A stretch of 64,000 nt of DNA from assembly GCA_026770025.1 (NCBI GenBank), contig JAMXDE010000005.1:2604001-2668000 (forward strand), written 5' to 3'. This DNA comes from Craspedostauros australis. Its lineage: Eukaryota; Bacillariophyta; Bacillariophyceae; Mastogloiales; Achnanthaceae. Position numbers and translations under genes: made by a program. Below are positions 1 through 64,000 of this stretch, one piece after another. Every line of letters begins with the position of its first letter. Within the stretch, counting starts at the first letter, position 1. The notes beneath the pieces were generated by a model. The model saw only the letters and a list, made by a program, of their open reading frames with translations. It ran no database searches and was not told the DNA's origin.

Positions 1-725
1 ACGACGACGAAGGCTGTGGCTGCTGGGATGACGGCCAACAACGAACAGGCACGGATGAATCTCATGTTGTTTGTTTGCTGTGGTTTGGCGGCTGGTGTGG
101 CAACTGCTCGTGCTCTGTGGGGGGGATGTGATCCTGTGCGGCCGTTTTTTCTCTTTTGCTTCGGTTCGGGAATCCTTCGTTACTTCACTCTTTCGCTGTT
201 CACGATTGCAGTGCGCGTTGCTCTCTGCCTCCGACAAACGAGAGCCCACCAACGCGCTTCGCGGACAGCAGCGACAAATCGCCATGAACCACAGAGACGT
301 CGTTTGAATTCATTTGAACACATCATTTTTCTGCGCGTCGTCCTTCTTCGCTTTGTGCAGTACGCGGACGTGGATGCTGGTGGCGGACGGATTCACAAAC
401 GATTCATTCGAATTCGCGAATCATGCCACGGCAGTGAATCAACACGAAGCCGTGACGTCACGAGGATCGGAGATCGAAGTGGTCAACGATGGATGGAACC
501 AACTCAATTCCAGTCATGGATACTCGTCGAAGGACATTCTCAAATCCGGGATCGCGATCGATCACGGTGGAAACCCTTCACGACAACGACAGCGTGGACG
601 TGGTGCAAACATCCACGATGATGGTGGCACGGTGACTGCATCGCAAACTCACCAATAGACGTACGCCATCTCCATGCATTAACGGCAAAGCTCCAGCAAG
701 AGTATGCGACGCATGCGGCGATGAC
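1..725. other. Upstream region, no supported gene
   Basis: Several overlapping open frames occur here, but none has recognisable motifs, and frames on both strands are open over the same bases. I read the stretch as intergenic sequence plus the leader of the following galactosyltransferase gene. Confidence 0.5.
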
Positions 726-1862
726 ATGAACGTGCGGAGGAATCTCTCGAGGCAGAGGAGATGGCACTTGCCATGCATCTTCCGGTCGAAGGCGCTGTGC
801 AGCAGGCTCACGATCGCACTTGCTCTGCTGGTCATCGCGCACAGACTTCGGGTTGGTGCGGACCTTGCTGCTCTTGATGCGCCGGTAAGGAATGGCGCAG
901 TTGCAGCAACGCAGACCCAGCAGCTCGACTGCAACGATGACTTTGTGGGCAACAAGGTCGTGCTGGACGCGATTCAGGTAGCAAAGCCCACGACGGCCAG
1001 CAACGATCTCCGCATCGCCTGCTTCATCATGACGCACTCCGGCAATCACGACACGCGGGTCCGCAGCGTCCTCTCCACGTGGGGCAAACGATGCGATCAC
1101 CTCCTCGTGGCTTCCAATGTGACAGACGATGCCATCGGCGCCGTCGCCATTGACGCAAAGGCGACGTGGAAGAATCTGTGGAAGAAGCTGCAGAAGACGT
1201 TGCAACACTTGTGGGAGACGTATCATGATGACGATGACGTGCAGTGGTTCCTCAAGGCCGATGATGATTCCTACATCATCATGGAGAACCTCAAGTCCTT
1301 CCTCGCACAGCAAACGCGTACGGCAACGATGACATCCCAGCCACTCATCTACGGCCGACACTTCGGCATCCCCATGTCCAAGATGAAGAGCGACATCGGC
1401 GATGCCAACTACATCCGTCGCATGCAGCAGCGGTTCCAATGGGACCCAGCTTCCACCATATTCCGATTCCCTTCGGGTGGCTCCTCCTACGTCTTCAACA
1501 AACCGTACCTGAAGCTGCTCATCGACGGCATTCGCAATCCCTCCACGTTCGACGTCGTCCCCAAAGCCAAACCACCCGAGGACTTGTCGCAGGCCCTGGT
1601 GGCATACGAACAATCCAACGGCACCGTCGAAGTTTCCACCACGCGTGATCCTGCAGAGCGGTTCCACATGTTCTCACCGCGCGACATGTACACCTTGGAG
1701 AAGTGGCAGGATGCGCGTACTTGGGTGCATCGATTTGCACCGGACGGCATTGTAGCGGGACGCGGGTGCTGTTCCCCCCATTCTATCTCCTTTCATCAGA
1801 TCGATCGGGTTGAAGGACTCATGCAATACATGGATCGACAGTTGTACGAGTGCCGCAAGTGA
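726..1862 (+). CDS. Core 1 beta-1,3-galactosyltransferase-like (GT31) type II membrane protein
   Basis: The 378-residue protein has a basic N-terminus and one hydrophobic anchor (about residues 25-40), the layout of a Golgi type II glycosyltransferase. The lumenal part carries GT31/C1GALT hallmarks in order: 'IMTHSGNHDTRVRSVLSTWG' (101-120), the metal-binding 'KADDDSY' (177-183, the DxD equivalent), 'YGRHF' (209-213), 'SGGSSYVF' (250-257), 'PEDLSQAL' (284-291) and a late Cys-Cys-Ser with a following His (348-357). In the family these enzymes add galactose from UDP-Gal to O-linked GalNAc; donor and acceptor here are inferred from the family only. The length matches animal C1GALT1. The first ATG of the frame is used. 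The gene is convergent with the desaturase downstream. No intron is needed. Confidence 0.88.
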   Translation: MNVRRNLSRQRRWHLPCIFRSKALCSRLTIALALLVIAHRLRVGADLAALDAPVRNGAVAATQTQQLDCNDDFVGNKVVLDAIQVAKPTTASNDLRIACFIMTHSGNHDTRVRSVLSTWGKRCDHLLVASNVTDDAIGAVAIDAKATWKNLWKKLQKTLQHLWETYHDDDDVQWFLKADDDSYIIMENLKSFLAQQTRTATMTSQPLIYGRHFGIPMSKMKSDIGDANYIRRMQQRFQWDPASTIFRFPSGGSSYVFNKPYLKLLIDGIRNPSTFDVVPKAKPPEDLSQALVAYEQSNGTVEVSTTRDPAERFHMFSPRDMYTLEKWQDARTWVHRFAPDGIVAGRGCCSPHSISFHQIDRVEGLMQYMDRQLYECRK

Positions 1863-2185
1863 AATGCGAAGAGTATGGAGGGAAGGCAGAAGCGGAACAG
1901 AATTGTGCTCCGGTACGGTAGACATCTTACTTTCCAGAACGTCATATTTCCACACTCGCTGTTCACGCCGCAACATCATGCTTACGAATACTTACAACTA
2001 CTCCGTTCTACTAGTGCTATTTGCAAACCAAGAAAGCGTTGAATCTATTCACGGTGCTCGACGTATGGAGCAATGGATTGTAAAAACCCAATTATGCTCT
2101 CGCGCGCTGTAGTTCCGCCAAGTCTCAAGACGGGATCCATCACCCTTGCCTCTCCTTCCCATTCCACAACATGTGCCACACTCCT
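1863..2185. other. Convergent 3' intergenic region
   Basis: About 320 bp separate the stop codons of the galactosyltransferase (+) and the desaturase (-). The stretch presumably holds both 3' UTRs. No gene or repeat is seen. Confidence 0.6.
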
Positions 2186-3580
2186 TCATGTCCGAATCTG
2201 ATCCTGATTATTCATGCACGCGTAGAAATCGGGCTTAGCAAAGGCCTTGCGCATGATCGCAAACACATTGTCCTTCTTTTGCCCATCATTCCCGCTCTGC
2301 CGATAGTATTCAGGCGCGATGCGACGCAGCTCACCCAGCTTGTGCAACGGTATCGTGGGAAAGTCATGATGTTCGCAATGGTAGTTCGTGCCCAACGTCA
2401 GAACCGAGTACCATCGCCCCGCGTAGGTCGATCGAGACGGCACGCAGCTGCCATCCGTCTCGTCAACGTCCGAGCCATGGTTCGTCACGAACATGGCGCA
2501 CGCGGGATGCGGCGGGATACTCCACAGGGTCTCGGACAGGTACAGGAACAGAAGCGACCTCCATCCTGCGAATTTGAGCAGCATCCCGCGCAGCAGCACG
2601 GCCCAGCGACAGTAGGCAGCGCACTGCTGATGGAATTCATCCGGTTTGTTGGGGAAGAAGGAGTTGCGGCCCGTCACGGCCACGACGACATCGTTGATCA
2701 TGAGCATGCAGCGTTCGAACAGGAAGCTCGTGGAGAACATGAGGGCGTTCCATGCAGCGTTGCCCGTGATCCATGAGGAGAATCCCGACCGGCTGATGGA
2801 CATCTTGACGCGGCGCCCCAAGACCTGCAGCTGCGGTCCGATGTCGCCCTTCAGCTTCATGCGATGCGCGACGAAAAGGACGTCGCCGTCTTCAAAGTCG
2901 ACGCTGCTGGAGTTGAAGAGCTGCGCCAGCGACGCCTTGTGCGGGTCGCCGACGGAGGTGTGATGCGTGAGGTGACCGTATTTGAGGTAGAGGTAGTATC
3001 CGAAGATGGATGGCATGCTGCCCCAGAATAGCACGGCGTCCTGCAGCCTGGACTTGCTCATGCCAAAGACCTTCGGCTTGCCCTTGGCGAAGAAGCATCC
3101 GTGCAGCGCATCGTGCAGGATCTGCAGCTGCCACAGCGAGAGGATGCTGCCAGGGAATGCGGCCAGCAGGAAGGTCTGCCTCGCACTGAGGTACAACCCG
3201 CTGACTACGGACATGGCCAGCAGGGAGAGATTTCCGGCAACCAGCAATGGCAACGCTATGGATTGGCTGTACGCCGACTTTTCCAACGGTGCAATCTGGC
3301 TTCTGTACTTCGACAGCATCTCCTTTCGCCTTCTCTTGTGCCACAGATACTGCAGCGAGCCAATCTTCGACGTGCTGCCATCGTTGGCAGAGGGCGCGGC
3401 CGATGATCGCAGCCTGCTGTTGCTGATCTGTACAGAAGCAAGCGGCGTCGTTGCCTTGGCTGCTGTCGGTCTCGGTACGGATACTGGAGTTGCCTCGGAC
3501 TGCCCCTGGACGAAGGCATCGGCTGATCGCAGCCTGCTGCTGCATCCGAGCAACGTGATCAACGCTGCGAATGCTCTCAT
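2186..3580 (-). CDS. Plastid-targeted membrane fatty acid desaturase-family protein
   Basis: The 464-residue protein has the three histidine boxes of membrane di-iron desaturases: HDALH (156-160), HLTHH (203-207) and HCEHH (401-405). Hydrophobic segments lie around 105-155, 182-200, 275-300 and 325-355. The last box and its flank (HCEHHDFPTIP) are closest in pattern to the sphingolipid delta-4 desaturase (DEGS) branch. The N-terminus is a hydrophobic signal-like segment ending in 'SADAFVQ' (19-25), then a Ser/Ala/Pro/Thr-rich stretch. This is the bipartite presequence form (an ASAF-like site with Phe at +1) of heterokont plastid proteins. The inferred role is a plastid lipid or lipid-like desaturase; the substrate cannot be told. 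The first ATG is used because it gives a complete presequence. Confidence 0.82.
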   Translation of the reverse strand: MRAFAALITLLGCSSRLRSADAFVQGQSEATPVSVPRPTAAKATTPLASVQISNSRLRSSAAPSANDGSTSKIGSLQYLWHKRRRKEMLSKYRSQIAPLEKSAYSQSIALPLLVAGNLSLLAMSVVSGLYLSARQTFLLAAFPGSILSLWQLQILHDALHGCFFAKGKPKVFGMSKSRLQDAVLFWGSMPSIFGYYLYLKYGHLTHHTSVGDPHKASLAQLFNSSSVDFEDGDVLFVAHRMKLKGDIGPQLQVLGRRVKMSISRSGFSSWITGNAAWNALMFSTSFLFERCMLMINDVVVAVTGRNSFFPNKPDEFHQQCAAYCRWAVLLRGMLLKFAGWRSLLFLYLSETLWSIPPHPACAMFVTNHGSDVDETDGSCVPSRSTYAGRWYSVLTLGTNYHCEHHDFPTIPLHKLGELRRIAPEYYRQSGNDGQKKDNVFAIMRKAFAKPDFYACMNNQDQIRT

Positions 3581-3733
3581 CTTGGCTGTCTCTGGAGCGG
3601 TCGAGCCACTGGGGTGAATGTCGGGCCGACTTGCGCCAGATGCGGTGGATTATTCGGACTATAGAGTGCCCGGGTTGGGTTGAACTGCCGCAATGAAGAC
3701 TGTCCAGAAGTGGAATGGGATGTTGATGGAGAA

Positions 3734-3735
3734 CA

Positions 3736-3780
<45 letters not shown>
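3734..3780. repeat. (GA)n microsatellite
   Basis: A run of GA dinucleotides with one GACA interruption near its start, about 150 bp upstream of the desaturase start codon (which is on the minus strand). Confidence 0.95.
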
Positions 3781-3782
<2 letters not shown>

Positions 3783-3813
3783 AGTTGTAGTTTGTCCTTT
3801 CTTGTTGTTGTTG

Positions 3814-3852
3814 CTGGTGTGGTTGGTGTGGTTGGTGTGGTTGGTCTGGTTG
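3814..3852. repeat. GGTGTGGTT 9-bp minisatellite
   Basis: About four tandem copies of a 9-bp unit; the last copy has a T-to-C change (ggtctggtt). It follows a short GTT run. Confidence 0.85.
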
Positions 3853-5112
3853 CCGATCTTGTGGGTGGAAGGAGACGGGACAGAGAACAATTCCACGTCA
3901 TGGCGCCATCTTGTTTCGTGTTCTTCCTCTTTGGGTTCGGATGTGGCATGTATCCACGAAATGAAGCTAGGCACAAATGTTGGATGCAGCTTCCTTCCTC
4001 CCCTCTTTCCAGCCAGCAACTGTGATCACCGATTTCCATTATGCAAACAAGGTACGTATAATGCGATTGAAGAGGGAAGGCCAAACGCGATAGTTCATGA
4101 TCGCGCTTGTGCTCTTGCCGACGAGTGCAACCGATCCGGCAGAGTGGCGATTGTCTCCCAACCACCAATGTCAACTTCGTCCCCACATGATATGAAGTCA
4201 ATTGCCATCTTCTCCGCCATGCAATCGCAGGTGCAATCGCTCGACCAGACACACCATGCATGTCATACATACATACCTACTCCACCCACAATTGTCTTCT
4301 TCTCTGCGCTGAGCTCATCCGATTCGTGAGGATTGGTCCGTCTCAAGTTCCGCTATCGCCACCATCGCGGTTTCTCTGCCGTCCACGAACCAACACACCA
4401 GACAGATTCGTGATTGATCGGAGGGCAAAATGTCCGTGAAATAACAAGAACTGTCCGTTTTCAAGAAGTTAGTACATCATATATACGGTCTTGCATTCAT
4501 CCGCAATCTTCTCTCCACATTCTTGTCTTCTCGGATGTGTGAATGCTGATCAACACAGGCAAGGCTGATGCCTGAAGCGGTTGCACATATAAGATCCCTT
4601 CCGAGCTATCCTGCACTTCAACTCACTTAGCGCACTTCTACATCTTACAAATGAGGACGGAGGCCGAAGCAGGAGGATGAGTTAGGATGGCATGTGGAAA
4701 GTACGTGTAGGAATTCTACAGTACTTCACCATGCTCGCATTTGGAGGCTCATTGGAATGGACCCTTCGATACTCTGCGTACGGTGTGTCTTTGCAGCAAT
4801 GTCAGGTGCAATGATGCAATGGGGAAGTACATCGAATCGATTGGCGCTGCGCTTTCAAACTTTTGTCTGCGGGCATCAGATTCTCCCCTTGGCGGACTTG
4901 CAGGGATGGAAGGTTTGACCTCTGTCACATTTCTATCGGAAGAGCGTTTGATTCGATAGCTAGTATCTATTGCCATCTTCTCTTTGGCTCTGACGCGCGT
5001 CCCACATGCTCGGTTTGAGAGGCTGAATTGCTTACTCTATGCTTGCATGTGTGAATGGATCCACGAGATTGCTCAGCGGCGCAACCATGCACTACATGCT
5101 CTATTATTATGT

Positions 5113-5134
5113 TGAGAGAGAGAGAGAGAGAGAG
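5113..5134. repeat. (GA)n microsatellite
   Basis: About ten GA units in gene-free DNA. Confidence 0.9.
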
Positions 5135-5825
5135 TAACTGGGAAACAGAGTACGGGTAGAGTGCCATCAGCCAGTATTGGATATTTTTGTGGCAATGGAA
5201 GGAGGCACCCGCAAATCGACACCAGCACGGCGGATTTAGAATTGCGACTAGACCAGCGTGGAGCAGAGTAGTAGAGCCGGCGACTTGGTAAGTTCGCGAG
5301 AGGGAGACGGTATCCGACGACAGAAAGTGCAACATTTGCATTCCATGGCATGGTAGTGGCTTGGGAGTTTACAGAGAGAAGATTGATGGTCCTAATGCAT
5401 CATCATGGTGTCCGGATGCGTTTCTGTTTCGTTGCTGTAGACACCATTACTCTACTCTATTCCACTCTTTTCTGAAGCTCAGACTGTGTTTGAGCAAGGC
5501 GGTGCAATCCCATGCAAGTCTCAAGTCAGCGTGCATGTCATACCAGTGACATACTCGTCCATGATCGATCAAGGAACGCTGTCTCTCCAGCGCAGCACAC
5601 TGCGATGCGTGGATGTGAATTGTGCTGTGACGCACTGATCTGTGTTGTTCTCAGCCAGGCGATGCCTCAAATCAGCGACACCATCCACGACCATTGCGAG
5701 ACGGCAACATTCTTCCAATCTATACGCGAATGAGTGGCTGTTCAGATGAGCGGAGAAGCAAACAACCTCTGTGCATTGAGGCTTGTGGTCTCTCTCTCCA
5801 GAGTTGCAATAGCCCAAGAGAGAGT

Positions 5826-5877
5826 AGGTGTATGTGGGTGTGGGTGTGCGCGTGTGTACGCGTGTGTGTACATGTGA
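5826..5877. repeat. (GT)n-rich imperfect microsatellite
   Basis: A GT-rich tract broken by ATGT, GGGT, GCGC and TACG steps, with alternating purine-pyrimidine character. Confidence 0.8.
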
Positions 5878-7922
5878 GTAGGTAAATGAGAGAAAGAAAA
5901 GAAACCGCCATGATCATGCTGACGAAGGCACGTTTGGAGGAGTTCCCATGACTGCCGGTGGTGAGAAAGGTGAGAAGGAATGGTGCGTCCCTTTCTTCAC
6001 ATCCACAACCGACATTTCGGCACCAGTCCCCTCTCTCGACAATCAAGCGTCATCGAACCTGGGTAGAGCGGAGTATAGCAATGGCAACAGTGTAAATGAA
6101 AATGTGAATGAGACGTGCCCCACATACTCCAGAGTATTCATTCATTCTGCGATGCTCGGGCCAATAGAAGACAACCATCTGCACTCCTCTTCATCTGCAC
6201 GTCACCTCATTCGCGCTGTTCATCCGGATGGAATTGACAGAATATAATATCGCACCTGTTCTCTCTTTGTGCCACCACCCCTCCTTGCCGTTTGGTTGTG
6301 TTGTGTCGTGAACCCATTTGTGGTGAAGCGTCTTGGTCATGTCACCGTTTTGGTCAGATTTCGCTGATGCCGCGCAGCTACCGAATTCAGATTCGGAGCA
6401 ATGTCGCCCAAATAGCGACATGACTGGAGATCGCAAAGCCCATCATTCACTGCGCCGCCTCGAACCACTGTTCTTTCTCTCCACAGAGCAAACGACCACC
6501 GCAGCCTTAGTTAAACTTGCACAGTACTCGTACATTGACAATACTCACTTAGGTGGATGAAGTTGGGCAAGAAGTCCGGATGAACATTGGCATCGTTGGC
6601 ACTGATGCGATTCGTCGCTATTACCAGAGCGTCACCGAGCTCCACGGATACCGATGTGAATTGGAGCGTCGCTGCGACGCCATCTGCTTTGCTCGGCGGG
6701 TCTGGGCGATTCTGCATCTCGGAGAGTCCGAGTCTACAGTACAATTTCTACATCACACTCGTACCCATCTACTCTGCTCTATGAGCTACTCTACCCTGCT
6801 CTCTTGTTTTTATATGTGTAATACATGGCTGTATGCAGCACATCTGTGCCGTCGTTGCTCCCACTGGGTCGAGAGGCGTCTATCACGAGAGCAATATGAG
6901 CGGAAAGACACGGATGAGATGTTCCGGCTTTGTATTGATTGAGGCGTTTTCGAATGATGCGTGGCCTGAGTCGCGTTGGCTGATTGGGTCAAAGACCACG
7001 CATCCGAGTCATGTCAGAGATGAAAGGGGGAACAAGAGACGCACAGCACACATAACACGCGACAGCGAACACGCGACAGCGAACACGCGGTTGAGTGTCG
7101 TGGTATGGTGGCCGGCAAAAGTTTGGGTACGAGTGATGTGATGCGTCGTCACGCAGCACCAAAGGCGGGATGTCTATGTCTGTGTTGCCGATAACGGCGA
7201 AGATCTCAGCCACAGAACACTCCCATGACGCGTCGCGCAGTTCGCAGAAGCGATGAGGCCGTGGCGAGGAAGTTGGGGACAAGGGAGAAGACGAAGCCCA
7301 TTCGCCGTTGATACTTCGCAACATCCAAACTATGCCCAAGACTGAGAAAACAAGGGCACGCGCTCGTGTTGGCGCTGTGTTGGTCGAAAACGAGGCCTGT
7401 TTCCTACCAAGACCAAGACAGGGGCGCCGCCAAGAGAGCATCACAGAAGAAGTAGTACTCGCAGCACGCAAGGCGACACACAAACATCATGGCGGAGAAT
7501 CACGAGAGATGGGGCATGGTACTACTGCACACGATCAATCCACACGGCAACAAAACGAAAGCAAGCAAACAATATCACGCCACACGACATCACGCAGCAT
7601 CATGGCACATCGCGTTACGAAACACGATAGAGCACAGGGTTCACGATCCCTCGCTTCTGCATCATCGCTACCACCAACGACGGCGACTGGGACCTCGTCA
7701 GCCATAAATCTGCATCGTTGCGCAAAAGCCATCCGCTTCACCTGTAATCGCAATCGCAACCACTTCACTTCACCTGACACACTTCATCATAATTCACAAT
7801 TCAGAGATCACATCTCAAGGTTCATAATATTACATAACACTTCATCCACTCCACCAATACAGTGCACGTCACCAATGCACTTGCAGATGCAATCATTCAT
7901 TCAAAGCCCACGCAATTGCACC

Positions 7923-9227
7923 ATGAACTCGCCATCCCGTCACGAGAGAGGGATCACGACGTTGATGTGCATGGGGTACGGCCGCGAACAGAGCCTCCAG
8001 GCCCTCAGCGTTGCCAATGGGGACATCGAGCAGGCAGTTGGCTATCTTCTCGACGAGAGCAACGCAAAACATCCTGCAGAATCGGCAGATACCCACTCCG
8101 TCGGCACTGCTACCGATAGCAGAAGAAGCAGCAGCAGTAGCGACAGCACCAATAGCCATAGCCATAGCCATAGCCATAGCCATAGCAGCTCCGGGCATCA
8201 CAGAACCTCAGGCCGGAACAGCGTCACCGAAGCCCTCCGCAACACAACCGCCCCGTCGCCACGTTGGAGCTACGTCGCCACCAACGGTGTGCAAGAGCTG
8301 GTGCAGATGGGATACCCCGAGGGTCACGCCCGCGAGGCACTCCAGGTCGCACGAGGAGACATCAACCAGGCCGTTCAGTTCTTGCTCAGCGGAGACTGCG
8401 ACATGGACTACGATCCGCTCAGATCGCAGTCTCTGCATGCACGAGTCCACCAGCCGTCGCAGCAAGGATCAGAACAGGTGAGAAGATCGTCAAGCGGCTC
8501 CCGCAGACGACAATCGCGCATTCCCAAGATGGTAGGCACCATGGTTAGCGCTCAGAGCTTCACCAATGGCATCAAGGCACGAGCATTTTGCACCGTGGTG
8601 ACCGCCGGGAAGTTCCTCCGGGGCGGCGTCGTCAATTCGGAGTTCCTGGAATCGGCGCTGGTCATGGGACTATCCCTCTACTCCAAACAGTCGTCATCTA
8701 GCGGCAACGCTCTTGGCAATGGGAATGACAGCAGAACCAGCGGGAGCAGTGGACGTAGCAGCGGCAGTAGCAGCAGCAACTACGACGAACCAAACAACAC
8801 CATCGACGCGAAGGGCGTCCTCGCGCAATGGGGAGACCAGTTCGACTTGCGGTTGGATGAGAGCGCCGACACGAAGGGCGGCCTCTTCATGGATCACAAC
8901 AGAGATCATGAACTGGGCATCCGTTCGACGTTGGCGATGTGCCGAAACGAACAATGCGGCGATCACTGGCAGGTCTACATCCTAGAAACCAGCTGGGAAT
9001 CGCTGTGCATCTGCATGCCACCGAAGGGAAGCGCGAAGAAGTTCTGGTTGTTCGACATGAAGTCGCGACCGTGCTTCCACGTGCCAGGCGCGTACGCCAG
9101 GGTGCATTACACTCTCGAGCAGCTCGTGGAGGCCATCGAGGTCGTTCTGAGGAGCACGGTACGAACGGAAGCGGAAGACATTCCGTTCACGCTGTTGCAG
9201 CTCGAGCACATCAAAGCCGACGGATAA
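7923..9227 (+). CDS. Double UBA-domain protein with an unidentified C-terminal domain
   Basis: From the ATG at 7923 the protein has 434 residues. Two UBA domains are visible, at about 10-46 (core 'MCMGYGREQSLQAL') and 121-157 (core 'LVQMGYPEGHAREAL'); both have the M/L-G-Y/F loop and the A-V-x-x-L-L third helix. UBA domains bind ubiquitin. Between them lies a Ser/His-rich linker made by a 6-bp DNA repeat. The C-terminal half (about 215-434) has conserved-looking blocks, including a run of about 25 residues starting 'AFCTVVTAG' and 'KKFWLFDMKSRPCFHVPGAY'. The W-x-F-D then G-A-Y-A-R pattern recalls papain-fold ubiquitin-handling domains of protists, but I cannot assign it. An in-frame ATG at 7875 would add 16 residues, and the frame is open upstream to 7308; I prefer 7923 because the upstream frame is low-complexity leader. 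Confidence 0.75.
   Translation: MNSPSRHERGITTLMCMGYGREQSLQALSVANGDIEQAVGYLLDESNAKHPAESADTHSVGTATDSRRSSSSSDSTNSHSHSHSHSHSSSGHHRTSGRNSVTEALRNTTAPSPRWSYVATNGVQELVQMGYPEGHAREALQVARGDINQAVQFLLSGDCDMDYDPLRSQSLHARVHQPSQQGSEQVRRSSSGSRRRQSRIPKMVGTMVSAQSFTNGIKARAFCTVVTAGKFLRGGVVNSEFLESALVMGLSLYSKQSSSSGNALGNGNDSRTSGSSGRSSGSSSSNYDEPNNTIDAKGVLAQWGDQFDLRLDESADTKGGLFMDHNRDHELGIRSTLAMCRNEQCGDHWQVYILETSWESLCICMPPKGSAKKFWLFDMKSRPCFHVPGAYARVHYTLEQLVEAIEVVLRSTVRTEAEDIPFTLLQLEHIKADG
8152..8187 (+). repeat. (AGCCAT)n in-frame hexamer repeat
   Basis: About six tandem AGCCAT units inside the UBA gene encode a Ser-His alternation in the linker between the two UBA domains. Unit length is a multiple of three, so copy-number change would keep the frame. 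Confidence 0.9.
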
Positions 9228-10553
9228 GCACGGCAGGCTACGCGTAGGTACGGTGCTGCTTCGGTGGCTGCATCATTTTTCCATTCTACGACTTGCTGTC
9301 TGGTCAATAGAGTACTAGTATAATACTATTTTAACAATGCTTAGGTTCAAAGAAGTACTGTACTCCAGTCTACTCTCCCTCTCTCTCTCGCTACTAATAT
9401 CAGCAGAGGGAGGCAAAGATGCCACACATGTATTGCTCTACACACGCGCACATTATGCCCATCCGAAGCGCTTTACTCCATGATACTTGTACTCGCATGT
9501 GTCTCCTGTTGGACATCTCGATCGCATGCATCGCAGCGAAGATGATTTTGATTCCGTTTCTGATCTGTCCAGTTTCAACTGCTGCTGCTGCTGCTGCTGC
9601 TGCTTTGTCCATGCGTGTTGTTCTGCGCATTCCTCAACGAGTAGAGATCATTCGCATCGACGCACTTGTGCATGGCCATCGTCATGGCGATATCTCCCTC
9701 TGTGTGTGTTTATTTCCACGCTGCGTGTGCGCCTTGTGACGTGTGAGGCAGTACGGGAGTAGCGTGCCATAGCAGACAAAGTATAGTAAGTTGAAGAGAG
9801 TCCGCGGTGCCTGTCCTCCACTGATGGTTGGGCTGATGCTGAAGGTGGTTACGCCGGAAAGGATGCTTCTCTGGAGGCGGTAGGAAGCATTTCTCCACAC
9901 GTGTGCGAATAGCAGTATTCCTTGTTGACTACGATTCTGTTTGAAGGTATTATATGTACTAAGAGTACCATACAGGCACTTTAAACCTGTTCTTGAAGAA
10001 TTCCCGCACGACAACAGTGGATCGTCCTTCATGCGACGATGATCGATGAATGTGGTACCTTGCCGCCTCAGAAATCGAGGAGACAGCATGATGAGGGAAG
10101 GACACAGGATGAGATCCGGACCTTGCTTCGTTGTAAATTCCGACGAGAGCACTTCAAAGCACGGAGTAGATTGTGCGGAGGCGTTATTCGCCATTTTTCT
10201 CAATTTCAATCAATGTTTAGATACAGTTAGGTACAGTTTGTTCTGTGCTCCGTGCTGCTGGGCAATGGACACAGCCGGAGGATGAGAGGGAGAGGCCTTG
10301 TCGGCAGAAGAAGGATGAGATTTTGATTCGAGATGTGCTGTTGCCGCTGCCTCAAGCGTGCGTACTTCAAGGAATCAATTCTTCTGATCAGCTCTTTTGT
10401 GATTGGAGTTGCTGCGGTCTTCGATGAGACTCCGGCGCAGGCACGCATCTCTGCACCACGCTCCCAACATACCCGTGTTCTCCTCCACTCTAGCTGGTTG
10501 TGTACGTGCGAAGGTGCGTATGCAGGCACGCACCTGCGTTCCCCATTCACGAT
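9228..10553. other. Intergenic region
   Basis: 1.3 kb between the 3' ends of the UBA gene (+) and an ankyrin/coiled-coil gene (-). It contains a CT-rich tract (about 9378-9393) and a TGC run. A minus-strand frame at 9682-10209 has no recognisable motif and is not called. Confidence 0.5.
9578..9605. repeat. (CTG)n trinucleotide repeat
   Basis: Eight to nine CTG units in intergenic DNA. Confidence 0.9.
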
Positions 10554-12122
10554 CTATGGGTCCTGCTTGGGCGATGGCGCATCGGAGAGGTCAATGATGG
10601 TGTGCGCTGGGTTGGATGCTGTCGTTGCGTCCGTGACTGAGCCCGCTGCACTTGTGGCAGACTCCAGGATGGGGGATGGCTCGTACATCATTTTCCTGTC
10701 GTCGATCTCCGACTGCTCTCTGAATGCCATCAGCTCGGCGTCGTCATCGTCCTTCTTCTCTTCCCGCTCGTCGGCCTCCTCACCGTCGACGGATTCCATG
10801 TCGCCTTCCTTGGTCTCGATCCAGTTCTGGAATCCCTGGACGAGATCCAGTTCCTTGTGGAACTGATCCTGCGAGTCCCTGCCGAAGACCTCCATGATCT
10901 GCTTGCGCTCCATCGCCAATTCCTGGTATCTGACGACGAGGTCGCCGAACTTGGAGTGGTACTCCTTCTTCTCTTCGACCATGCTCTCGACGAGCTGGCG
11001 CAGAGCGAGGTTGGCCTCGGAGAAGTCTTCCTTTGGAGTTTCCTCAACTTCCTCCTTGGTCTCCTCTTCCTCGGTGGTAGCCTCGGTCTCGGCAGTGGGC
11101 TCTTCGTTCATCTCGGCCTCGTCGGGAGCTTCTGGAGACGGTTCAGTCTCGGCCTCGGCCTCTTCCTGGCCGTCCGTATCGACCTGCTCGTTCATGTTCT
11201 GGAGCGTCTCGTACTTTTGCTGCTTGAGGAAGTCGATGTCCACATCCCTGAGCTTGACCTCGGCCGTGAGATCTTCGACACGGCTGGTCAGGCGATCCTC
11301 CGCGATCTTGAGATCGGCATTCTCGGCCAGGGCAGCCTCGAGCTGGGACTTGAGGGAGGCGATCTCGTCCTGCAGGTCGTTCGTGTTGCGCTTGGACTCG
11401 CTGCGTTGCTTATGCCATTCCTTCTTGAGCTGCGTCAGCGTCTGGAGGTGGGTGTCCTGCAGCTGCGCCACGCGGGATTCCAGGATGGTGCGGGATTCCT
11501 CGCGCACCTTCAACATCTCAGCGTTGACGGCGATGTCCGTCATGATGCCAAGTACGCTCAGGGCGGACTTGAAGGGCGACTTGGGCCCGGCGGTGCGCAT
11601 GGATTGCGAGGACACGCTCTGCCCGGAGGCTCCCACGGTTCGGACGCCGCAGGTGATGGGTGTGCGGCCCTTGCGGTCCTTGACGTAGTACGCCTCCGGG
11701 AAGGCGGTGATGATCTCCTCGACGATCTCCCAGCTCACCTCGTTGCGAAAGCAAAGGTGGAGCGGCAGCATGCCCTGATCGTCCTTGCACTGCGCGCCCT
11801 GCGGGTACTCGCCAAGCAGCAGCTCGATCAGCTTGATGGGAGAGCCGAAGATGATGGCCGCGTGGATGGGGAGCAAGCGCCATCTCAGCTTGCCGCTGGT
11901 CTCCTTGCGGAACACCCAGGTGGCGGCCTGCTTGTTGGCATCTGCGCCCTCGAAGACGGCGATGGCGTATTCCCACTGCTTGGCCTCGATGGCCTGGTAC
12001 AGGACGGTTGGGTTCGTGTCGTAGTCACATTCGAGCATTTGATCGGTGCCCGCGACGGGGGCAGGTGCGTCCTTGCTTGGTGGCGGCACCGGCGCCGCTA
12101 CTGGTGAGGCTGGAGCGTCCAT
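10554..12122 (-). CDS. Ankyrin-type/coiled-coil protein, DYD-box family (member A)
   Basis: From the ATG at 12122 the protein has 522 residues. After a Pro/Ala-rich N-terminus comes 'ECDYDTNPTVLY' with the D-Y-D box at 33-35, then a conserved Trp, a 'RWRLLPIHAAIIF' block, and ankyrin-like units (about 85-150) with 'CKDDQGMLPLHL' and 'FPEAYYVKDRKGRTP'. Residues about 210-330 and 400-480 are charged heptad-like coiled coil, separated and followed by Glu-rich segments. Four other genes in this window share this order (13196, 21865, 24057 and 45316). Its core is closest to member E (45316-48012). The frame is open for 55 more codons upstream, but that part is Thr/Ala/Gln leader-like sequence, and the DYD relatives also start shortly before the box. 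Probably a scaffold; function unknown. It is divergent from member B. Confidence 0.82.
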   Translation of the reverse strand: MDAPASPVAAPVPPPSKDAPAPVAGTDQMLECDYDTNPTVLYQAIEAKQWEYAIAVFEGADANKQAATWVFRKETSGKLRWRLLPIHAAIIFGSPIKLIELLLGEYPQGAQCKDDQGMLPLHLCFRNEVSWEIVEEIITAFPEAYYVKDRKGRTPITCGVRTVGASGQSVSSQSMRTAGPKSPFKSALSVLGIMTDIAVNAEMLKVREESRTILESRVAQLQDTHLQTLTQLKKEWHKQRSESKRNTNDLQDEIASLKSQLEAALAENADLKIAEDRLTSRVEDLTAEVKLRDVDIDFLKQQKYETLQNMNEQVDTDGQEEAEAETEPSPEAPDEAEMNEEPTAETEATTEEEETKEEVEETPKEDFSEANLALRQLVESMVEEKKEYHSKFGDLVVRYQELAMERKQIMEVFGRDSQDQFHKELDLVQGFQNWIETKEGDMESVDGEEADEREEKKDDDDAELMAFREQSEIDDRKMMYEPSPILESATSAAGSVTDATTASNPAHTIIDLSDAPSPKQDP

Positions 12123-13195
12123 GTTGATCGTTCCTGTTTTCGTTAACGTTGTTGTTGCTGCTGCTCTGCCTGTGGTGTTAGTGTGGGGGATGTATGCGAA
12201 TAGTGTCGATTTGAGCTTGAGTTGTGCCTTCGGTGTGGTGGCGTATTGTTGGGGATGAAGGAGAGTCTGAACTTTGGCCAACGCCAATCAAACAACTGTT
12301 GAGCAACAAGAAACCTCTCTCATCTGCCTCTCAAATTCCTTTGTTGCGCCTGTCGATGTTGAGAATTTCCATCGCGGAGTACTGAATCTCCACACAAGCG
12401 CGACGCAACTCACGAGCCAACGCACACCACAACCACAACACAGCGCAGCTCAACGCAAAACAGCACAACGCAACGCAATGCTGCTGGGCAACACAAAGAG
12501 CCACCAGAGGAAATCAAGGAGCAGAACGCTCGGCGTGTTGTTGGTGTGTGATGTCCAATGCGATTGCCAAGTCGGAACTTGTGAGAGCCGTTGCGTTAAC
12601 GTGTGTATCTATCGCCAACACCATGTAACATGGCCAGCACTTAGAGGAAACACAAGACACCACCATGTGTAACATATGATACAACGGCAGCAACAGTTCT
12701 CGAAGCACACGTTGAATGGGCGTCAGCCGAGTGGTGGAGTGAGCACAAATTGAATCTTCGTCACGGACAACACACGACTCATCGGATTGCAGCTCACTGT
12801 TTCCGACCAACATGAGTAGTCGCCAAACCGCCATGATAACGGTCATCACGCGTGCGGAGTATTGACATCATTTCGGCGATGGAGATCGCCACAAATTTCG
12901 TGTTCGTAAACTTCCACCAAAATTGTTGATCACGCGAACATCACGACACATCTCTCGTTCAGCATGTTCCACGAAACACAACAGACAGCACAACAGAATC
13001 ACACACAGCGCAAAACACTCACCTATCATACATACCAATACTCAGGCTCTGACTGAATCCAATCCATTCCACCGCACCGCCGCACTCCACAGCTTCCCAA
13101 AGCAACCGAGCAACACAGCCGAGACATCACACAAAACCAGCACGAACTGCACCAACAGTTGCATAGCAAAAGCAGAAGCAGAAGCAGCAGCCATC
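12123..13195. promoter_or_regulatory. Divergent intergenic region between DYD-family members A and B
   Basis: 1.07 kb between two start codons pointing away from each other. Both flanks are A/C-rich on the transcribed strand (CACAACACA-like), as seen in other leaders of this window. It must contain both promoters; no TATA box or initiator can be fixed with confidence. No coding sequence is evident. Confidence 0.45.
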
Positions 13196-14686
13196 ATGAC
13201 AGTCGAGGTGGAGCAAATCACCAACCTGCTGCGGACCATGACATCCAAGGACTCCGTGACGCCATCCGGCCTCCAGGTCGACTTCGACAAGAACATCACG
13301 CCGCTGTACGACTGCATCATCGATTGCCAGTGGGAGGAGGCCATGAAGGCATGCAAGTCCAACCCGGTCGAGGCCAAGACGTGGGTGGTGAGATACCACG
13401 AGAAGCAGGACGATGACGACGAAGACGACGATGAAGAGCAGGACATCGGTTGGCGCTTCCTCCCGATCCACAGCGCATGCGCCCGCCAGCCGCCGGTCGA
13501 GCTCCTCGAAACCTTGATCGAGGCGTACCCGGACTGCGCCAGATGCATCGACGACCAGGGCATGTACCCGCTGCACTACGCATGCGGCAACCAGGCATCG
13601 CCAGAGATCATCCGCCTCCTCCTCAAGCACAACGAGAAGGCCGCCCAGAAGCGCGACCCGCAGGGCATGCTTCCCATCCACTACCTGACATGCTGGGGAC
13701 CCAGCGCCGTCAGTGTCATCGACATGGTGCTGGTCGCATACCCGGATGTCGCGGATGCCAAGGACGATGAAGGCAACACACCGATGGAGCTCGCGCTTGA
13801 CGGTGAATACGACGAGCGAGCAGCCGTCATCCAGGCCCTGCAACGATGGTTCGGCACCGCCAACAAATCGTCGGGCGCATCGACGGGCGGAGCCAGCACC
13901 ACCTCCGAGCAACCGCAGGGCGATGAAAACGCTATCGCCAAAGAGAACCCAGGAATGGACAGGTCGTATTTTGAGGAGAAGAAGGAGGCAGAAGGCAAGG
14001 GCGAACCGCAGATCATCCACATCGCCACCCCAACGAACTACTCCCATATTCCGATCAGCGCCAGCGATCACGCGAGCTTCATGCCACCACGATTGGTTGA
14101 CACGCTGCAGCAGGAGGTCAGCGAGCTGAAGGAAAGCGCCGAAAAGGCCAAGGCGGATTTCGCGCGTCAACTGGAAGAGAAGGAAGCGAGCATGAAGGAA
14201 GAGAGGACCTCCTTCGAAAGCGAGATCAAGGAGCTCAAGGATGAGCGTGAGCAGGATGCCAAGAAGATCAACGAAATCGAGGCCGATCTGAAGGAGAGGG
14301 ACACGGAGATCGAAAAGATGAAGGAAGAGCTGGAGAAGGCACGCAGCGAGAGGGTCGGGCTGAGCCAGACGCTTGCCGACCTCACCGATCAGCACGACAG
14401 AGCGCAGAAGAAGAATGCCATGATGAGCGATCGGTTGGGTTCGCTGAATGCCAGCCTCAACAGCATGATGGAGCAGCAGAACGTGGTCCTCGATGCCATG
14501 AAGGCAAGGGAGGAGCACTGGGACAGTGTGTCCGCCCAGCGGCAGAAGAAGATCCAAGAGATGCTGGAGATCGAAACCGCCAAGCAGCAACAGACTCAGG
14601 ACCAGCCATCGTTGAAGGCTTGCCTGACGAAGCAAACGCGCGAGATGGAGGCAATCACCGCCGTCATCGCTGCTGCTCGCGAATGA
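13196..14686 (+). CDS. Ankyrin-type/coiled-coil protein, DYD-box family (member B, divergent)
   Basis: From the ATG at 13196 the protein has 496 residues. The family box appears as 'QVDFDKNITPLY' (VDFD at 28-31), with the conserved Trp at 46 and 'TWVVRY' at 62-67. A poly-acidic insert (71-83) interrupts the region before 'WRFLPIHSA'. Three ankyrin-like units follow (about 86-200) with 'CIDDQGMYPLHYA', 'KRDPQGMLPIHYL' and 'KDDEGNTPMELA', one more than in the other members. About 300-470 is a continuous Lys/Glu-rich coiled coil. Upstream in-frame codons (from 12923) are Ser/Thr/His/Asn-rich leader, so the later ATG is chosen. Function unknown; a protein-interaction scaffold is the reasonable inference. 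Confidence 0.82.
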   Translation: MTVEVEQITNLLRTMTSKDSVTPSGLQVDFDKNITPLYDCIIDCQWEEAMKACKSNPVEAKTWVVRYHEKQDDDDEDDDEEQDIGWRFLPIHSACARQPPVELLETLIEAYPDCARCIDDQGMYPLHYACGNQASPEIIRLLLKHNEKAAQKRDPQGMLPIHYLTCWGPSAVSVIDMVLVAYPDVADAKDDEGNTPMELALDGEYDERAAVIQALQRWFGTANKSSGASTGGASTTSEQPQGDENAIAKENPGMDRSYFEEKKEAEGKGEPQIIHIATPTNYSHIPISASDHASFMPPRLVDTLQQEVSELKESAEKAKADFARQLEEKEASMKEERTSFESEIKELKDEREQDAKKINEIEADLKERDTEIEKMKEELEKARSERVGLSQTLADLTDQHDRAQKKNAMMSDRLGSLNASLNSMMEQQNVVLDAMKAREEHWDSVSAQRQKKIQEMLEIETAKQQQTQDQPSLKACLTKQTREMEAITAVIAAARE

Positions 14687-15363
14687 GCACAAACAACACA
14701 AAACAACACAACACAATGCCTGGCTTCTTCATCACACACACTATCGCGACGATGCGGCGATTGATTGATCTATATTGAAGTTGTTGATTCATTGACGGAA
14801 TGCAACACCACAAACATCACATCAATCAAAAGCAACGTGACTTGACGTAGCGTGGCGTGATCGCGAAAGCATACATGCACCGCACCCACGTTGTACATCC
14901 AAGGTCATTCCGCATGCATCCATCAGGCATCCATCTCCCCGGTATCCATCTCATCCTCTTGTATCATATCGCAACAGCACCACCGTAGCAACAACAGTAT
15001 AGTACACCGTATTCGTAAATCAAGATCATCCTCTGCGCCTTGTGTACTCGAACTCTGAATTGTTTGTGGTGATGCCGATTTGTTTCATCTCGTTTGAGGA
15101 CACGAGCGCCGACAGTGACAGGAAGAGATCCACTGGCACTACAAGAGCAGAGCCCTCCCATGGTACTACACTTTCATAGAATACTTCGGAGCTTTCGCAG
15201 CTGTGATTGTAACAGTCGCTTACTCGCGTTGCTGGAAACAAGACAACTCCATCATGTCTCTGCTCTATGTACGGGTAATGGAAATGAATCTCAACGATCA
15301 CGATTGTCGAGAGGAGCGTTGCTGTAGTTTTGAATTTTCTTCGTCTAGAGTAGAGTAATGGAA
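14687..15363. other. Convergent intergenic region
   Basis: 3' flanks of member B (+) and the P2 gene (-). No gene seen. Hexamer-like 'gcatccatca' words occur near 14915-14950, and a TAGAGTAGAG pentanucleotide tract lies at about 15345-15357. Confidence 0.5.
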
Positions 15364-16506
15364 TTAGTAGTCGCCGCCGCCAGCATCATCTCCTGTGGTT
15401 TCCAAAAGAGCGTGTTGTTGATCGCGCCGTGGAACGTGTTACCGAGTCAACATGGGAGATGAGCAATGATTGAATCAAGATTGGACACCAATGGAGGACA
15501 ATGATTGAACGAAAGAAAGGCAAGCGTCAGATGATGCAACGAAGAGACATGAACCACATGGTCATACGGAGATGCGGAATGAAGCTCTCAGATAACCAGT
15601 CCAAGCCATTGTTGTTGATGATGATCATAATCTTGTTGACACTTTGTTGCGTTGTGCTCAAGCATCCCACATTCCCCTGCGGAAACGAAGACTGACACTG
15701 CACGAGTGACAAGCGATGCGACAAGAACGACGTACCTCCGAACATATCCATGCCACCTCCCAGGTCCATTTCTTCTTCCTCTTCCTTTTCTTCTTCCTTC
15801 TCTTCCTCTGCAGCATCTCCGCCAGCGGCACCACCGCCGCCGCCACCGCTGTGAGCAAAAGGGAATTAGAGATTCGAGAAGTGTTGTACAGCGCACCATG
15901 TCATTGAAGCGAAAGTGAACAGAGCACGAGCAGAGCAAAGTATGAAGAACAGTATTGTCAGACGCGTTGGTTCTCGCTTTCAAGAGTTCGTTCATTGATG
16001 CAAACAGAAGTTGGATTTCACCAGAGGAAGACAGGCAACACTTCCGACGATGCTCATTCAGCCATCGAGCACAGATGCTCATATCGTCGTCGTGCTGTTG
16101 CTGCAGATAGTGCTCCCAGGCTATGCTCCAGCGCCAAGCTGGCCACACTGATTCGTGTTGTTCATGGTGACAATCCCAATCCCAACCACAACAACCAACA
16201 AACCACGTGATGCACTTCACTCCACTCCACTCAGACGCAACGTATCGGAACGCCAAGGTCTCCCCAAACCCCCAGAAAAGGAACGTACCCGCCGCCTCCG
16301 CCGCCGCCCATTGGCACATCCTTCAGCTTCTCCATTCCTTCTGCCAGCAATGCATTAATATCCTTTCCCTCAGCAGAGGCCGTCAGTTTCGTCAGCGATT
16401 CCTCGTTGACCTCGGCGCCTCCTGCCTCGAGAACCGCCTTGATCTCATCGACGGTTCCGGCCTTTCCGGCCAGTTTGCACAACATAAGCGCCGCTACTTC
16501 CTGCAT
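15364..16506 (-). CDS. RPLP2: 60S acidic ribosomal protein P2, three exons
   Basis: Coding exons on the minus strand are 16506-16289, 15848-15736 and 15392-15364, giving 119 residues. Exon 1 encodes the P2 dimerisation domain (start 'MQEVAALMLCKLAG', then 'GKDINALLAEG' near residue 48 and 'LKDVPMGG'). Exon 1 ends inside the Gly/Ala hinge. Exon 2 gives the rest of the hinge and the acidic run. Exon 3 gives the end: spliced, the C-terminus reads 'MDMFGGDDAGGGDY'. Both introns (15849-16288, 440 bp; 15393-15735, 343 bp) have GTACGT donors and CAG acceptors, and phases match exactly (218+113+29 = 360 nt). P1/P2 stalk proteins recruit translation factors to the ribosome. The C-terminal Met-Phe-Gly-Gly ending differs from the animal/fungal MGFGLFD tail. 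The call rests on motif recognition and clean splicing. Confidence 0.9.
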
Positions 16507-17185
16507 GGTGTCTGTCTATTTCGTTCGAGTGGTATTGGTATTGACACGGTGGGTGTTGTTGGGTGGTGTTCTTCTTGGCCCAGCTCTTGCTGTTGCAGAT
16601 GGTGGTGGTGATGACGGTGTTACAGGAGGTCCAGGGCTGGTCCTCCTCCTCTTCTCTCTGCCTGGTGCCGTTCGTTGCCAGCTCCTGATTCCGATCGGTC
16701 GGGCCATGGTCGATTCCGACAAACAACAACGCAACAACAGGGAGTCCGTCCGTCGTTCTCTTGCCGTAGTAGACCGAGAAGCGGTAATCGAGAAGAAAAG
16801 CAAAAGGAGATTGTACTCGAACTAATCGTGTTCATTCGTGTTGCCCAATTCATGATTGGTCCGCTCATTCACGATTCCCGTCATTGCACACAAACAACAC
16901 AGCGAAACGAACGCGAACGCGAAACAGCGGCGAACACAACCGAAAAATCAACGATTTGATGAGGGGACAAGCACAGAGGAAAGGACCACTCACCCTCTCT
17001 CTTGTGGTGACCAGGCCTGACCATGACGATCATAGTACGCCTGCTCGTACGACTACCCCCAAGCACTGGTCCCGCACTCTCCGCTACCATCGAGACATTC
17101 GACAACGTCTTTACAAACTGAAAGACATCCATCCTTTGACGCAGGGCAACCGACAGCAGAGCAGAGCAGAGCAGAGTAGTCGATC
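16507..17185. promoter_or_regulatory. Divergent intergenic region between P2 and the membrane-protein gene
   Basis: About 680 bp holding both leaders and promoters. A GCAGA pentanucleotide tract (about 17154-17176) lies directly in front of the ATG at 17186. No coding sequence is supported; frames here overlap on both strands. Confidence 0.45.
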
Positions 17186-18064
17186 ATGGCGTTCCTGGAA
17201 GACGTTGATTGGAGCGAAGTCGCCACGACGATACGGCAGCTCGCATGGTGCTGCCTGCAGCTGTGCCAAACAGTTCTGAATCCGGACGAGATGAGCTTCA
17301 TCGGAGTGACATCCAAGCTGATCGTCACCATCCTTTCCTACGTCTTCATCTGGACGACCGCGGCAGTGCGATCGTTAGGATTGATCGCATGGCTCATTGC
17401 GGCCCATCAGTACCTCCTGGCGCTGACGTCAGCCTACGTCCTTCTTGTGGTGGCCGGCGTGGTCCTCGTCCTCTACCAGTACATGTGGGAATGGCAGAGC
17501 CTCTTCTGCCATCCCACCATCATCAGAACTGGTGGCGACACCGCCATGAACCCCAATTCAGGCAGCAACATCAACGTCAACAACGAAGACGACGATGTTA
17601 TTGGTGGTCTTCTCGACAACCCACAAGGCGTGGGACTGGACCAACCGAGCGCCTTCATGAACCCCAACGCCACGATCACCGACGCAGAAGCGTTCACTGC
17701 GGAAAGGATACGAGCTGCGGGAAATAGAAGGAGAAGGGCAATTCATATTCACGAAGACTGGGATGATCTCGGCTGGAAGGGATGGATGCTGCGCTTTGCG
17801 AAGTACGCGGCCGTGGTGCTGCTCTGGTCCATCTTCTGCTGGTTCAACACCTGGTTCATGTTCTGGATTCTGGAGCAGTACCGCGCAGCCAATCCAAAGC
17901 ACAACAGAGAGCTCTTCATGGTGCACAATCTGGAAGTGGCGCCGCTGCTGTTCGGAGCGGCCGCATTCCTCCACTACCTGCATCCGCAGCTGCTGGCGAT
18001 GGGCACTCTGCGACACCAAGATGAGGCGGATGTTAATACGGATGCGACGCAAGCGTTGTTGTGA
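17186..18064 (+). CDS. Multi-pass membrane protein, family not recognised
   Basis: A 292-residue protein with hydrophobic segments at about 40-60, 63-78 and 80-98, then a hydrophilic Asn/Asp-rich loop (about 100-190) with an Arg-rich stretch, and two further hydrophobic segments at about 206-232 (Trp/Phe-rich) and 250-268. I recognise no family motif. The 'HIHEDWDDLGWKGWMLRFA' stretch just before the fourth segment looks amphipathic. The first ATG is directly preceded by a pentanucleotide tract. Open length, absence of a competing frame with equal character, and TM periodicity support coding. Confidence 0.62.
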   Translation: MAFLEDVDWSEVATTIRQLAWCCLQLCQTVLNPDEMSFIGVTSKLIVTILSYVFIWTTAAVRSLGLIAWLIAAHQYLLALTSAYVLLVVAGVVLVLYQYMWEWQSLFCHPTIIRTGGDTAMNPNSGSNINVNNEDDDVIGGLLDNPQGVGLDQPSAFMNPNATITDAEAFTAERIRAAGNRRRRAIHIHEDWDDLGWKGWMLRFAKYAAVVLLWSIFCWFNTWFMFWILEQYRAANPKHNRELFMVHNLEVAPLLFGAAAFLHYLHPQLLAMGTLRHQDEADVNTDATQALL

Positions 18065-18777
18065 GGAGTGCATGCATACTCATTGGGACTACTCTATTCA
18101 ACAATGGCCGGACAGTTGCGGCACAGTGTTAGCATCATATCAACACACTCATATCAGCCTATTCGTGCTTCATTTCTCCAGAGATAGAGACACTCTTGCA
18201 GGAGATAACAGAGCGTCGGAGTACCCCATCACAGTGTAGGATATTGCTCAATTCAATTGTAAGTAAGTATTCCGTCGCGGTGGACGTTCATCGTCGTTGT
18301 GGGCATACTCGTCTACTCTGCTCAACGGGGCAATCTATGGTCTACTTCCCTCTGCGTAGACTGAGTCGTGCGTGTCAGAGAATGTCAAGAGAAGAAAGAA
18401 ACCGTTGTGGAGCCCAAATTTGAATTCTGGCCGAACGCGACATTCTTCTTTGTGTTGGCTTGATGTTGGTGGCTTCGTCAGTTTTGTGTGTTGTGGCGTG
18501 TTGTGGCACGAAGCGTCTTCATGGGTGTTGGTTCCCACACTCTCACATTGTCACGCACACTCGAGCACCCCACAGCAAGGGAACAGCAACGTCCGATGAA
18601 CGAGTAGGTGTGGTTTCAATTCACTCCTTCAATCATTCATTCATTTCACTTTCGACAACGCCATTTGCATCCCATCCTCTGCAAGCACAGAGCAAGTTAC
18701 ACTATCGACGCCAACAGCGCCAACGCCAACGCCAGCATCAACATCACCATTGCGTGCAATACCGTCAAGAGGTGAAG
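18065..18777. other. Intergenic region and kinesin leader
   Basis: About 710 bp. The second half is the A/C-rich leader of the kinesin gene. The kinesin frame is open upstream to 18460, but that stretch shows no conserved residues and is read as leader. Confidence 0.5.
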
Positions 18778-21744
18778 ATGGACACGAACCTGCTGGGCAT
18801 CGACGATGACAGCGGCCGCAGCTCCAGCGAGAGCAGCTCCGGCTTCGGCTTCACGACGCTGGAGCTGCGCAAGAACCTCACGCTTGCCTTCGATGCGCAG
18901 GCATTGACCGCCAAGAAGGCGAGGCGAAAGCAGCAGGAGCAGAGACATTACCAGCGCACCGCGCAGAAGCCATCGTATGCCAAGCTCAGCGTGGCATCCT
19001 GCGACACGGAGGATCTGGAATCATCGTTGCCGACCAAGGACATGCCTGGCAATGTTCCGTTTCCGTCTGCTGGTCCAACCAACAGCAAGCCACCACGTCC
19101 CGTGAACAGGAAGATGGCGGCAAAGACTGCATCCGGTGACAACAGCATCCCAGGCGGCAGCGTGTCGGTGTACTTGCGCATGCGCCCGCAGACGAATCCC
19201 GATAGCGGCGGAAGCACTGGCAAAGGCTCAGCGGCATCCGCATCTGCACCAAAATCTACTGCGACGACAGGATCATCGCCGCACAGCACGATTGAGATCA
19301 TCGCGACCGATGAGGGAGGCAATCCACGGCCGACCAAGGTGCGCACGTACCCACCACCACAGTCCAACACCACCAAGATCAACTCGCACCGCACAACCAA
19401 CGCCGACAATCAGGCAGCGTACGCGAGAGAGTTCGAGTTCCACCAGGTGCTCGAGCCAGAAACGACGCAGAAGAGTGCCTACGGCACCATCGCGGCACCG
19501 CTGATCGATGGGCTGTTCGCAGATCTATCGAAACCTGCCAAGATGGACAGGAGGGGCAACCGCAGCCATTGCGAGTCAGCGCTCTTGTTCGCATACGGAA
19601 TCACCAACGCAGGCAAGACCCACACCATTGTCGGCGATATCAAGGCGAAGACAGACGCCAGATGGGGTATCGTGCCGCGTGCGATCGCCGACAGCTTGGA
19701 CAGAATCCAGCAGCTCTCGAATGATGGCCGTCATTACGATCTCTACATGAGCTACTTCGAGATTTACAACGAGCAGGTTCATGATCTGCTGCCGAAGAAG
19801 AAGCAGACCTTCATGGGACCGCCGCCTTCGTTGAAGATCCGCGAGCGTTCCGGTCAGACCGTCGTGAAGGGACTCGCGCGGTATCAGGTACGCGACATCA
19901 CCCACGGTGTCGAGCTGGTGGCAAAGGCAAATGGACGACGCCAGACGGCATCCAACAATCTCAATTCAGGCTCTAGCCGTTCCCACAGCATCTGTCAATT
20001 GCAGCTCGTGCCACGCGCCATGATCCCAGGAACAAGTACGCAGATGCAGGCCAAGGCCAGCGACGAGTCCAGCGTGGACACAGCGGGGTACAACACCGAA
20101 GAGGAAATGAGCTTCCAGTCCAAGACGTCGACATTGTGGATCGTGGACCTCGCCGGAAGCGAACGCTCGAAGAGGACGGGTCTCGTAAGCACGCAGCAGA
20201 AGGAGGCATCGATGATCAACAAGAGCTTAATGACGTTGACGCGCTGCCTCTCGTTGCTCAAGGATGGCAACAAGGTGAGCCGTTCGTCGAACATCATCCC
20301 ATACCGCGAGAGCAAGCTGACCCATCTCTTCATGGGGCATCTGTCCGGCCCCTGCGCGGCTCGGACCTCCATGGTCGTCAACGTGAACCCCTCCGTCGAT
20401 GACTTCGACGAGACGCAGCACGTGCTGGCGTACGCATCCCAGGCCAGGACCATCCAGGTCGATCCGGAGCAATTCAAGGCGAAGCGCAAGATGTTTGCCG
20501 AGCACGCATCGTACGATCTGAACGGCCGCAAGAAGAAGACGAAGAAAAAGGCCAATCCACCACGCAAGGTCCGCGGTCTGCTGTCGAAGGTGGTGAAGAA
20601 GCTGACCCCGCGCAAGGCGATGAAGAGCTTTCGCAAGAACAAGGTCGAGAAGAGTCGCACCAACGCAGATGCCGCGGTGGTCACAAAGAGCAATACCAAT
20701 GGCAATGGCAACAAGCGAAAGGCCACAAACATGAACGCAGCATCTGTGCATGGGAACAAGCGAGCATGCGTGATGGATGACACTGCGCAGGCTCATGACT
20801 CTGATGCCGAGGAATGCGATGAAGTGCAAGTGAAAGAGCACAGCGAGAAGATGGAGCGCTTGCAGCAGTCTCTGTGCGAGGCCAAGAAGGAGATCAACGA
20901 TCTGCAATCCCAAAAGTTCCAGCTGCTGAACGAGCTGAACGATCAAGAGATGCGGGTGCGGCTGGAGGTGGCGGATGAGATGGAGGAGCAGATCCAGTCC
21001 ATCCGCACGGAGTACGACGACCTCATCGAGCAGCTGCGTGCTCAGATACAGACCCATCCCACCAACTGCAGGAGCATGCAGAAGGTGCGCAGGGACAAGG
21101 CGGAGGTCCAGATCGAGCAGCTGCTGGATCGCATCGATGAGTGCGAGGAAGAGATGGTGCGCATGCGCCAATCGCACGCCGATGAAGTGAAGGGGCTGCA
21201 GAGCAAGATTGACAGTTTGGCAACCGCAACAGTATCAACATCGTCGACAGATGCAAGCAGCAGCGACGAAGTTGCGGCGCTGAAGAAGGAGCTGGCGCAA
21301 TCACGAAAGCAGGTGGAGTCATTGAAGAGGAGCAAGCAGGAGATCATCGAAAGCTACGAACAGCTGATGAATGAGGGCGACGAGGAGGAAGAGGAAGCTG
21401 CGGAGCCGAAGCGCAAGCGAATTCAGCAGAATGAGGATGAGGAGAATGGTCGTGGATCGCGGAGCAATGGAGGAAGAAGCAGGAAGGGCAAGCAGAGAGA
21501 GAACAACAAGGCCCCGTTGCAAGTGCTGTCCAACAACGTCGGTGTTCCGGAAGACCCGACGGACGCCTTGATGGAGAAGAGCGGCGATGATCCGCAGTGG
21601 CTGTTCCCCAAGATCCCATCCATGCAAGATGGCAACAGCGGCAAGTACAAGCGGCCAGTGGGCCGGGCACCGCTGGGAAGGGAATGGGACGGCAGCGTGG
21701 GTGCATGGCGCAAGTATCGCAAGACGGCATTTGGTTCTGCTTAG
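18778..21744 (+). CDS. Kinesin motor protein, kinesin-6-like
   Basis: From the ATG at 18778 the protein has 988 residues. A disordered N-terminus of about 120 residues precedes the motor. The P-loop is at about 274-282 ('AYGITNAGKTHTIVGD'; the Gly-x-Thr-Asn-Ala/Ser-Gly-Lys-Thr form is typical of the kinesin-6/KIF20-KIF23 branch). Switch I is 'NSGSSRSHS' (about 396), switch II 'VDLAGSERSKRTG' (about 456), and 'PYRESKLTHLF' is near 508. 'INKSLMTLTRCLSLLK' also fits kinesin-6. Loop insertions occur before switch II. Downstream are a basic segment (about 580-650) and coiled coils at about 690-775 and 780-870, with an acidic/basic tail. Kinesin-6 motors act at the spindle midzone in cytokinesis; that role here is inferred. 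The stop is 120 bp from the convergent stop of member C. Confidence 0.86.
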   Translation: MDTNLLGIDDDSGRSSSESSSGFGFTTLELRKNLTLAFDAQALTAKKARRKQQEQRHYQRTAQKPSYAKLSVASCDTEDLESSLPTKDMPGNVPFPSAGPTNSKPPRPVNRKMAAKTASGDNSIPGGSVSVYLRMRPQTNPDSGGSTGKGSAASASAPKSTATTGSSPHSTIEIIATDEGGNPRPTKVRTYPPPQSNTTKINSHRTTNADNQAAYAREFEFHQVLEPETTQKSAYGTIAAPLIDGLFADLSKPAKMDRRGNRSHCESALLFAYGITNAGKTHTIVGDIKAKTDARWGIVPRAIADSLDRIQQLSNDGRHYDLYMSYFEIYNEQVHDLLPKKKQTFMGPPPSLKIRERSGQTVVKGLARYQVRDITHGVELVAKANGRRQTASNNLNSGSSRSHSICQLQLVPRAMIPGTSTQMQAKASDESSVDTAGYNTEEEMSFQSKTSTLWIVDLAGSERSKRTGLVSTQQKEASMINKSLMTLTRCLSLLKDGNKVSRSSNIIPYRESKLTHLFMGHLSGPCAARTSMVVNVNPSVDDFDETQHVLAYASQARTIQVDPEQFKAKRKMFAEHASYDLNGRKKKTKKKANPPRKVRGLLSKVVKKLTPRKAMKSFRKNKVEKSRTNADAAVVTKSNTNGNGNKRKATNMNAASVHGNKRACVMDDTAQAHDSDAEECDEVQVKEHSEKMERLQQSLCEAKKEINDLQSQKFQLLNELNDQEMRVRLEVADEMEEQIQSIRTEYDDLIEQLRAQIQTHPTNCRSMQKVRRDKAEVQIEQLLDRIDECEEEMVRMRQSHADEVKGLQSKIDSLATATVSTSSTDASSSDEVAALKKELAQSRKQVESLKRSKQEIIESYEQLMNEGDEEEEEAAEPKRKRIQQNEDEENGRGSRSNGGRSRKGKQRENNKAPLQVLSNNVGVPEDPTDALMEKSGDDPQWLFPKIPSMQDGNSGKYKRPVGRAPLGREWDGSVGAWRKYRKTAFGSA

Positions 21745-21864
21745 AGATGGAATAGGATGATCGTTGGTCTATTAGGTTGTTTTGTTTAACTTTAACTACA
21801 TGAGAAGGACATCAAGCACGCTCTTGATTAGATTCGGTTGCGACTGGTGCGAATACGTTGTTTC

Positions 21865-22821
21865 CTATTTTCGTCGTCCGAACATGGACAGCATCTTCTT
21901 GGGTGATGTGGATAGCTTCTTGGTCTTGGGCGAGGATGTGTCTTTGGGTTGCTTGGATTGCTTGCTGTTGTTGGTGCTGCCCTTGGACCAGCCATTCCTG
22001 CTGGACTTGTCCTTGGTGGCATTGAGCGATTCCCGTTCCTCCTGGATCTTCTCGCGTCGCAGCAGGGTGAGCTCGTGCTGCAGGCGCATGAGCTCATCCC
22101 TCTTGACATCCAGCTCCCGCTCCTTGGTCTCCATATCCTTCGCCACGCTCTCCTCCGAGTCGCTCTTGACCCGGCTGACGATCTTCTCGTACTCGCGGTC
22201 CCATTCCTCCTTGGCGTTGCGCACGGCGCTCTGCATGTAGTACTCGATCATCTTTCCTCGCTCCGGCCGTGGCCCGTACTGCGCCAGATCCAGCGGCAGG
22301 CGGTTCTTGACGGCCATCTTGCCGATGGCCTGCGGGAAGCTCTCGAGCAGCAGCAGCAGGACGTCGTCGGCCGCGCCGAAGCGGAAGGCGTAGTGCAGCG
22401 GCAGCATGTCCTGGTCGTCGGCGCAGCGGATGCTCTTGGGGTAGATGTCGATGAGCTTCTTGATGATGGCGTGCGGCGCGAGGAAGGTGACGGCGGCATG
22501 CAGCGGCAGCTGGCACCACCGCACGTTGCCGTCGTTGTCGAGCGCCGTGACCCAGGTCTTGCCCTGCTCCTCGGCCGACGGCTCCTTGTCGGAGAAGACG
22601 TTGAAGACGGAGTTGTTGTACCACGTGTCGGTCTCCAGGAAGTAGAGCACCTCCTCCCATTTGCGCTCCTCGATGCCGTGGTAGAGGTTGGTGACCTGCG
22701 TGTCGTAGTCCACCTCCAGGATCTGGTCCTCCGTGGAGCACGAGACGGTGGTGTCGTCCTCCGGGCCTTTGTCGCCGCCCAGCACGGGCTCGCAGCACAG
22801 GTACCCGTAGTCCATGGCCAT
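21865..22821 (-). CDS. Ankyrin-type/coiled-coil protein, DYD-box family (member C)
   Basis: 318 residues. The family box 'LEVDYDTQVTNLY' puts D-Y-D at 38-40, with a Trp at 55. Next come an insertion containing 'NSVFNVFSD' (shared in position with member D), 'GKTWVT', 'VRWCQLPLHAAVTF', and ankyrin-like units with 'CADDQDMLPLHYAF' and 'NRLPLDLAQYG'. About 200-275 is coiled coil with a Lys/Ser-rich basic tail. It is the shortest member and closest to D (24057-25214), 1.2 kb away in the same orientation, which suggests a local tandem duplication. The start has two close ATGs (codons 1 and 3). Function unknown. Confidence 0.83.
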   Translation of the reverse strand: MAMDYGYLCCEPVLGGDKGPEDDTTVSCSTEDQILEVDYDTQVTNLYHGIEERKWEEVLYFLETDTWYNNSVFNVFSDKEPSAEEQGKTWVTALDNDGNVRWCQLPLHAAVTFLAPHAIIKKLIDIYPKSIRCADDQDMLPLHYAFRFGAADDVLLLLLESFPQAIGKMAVKNRLPLDLAQYGPRPERGKMIEYYMQSAVRNAKEEWDREYEKIVSRVKSDSEESVAKDMETKERELDVKRDELMRLQHELTLLRREKIQEERESLNATKDKSSRNGWSKGSTNNSKQSKQPKDTSSPKTKKLSTSPKKMLSMFGRRK

Positions 22822-24056
22822 GTCCTGCGTGTGTTCTTGGAGAACGGATGCAATTCTCGAGGCGTTTGTGTCCTCCCCTTCTCTCCTCTCTGTCTTTGTT
22901 CCCTTCTCCTATACACCGATATAGTTCACTCCACTCCACTCCACTTCACTCCGCTTCAGTTTCGATGTTGCGCAATATATTAATGATGATGTTGCCGTCA
23001 CGCTGCTTTGTTCCTGATTGTCCTCAACGGTGATGTCAATCAGCGGAGTAATAGCGTAGTAGTCTCACAGTATTGGGAGAATGCGCAAGCGATGCTCCTC
23101 TCTTGTGTTTGTCCTGGGCTGTTGCGACTGCCTCCGACTCTTGTTGTTGCTTTCCTGGTGCATGGAATGAGAGGTTTCTTGGTTGCCTCCATTTCGCGCC
23201 ACAGCACGCAAAAATTGTTGAATGCGTTGCGGATCCTCGGAGGCACACCGAATTTTTCGCAACGTGCACGATCTGTTCAGATGATGGCGATTTGCAGGGC
23301 CATCGCCAAGCGGTCGCAGATATAGGCAATATAACGTCCATATAACGTCTACTACAATTTCAACGGATGCGGGCGAAAGTGGACATACGTTCGCGAAGAA
23401 TAGTTTGGACGAATTGACAAGAATGCATTGCCTTTGGAACGAATCCACATGAATGAGGATCGCGATGGTGACATCAATTGGGTTCGCGGTGATACTCACA
23501 GAATTGAATGGGAAAGATGCCGTTTTTCTCTTCTCTCGGTTTGTGTAATACTCGTGCAGTGTACTATGGAGGGGCAATCACATCGTACCTACAACACTCG
23601 AATGATTCAATACACTCTACTTTGCTCCATAGTATTATAATGATTCGGTATTTAAAACAGATTCTATTACGGATACGGCTAGCTTCTACTACTGCTGCTG
23701 CTGCTGTTGTTGCATTTCATTGTCGCAGTCATCGTTGTTGGTATGTATGCATGTTAGAGAAGTACGTATTAGTGTGGCATGGTACAAGGTTGTTGGGGTT
23801 TGCATCTTCGAACGGGGATCATCAACGTCATTGCCATCATCGTCATTGTCGTTGCTGTTTCGAATCCTGCAGCTCACATAGAAAGTTACGCGGAGAAAAG
23901 ATGATGAGCGGTACACATTCGTGCGGGATTCGTGATGATGATGATGACATTGATGCGGCGGTGTTGTGTTGCGAGATGGTTTGGCTTCAACGAGCTGGTT
24001 CAATCCAAGTGCATTACATCGCATCGCATCGCATTGACTGGGCGACGGCCACGATA
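22822..24056. other. Intergenic region between members C and D
   Basis: 1.2 kb with no supported gene. It contains an ACTCC pentanucleotide tract (about 22927-22946), a CTG run (about 23693-23709), a GATGAT tract (about 23933-23947) and a GCATC pentamer run (about 24018-24036). Confidence 0.5.
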
Positions 24057-25214
24057 TTACTCGGGTGAGCGCTTGAACAATCCACGCGACAGACCTCGCG
24101 GCCGCGGCGGCTTGCCGGCAAGTGCCGTTCCTTTCGTGGATGATCGGCTGTTGCTCACGATTCCCTTCGCCTTCGGGGAGGCCTTGGCCTTCGATCTGGA
24201 ACTGCTGCGGGAGGATGATTTGGAGTTGGACTTGCTGGAGTGGTTGCTAACATCCGAGTGGGAGCTGCCCTTGCTGGACTTTGTCGTCACGGTCTGATCC
24301 TCCGACTGGTGCGTCTTCTTCTTCGGCTGCACGCGTTCGGCACCATGCGCGAATTTCGTGTGATTGCCGGCCGCGTCGGACCGATTGCTCGCGGTGGGCG
24401 TCGGGGGCGGATCCCTGCGCTCCGGCTGCGCATCTCGTGCCTCCCACAGGCTGGCCTTCGTGTGCTGCAGCTCGCGCTTCAGATCCATGCACTCCTGACG
24501 CATCCTTCGCATCTCCTGCTGCATCTCGTCGCACCGATCCTGATACTCCCTGGCCTGCGCCTGCTTGCGCTGGTACTGCGATCGGACCTCCTTCACCTCC
24601 GCCGTCTTCTTCTTTTCGCTGTCGCGCTTGAGCTGACTTACGATGGTCTTCAGGATCACATCACGATCGGTGGTGTTCCCCAACAGGTCCGTGGGAATGC
24701 GGCCCTTGCGATCGCGCTGCCGGACGGCCTCGGGGAAGTAATTGCACAGCATGCGCACCACGTTGTCGGTGGCGCCGTGCTTCAGGGCGATGTGGAGCGG
24801 CAGCATGTGCTCGTCGTTGGTGCATCGCACGCTGGCAGGATACAGCATGAGCAGATGCTCGATGATCTTGAACGGGGCGTGGAAGGTGAGAGCGGCGTGG
24901 ATCGGGAGCTGGGACCAGCGCACGGTTTCACCGTCAGTATCGAAGCGCGTCACCCAGGTGCGGGCCTGCCGTGCCGGTGGCAGCGGATCCGACACGCCGA
25001 AGATCGAGCTGAAGACGGAGGAGGACCAGTTCCCCGTCTCGAAGAATTCGAGAGTTGGAATCCACGCCCCATTCTCCATGGCCTGGTACAGCGGGATGGC
25101 GTTGCGGTCGTAGTCGCATTCGTATGTGGATTCCTTGTCGCGACCCTCTCCAGGATCGATGGGTCCCGCGATGCGCACATTGGAGCTTTTGAAGAGTCCG
25201 CCAAGCACGCCCAT
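24057..25214 (-). CDS. Ankyrin-type/coiled-coil protein, DYD-box family (member D)
   Basis: From the ATG at 25214 the protein has 385 residues. The box 'YECDYDRNAIPLY' puts D-Y-D at 34-36. Then follow 'NWSSSVFSSIFG' (the C/D-type insertion), 'ARTWVTRF', 'VRWSQLPIHAALTF', and ankyrin-like units with 'CTNDEHMLPLHIAL' and 'RQRDRKGRIPTDLLG'. A Gln/Arg/Lys-rich coiled coil (about 205-275) follows, then a Ser/Lys-rich basic tail. The frame is open 46 codons further upstream without family similarity. Same strand as member C and most similar to it. Confidence 0.82.
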   Translation of the reverse strand: MGVLGGLFKSSNVRIAGPIDPGEGRDKESTYECDYDRNAIPLYQAMENGAWIPTLEFFETGNWSSSVFSSIFGVSDPLPPARQARTWVTRFDTDGETVRWSQLPIHAALTFHAPFKIIEHLLMLYPASVRCTNDEHMLPLHIALKHGATDNVVRMLCNYFPEAVRQRDRKGRIPTDLLGNTTDRDVILKTIVSQLKRDSEKKKTAEVKEVRSQYQRKQAQAREYQDRCDEMQQEMRRMRQECMDLKRELQHTKASLWEARDAQPERRDPPPTPTASNRSDAAGNHTKFAHGAERVQPKKKTHQSEDQTVTTKSSKGSSHSDVSNHSSKSNSKSSSRSSSRSKAKASPKAKGIVSNSRSSTKGTALAGKPPRPRGLSRGLFKRSPE

Positions 25215-25988
25215 CGTCCGTCGCTTCTGATTTGGTTGTAGCTGAGAATGCCGTGGTTGGGGCGTGGTGCTGATGCCTCTTTCTCGCTTGATTGGCTTGT
25301 GTTGGAACTGGTTTCGCTCAGCGCTTGTCTCTTCCTCGTTGTCTTTCTGCAAATTGATCGGAACGGGAATTGTGTTGTGTTGTCACACTTTGTGATGGAA
25401 CGAGGTGGTGCGAACTTGTCCTCTTGATGTTGATGTTGATGTTGTTGCGACGCTGTCACAGGATGGTTGTTGGTGGGAGAATGGCAGTTTCATCGGATCG
25501 GCAATGGTTGTGACACCAACAACACCGACCATCGCTCAAATTCTCGTCACTTAGACAAGGGCGAACATTTGCGATTAATACTACCATGGGTTATATGTCG
25601 CATACGACATAATAGCGAACATATTCTGCTTTTTCAGAAAAGCGTGACAGAACGGTGCAGGCATCTCGCACGATTGAAATCACATGCATGTGTATCACAT
25701 GGACGTGAAAATCCCAAAAACAAGGGGTCTCTACACTCGTGCAGATAGCCTAATATGGGATTGCATCCAGGCAAATCCATGTACCGTATGGTACGAGCTA
25801 CACGATGGATGTGCCCTGTGCTTGGAAATTGAAAGAGGGGAGCAACCATGAGTAGAGCATCATATTATGCTAAACGTACTGTAATAGGCGATGCCTTGTT
25901 CTACTTGAATTGCAGCTGTGGTCTACCGTCACGTGGGTACTATACGATCGTCTACACGAAGTCGTTGCCAAGTTCAACTCAGCTCAAC
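25215..25988. other. Intergenic region
   Basis: About 770 bp between the start of member D and the 3' end of the OTU gene, both on the minus strand. A GATGTT run (about 25427-25445) lies in the member D leader. No gene seen. Confidence 0.5.
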
Positions 25989-27198
25989 TCACTTCGATTG
26001 GACGATCTGGTTGTAATGCTCGCCAAGCGCGTAGTAGTGCATGTGGTAGGATAATCGAATCGGGTCGTTGTTCGCAGGAGCACCGTCCGAAGGCGGAGGT
26101 TCAATGATCAATGGCTTGCTCCCCGATTGCACGGAGTACACTTCGATCGTCCGCTTCAATCCCATGCCAAGCGCCCTGAGTTCGAGATGTCCGCCCCATT
26201 CCGCCGTGTTGCGCACCGTCTCGATGTAGCGATCAAAGTCTGGAATGGCGTCGGTGAATTCACAAAATGGTGCAAACTCGTCGTGGTTGGTCGACAGCAC
26301 ATCCGCGCAGATGTTGCCTGTTGCAAAGATGTAGAGCGAAGTAAATTGGAGCGCACCATGCAGAATAGGTGATCGTTCGTGCAAAACACCAGGGCGTCCA
26401 TGTGCGAGACAAAGTGATCAAGGATGTCGACCGATGGAGATGCAGCCATGAGACAGTTGAGGCGAGTATGTGCATTTGTCAAGCAATGGAAGACATCTGA
26501 ATCGGAGCTGCCGACGCTGCTGGTGTGCAGAGATTCGGAAACACAACGCACAACACACAACGCATGGCAAAGGTGGCGACACCAGTTGCGGGGTTGAATG
26601 CGGCACATCCCGACTGGTCTGCTCGGACCAGTAGAGCAGAACACCGCGCTACTCTATCAAGGATGCGTCACTTACGAATGTCGGAGTACGATTGTTGGGT
26701 CTGGGCACCAACGGCTCTGTACAGACAATGGCCGTCCGCTGTCACGTCGACGATCTCCATGCCGAGCGGAGACAGGATGGCCTGGATCTGCTGCTCTTCA
26801 ATCTGCTTCAGACCAGGACCGGCGTTGGCCGTCTCCTCCTCAATCTGGGCCTGACGCTCCGCCTCTCGCTGCTTCTTTCGCAGCTTCTTTTCGCGCGCCT
26901 TGGCCTGTTTGCGTTCCTTCTCCGTCATTCCATCATCCGGCGTGGTGGTGGCTGCGGCATCATCTTCTGCACTTGCAGCCTGCGGCGGCGATTCGTCATC
27001 AGCGGTAGCATCTTCCAGCTCCTTCTTGTGCTTGACCTGTAGGTCCTTGAGCTTTTGCTCGTACTCCTTGTCCAATGCTGCGATGGCCTCCTTGGCCTTC
27101 TTGCCCTTCGTTCCCTTGGCTTTCTTCAGAGCAGCGCGCTTCTCGCCCTCCAGCGCCTTGATTTCCTTCTTGTGACGAGACGTGATCTCGCTGCTCAT
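25989..27198 (-). CDS. OTU-family deubiquitinase (OTUD6-like), two exons
   Basis: Exons 27198-26676 and 26317-25989 join to 283 residues. The intron (26318-26675, 358 bp) has a GTAAGT donor and a CAG acceptor, and splicing restores 'SDIRNICADVL' in frame. The N-terminal half (1-130) is Lys/Glu-rich coiled coil, as in OTUD6 proteins. The OTU domain follows, with catalytic Asp155 and Cys158 in 'TADGHCLYRAVG' and catalytic His275 in 'ALGEHYN'. 'HDEFAPF' and 'TAEWGGHLELRALG' are OTU core segments. OTU enzymes cleave ubiquitin chains. The ATG at 27198 is chosen because the upstream frame is leader with a pentanucleotide repeat. All three catalytic-triad positions are present. Confidence 0.9.
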
Positions 27199-27243
27199 CT
27201 TTGTTGTGCAATCGATTAGTCCGTGGAATAGAAGAGTCGAATT

Positions 27244-27281
27244 GAGTAGAGTAGAGTAGAGCAGAGTAGAGCAGGGCAGGG
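27244..27281. repeat. (TAGAG/CAGAG)n pentanucleotide tract
   Basis: About seven 5-bp units of GTAGA/GCAGA type, 46 bp upstream of the OTU start codon. On the transcribed strand it reads as CTACT/CTGCT. Similar tracts occur elsewhere in the window (see findings). Confidence 0.85.
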
Positions 27282-27601
27282 GACGATCTATGAGCTCGTC
27301 GAGTATTGGATGTGTGTTGCCTCGCGTGGGTTCGCGGTTTGGTGCTTTTGGTTGCGCGTCTGTGTTTGCGTGGGGATGTTGTGTGGCGCTTTGTGTTGCA
27401 TCGTGGATACCGCGGCCAAATGTCTGTCCATCCGCCCATCCGCCCATCTGGCTTCGTGCGATTTGCCTATCTGCGGTTTCTTGGTGTGTTTGTTTCGCAC
27501 AGAGCACTCATAGCACGTGGATAGTATGGTACGACCTACAGGCCATCACCTTTCACCTTGGCTGGCTTTCCTTCTTTCAAATCATAGGTACTTTGTCTCC
27601 A

Positions 27602-27790
27602 ATGCAGCTCCTCATTGGTGCACTCCTCTTGTTGCTACCGTTGCTGACCAATGAAGTTGCCACCATGAGTTCTGCCAGGAGCGTGAGACAAGGAAGGCAA
27701 TCCATTGACATCAATGGCGACGCGACGCTCTCAGGTCAGGACGGAATCGACGGATATGCATGTATGTATGCACATGCACAGACGTATTAG
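27602..27790 (+). CDS. Possible small secreted peptide or first exon
   Basis: A 62-codon frame begins at an ATG and encodes a classic signal-peptide-like start ('MQLLIGALLLLLPLLTNEVA'), then a short hydrophilic stretch. Only the hydrophobic core supports it. It could be a first exon whose continuation I cannot identify, or chance. No downstream partner exon was found. Confidence 0.2.
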   Translation: MQLLIGALLLLLPLLTNEVATMSSARSVRQGRQSIDINGDATLSGQDGIDGYACMYAHAQTY

Positions 27791-27850
27791 TACTCCACTA
27801 TTGCATACTGGAGGACTCTCGTACAACATGCACGGCTATTCATCGATTAA

Positions 27851-29975
27851 CTATTTACTTCCGTCCTGCGTGTCGCTGCTTTCGTTGCTGGTGTCGTCAT
27901 CACGATGGACGACGCCCACATTTTCCAATCCACCTGCACCAGGGGATGATCTTCTAGTCGTTGGTGTCGTCATCAAGCTGAACGTCGTATTTGAGTGCCA
28001 TAGTGAGTTTGTGTTGCTCTGAATGTGGGTCACGACGAGCTCAAGCGCCTGCATCATCCCACTCAACATTGATCGTTTATCCGTAGGGCACCCGAGATAA
28101 TGAGCGGCATTCTCTTCGTCAGTCTCCACTCTCAGCGTCAACTCGTGCTCCATGCTTGCCACGCAGGATACACGATCTGTCCCAAAGGGAGTGTCGAGAA
28201 GTTCATGAAACAACCTGTCGTTGGTATTGGAGATGTTATCATCGTCAATATCAGAACACGCGAGGTGATTCTTGGCCTGGATGCAGATTGTGTACAGTTT
28301 GCGGTCCAAGTACTCTTCCTTGGCCGCATCTCACATCGTCCCGATGAATGAGACATACCCACCTGCCAAGTTGCTCTTGCCGTCAGTCACACTTGCGAGG
28401 GGCGGACAGAAGGTTCTTCTCTCAGCTGATTTGTTCTGCCTCAGCTGGGACAATGCTCGTAACAGATCTTTGTCCATTATGGAGCATTTCTTCGTTTACC
28501 TTTGAGGCAGGTTCAAGGTTGAAGCCTATCCTGTGATCCAGGTCAGACAGAGCCAAATCAGCTTCTCCTCCTGTGACCTGCATCGTTTTCAACTCATTCC
28601 ACTCATCGCTGCCATTCTCCGTTTCCCCCTTGTACTCTCCTTCCTCCGATTGAAGAGCTCTATCTGGGACTCGTGATGATTAATGCCACCCAAGGTGAGG
28701 TCACATTCTCCGGGATAGGGAACACACCCTCCAGACCATCCAACGCTTCCTTGACATCCGCCTTCAGGAACTCTGAACCATCCGTTGTGTCCTTGCGTTG
28801 TCTTGGGAACATCTTGAGAACCTCTGGCAAGATTTGTTTGACGTCCTCACGTTTGGTTGGGGAAATGGATGCGGCTGCTGAAATGGCTCAACTCACGAGT
28901 TGAGTCGACGGCACCTTGAAGGCAAATGGGGTCGTGCCAAACACAGCTTCGAGATTCGTGCACTTCTCGCCACCTTGGAGAATCCAGATGCACAGAAGCT
29001 GCATCGCTTCGTTGATCTTGAATGGTCGCTCCAGTTGATTCTGTTGCTTGGCCGTGATTGTGTCTTAGTCACCATCTGATTTCTTCAATGGAAACTGTTC
29101 CGGTGTCACGATTCCAAAAGATTGGATGAGACAGTACATAGGCGTATTCAAATGAGCGACTCGGTCATGTCTATCCTCGTTCTTTTCGTCCTCCGACTTA
29201 GGCGATTCTTTGAGGAAAAGGTGATTCCGTAGTTGAGCGCTACTCCATGCAAAAGCTTCTTGGCCTTTCTACCGGGCACTTTGCCGAGTCTCCTTTGGAT
29301 GGAGTCGTCGAGACTTCTTGGTGGGTCTTCCAGGAATCTTGTTGACAACATCCTTTGCTTGATCTTTGCCGCCTTTATCTCCATTAGCGATCCATTGGAG
29401 GATGGGCCTGTTTGCATCCGTCATTCTGTCCCCAAAGTTCTGCATAGATTTGCACACCATACGCAGCACGACTGCTCTTCGTCCTGGCGAACGTAATGAT
29501 ATCCTTTCGTGCATTGACCAACGATTCCCAAAGCTCACCTGCAGACTGCCCTTCTTCAAACACTCTCTCATCAAGAAGTTTCATAACTACTGCGTCCCCG
29601 AAGTTGGGATTCCAGCAGTTTCCGTCGCTGAAGAGATCCTTGTAGTTGTCTATGTCGAATGGGACTTCGCCGTTTCTGAGGTCCGAAAACATACGAGAAT
29701 CGGGCCACTGCCGTTGCTGCTGGTGTTGAGCTGGCGAAGTAGACACCAATGGCAAGAACGAGGCTTGTGACAATCACGGGCGTGGGACGCTGAATCTCAT
29801 CACGGGGTTCACGAAGGTTGTTAGTGACGCCATTGATGACATCATCATCTTTCCCCTTGCTAGCGCGCCGAGGAGGAGAACGCGACGCATGGCACGAGTA
29901 TTGGTGATGGCTGGTTGGAAGTTCGTTTCGATGCGTGCCTGCGTTGTGGGGAGAAGTGAAGTTGCATATCCACAT
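27851..29975 (-). pseudogene. Decayed or multi-exon coding region, family not recognised
   Basis: The minus strand holds coding-like segments in different frames, none long enough alone: 29975-29571, 29773-29384 (with 'NCWNPNFGDAVVMKLLDE' and 'LVNARKDIITFARTKSS'), 29417-29148, a stretch near 29060-28900 ('INEAMQLLCIWILQGGEKC'), and 28309-27851 (Asp/Thr-rich, ends with a stop). Frame changes between them lack clear GT-AG junctions. I read this as a degraded gene or an intron-rich gene I cannot assemble. No domain was recognised. Confidence 0.3.
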
Positions 29976-30711
29976 GCAGATGTATTAGTTGATGCGGTTG
30001 GAAGTGACGCTGTGCAAACACTCGTCCAAGCGCAAGTTAAATCGGTGAATGTGCAAATTGAAAGGTCGCTCAGATGTTGGTGGGAGAGTGGAGTAGAGCA
30101 CTCTAGTTCGGGAAATCATCACTTCCCTCCATTGGCTATCTCCGGTTTGCAGTTGTGAGCGTGGACTTTGCTCTCTATCTCTTTGTGTGTTGGCGTGTGG
30201 ACGTCGATGTGCGCCCTGGGCGTTCGTCAAGGTTCCGCCTCCAACGAGTATCCGTGTGGCGACAGCAACGATCGCATCCAACAAGATCGTTGTGCGGCCA
30301 ATCGCAACCACAACACCACGATCCAAACAGAGAGGTATTTCTGTCCAACGTTTCTGACTGGCGGACGGGTGGTTGGACGGACGGATGGCTTTCACCGCAA
30401 CGTACTCGAATGAATCGAATTCGGAACGAACAATCACAAACAACGATGCCAAACAAGCACGACCATGACAAGAAATGACCGTTGCGTCCTCATCACATCG
30501 CGCTGTTGCCTCGTCTTTGCCTCTTTGTGGTGATGTTGGTGCGGACCGGGAGGCAGGCAGGCATGGAGCATTCTCGGTTGTTGGCTGTGACCAATGATGG
30601 TGAACATTGTTTGACCGTCCCTCGCATTGACCATCCGAGAAGTACTCACACACAAGGCATCCGTACCTGCATCCTCTGCCTGTGCAACCTCAGCAAGTGC
30701 AATACCGAGGC
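29976..30711. other. Intergenic region upstream of the sulfotransferase gene
   Basis: About 740 bp; overlapping frames on both strands and no motif. It includes the leader of the sulfotransferase-like gene. Confidence 0.5.
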
Positions 30712-32771
30712 ATGTTGGCAAGCAGCGAGATGGACGACTTGCCCAGCAAGACTTTCACCAATGAAATAGCCAACGCCGCCGGGGCTCGGGAGGAACGTCG
30801 GAAGCGAAGGCAGCGCAAGCAGGAGTCACAGCAACGGCGCCGGGACAAGCAGAAGAGCTCGTCCAACCATGGTTCAAGTAGCGGCGGCAGCAGCAGCAGC
30901 GGTGGCGGCGGTAGTGGTGGACAAGGTGGAGGGTCTGCCATTTGGACGGTGCTGACCATCGGGCTGCTCTTCTGTCTCGTCAACGTGGTGTACATTTTCA
31001 GCAGACTGGACGCCTATTCGAGCATCGCAGATGTATCAGTGATGACGAACAATGAAGCGAGACAGAATGGTTCACTTGGGAACGACGTGGCTGGTGTAGC
31101 GTCATCATCGTCGACATCATCGCAACTGCTGGAGAAACATCAACGGAAGCAGCACCAGCAGCAGCACCACCATCAACAACAGCTCTACTCGACTAAATCA
31201 CAAGTGGTGGATGGAGAAAAGGGACCAATTCTCAAGATGCTATCCGAGGCTGGCGTCCACGTCGATCCGATAAACGACAAGGAGCTCTACGACGAATTGC
31301 CGACATGGGAAGAAGTTGTTGGATTGTACGGCGACAAGCCCGTCATCTACGGACTGGATCGCTGCCAACCCTTCCAGGATCACTCCGACAGGGCCGACCA
31401 TTTCGTCAGCACGGCTGGAACATTCAACACGGGCACCAACCTCATGGCGGAACTCCTCATTGGCAATTGTCACATGCCGGATCGCATGAAGAAGTACGGT
31501 GCCATCAATCGCGGCGTTCGATGGCAGGTTCCGTGGTACGTGCATGTGCGCGAGCATTTTGGATGGCGATAGATTGTGGGATGGATGGAGAGGTGTACGG
31601 AGAGATGTATGGAGAGATGGATGAATGCCCAGCGCAACGCTTGAGGTTGATGAACGGCGGTTTAGGTTGGAACAATGCTTGTCATGGTCATGGTCATGAT
31701 CATGATGATTTTCAATCGCGCCACGAGGAAGAGCAACACAGCGTTGTGCTGTATTACATTGCACTGAATTGGAGACGAGGCTGCGTCAAATTCACAATGG
31801 CAGAAAATGTGCCAGGTGGTTTGTTCATCAAATACTGCAAATCTGCTCTTGGCATAAAACCATTTCGTGTTCCTCCACACGACCAAGGTCTTCGTTGAGG
31901 CTCATGTTCATTTTCATCCCTTTTTCACCAACCCTGTCATTCATCTCACCCAACCATTGCTGTGCCATCGCCATTCCTCGAATCGGTAATTGCCTGAATG
32001 CTCGCATCCTCTGCTCCACTCTACTCTACTCGACTTGTAACACCATAATCATGGTGCTGCTCCTCAACTCCACCATTTATCTCGCAACGCACCACACCCA
32101 AACCCACCACACCACATCACATAACAAAACGAAACAATAACCTCAGGGGCAAACACACGCCGCCTGGTGACGAGCAATTTAGACAGGAGCACAAGACCTC
32201 CAAAGACAAGGACATCGATGCCACCAACATCCTTCCAGCCGTGACCGTCCGAGACCCACTGACGTGGCTGGGCAGCATGTGCAAGCACGAGTACGCAACC
32301 TACTGGCGACACAGCCGCGAGGATTGTCCCAACTTCAATTACAGAGTTCTCGATGCGAGGATCCAATACGCGCAGTTCGAACGAAACCACGAATCCGTCC
32401 TGCATCACTGGAACGACTTCTACAACGAGTATCTGGATGTCAAGTTTGACCGCCTGATCGTGCGATTTGAGGACCTTTTGTTCCACACGAAGGAGGTCAC
32501 GCAGCAGGTCTGTCACTGCGCCGGCGGTGCCATGAGGAAGGATGGCAGGTTCGTGTACATCCAGGATTCCGCCAAGAAGGGCAAGACCGCACACGGCTCG
32601 GCGCGAACTGGATTTCTGGATGCCATCATCAAGTACGGGACGCTGGCCAAGCGGTATGCCTCCTACTCTCGCAAATCGGATCTGGAGTACATCCACGAGC
32701 ACGTGGATAAGAACTTGATGAGCATCTTCAACTATCAGCTGCCGGACGTCGATCATTTCGATAGAGAGTAG
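30712..32771 (+). CDS. Sulfotransferase-like type II membrane protein, two exons
   Basis: Exons 30712-31535 and 32147-32771 join to 482 residues. The 611-bp intron (31536-32146) has a GTACGT donor and CAG acceptor. The junction creates 'VPWGKHTPPGDE' across the splice, and without it exon 1 runs into a stop within 13 codons. Layout: Arg/Lys/Gln-rich cytosolic start, Ser/Gly linker, one TM anchor (about 76-96), and a Gln/His stem. The catalytic-like domain has 'STAGTFNTGTNLM' (about 233-245, the 5'-phosphosulfate-loop position) and 'VTVRDPLTWLGSM' (about 307-319, the 3'-phosphate-loop Arg and following residues). A PAPS-dependent Golgi sulfotransferase is inferred; the acceptor is unknown. A GTG-initiated extension to 30682 is possible, and an alternative ATG is at 30730. 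Confidence 0.75.
31680..31711. repeat. (CATGGT/CATGAT)n repeat within intron
   Basis: Hexamer-like CATGGTCATGGTCATGAT repeats inside the sulfotransferase intron. Self-complementary CATG steps may fold. Confidence 0.7.
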
Positions 32772-33588
32772 TGGAGACTATCCGTGCGTACGTACGGACA
32801 TGTCATGCACTTCTAACGTTTAGTAGAGCGTAGCCGAAAGAGAAAACATGATACTCGTGGTGTATAGTCCCATACAGCTAGCTCGTCCAGATTGCCAGAC
32901 TGATACGAGTATGTTTCACACAGATTCAGTTGAACAACGAGTGCGGCACGAGCTACTCTTGTTGCAGCGCTTGGGTTCGCATACATTTAGGGTTAAGTAC
33001 ATACGATCTCGCAGAGAAGTTGAGATGGGTTGAGAGTGTTGAGAGTTGCTCCTCCTCATTGCTCTGCCAAGTACTCGTGCATTACTTGTACGGGCGTCGC
33101 TGAAGGCAACTGGCTGCGCAGTGGTCATTGCCGCTCGAGAGAGGTTGTCAAGTGCTGAGCGAGCGAAGTTGAGACGCAACAAATCCAAGATCAACCGCCA
33201 CACAAACGATGCGAGAGCCCACAGCAGAGAGGCATAAACAAACAAGATACGAGTACCAACAACAACAAGGACAACAACAGATAGCGAAGGAGACAGCTCC
33301 TGTCATCCGCAAACATCAACATCAATAGCAAAGATAGGAACAGCAACGGCACACAGTTGGTGTGCTGTGACGAAGCAACCACCCACCAACACATGCACAA
33401 CCATGTAGTCACGGAGGTACAAAGCAGAAGAACTCTTCCATCGTCTTTCGTGCGTTGCGCACAGTTGATTGTCCGCAGAGGACTACTCTCGTACAATACT
33501 CTACTCTACTCAGCTCAACTCAACTCTACGCTACTCTGCTCCACTACATTCAAGGAGGCCTCGATTATAGCTCTCTATCAATATCACA
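32772..33588. other. Intergenic region upstream of the interrupted glycosyltransferase-like gene
   Basis: About 820 bp; no gene seen. A CTACT/CAACT pentamer tract (about 33498-33545) lies shortly before the ATG at 33589. Confidence 0.5.
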
Positions 33589-33698
33589 ATGAGGATGCCG
33601 ACGACGCATGCTGCAGACGATCCTCCACAATGTCGTCCGCAAGATCGAAGCAGCCGGCTGAGAGGACCAGCGACGCAGCCATCCAGAAGACTCAATGA
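33589..33698 (+). pseudogene. 5' part of a glycosyltransferase-like gene interrupted by a LINE
   Basis: ATG at 33589 is the first start after an in-frame stop (33568). It opens a frame encoding a hydrophilic, Arg-rich N-terminus that runs to the LINE insertion at 33698/33699. Skipping the LINE and one copy of the 18-bp duplication, the frame continues without a stop into 43141-44434. The two pieces total 1404 nt, that is 468 codons including the stop. The joined product would be a type II protein with its cytosolic tail encoded here. In this haplotype the reading frame runs into the element instead. Confidence 0.68.
33681..33698 (+). repeat. 18-bp target-site duplication, left copy
   Basis: ATCCAGAAGACTCAATGA, identical to 43123-43140. 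The bases on both sides of the two copies differ, so the duplication is exactly 18 bp. Confidence 0.93.
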
Positions 33699-33897
33699 TA
33701 ATAATAACCACAATGACTAACCCAAGAAAGGGGTGCCCCGAGGGCTTTAGGCTCGCCCGACCGCGACGCACGGCCACGGCCAGGTCGAGCATTACAAACA
33801 AGAGCGCCTGCCACGCCCACTCACTAAATCCAGACGACCACCGTGCCTAGGGCGCCGGACCTGAGACCCGTCCCCGCCAAACGGCCGCCTTGCTACG

Positions 33898-33992
33898 GGC
33901 CCACGGCCCCAGCCGAAGGCGATCGGCCTGCACCCGAGCTGCCGGAGGCGGCCCGGGTTCGGGCCCGATCGTCTTCGGCTGGGGCTGGGGCC
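33898..33992. other. Hairpin in the LINE 3' UTR
   Basis: Bases 33907-33926 pair with 33965-33984 over 20 bp with one G-T-type position. Imperfect pairing extends outward (GGGCCC arms) and inward. It may be the 3' recognition structure for the element's reverse transcriptase; that is inference. Confidence 0.7.
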
Positions 33993-34024
33993 CACTCACG
34001 TGCCGACACGGGAAGCGCGTCACC

Positions 34025-37000
34025 TCAATCGCCCACCATGCCCAGCCGAAGGCGCTCTGCCCTGCACAGGCCGCCGCAGGCGGCCTGTGCTCGGGCTGGA
34101 GCGCCTTCGGCGTCTGTATCGTCGACCACAATGCCCCGATAGTCGCCATCGTCCTCCCTGCTGTACCATGCAAACTCGCCTGACCCTCCCGTATCTGGTG
34201 GATTCGAGCCGACCGCACTGCCGCCGGAGTCCGCCGCCTCCACAGCGACATTGTCCGGGGCCCGTGCACGCACTGCGCGCACAAACCGAAGCCATGCTCG
34301 TCTCGTGTCAGCCCCCGCCAACGGACTAGGTGCAGCACCACTCCCGGCCACTGCCAAGTCGCACCCCTCCCACCCACTGAAACCGTTGTGTCTCTCCGTG
34401 ACCTCCTCTAGCTCCTCACGTCGCGCACTCATCGCGGCGAGGACTGCCGCCTCCGCTTGCTTAGCCTGATTACGACACCGCCACATGCTGTGCACAAAGC
34501 GCCAACCTGCCAGAACCGCGTCGCGGGCCCAGGACTCCACGGTGTAGAAACGCCGTCCCGACCCGTGCTCCACGAACCACCTCTGTTGCTGCTCACACCA
34601 ATCTCGCGGTATCCAGCCCATGAGAACGGGCCACCATCGCACAGGAACCTCCTCCTGGAAGCCCTCCCTCACAGCACGGCCACAGAACCCCCGAAGACTT
34701 GAGTAGACCAAGCTGACAAGCGGACCACTCGTACCGATGGTCTCCAACTCCTCCACGTACTGTTGAAAGCACTCCTCCCAGCCTCCTCCTGAAGCTGAAC
34801 ACCTGACCACATGCATAACGGACTCGGCCTGCCCACACCACGGGCACCGCTCTTCGGCGCCGTACTGCTTCAGCTTGACGCCGACCCCGATAAAGCCCGT
34901 GGACATCTTTGCCACAAACAGCCGCTGCTTCCAGGATGCTCTCGCACATGCACTTCGGCGCCCGTGGGCCTCAATAGAGCCGCTGTCCTGTCGCACTCGC
35001 CCCATTTTCTTGTCCCAATAGGTCTCAACCGCCCCGCCTACCACTGCATCATGTATGCCTGCGGCCGCCCAAGACGACTTCATGTCTCCCACGTACAACT
35101 TCCAGGCAAATGAGCCGTCGCTGCGCCACTGGGGTGGTGTCTTGTGCTGCATCTTGTCCCAGTACTTTTTGGCCTCCGAATCGCAGTGGACATTGAGAAG
35201 CGCCCATTGATCCAGCACTTCCGACTGGTCGTCCTGGTGCCCTCGCACCCACCGGAAACGCACCGCCACAGCCAACCTCCGACGCAGCGCCTTGATATGA
35301 TCTAGCATATCGAACGACGGCCTGCCCACATGTGCCACTCCATCCCTGCTGTTCTCCATCGCCTTCATCCCGTCTAACCCTATCACTACCGGTCCTGGTC
35401 CGAGGTCGCCGCCCCTTTCCAGCTCCACGAGCTCACGCAGAACCCCAGCCACTCCAGCTAGTTCACTTCGGTACGCCGACTGCACTTCCCTTGCCCCTGG
35501 CACTACGTTGCACCCCGTGCGCTGCACCCCGGAGTCCATGATGTGTAAGACGTAGGCCGACGTCCCAAATCCTCGCTTGAACGAGCCATCACTGACCGCC
35601 ATAAGATCCCCTCTGCGAATGGCCGCTCTCAGTTCCGCGTCTGACGCATCGCCCGACACCTGGTCCCGCTCCCAGGCTTGATTTGAACCGTCGGGCTTGT
35701 CGCGCGGAGTATTTGGCACTGTCTCCCCTATTCGTGGCGTTTCTACCACTGCGAGCACCACCCCATGGGGGTTCACACACTGGACGGAGGAGCGCCGGGC
35801 ATGCGTAGGCAGGCGTGCGCTCACCTCGTTGGTGGCTTGGAACTCCGCCCTTCTTGCCCTCCGACCTTGCGTCCTGCGCCACACTCGGAAGCCGGAGTCC
35901 AACCGCTGCCATGCGACACCGTCGTCATTGGGCCGTCGCCACCACAACCACCCCCTGTCATCCCGCAGCCACGCCTGCATTCGTCGTCGTAAGCGCAGAT
36001 GGCGGCCCTCCGTCAATCCTTCAATCCACTCTTGCCACAGCAGCCAGTGTTTGCGGGTAAGCTTCCGTGGCACGCGAGGGCGCCCGCTGGATCCCTGGGT
36101 TCCCGCCTGAACTCCGTCAAAGGCCAGTCGCATGATGCTGGTACCATCCGCTGTCACCATATCCGCAAGGGTAACCACCCCCAGTTGCATGCGGCATTCA
36201 TTGAGCACCGCCTTCTGCTTGGAGCTATACCCCTGACAGCGCCAGCTGTCCAGCAAGAACACATCTCCCACTCGTTGTCTCTCGATTGACACCCCCGTCT
36301 CCACAATGGAAACACCGAAGCGCTGGGCGTTCGACCACACTTGGGTCACCCACGTCGGCGTGATGTGGCCCTTGCATTCGGCAAAGCTTTGCTGGAAAAG
36401 TGGTCCGCCTCCGGCGGTCTCAAGCTTGGTTTGTTCGATCGACAGCTGGATCATTCGGCCTGTGATGGAGCCTGTGTTCACCTCATGAGCCATCGACTGT
36501 ATTTGCACCGACAGCTGCCAAACCGCGGGGTTGCGCATCCCAATCCCCCCATGGGCCCTGGGCCCGTAAAGCACAGCTCTTGGGAACGACCGGGCCACAC
36601 CCCCTCGGGGAAGGGCCTTAGTCCAAATCGGCGCGTATATGAAGTCCCACTGCCGTTGGGTAAGAGTGATTGCCTCCATGGGGTATTCCAACGTCTTAGT
36701 AATCCTCGTAGTGATTGCCATCCACACCAAATCTTGTCGCAGGCCTCCGGAAACCACTTTGTCCGCAAAGTCGTCGGCCTTCCGCCTCAGGTATCGCACC
36801 TGTGCCTCTGAAGTACCCTCCATGTTCATGAATACACCCAGAGTTTGTTCTGACTCGCGTGGGTCGAGCCTCCGCAGCTCCGTTTGGATCCCTGCCGCAT
36901 CCCGCACTCTCACCTGGGCTGGAGTCGCTCGGGCCGCTTGCATCCTCCACCCTCCAGACCTGTACTCAAACGACAGACCCCACCAGAAGCTTTTGGCCGG

Positions 37001-40000
37001 CACCAAGGCTCCTCCTGTTGCTCGGAGAACCCCTTCCCAATCTGTGAGCGCTGCCTGAGTTCGTTGTGCCACGGTACTGAAGTGCTCATTTGGTTGCGAG
37101 ATCATCAAATCCGCATCATCAACAAAACTCAAACCCACCAGGCTGACTTCCTGACCGCTAAGGGCCGACTTGAACCGCGCTCCGTGTTGTTTGGACCGCA
37201 TTGCTTCGAACATCGGGGAGCTTATAGCTGCCCAGGCCGCCGGCCCGCAGCCGTTTCCTTGAGCCAGCCCTTGCATCGGCGTCCACCCTGTATTGCCGTA
37301 CGAGCGATCTGACACTCCGTATGCCGTCCTGACGTGGTGTCGCGCCTTCTGTAGGGTGCCAAACATCGACCTCACCGCTGACCTTCGCCCCCCAGCATGC
37401 ACCATGGCCATGGAGGCCACACTGTGGACCACCCGATCATAGCACGACTTGGCGTCGTTAGAGCAGATTGCCCCGTCTTGTCGTTTTTGGCGCATCACAT
37501 CCACCACCACCCTTTTGCACAGGGCTGCGGTTGACGCCTTGTGGCCTTTTCGACTGCCGAATTGTTCTGTGGCCATGCGATTGTTGCTTTCAGCTGTAAC
37601 CATGAGGTCCCTTCCCAGCTTCTTATTGTTCATGTTGAAGGCCGGGTGGAAGAGCTGAATGGTCCGCATCTTGGTGACGTCGAATACTCCTGCTTTTTTG
37701 AGGATTTGGAAGTCTGTCATCACCGTCCACGATGCTGGGGTGAATCCTGTTTCGTATGGTATCCTGCGCAACCTGCAGTCAATGGCTGCCAGACCTTCAT
37801 GTTCCGCCGCCGCCTTAAAATGCCCGAAATGCGGTGCCGATGGCTCCGACGCTGTTCTCTCTTTCTGTTTTGCCCAGCCTTCGACATGGTCCTCGATGGT
37901 AAATGTGGAATTCGGGACCGCCGATGGTGTAAGCCCCACCTGAGACAACAGCATCCGCGGATACATGTCCTCCTGTACCGTGGGCTGCCACTCTCCCTTA
38001 TACACGGCATCGGCTTCTTGGGTGTCGGCCAAGAAACCAAACCGGCTGCGGAGACGTCCGGTCGTAAACGGGGTACCCACTGTCTGATGGAACCTTCGCT
38101 TGTTTTCTTCGATGCAAGCCACTTCGATGGTATGTTTTGTATCACACACTGTGACATTTCCGTCGTCGTCAGTAAGCGTGACCTTGGTAGCCAGGGTTTG
38201 CTTTGGTTTCAGGCACGCCTTTAACCTCCGGTTGTCTCGGATCTGTCGTTCTCTCGCCCTGCGGACGTGGCTAGGGGTGCTCTCAATGGCCGTCCCCCAT
38301 TTGGCTGCTTCTTTCTCTCCTTTGTCCCTCATAAAGTCATCACGCATCTGGGATGCACGGGGCTTGGCCTCTTTGTAGGCTTTGCGTGCCTCAACCAATC
38401 TGGTTGCCACTTCTGCTGGCCCCAGTTGACGAGGTCGCTGGATCCCAAGCCTTTTGGATAACCGACGGATGAGCGACGAGCTGATGTGTATGTTGCTGTA
38501 CTTTTTCTGCACTGCTGTCCACAGTCTCACTGTGTCTCGTAGTCGTTTCAGCATTGGTGACCACTCCAGTGCCCCCATCTTGAGCTTCCTACACTCGCGC
38601 TCGGTCTCCATGCGCAGTTTGTCCATACCCTTGTCGATGCTGTCGTATTCGGTGGCCAACTCCGCCGTCACGGTACCCTGCAGCCTCACTGCTTGCTCCA
38701 ACTCTTCCATCCTCCAATGAAATCCCAGCTGTTGCGCCTTCTTCCAAAGGGATTCCTGGTACGCTTGCACTGCCGCTTTGTCCGCCATTCGCAGGCGTCT
38801 TGGTTCCACGCCCACCAATGGGTTCAATTTGCCAATCGCACTTGACTCCTTGATGTCGATCCATATCATGCGGTGGTCGGAGTGGATGGCCTCGCCAAAA
38901 CCTGCGTACCCGGCCGCTGTGACTTCAATGTCCTTTGTCGCATACAAGCCGTCGATCGGGACGTGGGTCTTGTTGCGGTGCTGGGTAGCCTGTCGTTGAT
39001 GCCCTCGATGCAGCTCAGTGATGGCTTCGCGCATTCCGAGTGCCTCGAACATCTCTGCGCAACTGCCTTTGGCGACGTCCTGATTCGCGTCGATGCCCAC
39101 TATCACGCCGTCTCCTTCTTGTTTCCATTCTTGGATTGCTTGTGCCAGGTCGAGTAGCATCGCTTCTCTTGGTTCCCTGTTGTCTCCTTGTTCTAGCAGG
39201 TGGGTACGCTGTTGTGCCCACGTGGAAGTTGGCCTAGAGGACGCGCACGCCCTGTAGGCGGCCACCACCCGGATATGTTTACCCTTCCGTCCCTCAATTC
39301 GTTGCCAAACCCATCTTCCCAGGCGGCTCAGGTCCTCGCCCTCATCCACCACCCTCTTGGACAAGCCGTTGGCAGTGACTATGCCCGTGCCTCCAAATTG
39401 CACTTTGTTTGTTGATGCGCAATTGTGGTTGTAGGATGCCGTCGCTTTGGCTCGCATTTTCCAGTGACCCACTCGTCGGGCCCAGGAGTCTCCTTCCTTC
39501 ATTGCCCTCCAGTTGAGCCCTATCTCCGCCAGCATCAGCACGTCAATGTGCCTTTTCTGTATCTCTTCTCCGATTTGCTTGTTTTTTCCTTTCCATGGCT
39601 CCACCGGCAATCTTCCAATGTTTTGGAACGCCAGTCGTATCGCTCCTGTGTCCGGAGTTCTCATTCTGTTGCCGAAAATTCCTTCCTCTGGCATTTCGCG
39701 TGCCCTTTGTGGTGGGGATCTGTCATGGGTCCTCGGTTCGCGCGCTTCTCGTTCTGTCGACTCGTCCCTGTCAGTCGTTGTGGTTTCAGTTGGCGGGACT
39801 CGCTCTGTTCCTCTCCTTTCCCTCGTTGAGGCTGTTTTACGGCGGTCGTCGTTATTTGTATTACCAGTTAGTGACGAACAATGGCCCGCCGGTATGTTAG
39901 TTGATCTCACCTCTTTTGTCATCGTTGGTGGCTCCTTTGGCCTTGTGTTGCATGTGTTGTTGTATCCTCTGTTTTGTTCTTCCTGTGTCTCCTTGCTCGG

Positions 40001-40114
40001 TGGCTCCTTTGCCTCTGGTTGCGTCCGCCCTCCCTCCTTTTTACGCCCTCGCACCAGCTGGGACGACTCCCTTTTCGGGTGCCCTCCCTTGTTTGTCTCC
40101 AAAGGGACTCTCAT
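34025..40114 (-). CDS. LINE ORF2: endonuclease, reverse transcriptase, RNase H
   Basis: 2029 residues. A hydrophilic N-terminus is followed by an APE-type endonuclease (about 159-421) with 'FQNIG' (Asn165), 'LMLAEIG' (Glu197), 'GIDANQD' (Asp342, Asn344) and 'HSDHRMIW' (411-418). The reverse transcriptase follows, with 'SNDAKSCYDRVVHS' carrying the first catalytic Asp, 'GLAQGNGCGPAAWA', and the FVDDADL box (about 996-1002; Phe in place of the usual Tyr/Phe-Ala of FADD/YADD). An RNase H domain starts near 1505 ('AVSDGSF', then 'SAYRSELAGV', 'IGLDGMKAM' and 'VRGHQDDQ'). A CCHC-like motif 'CPWCGQAESVMHVVRC' lies near 1755. The stop is at 34025. The start ATG overlaps the ORF1 stop (ATGA), so translation by termination-reinitiation is likely. 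Confidence 0.93.
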   Translation of the reverse strand: MRVPLETNKGGHPKRESSQLVRGRKKEGGRTQPEAKEPPSKETQEEQNRGYNNTCNTRPKEPPTMTKEVRSTNIPAGHCSSLTGNTNNDDRRKTASTRERRGTERVPPTETTTTDRDESTEREAREPRTHDRSPPQRAREMPEEGIFGNRMRTPDTGAIRLAFQNIGRLPVEPWKGKNKQIGEEIQKRHIDVLMLAEIGLNWRAMKEGDSWARRVGHWKMRAKATASYNHNCASTNKVQFGGTGIVTANGLSKRVVDEGEDLSRLGRWVWQRIEGRKGKHIRVVAAYRACASSRPTSTWAQQRTHLLEQGDNREPREAMLLDLAQAIQEWKQEGDGVIVGIDANQDVAKGSCAEMFEALGMREAITELHRGHQRQATQHRNKTHVPIDGLYATKDIEVTAAGYAGFGEAIHSDHRMIWIDIKESSAIGKLNPLVGVEPRRLRMADKAAVQAYQESLWKKAQQLGFHWRMEELEQAVRLQGTVTAELATEYDSIDKGMDKLRMETERECRKLKMGALEWSPMLKRLRDTVRLWTAVQKKYSNIHISSSLIRRLSKRLGIQRPRQLGPAEVATRLVEARKAYKEAKPRASQMRDDFMRDKGEKEAAKWGTAIESTPSHVRRARERQIRDNRRLKACLKPKQTLATKVTLTDDDGNVTVCDTKHTIEVACIEENKRRFHQTVGTPFTTGRLRSRFGFLADTQEADAVYKGEWQPTVQEDMYPRMLLSQVGLTPSAVPNSTFTIEDHVEGWAKQKERTASEPSAPHFGHFKAAAEHEGLAAIDCRLRRIPYETGFTPASWTVMTDFQILKKAGVFDVTKMRTIQLFHPAFNMNNKKLGRDLMVTAESNNRMATEQFGSRKGHKASTAALCKRVVVDVMRQKRQDGAICSNDAKSCYDRVVHSVASMAMVHAGGRRSAVRSMFGTLQKARHHVRTAYGVSDRSYGNTGWTPMQGLAQGNGCGPAAWAAISSPMFEAMRSKQHGARFKSALSGQEVSLVGLSFVDDADLMISQPNEHFSTVAQRTQAALTDWEGVLRATGGALVPAKSFWWGLSFEYRSGGWRMQAARATPAQVRVRDAAGIQTELRRLDPRESEQTLGVFMNMEGTSEAQVRYLRRKADDFADKVVSGGLRQDLVWMAITTRITKTLEYPMEAITLTQRQWDFIYAPIWTKALPRGGVARSFPRAVLYGPRAHGGIGMRNPAVWQLSVQIQSMAHEVNTGSITGRMIQLSIEQTKLETAGGGPLFQQSFAECKGHITPTWVTQVWSNAQRFGVSIVETGVSIERQRVGDVFLLDSWRCQGYSSKQKAVLNECRMQLGVVTLADMVTADGTSIMRLAFDGVQAGTQGSSGRPRVPRKLTRKHWLLWQEWIEGLTEGRHLRLRRRMQAWLRDDRGWLWWRRPNDDGVAWQRLDSGFRVWRRTQGRRARRAEFQATNEVSARLPTHARRSSVQCVNPHGVVLAVVETPRIGETVPNTPRDKPDGSNQAWERDQVSGDASDAELRAAIRRGDLMAVSDGSFKRGFGTSAYVLHIMDSGVQRTGCNVVPGAREVQSAYRSELAGVAGVLRELVELERGGDLGPGPVVIGLDGMKAMENSRDGVAHVGRPSFDMLDHIKALRRRLAVAVRFRWVRGHQDDQSEVLDQWALLNVHCDSEAKKYWDKMQHKTPPQWRSDGSFAWKLYVGDMKSSWAAAGIHDAVVGGAVETYWDKKMGRVRQDSGSIEAHGRRSACARASWKQRLFVAKMSTGFIGVGVKLKQYGAEERCPWCGQAESVMHVVRCSASGGGWEECFQQYVEELETIGTSGPLVSLVYSSLRGFCGRAVREGFQEEVPVRWWPVLMGWIPRDWCEQQQRWFVEHGSGRRFYTVESWARDAVLAGWRFVHSMWRCRNQAKQAEAAVLAAMSARREELEEVTERHNGFSGWEGCDLAVAGSGAAPSPLAGADTRRAWLRFVRAVRARAPDNVAVEAADSGGSAVGSNPPDTGGSGEFAWYSREDDGDYRGIVVDDTDAEGAPARAQAACGGLCRAERLRLGMVGD
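34043..34113. other. Second hairpin, inside the ORF2 3' end
   Basis: Bases 34045-34056 pair perfectly with 34100-34111, and 34065-34075 with 34079-34089 around a 3-base loop. It shares the GCCGAAGGCG arm with the UTR hairpin 130 bp away, and it is within the last codons of ORF2, so it constrains the protein C-terminus. Confidence 0.7.
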
Positions 40115-43002
40115 GCTTGGCCTGCGACCCTCTCGTCGCTGGCAGTGGAATCGTTGGTTGGCGCAGTTGTTCCTTGCTGCGTTGTTGGCCTCACGCTTGG
40201 CCCTTCTTTCCTCCCCTTTGGTGCACCCTTCTTTGGTCGGGCCTTCTTCACTGGGCTAACCGCTCTTCTGGGTTCCTCACTCTCAGGGATGCTCCCCTTT
40301 CTGTTGTTCTGAAGTGCTGACTTCTGGTGTTTCTTGGTTTGGCCTCTTGTTTGCATTGTGCGGGTGGTTAGCTGGGTTGATGGTTCCACCGATCCGTCGT
40401 CTGACGAAATGTCCACCAGGTTGACTACCTCGGCATGGTGTGCATCGTCTCCGCCATATGGAGTTGCAGACTCCATAGACACATCTGACATGGATCCGTC
40501 GTCCGCTTCGCCCACGAAATCGTCGTCTTTGTTCCGGTCTCTGAGCGCTTGCAAGGATTGGGTTGGTTGGTCGACGTCCCTGCCTTCCGGAGTCTGCCCG
40601 AGCCGATCCTGTCCTGGTTGGGCTTCCACGTCGTTGGTGTTGGCGCGTTGTGGCTGCTCGGCTACACTGGGGCCCAGCAGAGCTTCCATCCATTGGGCTC
40701 TAGCCTGCGGGTCAATCACTTCCAGCTTTTTCATCGCCTCGCCAACCACTCGCATTGTCTCTTTTTTGGCTTCCGGACACTGCGATTTCATCGACGTTAT
40801 GGCTGATTTCAATGAAACGTCGTCGCAGTTGTGCCATCGTCGCATCACCCCTACCGATCCGTGGTCTCCATCCATGGTCTTCGGGACCGTACCAAAGTCA
40901 ATGGCGAAGGTCATCTTGGGTTGTGCGTCCTCCTGTTGTTCTGTGTCTTCTTCTGGACGTTGAAGTCCCATGCTGGCGTACCACTCGTCATCCACCTGTT
41001 TCTTGAGGATATCTCTCTCCCAATCCGCCTTGATAATCTCTCCGTGCATGTTCATTTCGTAGCTGGTGTTGGCGTCCCAGATATAGTCCGTGAACCAGGT
41101 TGCTGCTTTGCCTCCGCAGTACTTGTATATGACAGTGGGAAGGAGCGGGATAATCATGCTTGCCTCATCTGCCACCTCCTGACTATAGACAAATACCGTG
41201 TCCCCCCAATTTCTTCCGTTCTCCACCGCCAAGAACAGCGCTGACCCTTCTTTGTCTCCTGATGTTGACATCAGCTTAGAGAGGACGTTGCGCAGGGATA
41301 CCTTGTTCTTGGGCTCCACATAGTCGAGTCCGTGGATGAAGGAAACGATGGTGGTCTTCGTGCCCTCCAAGAACTCCTTCTGCTTCTTTTTGTAGAGCAT
41401 CGCGTTGCGTCTGTCTTCATGAGTTGCTGGTCGTTGTTCATCCGTGAGGTCCGAAATGAAGCGGAGCCGCTTGCCTAGGATTCTGTTCTTTCCTGCCGCA
41501 AAAAGCTTGCCCATAATCTGCTCGCACTTGATGGAGTCCTCCTTACTCGCCAAGATGTGAGCTGCGTAGACCTGGTCCTCTTTCTTGATTTTCTCATACT
41601 TGTCCAGTTTGATTGCTTGCATCCTGATGCCGACCTTGATCTTTGCTTTCACGACGTCTTCCAGGTTGTTGATGGCTTCAGTCAGGTCGTTGCAATTGGT
41701 GGATCTATGACTCGCGCAAAACCACCCGACTGGCACTTCTTCCCTTGCTTGAACAGTGCATTTGGACAAGATGATGTCGTTGTCTGACAGCTGTCCATCG
41801 TCCTGCAGTTCAGCCCACTCCTTGTTGTGTGAGAAGTAGAAACGGCACCAGGTTTGTTTCCCTGCCTTTGTGTACATCTTGTTCACGTAGTGTCTGATCT
41901 TGGAGGCGGAGGTCACTCTGTCACTGCTTGCAGTAAGTCCTTGACCCTGACCGTCCCACCTGTGGATAACAAGGTCGGGGTCCTGGGTGAATAAGTGTTC
42001 CATGACCATTGCTAGTGCTTCGGTCACCTCCTTCTCCACGGCCTTGTCCTTGCCTTTCAGAGTAGGGCTTCGAAACGTGCAGTAGGTACTGAACTGCCTG
42101 CCCAGGGATTCATTGACGTTGCGTTTGTGGTCTCTTTTCACCATGGGTTTGCTCAGGAAGAACTGGTTGGCTGGAAGCAAAACTGCCCCGTCTTTGCCTG
42201 TTGTCATTGGTACCGATTTCAACGCCTCTGCGAATGTCGGGGAGCCCTTCTTGTATGGGTTGCTGGTACAGCTCACTGGTTTTCCGGCGTCTTTTGTGTT
42301 GATCGGGCTTGGCTTCTTCTTGTTGGTTGTGGCCTTGGGTGCTGACGCGGTGTCCTTGTCCTCTTGTCTACCGTTGGTGTGCTGGTTCATTGGCTTGTTT
42401 GACTTTGCCTTTTCAGTGTCGCCGATTCTACGTCGCTTCTCCAGTGATTCCGCTGGGTTGGCTGTGTTGACCTTGCGAGCTGCTATCCAAGGGTTGGTCA
42501 TGATGCTGCCCATGATGTTCCCTTCTTCCCAGAACACTGGTGGAAACATGTCTGCTTTCGTGGCCAGCAGCCTTGCTTCCATCTGTTGGACCTTCTGGTT
42601 TGTGGCTGCGTCCCAGTGACAAGCTCTGCCTTTCTTGAACACATCGACCCATGCTTCCATCGACTCCAGGTCCCCTCTTTCACAGTCAAGGTGGCTCCGA
42701 ACGACCCGCCATGCTGTGTTGACCGAGTCTCCTGCTCCTACGCATTCCGGATACGGCTTGGCGTTGCTCGTCGTCATCTTCCTTTTTGCCTCTGTCTCTT
42801 CCTCTGACGTCCACACCGCTTGCTTTTTAGCGATGCCGTTGTTGGGAATGCCCGAAATCGTAACTCCTCCGAAATTCACTTGTTTCTTGCGCTGTTTGCT
42901 GCGGGAGGGGTCACCATCGTCGTCCTTTGTCATTGGCGTCATGCTGGTCTTGTAAACACTCTGTGTCTTTTTAAATTTTATGCGTTTTGTCATTGTTGGC
43001 AA
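40111..43002 (-). CDS. LINE ORF1 protein, unusually large, no CCHC knuckle
   Basis: 963 residues, much longer than typical LINE ORF1 products. I see no CCHC zinc knuckle or clear RRM. Visible parts: Lys/Arg-rich N-terminus (1-70), a long mixed region (about 270-720) with 'FSTYCTFRSPTLKGK', 'WCRFYFSHNKEWAEL' and 'RLRFISDL', a Gln/Asp-rich segment, then 'EVVNLVDISSDDGS' near 870, which fits a SUMO-interacting motif (hydrophobic core followed by Ser/Asp), and a Lys/Pro-rich basic tail. Presumably the RNA-binding partner of ORF2. Its stop overlaps the ORF2 start. Confidence 0.85.
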   Translation of the reverse strand: MPTMTKRIKFKKTQSVYKTSMTPMTKDDDGDPSRSKQRKKQVNFGGVTISGIPNNGIAKKQAVWTSEEETEAKRKMTTSNAKPYPECVGAGDSVNTAWRVVRSHLDCERGDLESMEAWVDVFKKGRACHWDAATNQKVQQMEARLLATKADMFPPVFWEEGNIMGSIMTNPWIAARKVNTANPAESLEKRRRIGDTEKAKSNKPMNQHTNGRQEDKDTASAPKATTNKKKPSPINTKDAGKPVSCTSNPYKKGSPTFAEALKSVPMTTGKDGAVLLPANQFFLSKPMVKRDHKRNVNESLGRQFSTYCTFRSPTLKGKDKAVEKEVTEALAMVMEHLFTQDPDLVIHRWDGQGQGLTASSDRVTSASKIRHYVNKMYTKAGKQTWCRFYFSHNKEWAELQDDGQLSDNDIILSKCTVQAREEVPVGWFCASHRSTNCNDLTEAINNLEDVVKAKIKVGIRMQAIKLDKYEKIKKEDQVYAAHILASKEDSIKCEQIMGKLFAAGKNRILGKRLRFISDLTDEQRPATHEDRRNAMLYKKKQKEFLEGTKTTIVSFIHGLDYVEPKNKVSLRNVLSKLMSTSGDKEGSALFLAVENGRNWGDTVFVYSQEVADEASMIIPLLPTVIYKYCGGKAATWFTDYIWDANTSYEMNMHGEIIKADWERDILKKQVDDEWYASMGLQRPEEDTEQQEDAQPKMTFAIDFGTVPKTMDGDHGSVGVMRRWHNCDDVSLKSAITSMKSQCPEAKKETMRVVGEAMKKLEVIDPQARAQWMEALLGPSVAEQPQRANTNDVEAQPGQDRLGQTPEGRDVDQPTQSLQALRDRNKDDDFVGEADDGSMSDVSMESATPYGGDDAHHAEVVNLVDISSDDGSVEPSTQLTTRTMQTRGQTKKHQKSALQNNRKGSIPESEEPRRAVSPVKKARPKKGAPKGRKEGPSVRPTTQQGTTAPTNDSTASDERVAGQA

Positions 43003-43122
43003 CGTACGTTCACGAGTTCCGAAACCGTTGGCGATAACCGTAGTTTCAGTACTGACTCTTACGTGAATTCAAAACCTACTGGGTCTACGTACGCCTTTTT
43101 AATTCAGCGATTCCAGAAGAGT

Positions 43123-43140
43123 ATCCAGAAGACTCAATGA
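43123..43140 (+). repeat. 18-bp target-site duplication, right copy
   Basis: Identical to 33681-33698. It lies directly after the LINE 5' end and before the resumed gene frame. Confidence 0.93.
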
Positions 43141-44434
43141 AGGAGGAGAGAAGAAGAGAAGATGCCTGCATCTTCGCGGCAGGGTGGAACTCATTCTCTT
43201 CGCGCTCATCATCATGTACGGTGCCATTTCATTTGCGACGTTCGCAATTCACATGCAGCAAGGATCGCCGAGTCGACGCGGTGGTTGGCATCATTTGGAG
43301 CCTCTAGCTGTGCCGTCACGGTTGTCGCTGCCGTCGCTGTCTTCTTCAACCACATCATTGCCACAGAAAGCTACATCAGCATCATCATCAGCCGCAGCAG
43401 CAGCGGACACAACGAATAGTGGCACTCGCAACCGGACAAACCAGCTTGGAGATGGCCCGGTCTTCTACAACGCGTTCGTGCCATCCTCCGACGATCCCAA
43501 CTACAACGCCACGCATCTGCATCAGATATTCCAAGAGCAGTTTCTGCAGATCAATCAGACGACACGTAGCAACACAACCGTGTTCTATACCTTGATTGGC
43601 AACAACCCATGGCAAGATATCGTTGAATCGTATTGCGGCGAACGCTGCCAATTGAGGGAGTTCATGGACAGCGGAGATGAGGTCCACACCTTGCAGGCCA
43701 TGTGGGATTACTGCCAACCGTACTCCAAAGCCGACGACGTGCTCGTCACGTACCTCCACGACAAGGGCTCCTTCCACCGAACCCAGACGAACGAGAAGTC
43801 ACGGCGGATCTCCACCAAGGCGGCGCTGGCGTGCCGGCAAGAGATGGAGCTGGCGCCCAGAAAGTGCAACGTCTGTGCCAGCCAGTTCCATATCATCCCG
43901 CAGTACTTGGGCAATGCCAACATGTGGACAGCGACGTGCTCCTACCTGCGCGGTCTGCACCCGCCGACCAGCTACTCTGCCGCCATGCAGAGCATGTACG
44001 ACGACACCATCTTCCATCCGGTGCACAACAAGACGGCCAAGCTGGCATGCTTGCGACCATTCCACATCGTCGACAACCATCTGGGCTTGGGACGCTACTC
44101 CTTGGAACGCTGGGTGTGGTCCCACCCCGACGTCAAGCCCTGCGACGTCCTGCAGGTCAGCATGTCGCAGCTCCCGGATGAATCCTTCCTGCAAACCACG
44201 ACGCAATGGCAGCCGGAGCTCAAACGGGCGCCGCACAAGCGTCCGCGGCAGATCGGCGTGCAGCACGGTTTCATGAAGTCATCCTTCGCGCGGTTGGAGG
44301 GACGGCTCTTTGAATGGGACAGCATCTACCACAAACGGCCCGCCAACACGTCGTGGGTGTGGCGATGGTACAAAGGATTTTACAATGGCACCGCCGCATG
44401 GATGGAGGAATGCGCGAACGAAGTTCAGCCATGA
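43141..44434 (+). pseudogene. 3' part of the interrupted glycosyltransferase-like gene
   Basis: The frame resumes in phase with 33589-33698. In joined numbering it gives a basic patch and a TM anchor (about 53-73), a Ser/Thr-rich stem, and a lumenal domain with 'FYTLIGNNPW', 'DDVLVTYLHDKGSFH' (His-Asp-Lys-Gly near 243), 'CNVCASQFH', 'LGNANMWTATCSYLRGL' (near 293) and several Asn-x-Ser/Thr sites. The HxKG and G-N-x-W pair resembles a family of putative glycosyltransferases of bacteria and protists; I could not confirm the family. The first in-frame ATG in this fragment is 43214, which would give 406 residues with a shortened anchor, so a truncated product cannot be excluded. Confidence 0.65.
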
Positions 44435-45315
44435 AGTGTTGGTCCACACGAGTACAAGCACGTGGTGCCAAAGTTACACATCCATGCAGTCGTGCATTGG
44501 TGCACATGTCCAGTTGTGAAAAGAGTGTACTAGCACCATAAAACAAATAGTGCGATACAATGGGGTGGCAAGCAAGAGTCGCACCAACAGGAACAAAGAT
44601 GCTTTAGTTAACAAACAGTGAGAGCAACGTTGACTTTGCTCTCCTCTACTCTCCTCTGCTCCACTCTACGCTGTCTTGTTTGTGGTTCTTCCTTTCTTCT
44701 TTCTTTTCCAGTTTCAGTCACGTCATGATCTAGACTAATATTATAGACTTGGTCACCTTTGGAGTTTTGCGCGCCAGCCAGTCTTGCTTCCAACATGTTG
44801 GAGGCAGTTCGATGGGGGGATGGCATGCGCATGAATCTTGTATTAAAACATTCATGCATCAATACAATATCCGTTGCAGCAAGAAAGCAATCTCCAATTG
44901 GCGAGTTTACGATTGGGATTTTTACGACGCACATGGCGAGTCACCTGAGGGCCAAAGTCTCGCCGAATTTTACATTGATATCGCCCACACACCACCTGTT
45001 GTCGGCGGAGTCGGTGCATCGCGCACGCAAAGTGCTCGTAAAACGCACAACAGAGTTCTCTAACACGAATGGTATTGGCATGCACACAGGCGGAAACGAG
45101 TTGTGACGATCATCTCCCATCAACCATCGTGATCACATCCTCATCTCCCGCGCTACCAGCACCCCTCACGTGTGGACATCTGTAACGATCACAAAATCGA
45201 GCACTCGCACCACAACCGAGGCGCAATCAGAGATTAACACACTCTCGTGCACCACAGAGTTCAGAACCCTGCATCAGCAGCCCGCCCATACTACAGATCG
45301 AAAACGAATCCAACG
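44435..45315. other. Intergenic region
   Basis: About 880 bp. A CTCTACTCTCCTCTGCTCC tract lies at about 44640-44668. The rest is 3' flank and the A/C-rich leader of member E. No gene seen. Confidence 0.5.
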
Positions 45316-48012
45316 ATGGTGATGGAGAACCAAGGAGCCCAGGCCGATCACGGTGAGGAGATCGTCCTCGTGGAGGATGACACCCTCAAGATCGCCCGCT
45401 CCAGCTCTGCCTTGGACAAGGCCGAGGCCGCATTCGAGCGATTCACGACATCCACCCTGAGCAACATGAACGGTGCCGCTGAGGCAGATGCCCGCAAGGA
45501 CGAAGGAGTTGAGAAGCCAACAACACCAGGCCAGGACGCGGCATCGCCCGAACGCCGGTCCGACAAGGACGTCGTCGAAGAGAAGAAGGACGATGTGCTC
45601 TCCAAGGATGCTGTGCCAGCTGGAACCGCAACCGATGCGCCAGCCGCCATCGCAACATCTATCAGCACATCTGCGCCAACCTCAACCATGGCAACGCCAA
45701 CTGCCGGGGCCGCTGGTACACAGCCAGGCACACCGAAGGCGACACCAGAATCGCCATCCAAGGCTTCTGGCATCAACAACGCGATGCTGCAGCAGACCAG
45801 CTCCGAACTGGAGCGTGACTACGACAGCAACCCGACTGAGCTGTACATCAAGATTCAAAAGAAGGAATGGGAGAGCACTGTCAACCGCGCCAAGTCCATG
45901 CCGGACGAGGCCCGCATGTGGGTGTCGCGCAAGGAAAAGGACGGCCGCCTTCGATGGCGCCTGCTCCCAATCCACGCGGCGATCATCTTCAAGGCGCCGG
46001 AGTCCGTCGTCGAGGCCCTGCTGGCCGCCTACCCCAAGGGTGCGGAATGCAAGGACGACCAAGGTATGCTGCCGCTCCACCTTGCCTTCCGCAACGGCTC
46101 CACCGAGGGCATCGTCAACTTCCTGCTCGTCTCCTACCCACAGTCCATCAACGTCAAGGACAGGAAGGGACGCATCCCGCTGGTTCTGGCGCAGGCCTCC
46201 ACTTCCCCAAACCGCGCCGCCTTCCTCAAGGCATTGGAAAGAGGCCCAACCTACTACGCCTCGGCAGCCGCCGCAACTGAACGCGCTGCCGTGACGGCCG
46301 AGCAGCGTGCCATCTTCGACACCAAACTCATGCAGGAACGTCAGAAGCACGAGAGCCAGGCCAGCAAGATCCAGCAGCAGTACGAAGACGAGAACCGCTC
46401 CCTCAGACTCCAGGTCGAAGCCATGAAGGAGGAGCTCGTCAAGACTCAGGAGACGTCGCAAGTGCTGGTCGATCACGTCAACTCCCTCGAGGCCCAGCTG
46501 GCATCGCGCTCCGACACCGAGCGCTTCCTTGCCACCAAGATTGCCAACCTCGACTCCACTCTCAAGACCGCCAAAAAGACCAAGGCGGAGGCCGAGGCAT
46601 CCCTCACCACTGAGAACCAATCCCTCGTGGCCGAACGCGATGCCCTCAAGGTGACCCTTGAGGCATCCGAGAACAGGTACGCCGACTGCAAGGAGAAGCT
46701 CGACAAATCTCTCGACCTCTACGAGACCCGCGAGAAGGAATGGGACGAGGCCGAATGCAAGCTTCTCGCGCAGATCAAGTCCCTCGAGAGGGACTGGGCC
46801 AGCGCCCAGGCCAACTGCGCCGTCCTCGAGGCTCAGCTCAAGAAGAAGATGAGCACGGAGCACGCGCTCGCCAGCCAGGTCAGCGCCCTCGCCGGAAAGC
46901 TCGCGGAGGCCGCCGTCGAGGCCCGCGACAACTCCAAGGTCAGCCAGAAGCGCATCAACTCCATGGAGAGCGAGCGCAAGATGCTGCGCCACTCAGTCCA
47001 GGATCTCACCAAGCGCCTCTCTCTCGTGGCCAGCGTGCTGGACCAGATGACCTCGCAGCAGAAGAACATCATCACGGAGGCCAAGTACCAGGAGAGCCGC
47101 ATGGCGGAGGCGCAGATCAAGCACTCCCAGATCGTGTCCGATGTCATCAAGCAGGAGAAGCTCTTCCAACAGGCCAAGAAGGAACGCCGTCAGATCCTCA
47201 GCCTCCTCGAGATGCAGGAGAAGCAGGAGAAGCGCAGCGAGGGAGATCGCGTCAACATCATGAACGCCATCGCACTGCAGGGCGATCACATGGAGGGCAG
47301 CAAGACGGATCGTGACCAGATGGTCGGCAAGGTCGAGGCCTTGGGCAACGACATCCAGGGCATGCTCACCACCGTCCTCAAGGGCATCCCGAAGCAGATC
47401 GACAACGACGAAATCCTCGTCGACGAGATGGTCAAGGTCTGCAACGACACCGAAGGGAAGCGCGATATCGCCGCCAGCGCCAACGCCGAAGAGAACCCCA
47501 ATGCTGAGGCCGTGGCAGCCATCCTTGCCGCCAATCCACCAACCTCATCCGCTCCTCCGCGTCGATTCGCCCGTTCCACCACACCCAAAGCAGAACCAGC
47601 TAAGGAAGAGAGCAAGGATCAAGACGAAGCCGCAGCAACCGTGGTTGCGGCGTCAGAGGAAGACGACGACAACACCAACAACACCAACAGCAAGGCTGAC
47701 GAAGCAAAGCCAGAGGATAAGGATGTTGCTGTTGACGCAGCAATCGCTGATGCCACCACCGACGCTGCCGCTTCAGACGAAAAGGACGAGACCGCAACCG
47801 AATCGCAGGTATCACCACAACCAACGGAGGCCGAGAGCACAGCACCGACCAGCAGCGCTGACGCTGTCGTGATCGAGAAGGAGGAGGAAGAGATTAAGTC
47901 GAGCCCCAGCGGTTTGGAACCAGAGGGATGCAAGTCGTTTGATGGCATGGATCATGACGCGCCAATGGATGACGGTGTGAAGGACAAGGTCGAATCTTTC
48001 AGGGATGACTAA
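45316..48012 (+). CDS. Ankyrin-type/long coiled-coil protein, DYD-box family (member E)
   Basis: From the ATG at 45316 the protein has 898 residues, the largest family member here. The N-terminus (1-160) is disordered, Ala/Thr/Pro-rich. The box 'LERDYDSNPTELY' puts D-Y-D at 168-170, followed by a Trp and 'RMWVSRKEKDGRLRWRLLP', 'IHAAIIF', 'CKDDQGMLPLHLAFR' and 'VKDRKGRIPLVLAQ' (ankyrin-like units about 215-300). A coiled coil of about 350 residues follows (about 335-690), then Lys/Glu- and Ala-rich acidic tails ending in 'VESFRDD'. The core is nearly superimposable on member A. The frame is open upstream only from a GTG, so the first ATG is used. Codon use is strongly C-ending, suggesting good expression. 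Confidence 0.85.
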   Translation: MVMENQGAQADHGEEIVLVEDDTLKIARSSSALDKAEAAFERFTTSTLSNMNGAAEADARKDEGVEKPTTPGQDAASPERRSDKDVVEEKKDDVLSKDAVPAGTATDAPAAIATSISTSAPTSTMATPTAGAAGTQPGTPKATPESPSKASGINNAMLQQTSSELERDYDSNPTELYIKIQKKEWESTVNRAKSMPDEARMWVSRKEKDGRLRWRLLPIHAAIIFKAPESVVEALLAAYPKGAECKDDQGMLPLHLAFRNGSTEGIVNFLLVSYPQSINVKDRKGRIPLVLAQASTSPNRAAFLKALERGPTYYASAAAATERAAVTAEQRAIFDTKLMQERQKHESQASKIQQQYEDENRSLRLQVEAMKEELVKTQETSQVLVDHVNSLEAQLASRSDTERFLATKIANLDSTLKTAKKTKAEAEASLTTENQSLVAERDALKVTLEASENRYADCKEKLDKSLDLYETREKEWDEAECKLLAQIKSLERDWASAQANCAVLEAQLKKKMSTEHALASQVSALAGKLAEAAVEARDNSKVSQKRINSMESERKMLRHSVQDLTKRLSLVASVLDQMTSQQKNIITEAKYQESRMAEAQIKHSQIVSDVIKQEKLFQQAKKERRQILSLLEMQEKQEKRSEGDRVNIMNAIALQGDHMEGSKTDRDQMVGKVEALGNDIQGMLTTVLKGIPKQIDNDEILVDEMVKVCNDTEGKRDIAASANAEENPNAEAVAAILAANPPTSSAPPRRFARSTTPKAEPAKEESKDQDEAAATVVAASEEDDDNTNNTNSKADEAKPEDKDVAVDAAIADATTDAAASDEKDETATESQVSPQPTEAESTAPTSSADAVVIEKEEEEIKSSPSGLEPEGCKSFDGMDHDAPMDDGVKDKVESFRDD

Positions 48013-48988
48013 GTGAGCGCAAGGAGCACAACTGCCTGGCGGGAAACCAATCGGACACAATGACGATCATGCCCGAGAGGACAACAGAGAGAGAGAGAGA
48101 AAGAGAGAAGACAGAAAGATGCACAAGAGAGAATGGCGAATGAGACGGATGAAGGATGGATCGGAGATTTGAATGCGTGTTTGTGAATTTGTGCTGTATC
48201 GTACTGAATTGTGCAGATACCAAGTACCATAAAACTAGCGGAAATACAGTTGGTAACTAGCTGTTCATCTCTCTCCCTCGTTGAGAAGAGCATCGCGTCA
48301 CGCTGACTGGACGGCAGGGCACCTCAATGCGCTTCGTTGGATGTCGATGGACACTGTTGAAAATGTGGCGCGCAGTGATATCTTCGATTCGTGGATGTCC
48401 CCGTGATCGAAGATTTGCTTCCGACACGATCGGGAAATTTCTGTGCCTTAAATTTTAGTCACTGGAATAATCCCACACCAGCATCATCGAGGAACGACAC
48501 ACCGCGCACAGCCAGAGACACAAGATGCTCATACTGCGTGCGAAGCATCATGTATGTGCATGTGCATGTGCATGGGAGCACCTTGGCATGATCGTTTGCA
48601 TGTTGCGCAGACGCCCACCTTGAGAGATCGGCCTTGTTCTGCAACTTTAGCGATGTGGTGAATTTTCAACCACCATCAACTGCTGTGGAGGGACCATTCG
48701 TGGTGGTGTTGGAAGTATCAGTTGGTGCTGGTGCTCTCGGCTATCGAAGGTTCATGGAATACCCACCGTGGCCACCATGGTGATCACGATGACCAAGAGC
48801 GAGAGAGAAGCGGAGTTGGGCCGAGCATGATTGAGACGGTAGGCGGAGCCTGCAGCGAAGCCGTTGTTCATCACATCTTGCCCTCTGTCACTGTTTCCTC
48901 TTGTGTGGTGCAAGTCTTGTTCCTTCTTGTTCTTGTTCTGATTTGTGGTCATCAGAGCGTTTCACTTCTTACTTCCGATTGTAGTCTT

Positions 48989-49016
48989 GTTCGACGTTCG
49001 ACGTTCGACGTCCGAC
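48989..49016. repeat. GTTCGAC 7-bp tandem, four units
   Basis: Three exact GTTCGAC units and a fourth with T-to-C (gtccgac). Confidence 0.9.
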
Positions 49017-49090
49017 TTAGGTTGATTTCTGTTCGAGATCGAGTTCATGTCCTCCGCTATCAAGACAACGTGTTTCCGGTGCGAGAGTGG

Positions 49091-49123
49091 AGGTGGTTGT
49101 AAGGGTCATAATTTCATAACCGG
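49091..49123. repeat. Dispersed repeat end, copy 1
   Basis: About 32 bases including 'tcataatttcataa' are identical, in inverted orientation, to about 60553-60585. Surrounding sequence is unrelated, so this may be an end of a short non-autonomous element. Confidence 0.5.
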
Positions 49124-49752
49124 CCAGCCTCGTTCACCCCGATTTCAAGTCACGACCATCAGTCCCGTAGACAAATCTGCCCCAAAGACTAAATCAGTGT
49201 CCATCAATCCATTGAGTCCCTCCCTGCACCACCATTTCTCTCCACGACCATTTTCCTCGTATCACCCCGTTCAGGGTTGTCATGTTGTCATTTGCGGATT
49301 GTTAAGATAAGCATTATGTATATCCTATTATATTGTGGAGAGTATAGTATACTTCTCATGCCATAGGATGAGTCACTGTGCTCCATTGTATTATATAATA
49401 TTATGCTGCATAGTATTCGCAAGTGTTGCTGTTGCCGTGAACCTTGGCGTGGACATGTAGGGATGCCACCAACAACACTGTGCTACTTGACACAACGCAC
49501 ACAAGGGAGGAAGCACACAACAGAGCCCAATCGTCCACAACGTGAGGAATCAACGCAACACCGAAGCTCTCACAACATCACGACCCACACTGTTGGATAC
49601 CATCGCAGTCTGATATCTACCAACCGCAATGGCATCATTTCTGTCCACAGTGAGCACAAGCCATGTACTTGTGTTGTAAGATCTATCTAAATATATCTAA
49701 CCCTAATGGACAACATGCCACATAGATTGCTAAAATGTCATGATCTCCAATT

Positions 49753-49771
49753 CAATATTGGCAGGATGATA
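49753..49771 (-). repeat. 19-bp target-site duplication, left copy (truncated LINE)
   Basis: CAATATTGGCAGGATGATA, identical to 51163-51181, bounding the truncated LINE. Confidence 0.9.
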
Positions 49772-51162
49772 ATAATAATAATAATAACGCACTGATTATC
49801 CCCTCATCAGAGAGCCGCCTCGAAAGCTTTAACGTCGCCGGCATACAGCAAACCGACTGCGCTCGAACAACCTACCTAGGCCTCTCACTCCTGGGTCTAC
49901 CACTGGTTTCCACTCCACCGGGCCATTAAACGTACCGCACTGGGCATCCGGAATCCTCCGCTATGCGCTTCACTCTCTTTTTTGTGTTGTGTTGTCCAGC
50001 CGAGGGGCCGCTCGCCTGTTGCCGTGCTTAGCGCCGCGATCTGACTCGCCTTGCCCTCCCTGCCGTTGTTGTTGTCGAATCGGACCTCCTCCTTTTTCTT
50101 CTGGTGCTGGCCGCCCGTGCCGCTTGCACGTGCTTCACCCATGTCAACTGATTCGCTGCTGACTGCCGTCTCACTGCTGTTTCCGTTGTGAGAGTCAACA
50201 GCCGCGCGTCATCCCCTGCTAGGTTGCCCACGCCCTTCCTCCATTCTTTTTGTACTGCACATGCCGCCTCTCGCGCAGCCTTCGCTGCCGCAATCCCGGA
50301 CTCACTTTTGTGCAGCACCTTGTTTCTCGCCTCCCACGCTTTCCACCGAACTTCCCACAACCCCACCATCGCTCGTGCGATCCAGTTCGCCGCCGTCCCT
50401 GGCTGTTCGTGGAACTCCATCGTCTGCTCTTGCATTAATCCCCATTTCTTAGACCACCTGCCCTGCACCATTATATTCCATCCTATGCCTGCCTGTTCTT
50501 CGACGGCCTTGCATAGTTGTGGCCCTTGCTCCCTCTCCAGCATCAGCCCGTCGCACCATGCTCCAACCTGTCTGACTAGTTCGTGCACCATCAATCCGCT
50601 TCCGCGCCCTGCCAGCATGCCCGTTTCCCATTCTTTCAGAGCTGCTCTTCGCACCGCCACTGCCGTTGGGTGTTGGCATTGCATGACATGATCCGTCGTT
50701 TCCTCACACTGCCCGCATATTGGGCACAGACTGTTCGCCCAAAATTTCCATTTGTGCATATTTCTGTTGATAGGCCCGAAGCTGCACGCGTGCTTTGCCA
50801 CCCACTGCCTGCGCCTTGTCGTGATTCGCCCCATGGCAAACCTTGCCGCCACAATATCCACTGCTGACATTTGCTCCTTATGGATCCGACCCACTTTGCG
50901 CTGCCATCCTGTAGTTCGTTGTCCTTGCACGTAGTTGCGGAGCGTCTCCGTCAAACTTGTGCACACCTTCTTATCGCCCAGCCACACCGACCACTCCTTT
51001 GCGTCCCACTCATTGTCGCCGCATTCCGCATCGCTCGACTGCGCTGCTCCAGCCTGCTTGTCGACTTCGTCGTTCCAAAACGCGAACTCATCCTGTGCAA
51101 CGCCTCTGTCTCTCTCTAGTTGGTGGCTGTACACGTGCTTGTACTGTAGCTGTACTGGCAGC
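49772..51162 (-). mobile_element. 5'-truncated LINE copy
   Basis: A 1.39-kb insertion bounded by a 19-bp duplication. It keeps the 3' end of ORF2, a roughly 255-bp 3' UTR, and a (TTA)n tail in element sense (AAT repeats at about 49770-49787). It belongs to a different subfamily from the 33.7-43.1 kb LINE: the UTR sequences are unrelated, while the ORF2 C-termini share the CPxCGQ zinc motif and the following Trp-rich segment. Confidence 0.88.
50028..51162 (-). pseudogene. LINE ORF2 C-terminal fragment
   Basis: About 375 codons read from the truncated 5' edge to a stop at 50028; the first Met is at 51134. The catalytic domains are missing. 'CPICGQCEETTDHVMQCQHP' is the CCHC-type motif at the end of LINE ORF2. 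Downstream are 'WIARAMVGLWEVRWKAWEARN' -type Trp repeats and an Arg-rich C-terminus. The frame is uninterrupted, so insertion was recent. Confidence 0.85.
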
Positions 51163-51181
51163 CAATATTGGCAGGATGATA
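51163..51181 (-). repeat. 19-bp target-site duplication, right copy
   Basis: Identical to 49753-49771. Confidence 0.9.
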
Positions 51182-52390
51182 CTCGACCTCACTGAATGGG
51201 GCTGTATGCTGACCCATCCACAGCTTCAGTTTTGCACATCTCTTGCTGCTTCACACATTCGCAAATGCATGTGTCTTGCCCAAGTGCAGTTTTCAACTGC
51301 CATAAACCAGATGAATGTGTTTGTATATACGTATGTGTTGCTCCTCGCCATCCGCAGTTCATCTCCAATCTACTCTCCAAGCGTCGTTGCTTTCCTGCTT
51401 CCCTCTGTCTTCCTTTCTCCATTGGCTGTGCTGCTGGTGTCCACTCCTTCATTCATTGAATGCTCCACGTACCTATCTCAACCATCGCAGCATTCAGCGC
51501 AATCGTTTGCTTGCCTATCGTCTCATTGTCAATGCTTTGATGATACAAATGGCCATTGTAGCTTCCCACTTGCACCTTCTTTGCTTCTGGGCATTGTTGA
51601 TGCATTCCACATCTTCCTTTGCTTTCTTCTTAAGATCCATCGCTTCGTATGGCAGGTTACAATTGTCATCCATAGTCCCTGTTTCGTGAGAGTGCTCTTC
51701 CATTGCCTCAACTTCAGCCTCTGTCATGTCCATTGCTCTCCACATCCTCCAAGATCTTTTCCGACCTTCCAATGAAGGCAGATCCTACCAGAAATGGTTC
51801 TTCAATTTGGACTTGGAAGTCAGATACTTCATTGCAATGGCAGTGACATCGATGCAGTCGAACTTACAACAGCAACTATATGATGGTCGTGGTGGCGCCG
51901 TGACTCGCGAATCAACGGGCAACGCTTCGATGCCAGGCTCTAGCACTTCAGCCGATCGATCGAACGATGGCCTGGTGAGCCCGATGAAGTTGTAGAACTC
52001 CATGGAGTCACTATACTCTCAAATCAAAGACCAGAAAGATAGCGCTTGATATTGGAAGATGCCGGAGCTGAGGTACCAACCCCTTTGCACACTTGTAGGC
52101 ATGGTGTCGAGGATGCAGTGTGCCACAGCACACATGAGGAGGTGCTGCTGTGCAGAAAGATGCTCAAGAACGACAAGGATGATGGCAATCAAGGCAGCCT
52201 GGCACTGACGATGATGGTGGGAAGATATGATCCGCTGGAGTTCATCAGATGATAAATACAGAGTTACACTAGGTGCATGTAAAGAAGGAGTTAAATTGCA
52301 ACAGCCAGTTGCGATGAAACAGGTGGGAACGAATAATCAATTTGCAGTAGAGCACATCGGATCAATCTGGTGTGAGCACAAAGTTTTGCT
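51182..52390. other. Region between truncated LINE and copia element; possible transposon debris
   Basis: 1.2 kb. The minus strand has two coding-like pieces: 52003-51785 ('YNFIGLTRPSFDRS' then 'FDCIDVTAIAMKYLTSKSK') and 51772-51515. The first vaguely resembles the N-terminal part of PIF/Harbinger-type transposases, but no catalytic residues are found. Otherwise nothing is seen. Confidence 0.3.
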
Positions 52391-52396
52391 CCGATT
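52391..52396. repeat. 6-bp direct repeat, left flank of copia copy A
   Basis: TCCGAT directly before the left LTR; the same six bases directly follow the right LTR (60340-60345). Ty1/copia duplications are usually 5 bp. Confidence 0.75.
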
Positions 52397-53188
52397 GTTG
52401 GCAAGTTCCGCTCACGGTAACCTACGATCGTGGAAGATGGTATTGGTTGATAGTCGTCTGTTTGCTATTTCATTACGTTGGCACTCCGATACTCTCGGTG
52501 TCCGTTCGTTCTCTTGCCCGATGCTCTCGGCGCGTTAATCTGTTTCGTAGATTCGGTCTCCGACTATGAGTCGGTACGTGAGATCCTCTCTCGCTCCTCT
52601 CTGTATTCTCTCTCTCTCTCTCTCAACATCGTGTGCTCATGCTACACGATACTCCGTGTTCGATGCGTGCTCCGCATCCGACACTCCGTTCATTCAGTAC
52701 TGGCTTCTACTTCATGAGTACTTACCATTTGAAGTTCACCTTCAGTATCCATGATCTTCATGGGTCATCGTATCTTCGCCTCCTGCTCTGACTTGGAGAC
52801 AGCTGTCGACGTGGTGACATGTTGACATCCTGTCGACGTCAGTAGGCGTCCTTCTGCTCTCCAGATGTCACGTTCCATTGGTGATGCAGTAGTCTGTCAG
52901 ATGACATCGTCATCTGAGGTTTAGTTGGGAAGTACCTCGAGATTCTCTTGGTACCATTGATGCATGGACGGACGATCTTCTGATTCTTCCAGAAATCGTT
53001 ATTTGCAAATTTCCTCCAGAAATCTTGCCCCTTTTTGTGTGTTCCATTTCCCCTGTAATTCTGACGAATCACAGCATACTATCGACACGAGTATAGTTAT
53101 ACCGTCCAAGTGCGTATGAGAGAATAGCGGGTGAACGATGCACATATACACGTACATCTTGACATATACTCACATGTACATCTCGACA
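52397..53188 (-). repeat. LTR, copia copy A (3' LTR in element sense)
   Basis: 792 bp, TGTTGG...CGACA on the plus strand (5'-TGTCGAGATG...CCAACA-3' in element sense). Nearly identical to 59543-60339 apart from a few substitutions and a CT-microsatellite length change. A purine-rich AGGAAGGG (polypurine tract) lies directly inside it at about 53189-53196. Confidence 0.93.
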
Positions 53189-53208
53189 CCCTTCCTGTGT
53201 GCATTCGG

Positions 53209-56200
53209 TCACTCGAATGTTCTCGATGTGTCAAGGTACGACTTCTCGTGTTCACGTTGCAAGTCGGCCTTGATGTTCTTGGTGAATCCGTCGCTTGTGT
53301 TATGCTCGGATTTGACGAAAATGATTTCGATGGTTTTGTTGATTACCATGTTCCTCACGTAGTGATGGCGCACGTCGATGTGCCGCGATCGTTGGGATGT
53401 TGATGGGTTCTTGGCGATGAAGATCGCCCCGATGTTGTCCACGCGGACCTTGATCGGTGTCTTCACTGGGACGCCCACACTTTCGAGTAGCTGCATGACG
53501 AAGAAGATTTCCTTTGCCGCTTCGGAAAGGGCAACGTATTCTGCTTCGGATGAGCTGAGTGTGACGGCCTTCTGTGCCTTGGATCGCCAAAGGATTGGTA
53601 CCTTGCACAGGTATAGGATGAACCCTCCTACGCTGATTCTCGTGTTCTTGTCTCCTGCATATTCGCTATCGCAGAAGAGCTCCATGTCCCAGCCGTCGTC
53701 GTCTGGACGTGCTGGATGGATCTTCAATCCATAGTCCTTTGTATCGATCACATACTTGATGATCCGATACATCTCCTTCATTGCAGCCTTGGTGGGCCCG
53801 ATCAATACCTTGGAGAGTTCCCTCACAGGGTTCGCGATATCCGGTCGCGAGTGCTTGATGAGGAAGAGTAGCATACCGACGCCTCGGCGGTATTCGGCAT
53901 GTTCTTCCGGTCCGACCTTTTGCAGTCCGTTATCTTCGGATGGTCGTACGATGATTTGACCCGGGGTTCCCGGTGTCCCATAGCGTTGCATCTTTTCAAC
54001 CTTGGTTCCGAACTCTTCGATGAGGTGTCGGATGAGATGTGGTTGACGCAATGTTGCTCTAGTCTTGTCATGGTTCAGTTCAATGTTGCAGCTGAGGTAG
54101 TCTCCGAGTCCACGCTCGATTGTCACCTTGAACTTGCTGCCTTGGATATCCTTCAGGAAGGTTTCCAGTGCCTTGGAATCTCCGCAACAGAAGCAATCGT
54201 CCACGTAGATGGCCACGATCATGCTTCCTTCGTTCGTCTTCCTGTAGAACAGGCACGGGTCTGCTGCGCTCTGTTCGAAGTTGATATTCTTGAGGGTCGA
54301 TACCAACATCTTGAACCACTGCCTGGCGCTCTGCACAAGTCCGTAGATTGGCTTGTGTAGGGTCAGGGCTTCGTCTGGTTGATGATCCATCCCGTTGGGA
54401 CAGTTCATATAGATCTCCTCGTCGAGGTCTCCATGTAGGAATGCCGTTACGACATCGACGAGTGCGCAGTCCATCTTCTTGATTAGCATGATCACCATCA
54501 TGACCCGATAGGTCACGTCATGGATGACGGGTGAGTAATGCTCTTGGAAGTCTACTCCTGCGACTTGTGAATAGCCACATGCAACGAGCCGCGCTCGATG
54601 TGTGCCGTCACGCTTCAGCTTGAAGACCCATTTGCATTTGCAGCATCTGCGGCCGCGTGGGATGGCGTCTCGTTTAATCTTGCTATACACCTTGCGTGTA
54701 TCCATGGAGTCGAACTCCTTCTTGATGGCTGCTCGATATCCCTTTCGATGGATAGGATCTGGGTGATTGAAGGCTCCGTCGAACGTTGTAGGTTCGATGT
54801 GCTTCTCTGGTTCCTTGTTCTCGTCCTGCATCGACAATCCGATGTCGATCGCTGGTCTCTCGGTGATGATTGCATTCATTCCGTATATTCCAGTTGTGCT
54901 ATGGTGAGTGATCTCGATCTCTTCATCTTCGTCTTCGATTTCTTCGTCATCTGTAGTTTCGTTGTTGGAATCGTCGATCATCTCGTCGCTGAGTTCGTCA
55001 TTCGCCTCGTTGGATGATGAATCGCTCTCATAGCCTTCTTCCTTTCGACCTCGTTCGTTGAAGTCTGCGAGCTCGCGCAGAGCTCTGGGAATACTCTTCC
55101 CTGTAATTGACTTGGGATTAACTTCTCCCTTCCTGCCTCGTGCTTCGTGACGTCGGATCCTCTCCTTTCTAGCTATGTCACGCTTGTTTGGTTTGCTTGG
55201 TGGAGATCTTGATGGTGTGTCATGTGTAGACCTCGCTGGTGTGTTCGGAGGAGTGACACCTGTCTCGTCATCGTCGGCTTCGTCGCCGGATGGTAGGATT
55301 TCGTCATCCTCATGATTGGATTCGCTCCGATCTTCCTCGTCATTCTGGATTAGTTGAGTCACTACTCCGTCGTCCTCATTATCCTCATCATCGCTGTCTG
55401 ATAGGATGTAGTATCTGTTGCTGTCAGCGAAAGATACTCTCTTCGCTTCCGATGTTTGACGCGTTGCCGTCCTTGGCGTTGCTCCCTTCCGTCCGATGGT
55501 TGTGAAGCCGTCTGCGTCCGTTGTTCCTGTTTCATTGGATATGTTCGGTGCTGGTGCCCAGCCACGGAACTGTCCGTATGATTGGTTGAGCCACTTGATG
55601 TCTCGTGAACAGATGAGTGACTTGGTCGATGGTCTGTACATGTTGTAGACCCCTGATGCATGTTGGTGTGCATATCCAATGAACACCATCTCTTCTCCTC
55701 TATTCTTGAGCTTGGCGGTAATCCCGCCGTAGGTGGTCTTCACGACACCCACCTCTCCAAACGTGCGGAGTGCATCCGCATATGGTGGATCGTTGTCGAA
55801 GAATTGTCGATGTGGTGACTCCTTCTGGTTCTTCGCTACGGTGATGTTGGCGATGGCGGTGGCAGTGCTAGCAGCTGCTGCCCACAGGCCATGCCTATAC
55901 TCTTCGTCTAGCTGTGCTCCGTTGAGCATGGAGCGGATCTTGGTGTAGAGGTACGCGAACTTGCGTTCCACTCTGCCGTTCTGTTGCGGCGTGTTCGATG
56001 CCGTGTATTCGAATTTCACGTTGAGTCCTGCATCGATGAGAATATCCTCCGTGGATTTATTCTCTCCGCTGTTGTCACCTCGAAAGATGATCTGTTGGTC
56101 ACCAGTCTGTGACTTGATCGTCTGGACGAATCGTTTGATGTATCCTGGCTGATCACTTTTGTTCTTGAGAAAGAAACTCCAGCAGTGATCCGTGCAGTCG

Positions 56201-59200
56201 TCCACGATCAGGGTCCAGTAGCGTTTATCTCCGAAGCTTATGTGTTTAGTGTAACTAATGTCAATGAAGAGCCGTTCGCCGCAGCGAGTTGCTCTCGGAA
56301 TGGTTGCCTTCGGAATATTCTTCACTCTTGCGTTCGCGACCGCGCAGTCGCGACATACCGGCATCTCGCCGATAATCTTCCATCCATACTGAGCGGCCGT
56401 CCGCTTCATGGTCTCGAGTGGCGCGTGGCCGAGCATTCGGTGCAGGTTCACCGTGCTGATCTCCTTGGATGGATTCTTGACGATGGCTGTGCAAGCCTTG
56501 TCGTCGTCTGTTGGCATGATGGGATGCATCTGCACTCCCGTGATGAATCCGTTGGATGTGGGGAAGACTCGGTCGAATACGATCTTCATTCCGGATCCGT
56601 TGATGATGTCCATCAGAATGCCGTTGTTACCAAGCTGGTAACCGTTGTACAGAGCCTTGTTCGTGGAGAAAAGGTTCACCGCCATCTTGGGTGTGTACTT
56701 CACATCATCGAGCCGGATGATGTGGCCAGTGTTGTTTCGCTGCTTGACTTTCAAGCGAATGGATCCCATCTTGGGAGAATCCAGCTTCGTGCTGTCTCCC
56801 ACTTGGACGAAGGACTTAATGTGCCGCACGTTGAAGAGGGCGGCGTCTGAATTGACGATGTGACACGAAGCTCCGCTGTCGGCGAGCCAGGTGTCCTTGT
56901 TGACCTTGTCCTTGTACTTGGTGCTCAACTCGTGGAGTTGCTCCACAGCTGCCGCAGCTATCTCGTCGTCGAAGTTGCCATCATCATCGTCTTCGTGAAC
57001 TCCATCTTCGTTGTATGGAGGATGATGATCTCCGTCATCCATGTCATCGGGTAGTTGCGCGTAGTCCGATGGAATCGTACTGTTCCGATGAGATCCTGTG
57101 GCTGGATCGTATGGATGGACCCGTGGTCGTTCGCGTAAGAGTACGCGCATACATCCTCCAAGGATGTAATGAAGATCCGTCTCTGGGATCGTCTCTGTAT
57201 CGGCTGCTTCCAGTATGCGATTGATCACAACCGAATTGGTGAGAATCTCTTCAATCGATCTGAAGTTCTCGGATAGGATGGATCCCATCATGTTGACCCA
57301 TATTGGTCTCAGCACTCCTTGTGCGACTCCTGGGAACAGGCTCACTCCTGCTTCCATCACTGCATCGAAGATGAGTTGCTTCTGGATCACCAATGCTGTT
57401 TCTGTTGCATATGGGACGGTGTCGTGACGATGGAGGTAGTTGGACCTGTTGGGATCCTCGATTGGTGGGAAGTCAATATTCCCTGGGTAGACGACGCGCT
57501 CGTTTGGATTGAAGCTGTCGTCTGGATGATTGTCGTCCTCGGATTCGTCGCTGTCATCCTCGTCGAAGATGCCCGATCTGTTGTTCCCCGCCGCTGGAGG
57601 AGGCGGCGCCGCGGCGCGGCGCGTTTCGCCTTGATTGATGAAGGTTCCCGTTCTCTCGTATCTCCCAGCTTGAGGAGGAGGCAACTCGTCGCGGTTCGCC
57701 TCGTCGTCTTCATCTGCACCGTCCTCGTCGGCATCGTCGTCGTCGTCGTCATCGCTCATGCCCTCTTCGATGTCGCTATCGTTGGCCTCGTCCATCTCAG
57801 CTTCGTCGCCGTATGAACCGATCAGGTCGTGCGCGTTGAAGCAGCATTCGTAGCTCACTTCGCGTCTTGGATCCACCTCGTGGATGATGGGCTCCTCGCT
57901 GAGCCACTCCGGAACGATCTCATCGTCCTGTACTTCGTCGTCACTTCCGACGTACTCGAAGTTATCGAAGAAGGAGTCTTCGATGTAGTCGTCGGACACC
58001 AACATGCAGAGCGGCATGTCCTTTGCTGAGAGTACCATCTCGTGCCCGCTCTTGTCGTGTCCTTCCGTAGCCGCGTTGGCTTGTTCGTTGTTCTTCTTCT
58101 CGTTGAACTTCTTCTTTCGACACTCCGCCTCGCGGTGTCCGAAGATGCCGCAGTAGTTGCACTTCCCCTTGAAGCCGCTTCCCTTGTTGCGTTTTCCGTT
58201 CATCTTGTTGTTGTTGTTGTTGTTGTTTTTCTTGTTGTTCGGTTTCTTGCGTTCTGGGCAATCGGCGGATCTATGGCCATACACGCCACAGTTGTGACAA
58301 GTACCCTTGAAGTTACCGGTGCTTGTGAAGCCGGTGTCGTTGCTCTTCGTGTTACTGTCTTGGAAGTCGTCGACGTATGCTTTGCCTCCTCTGTGAGTGG
58401 CGTATGCAGTGCGGAGTACTCCTCTGATCGTGTTGATGGTGATCAGTTCCGGATTGAACGTGAGTTGATGTTGGAAGTTCACGACGTGGGTTTTGTATTC
58501 CACGCTCACTGTGCTGAGAATCTGCATGATCATTTCCTCGTCCGTGATCTCGTACTTGACATCGTGGAGACGCGATCGTAGACTCTCGAGTTGCGTGATG
58601 TAGATGTCGGGGTCCGTGTCTCTCTTCATCTTTTCGTTGTTGAATTGGCGCTTGAGTTTGATCTTCGTTACTGCGTCGGATGGTCGGAACTTCTCCGCGA
58701 GAACGTTCCACGCTCCGTGTGCGTCTCCTTCGGGGTAGTCGACGGAGATGCATTGGTTGATGTACTGGATGGCTTGCTTGCCCTTTCCTTTCTCTGCATC
58801 CATCATGAGGATCAGATCGCTGAAGCAGTCGCATCCCAGCTCGTAGATCTCCTCCATCGCTTCCTTGTCTTCATCGGCGGCTGCCGCGATCTCGCTCACT
58901 GTTGGCACCTTGGTCTTGCCCAACATCACGTCTCTCGTCTTCTGTGCACGAGCGTATGCCTTTGCTTGGGACTCCCATGCGCTGTAATCTTCTTGTTCAC
59001 CGCTGAACATCGGCGCCTTGATGCGTCGCTTGTTCACGTTGGCTGATGTCGCCATGTTGATTCGTTGTTTCGTCGTTGGTGCGCTCGCGCCCTTGATTTC
59101 CGTCTGTTTCTGTGTTGTCACTTTTTCGAATTTCGCCTGTTGTTGCGCGGAGGTTGTTTTCGTCACAAATTCTCCTCCTGGTGGTGTCTCACTTTTCACA

Positions 59201-59460
59201 CCCTGTTTGGCTGTGCGAATGCTCTTCGTCACACCAGTCTCCTCTTGCTTGATCGCCTTGAGAATGCTCTTCTCCTTACGATGTAGTCTTGCAGACCGTT
59301 CTTCTTCGGTCTCGTCGATCGCGCTTGCGTCTGCGCCTGATAGGACAGTAGTCGCGGCTGCTTCCTTCTCTTGTCGTGGTGGAGTCTCACTCGCACCTTC
59401 TTCTCTCTTGATAGTCGGATTGGACAGAGGGATCTCTTTCAATTCCTCTTCCTCGCTCAT
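53209..59460 (-). CDS. Ty1/copia Gag-Pol polyprotein
   Basis: 2083 residues in one frame. Gag-like helical region (about 150-370), then two CCHC knuckles at about 388-401 ('CHNCGVYGHRSADC') and 433-446 ('CNYCGIFGHREAEC'). An unusual acidic linker of about 400 residues follows (450-850), with an apparently folded insert near 690-790. Protease 'WLADSGASCH' is near 856. Integrase: zinc-binding 'HRMLGHAP' near 1003, catalytic core 'IVDDCTD', 'FRGDNSGEN' and 'NTPQQNGRVER' (about 1086-1165). RT: 'VAIYVDDCF' near 1750. RNase H: 'LFCDSEYAGD' near 1935 and 'LSSSEAEYVALSEA'. Copia polyproteins are usually about 1400-1500 residues; the excess is mainly the acidic linker. No frameshift or stop. Confidence 0.94.
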   Translation of the reverse strand: MSEEEELKEIPLSNPTIKREEGASETPPRQEKEAAATTVLSGADASAIDETEEERSARLHRKEKSILKAIKQEETGVTKSIRTAKQGVKSETPPGGEFVTKTTSAQQQAKFEKVTTQKQTEIKGASAPTTKQRINMATSANVNKRRIKAPMFSGEQEDYSAWESQAKAYARAQKTRDVMLGKTKVPTVSEIAAAADEDKEAMEEIYELGCDCFSDLILMMDAEKGKGKQAIQYINQCISVDYPEGDAHGAWNVLAEKFRPSDAVTKIKLKRQFNNEKMKRDTDPDIYITQLESLRSRLHDVKYEITDEEMIMQILSTVSVEYKTHVVNFQHQLTFNPELITINTIRGVLRTAYATHRGGKAYVDDFQDSNTKSNDTGFTSTGNFKGTCHNCGVYGHRSADCPERKKPNNKKNNNNNNNKMNGKRNKGSGFKGKCNYCGIFGHREAECRKKKFNEKKNNEQANAATEGHDKSGHEMVLSAKDMPLCMLVSDDYIEDSFFDNFEYVGSDDEVQDDEIVPEWLSEEPIIHEVDPRREVSYECCFNAHDLIGSYGDEAEMDEANDSDIEEGMSDDDDDDDADEDGADEDDEANRDELPPPQAGRYERTGTFINQGETRRAAAPPPPAAGNNRSGIFDEDDSDESEDDNHPDDSFNPNERVVYPGNIDFPPIEDPNRSNYLHRHDTVPYATETALVIQKQLIFDAVMEAGVSLFPGVAQGVLRPIWVNMMGSILSENFRSIEEILTNSVVINRILEAADTETIPETDLHYILGGCMRVLLRERPRVHPYDPATGSHRNSTIPSDYAQLPDDMDDGDHHPPYNEDGVHEDDDDGNFDDEIAAAAVEQLHELSTKYKDKVNKDTWLADSGASCHIVNSDAALFNVRHIKSFVQVGDSTKLDSPKMGSIRLKVKQRNNTGHIIRLDDVKYTPKMAVNLFSTNKALYNGYQLGNNGILMDIINGSGMKIVFDRVFPTSNGFITGVQMHPIMPTDDDKACTAIVKNPSKEISTVNLHRMLGHAPLETMKRTAAQYGWKIIGEMPVCRDCAVANARVKNIPKATIPRATRCGERLFIDISYTKHISFGDKRYWTLIVDDCTDHCWSFFLKNKSDQPGYIKRFVQTIKSQTGDQQIIFRGDNSGENKSTEDILIDAGLNVKFEYTASNTPQQNGRVERKFAYLYTKIRSMLNGAQLDEEYRHGLWAAAASTATAIANITVAKNQKESPHRQFFDNDPPYADALRTFGEVGVVKTTYGGITAKLKNRGEEMVFIGYAHQHASGVYNMYRPSTKSLICSRDIKWLNQSYGQFRGWAPAPNISNETGTTDADGFTTIGRKGATPRTATRQTSEAKRVSFADSNRYYILSDSDDEDNEDDGVVTQLIQNDEEDRSESNHEDDEILPSGDEADDDETGVTPPNTPARSTHDTPSRSPPSKPNKRDIARKERIRRHEARGRKGEVNPKSITGKSIPRALRELADFNERGRKEEGYESDSSSNEANDELSDEMIDDSNNETTDDEEIEDEDEEIEITHHSTTGIYGMNAIITERPAIDIGLSMQDENKEPEKHIEPTTFDGAFNHPDPIHRKGYRAAIKKEFDSMDTRKVYSKIKRDAIPRGRRCCKCKWVFKLKRDGTHRARLVACGYSQVAGVDFQEHYSPVIHDVTYRVMMVIMLIKKMDCALVDVVTAFLHGDLDEEIYMNCPNGMDHQPDEALTLHKPIYGLVQSARQWFKMLVSTLKNINFEQSAADPCLFYRKTNEGSMIVAIYVDDCFCCGDSKALETFLKDIQGSKFKVTIERGLGDYLSCNIELNHDKTRATLRQPHLIRHLIEEFGTKVEKMQRYGTPGTPGQIIVRPSEDNGLQKVGPEEHAEYRRGVGMLLFLIKHSRPDIANPVRELSKVLIGPTKAAMKEMYRIIKYVIDTKDYGLKIHPARPDDDGWDMELFCDSEYAGDKNTRISVGGFILYLCKVPILWRSKAQKAVTLSSSEAEYVALSEAAKEIFFVMQLLESVGVPVKTPIKVRVDNIGAIFIAKNPSTSQRSRHIDVRHHYVRNMVINKTIEIIFVKSEHNTSDGFTKNIKADLQREHEKSYLDTSRTFE

Positions 59461-59530
59461 TCAGCCTGCTGCTCTTGAATGATGTTCGTCTTCCTCGCAC
59501 GATACGATTCGCGGGCTCGCCCTGATCTAT

Positions 59531-59542
59531 CGTTTATAAACG
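59531..59542. other. Perfect palindrome at the primer-binding position of copia copy A
   Basis: CGTTTATAAACG directly adjoins the 5' LTR (element sense), where a tRNA primer-binding site would begin. No TGG-type primer site follows the LTR. Confidence 0.7.
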
Positions 59543-60339
59543 TGTTGGCAAGTTCCGCTCACGGTAACCTACGATCGTGGAAGATGGTATTGGTTGATAG
59601 TCGTCTGTTTGCTATTTCATTACGTTGGCACTCCGATACTCTCGGTGTCCGTTCGTTCTCTTGCCCGATGCTCTCGGCGCGTTAATCTGTTTCGTAGATT
59701 CGGTCTCCGACTATGAGTCGGTACGTGAGATCCTCTCTCGCTCCTCTCTGTATTCTCTCTCTCTCTTTCTCTCTCACTATCGTGTGCTTGTGCTACACGA
59801 TACTCCGTGTTCGATGCGTGCTCCGCATTCGACACTCCGTTCATTCAGTACTGGCTTCTACTTCATGAGTACTTACCATTTGAAGTTCACCTTCAGTATC
59901 CATGATCTTCATGGGTCATCGTATCTTCGCCTCCTGCTCTGACTTGGAGACAGCTGTCGACGTGGTGACATGTTGACATCCTGTCGACGTCAGTAGGCGT
60001 CCTTCTGCTCTCCAGATGTCACGTTCCATTGGTGATGCAGTAGTCTGTCAGATGACATCGTCATCTGAGGTTTAGTTGGGAAGTACCTCGAGATTCTCTT
60101 GGTACCATTGATGCATGGACGGACGATCTTCTGATTCTTCCAGAAATCGTTATTTGCAAATTTCCTCCAGAAATCTTGCCCCTTTTTGTGTGTTCCATTT
60201 CCCCTGTAATTCTGACGAATCACAGCATACTATCGACACGAGTATAGTTATACCGTCCAAGTGCGTATGAGAGAATAGCGGGTGAACGATGCACATATAC
60301 ACGTACATCTTGACATATACTCACATGTACATCTCGACA
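59543..60339 (-). repeat. LTR, copia copy A (5' LTR in element sense)
   Basis: 797 bp, TGTTGG...CGACA. It differs from the left LTR by a handful of substitutions and the CT tract. Confidence 0.93.
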
Positions 60340-60345
60340 TCCGAT
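60340..60345. repeat. 6-bp direct repeat, right flank of copia copy A
   Basis: TCCGAT, matching 52391-52396. Confidence 0.75.
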
Positions 60346-60390
60346 GTAGCCGTTGAGAACGAATTTTGGACTACCACGACTCGTCAGAGA

Positions 60391-60585
60391 GATTATGAAA
60401 TTATGAACGGTCTCTGAGGAGCGTTCATATTCGCGGACAATGAGTTCATAATTATTTCGATTGACGTTATGTCGACGTTGACCCCCAATTCAACGAGGAG
60501 CCGAAAGGTATCTTGTGCCCTAAATGGAGCGATATGATTGGCCGAGAGGCCCAGATTATGAAATTATGACCCTTACAACCACCTC
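60391..60585. repeat. Dispersed repeat with TTATGAAATTATGA ends (possible MITE)
   Basis: Two copies of a 14-bp near-palindromic word bound about 190 bp. The right end matches 49091-49123 inverted over about 32 bp. No coding capacity. Element type not determined. Confidence 0.4.
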
Positions 60586-61529
60586 CAGTATCGGAAGGAC
60601 GAACCAACTGGCCAGAAATATCGCTCTCTCCCGCGACTCGTTGGTTTGCGACTGAAAGGGCACATTTATTCATATGCCCTCCTTCACCTGAACATTCCGT
60701 GCATTGTGGTCTTGCTTTTTGTTATTGCCCAGCTTGGTGTCTTGGACGACTCTGCCGCTCGTGCACACTTTGCCTACCTTCCACCTCACTCACTCGGCAA
60801 AGCGATAGCACTAGTTGTAGAGTTTTTTGCCCTCCAACGTGGGATTAGTCGTGTTGCGTAGTCCAGACTAGAGCAAAATTGCAATCCATCCCAATAAACA
60901 CTTATGATGCTATATCGCAACACCACATCATTCACAATTAAAAATAAGTGTACCATGGGAACAAATCGTTGCCTGCGAATAAGAATATTGAACTTAAATT
61001 TAAATTGACTTCAAATTTAACATCATTTTTGTTGTCAACGTGGGATTGTGTGTGGCGCAAAATTCTGGATGGGACCATGGTGCCATCACTTTGCCATCCA
61101 AGATGATGCCCATAACCGTCTCGTTTCGGCCACCTGCGCATCTCATTGTCTCCATACACCCCATATGTATCCATCCCTGCCAAGCATGCACCGTCAGATC
61201 TCCGTTCAATGCACATTGGCAGCCCATTTCTGAAATCCAACATTTTTGAAAATGAAGGACGGTCCGAAGGCAGCTGCTTCATCCGATCATATCTCCCGCT
61301 CACAACCATTGTTGGCAAGTTCCGCTCACGGTAACCTACGATCGTGGAAGATGGTGTTGGTTGATAGTCGTCTGTTTGCTAGTTCATTACTTGGCTACTC
61401 CGATCCTCTTGGTGTACGCCCGTTCTCTTGCCCGATGCTCTCGGCGCTTCAATCTGTTTCGTAGATTCAGTCTCCGACTATGAGTCGGTATGCGAGATCC
61501 TCTCTCGCTCCTCTCTGTATTCTCTCTCT

Positions 61530-61733
61530 ATCAGCACAAAATCGAATAGTGCTAAGTACGTTACTCCCGTAGCCCCCACTATCTATAAATTTCACTTGTG
61601 TTCGGATCAGCAATCGCATCGCCTGTAGCTCAACGGTAGAGCACCAGTAATTCTAACTGAGGTTCCGGGTTCGAATCCCGGCATGGTACTTTGCTTTTGC
61701 TCTCCCCTCGTGATTTTTCGATAGTGCTCTAAT
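61530..61733 (+). mobile_element. tRNA-like (SINE-like) insertion in the copy B LTR
   Basis: About 200 bp absent from both copy A LTRs. It contains exact Pol III boxes: A box TAGCTCAACGG and B box GGTTCGAATCC. The D arm (GCTC/GAGC), T arm (CCGGG/CCCGG) and a 4-bp anticodon stem pair, but the anticodon loop lacks T33 and the acceptor stem pairs poorly. A related word 'tcga(a)tagtgct' occurs near both ends. CT-rich flanks prevent a clean duplication call. Confidence 0.6.
61619..61689 (+). tRNA. tRNA-like sequence, probably a tRNA pseudogene or SINE head
   Basis: D stem GCTC/GAGC, loop AACGGTA; anticodon stem CAGT/ACTG around AATTCTA; T stem CCGGG/CCCGG with loop TTCGAAT. Acceptor arms TCGCCTG and CATGGTA match at only about four of seven positions, and no T precedes a plausible anticodon, so a functional tRNA is unlikely. 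A short T run follows (61690-61697). Confidence 0.45.
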
Positions 61734-62329
61734 ACTCTCTCTCTCAACATCGTGTGTTCGTGCTACACGATACTCCGTGTTCGATGCGTACTCCGCATTC
61801 GACACTCCGTTCGTTCAGTACTGGTTCCTACTCCATGAGTACTTACCATTTGAAGTTCACCTTCAGTATCCATGATCTTCATGGGTCATCGCATCTTCGC
61901 CTCCTGCTCTGATTTGGAGACAGCTGTCGACGTGGTGACATGATGACATCCTGTCAACGTCAGTAGGCGTCCTTCTGCTCTCCAGATGTCATGTTCCATT
62001 GGTGATGCAGTAGTCTGTCAGATGATATCGTCATCTGAGGTTTAGTTGGGAAGTACCTCGAGATTCTCTTGGTACCATTGATGCATGGACGGACGATCTT
62101 CTGATTCTTCCAGAAATCGTTATTTGCAAATTTCCTCCAGAAATCTTGCCCCTTTTCGTGTGTTCCATTTCCGCTGTAATTCTGACGAATCACAGTATAC
62201 TATCGACACGAATGTAGTTATACCGTCCAAGTGCGTATGAGAGAATAGCGGGTGAACGATGCACATATATACGTACATCTTGACATATACTCACATGTAC
62301 ATCTCGACACCCTTCCTGTGTGCATTCGG

Positions 62330-64000
62330 TCATTCGAATGTTCTCGATGTGTCAAGATACGACTTCTCATGTTCGCGTTGTAAGTCGGCCTTGATGTTCT
62401 TGGTGAATCCGTCGCTTGTGTTCTGCTCGGATTTGACGAAAATGATTTCGATGGTTTTGTTGATTACCATATTCCTCACGTAGTGATGGCGCACGTCGAT
62501 GTGCCGCGATCGTTGGGATGTTGATGGGTTCTTGGCTATGAAGATCGCTCCGATGTTGTCCACGCGGACCTTGATCGGTGTCTTCACTGGGACGCCCACA
62601 CTTTCGAGTAGCTGCACGACGAAGAAGATCTCCTTTGCCGCTTCGGAAAGGGCAACGTATTCCGCTTCGGATGAGCTGAGTGTGACGGCCTTCTGTGCTT
62701 TGGATCGCCAAAGGATTGGTACCTTGCACAGGTATAGGATGAACCCTCCTACGCTGATTCTCGTGTTCTTGTCTCCTGCATATTCGCTATCGCAGAAGAG
62801 CTCCATGTCCCAGCCGTCGTCGTCTGGACGCGCTGGATGGATCTTCAATCCATAGTCCTTTGTATCGATCACATACTTGATGATCCGATACATCTCCTTC
62901 ATTGCAGCCTTGGTGGGCCCGATCAATACCTTGGAGAGTTCCCTCACAGGGTTCGCGATATCTGGTCGCGAGTGCTTGATGAGGAAGAGTAGCATACCGA
63001 CGCCTCGGCGGTATTCGGCATGTTCTTCCGGTCCGATCTTTTGCAGTCCGTTATCTTCGGATGGTCGTACGATGATTTGGCCCGGGGTTCCCGGTGTCCC
63101 ATAGCGTTGCATCTTCTCAACCTTGGCTCCGAACTCTTCGATGAGGTGTCGGATGAGATGTGGTTGACGCAATGTCGCTCTAGTCTTGTCATGGTTCAGT
63201 TCGATGTTGCAGCTGAGGTAGTCTCCGAGTCCGCGCTCGATTGTCACCTTGAACTTGCTGCCTTGGATATCCTTCAGGAATGTCTCCAGTGCTTTGGAGT
63301 CTCCGCAACAGAAGCAATCGTCCACATAGATGGCCACGATCATGCTTCCTTCGTTCGTCTTCCTGTAGAACAGACACGGGTCTGCTGCGCTCTGTTCGAA
63401 GTTGACATTCTTGAGGGTCGATACCAACATCTTGAACCATTGCCTGGCGCTCTGCACAAGTCCATAGATTGGCTTGTGTAGGGTCAGGGCTTCGTCTGCT
63501 TGATGATCCATCCCGTTGGGACAATTCATGTAGATCTCCTCGTCGAGGTCTCCGTGTAGGAATGCTGTTACGACATCGACGAGTGCGCAGTCCATCTTCT
63601 TGATCAGCATGATCACCATCATGACCCGATAGGTCACGTCATGGATGACGGGTGAGTAATGCTCTTGGAAGTCTACTCCTGCGACTTGTGAATAGCCACA
63701 TGCAACGAGCCGTGCTCGATGTGTGCCGTCACGCTTTAGCTTGAAGACCCATTTGCACTTGCAGTATCTGCGGCCGCGTGGGATGGCGTCTTGTTTGATC
63801 TTGCTGTACACCTTGCGTGTATCCATGGAGTCGAACTCCTTCTTGATGGCTGCTCGATATCCCTTCCGATGGATAGGATCTGGGTGATTGAAGGCTCCGT
63901 CGAACGTTGTAGGTTCGATGTGCTTCTCTTGTTCCTTGTTCTCGTCCTGCATCGATAATCCGATGTCGATCGCTGGTGTCTCGGTAATGATTGCGTTCAT
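62330..64000 (-). CDS. Ty1/copia pol, copy B, C-terminal part (5' end beyond window)
   Basis: 556 residues in an open frame that continues past the right edge; the ATG at 64000 is an internal Met of the polyprotein. It contains the RT ('VAIYVDDCF') and RNase H ('LFCDSEYAGD', 'LSSSEAEYVAL'). I count about ten amino-acid differences from copy A over this length, and no stop or frameshift, so this frame has been kept under selection despite LTR divergence. Confidence 0.92.
   Translation of the reverse strand: MNAIITETPAIDIGLSMQDENKEQEKHIEPTTFDGAFNHPDPIHRKGYRAAIKKEFDSMDTRKVYSKIKQDAIPRGRRYCKCKWVFKLKRDGTHRARLVACGYSQVAGVDFQEHYSPVIHDVTYRVMMVIMLIKKMDCALVDVVTAFLHGDLDEEIYMNCPNGMDHQADEALTLHKPIYGLVQSARQWFKMLVSTLKNVNFEQSAADPCLFYRKTNEGSMIVAIYVDDCFCCGDSKALETFLKDIQGSKFKVTIERGLGDYLSCNIELNHDKTRATLRQPHLIRHLIEEFGAKVEKMQRYGTPGTPGQIIVRPSEDNGLQKIGPEEHAEYRRGVGMLLFLIKHSRPDIANPVRELSKVLIGPTKAAMKEMYRIIKYVIDTKDYGLKIHPARPDDDGWDMELFCDSEYAGDKNTRISVGGFILYLCKVPILWRSKAQKAVTLSSSEAEYVALSEAAKEIFFVVQLLESVGVPVKTPIKVRVDNIGAIFIAKNPSTSQRSRHIDVRHHYVRNMVINKTIEIIFVKSEQNTSDGFTKNIKADLQREHEKSYLDTSRTFE

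Follow-up and report, generated by a model that had tools for sequence, protein, structure and literature searches.

A full-length LINE inserted in a putative type II membrane-protein gene of the diatom Craspedostauros australis

A reading frame in Craspedostauros australis appears to be divided by a mobile element. This raises the question of whether a gene was broken at this locus, how recently, and what it encoded. The window, that is the whole 64-kb stretch of DNA that was analysed, corresponds to C3:2604001-2668000, and the genome searched comprises 74.8 Mb in 90 contigs. The window contains two 18-bp copies of ATCCAGAAGACTCAATGA, one spanning 33681-33698 and the other 43123-43140, both on the + strand. 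No third site was found in the 64-kb window with up to 3 mismatches on both strands, and two matches were obtained in 0/100 shuffles. Clearly, the duplication is far beyond chance. The interval between the two copies, 33699-43122, is 9,424 bp long. These limits are confirmed by full-length copies of the element on C4 and C1, which begin and finish at the same bases. The claim of the preliminary description that the 18-bp target-site duplication bounds the element exactly is borne out.

The element is a LINE on the - strand, antisense to the host gene, with its 3' end TTATTATTA at 33699 and its 5' end ACTCTTCTGGAATCGC at 43122. It has a reverse transcriptase ORF, no long terminal repeats, and copies at varying sites with a duplication and a constant 3' end. 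A scan of the window for repeats of 40 nt or longer (seed 16) listed none at the ends of 33699-43122. Counted from the first ATG, ORF1 (40111-42993, - strand) encodes 960 aa, and it has no Pfam match; the ORF as listed (40111-43002) opens with TTG. ORF2 (34025-40114, - strand) encodes 2,029 aa, including a reverse transcriptase with FVDD, and matched RVT_1 (PF00078) at E 3.1e-8 with 34.0 bits, above the cut-off of 29.6. A match to Exo_endo_phos (PF03372, E 0.0098) gave 16.1 bits, under the cut-off of 24.5. The string SDGS is present in ORF2, as are DANQD and SDHR in that order, which may point to an apurinic-type endonuclease domain. A search of PDB sequences with ORF2 gave no match at E 0.01. 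The ORF1 stop and the ORF2 start overlap as ATGA (40111-40114), an arrangement that suggests coupled translation. The complete ends, the open frames and the antisense orientation noted in the preliminary description all stood up, the ends being common to the C4 and C1 copies. Judged from sequence, the open frames indicate integrity; activity does not follow from them.

The 3' untranslated region (33699-34024, - strand, 326 bp) contains a long hairpin. Folding of the final 432 nt of the LINE (33699-34130, - strand), which include this region, gave a z score of -7.27, and 0/100 shuffles folded as well. Two long hairpins are predicted at the 3' end, one of them at 33897-33993, matching its own reverse complement. 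In this folding model the hairpins may be a recognition structure for the element's reverse transcriptase. At 9.4 kb the element is long for a LINE. LINE/Ambal elements are reported to be abundant in the diatom Pleurosigma (PMC12803021), which for the clade of the window LINE is a lead only. Copia-type sequence also occupies 52396-64000 of the window, where an element with an ORF at 53209-59460 is enclosed by two near-identical repeats, one beginning at 52396 and one at 59543. The repeat recurs at 61310-62034, a further RVT_2 frame follows at 62330-64000, and the stretch consists of nested or adjacent copia copies.

The genome was searched with the 9,424-bp element, and at least 32 stretches were matched. 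The matches listed include the window copy, the full-length copies on C4 and C1, and a copy on C22 truncated at its 5' end, with 3,011 bp left. Others among those listed are relatives at 68-87% identity, and four are one hairpin matched against itself. All three full-length copies start with ACTCTTCTGGAATCGC and end with GTGGTTATTATTA at the same bases. The 29-base pattern of the 5' terminus occurs exactly at 7 genome places and at 9 with up to 2 mismatches; the 3' terminus occurs at 6 places with the same tolerance, and reversed controls gave 0. The C4 copy has a 16-bp duplication. The C1 copy has an 18-bp duplication after one extra TTA, read by eye at a site where the script test gave nothing. 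The C22 copy, with 3 differences in 3,011 bp, likewise has an 18-bp duplication after one extra TTA. The duplications differ among all four sites compared (window, C4, C1 and C22) and the 3' end is the same, which is what independent target-primed insertions leave.

Since nearly identical full-length copies occur twice more in the same assembly, the insertion or its junctions could in principle be an assembly artefact between repeats. Against this, duplications flank each copy and differ among the four sites, and the window copy carries a private base. We consider an artefact exceedingly improbable. At the 5' junction ATTCCAGAAGAGT beside ATCCAGAAGACT looks like a further duplication, but was rejected as target sequence, as ACTCTTCTGGAAT is part of the element's conserved 5' terminus. 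Chance or microhomology probably accounts for its likeness to the window duplication. Another LINE lineage, similar in length, is present at C2:650659-660035, C4:70847-80218 and C14:764325-773629. It is about 70-78% identical over the main stretches and has the same 5' terminus.

The copies were compared base by base to estimate the age of the insertion. Between the window and C4 copies 2/9,424 positions differ (680 and 8936), and between the window and C1 copies likewise 2/9,424 (680 and 2219). By this pattern each full-length copy has one private change. That of the window copy makes ORF1 codon 187 Leu, where the C4 and C1 copies encode Pro; the private change of the C1 copy replaces Ala by Val, and that of the C4 copy is silent. 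A substitution rate of 4.77e-10 per site per generation is given for Phaeodactylum (PMC6604790). At this rate, borrowed from another species, a single change over 9,424 bp implies roughly 2.2e5 generations, with a 95% Poisson interval of about 6e3 to 1.2e6. The true age would be lower if reverse-transcriptase copying errors or sequencing errors contributed. The right-hand host fragment is open over 416 codons, which fits a recent disruption. As its 9,424 bp carry about one private change, the earlier view that the insertion is recent is upheld. Recent mobility of this LINE is indicated by two more copies at other sites, which share its ends and have each gained about one private change.

The host reading frame was reconstructed by joining the flanks at one duplication copy. 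The product is 1,404 nt from ATG 33589 to TGA 44434, or 468 codons including the stop, with 0 internal stops, in agreement with the single frame proposed in the preliminary description. The element lies within codon 37 of this frame. The left fragment (33589-33698, + strand) consists of 36 codons including the ATG, plus 2 nt, would encode basic tail and contains the first duplication copy. The right fragment (43141-44434, + strand) would encode the end of the basic tail, a membrane anchor (from 43184), a linker and a GT-A-like domain, and ends with the stop TGA. An intronless reading can start only at 33589 or 33595, since TAG 33568 is the closest in-frame stop upstream of the ATG and no further in-frame ATG occurs until 43214. 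An exon spliced exactly to 43141, the outcome the preliminary description had set against itself, is unlikely because bases 43139-43140 are GA, not AG.

Is the left fragment coding? An ATG-open frame in the given phase arose in 22.1% of 5,000 left-flank shuffles, and in 4.6% when at least 110 nt was demanded. At 558 real window cut points the values were 35.5% and 10.2%. The open join as found thus has a chance frequency of 4.6-10.2%, which counts against the joined-frame reading. Codon scores were as low as that of the 36 left codons in 12/419 in-frame coding slices (7 ORFs) and in 184/390 open out-of-frame slices. The ATG frame scored lowest of the six frames of the left stretch; in the right fragment the true frame scored highest. 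The left 36 codons score like non-coding or out-of-frame sequence, and their coding status is uncertain.

This poor score would suit a gene in which the left codons are untranslated or intronic and the true first exon, further upstream, is spliced near the anchor. The LINE would then lie in the 5' UTR or an intron, and the gene may work. Five donor-like sites are present upstream, and directly before the anchor, at 43183, lies a pyrimidine-rich candidate acceptor, TGCCTGCATCTTCGCGGCAG, with pyrimidines making up 65% of its 17 scored bases. However, the remaining 8 acceptor candidates to the right of the junction have 0-41% pyrimidine, and with the element present splicing would need to remove an intron exceeding 9 kb. 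Furthermore, the joined frame yields a tail-plus-anchor protein without any intron. An upstream first exon is for us an unlikely explanation, and we prefer a frame that was continuous from ATG 33589.

With the element present, the frame from ATG 33589 runs for 43 codons before it meets a stop at 33718, and the first ATG available to the right-hand frame is 43214, which is inside the anchor. A promoter in the antisense 5' region of the LINE might express the right fragment from this ATG, from which 406 codons are open, as a protein of 406 aa lacking the tail and part of the anchor. The N-terminus left is weakly hydrophobic, however, with a hydropathy of 0.40 at residue 1 as against 2.34 for the whole anchor, and such rescue is most improbable.

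The joined protein has 13 R/K and 5 D/E in its first 51 residues, followed by an anchor from residue 52, with the strongest 19-residue hydropathy (2.34) at residue 55. The basic tail directly before the anchor, as described earlier, is thereby recovered. This short basic N-terminal tail with a single anchor is that of a type II protein, provided that ATG 33589 is the start, and on sequence grounds a Golgi type II protein with an N-terminal tail is plausible. Paralogues at E ≤0.001 were limited to one gene on C13 and one on C1, whether the window protein or either paralogue was the query. One stretch on C5, at E 0.118, was left out of the set. The C13 paralogue has a basic stretch and then a hydrophobic one, MKLPVRTRRLFFAMIAMVCFYG. 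Against the anchored reading, the hydropathy of that stretch is lower, at 1.45, and in the C1 paralogue, where the maximum is 1.16, no such anchor is evident.

The preliminary description called the protein glycosyltransferase-like. None of the three members (3/3) matched a named glycosyltransferase family in Pfam to E 10 or in NCBIfam and PHROGs to E 1, limits narrowed by HMMER filters, which drop most matches above about 0.1. Relatives outside the genome were not confirmed in viral contigs, with the protein or the three-member alignment, or among prokaryote genome contigs. Among PDB sequences the best phmmer match had E 0.79 and the profile gave none up to E 5; Foldseek found nothing at E 0.001 or better among viral models. 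The fold match of a low-confidence model of the C1 paralogue is GT-A-like, as is the order of secondary-structure elements. The modelled fold may support the glycosyltransferase label in part; the family searches do not. On the strand expected to carry DxD, as placed by this low-confidence model, the three family members have Y-x-H-x-KG, and H-x-KG would take the DxD position.

Genome-wide, the silicon transporter family PF03842 was matched 88 times (e.g. C11:710408-712021 and C2:977655-979259), and 28/88 cover nearly the whole model without a stop. Among 14 control genomes one had a match, and none was above the cut-off, so that by this family the genome is diatom-like. Other diatoms have a handful of silicon transporters, and 88 is many more.

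We have good confidence that a single recent target-primed insertion of an open-framed LINE broke a type II membrane-protein gene. A first-strand nick at the target would have been followed by reverse transcription primed at the TTA-tailed end, and a second-strand nick 16-18 bp away, with fill-in, would have produced the duplication. The host product would have been a type II membrane protein with a basic cytosolic tail, one anchor and a lumenal GT-A-like domain. By severing the start codon and most of the tail from the rest, the insertion would leave this copy without a normal protein. The LINE probably inactivates this gene copy.

A functional allele had been expected elsewhere. A 37-base pattern of the empty site gave 0 matches in the assembly with up to 3 mismatches. 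The right flank is single-copy in the assembly; so is the left flank, where four more matches cover only a CT-rich stretch at 33478-33545. Because the assembly may be collapsed haploid, neither presence nor absence of the empty allele in the population follows. Among the papers listed by literature searches none describes this insertion. The event is of an ordinary, already known kind, and is here unusually clean. Because both ends, the duplication, the sister copies and the private changes can all be read, the event can be given a rough date and the empty site is predictable with single-base precision. Were the insertion segregating, it would serve as a natural knockout for a so far uncharacterised membrane protein of a diatom, one with a modelled glycosyltransferase-like fold, and as evidence for recent LINE mobility in a diatom genome. 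A bolder combination is that the host gene represents a GT-A-like family not yet described, with H-x-KG in place of DxD, and that this member is now a segregating null through a presently transposing LINE. We hold it to be rather doubtful; if true, strains with and without the element would test the function of the protein directly.

Comparison with known systems places the element near LINEs with an apurinic-type endonuclease. It shares with them two ORFs, a reverse transcriptase, duplications of 16-18 bp, one 5'-truncated copy and a simple-repeat 3' tail. It differs in that the tail is TTA, not poly(A), the ORFs overlap as ATGA, and the endonuclease match is below its cut-off. The host protein departs from type II Golgi GT-A glycosyltransferases in lacking a named family match and probably in the H-x-KG read by all three members where DxD would be expected. 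It resembles them in the joined protein's predicted tail, single N-terminal anchor and linker, and may do so in the GT-A-like secondary-structure order and fold matches of the models.
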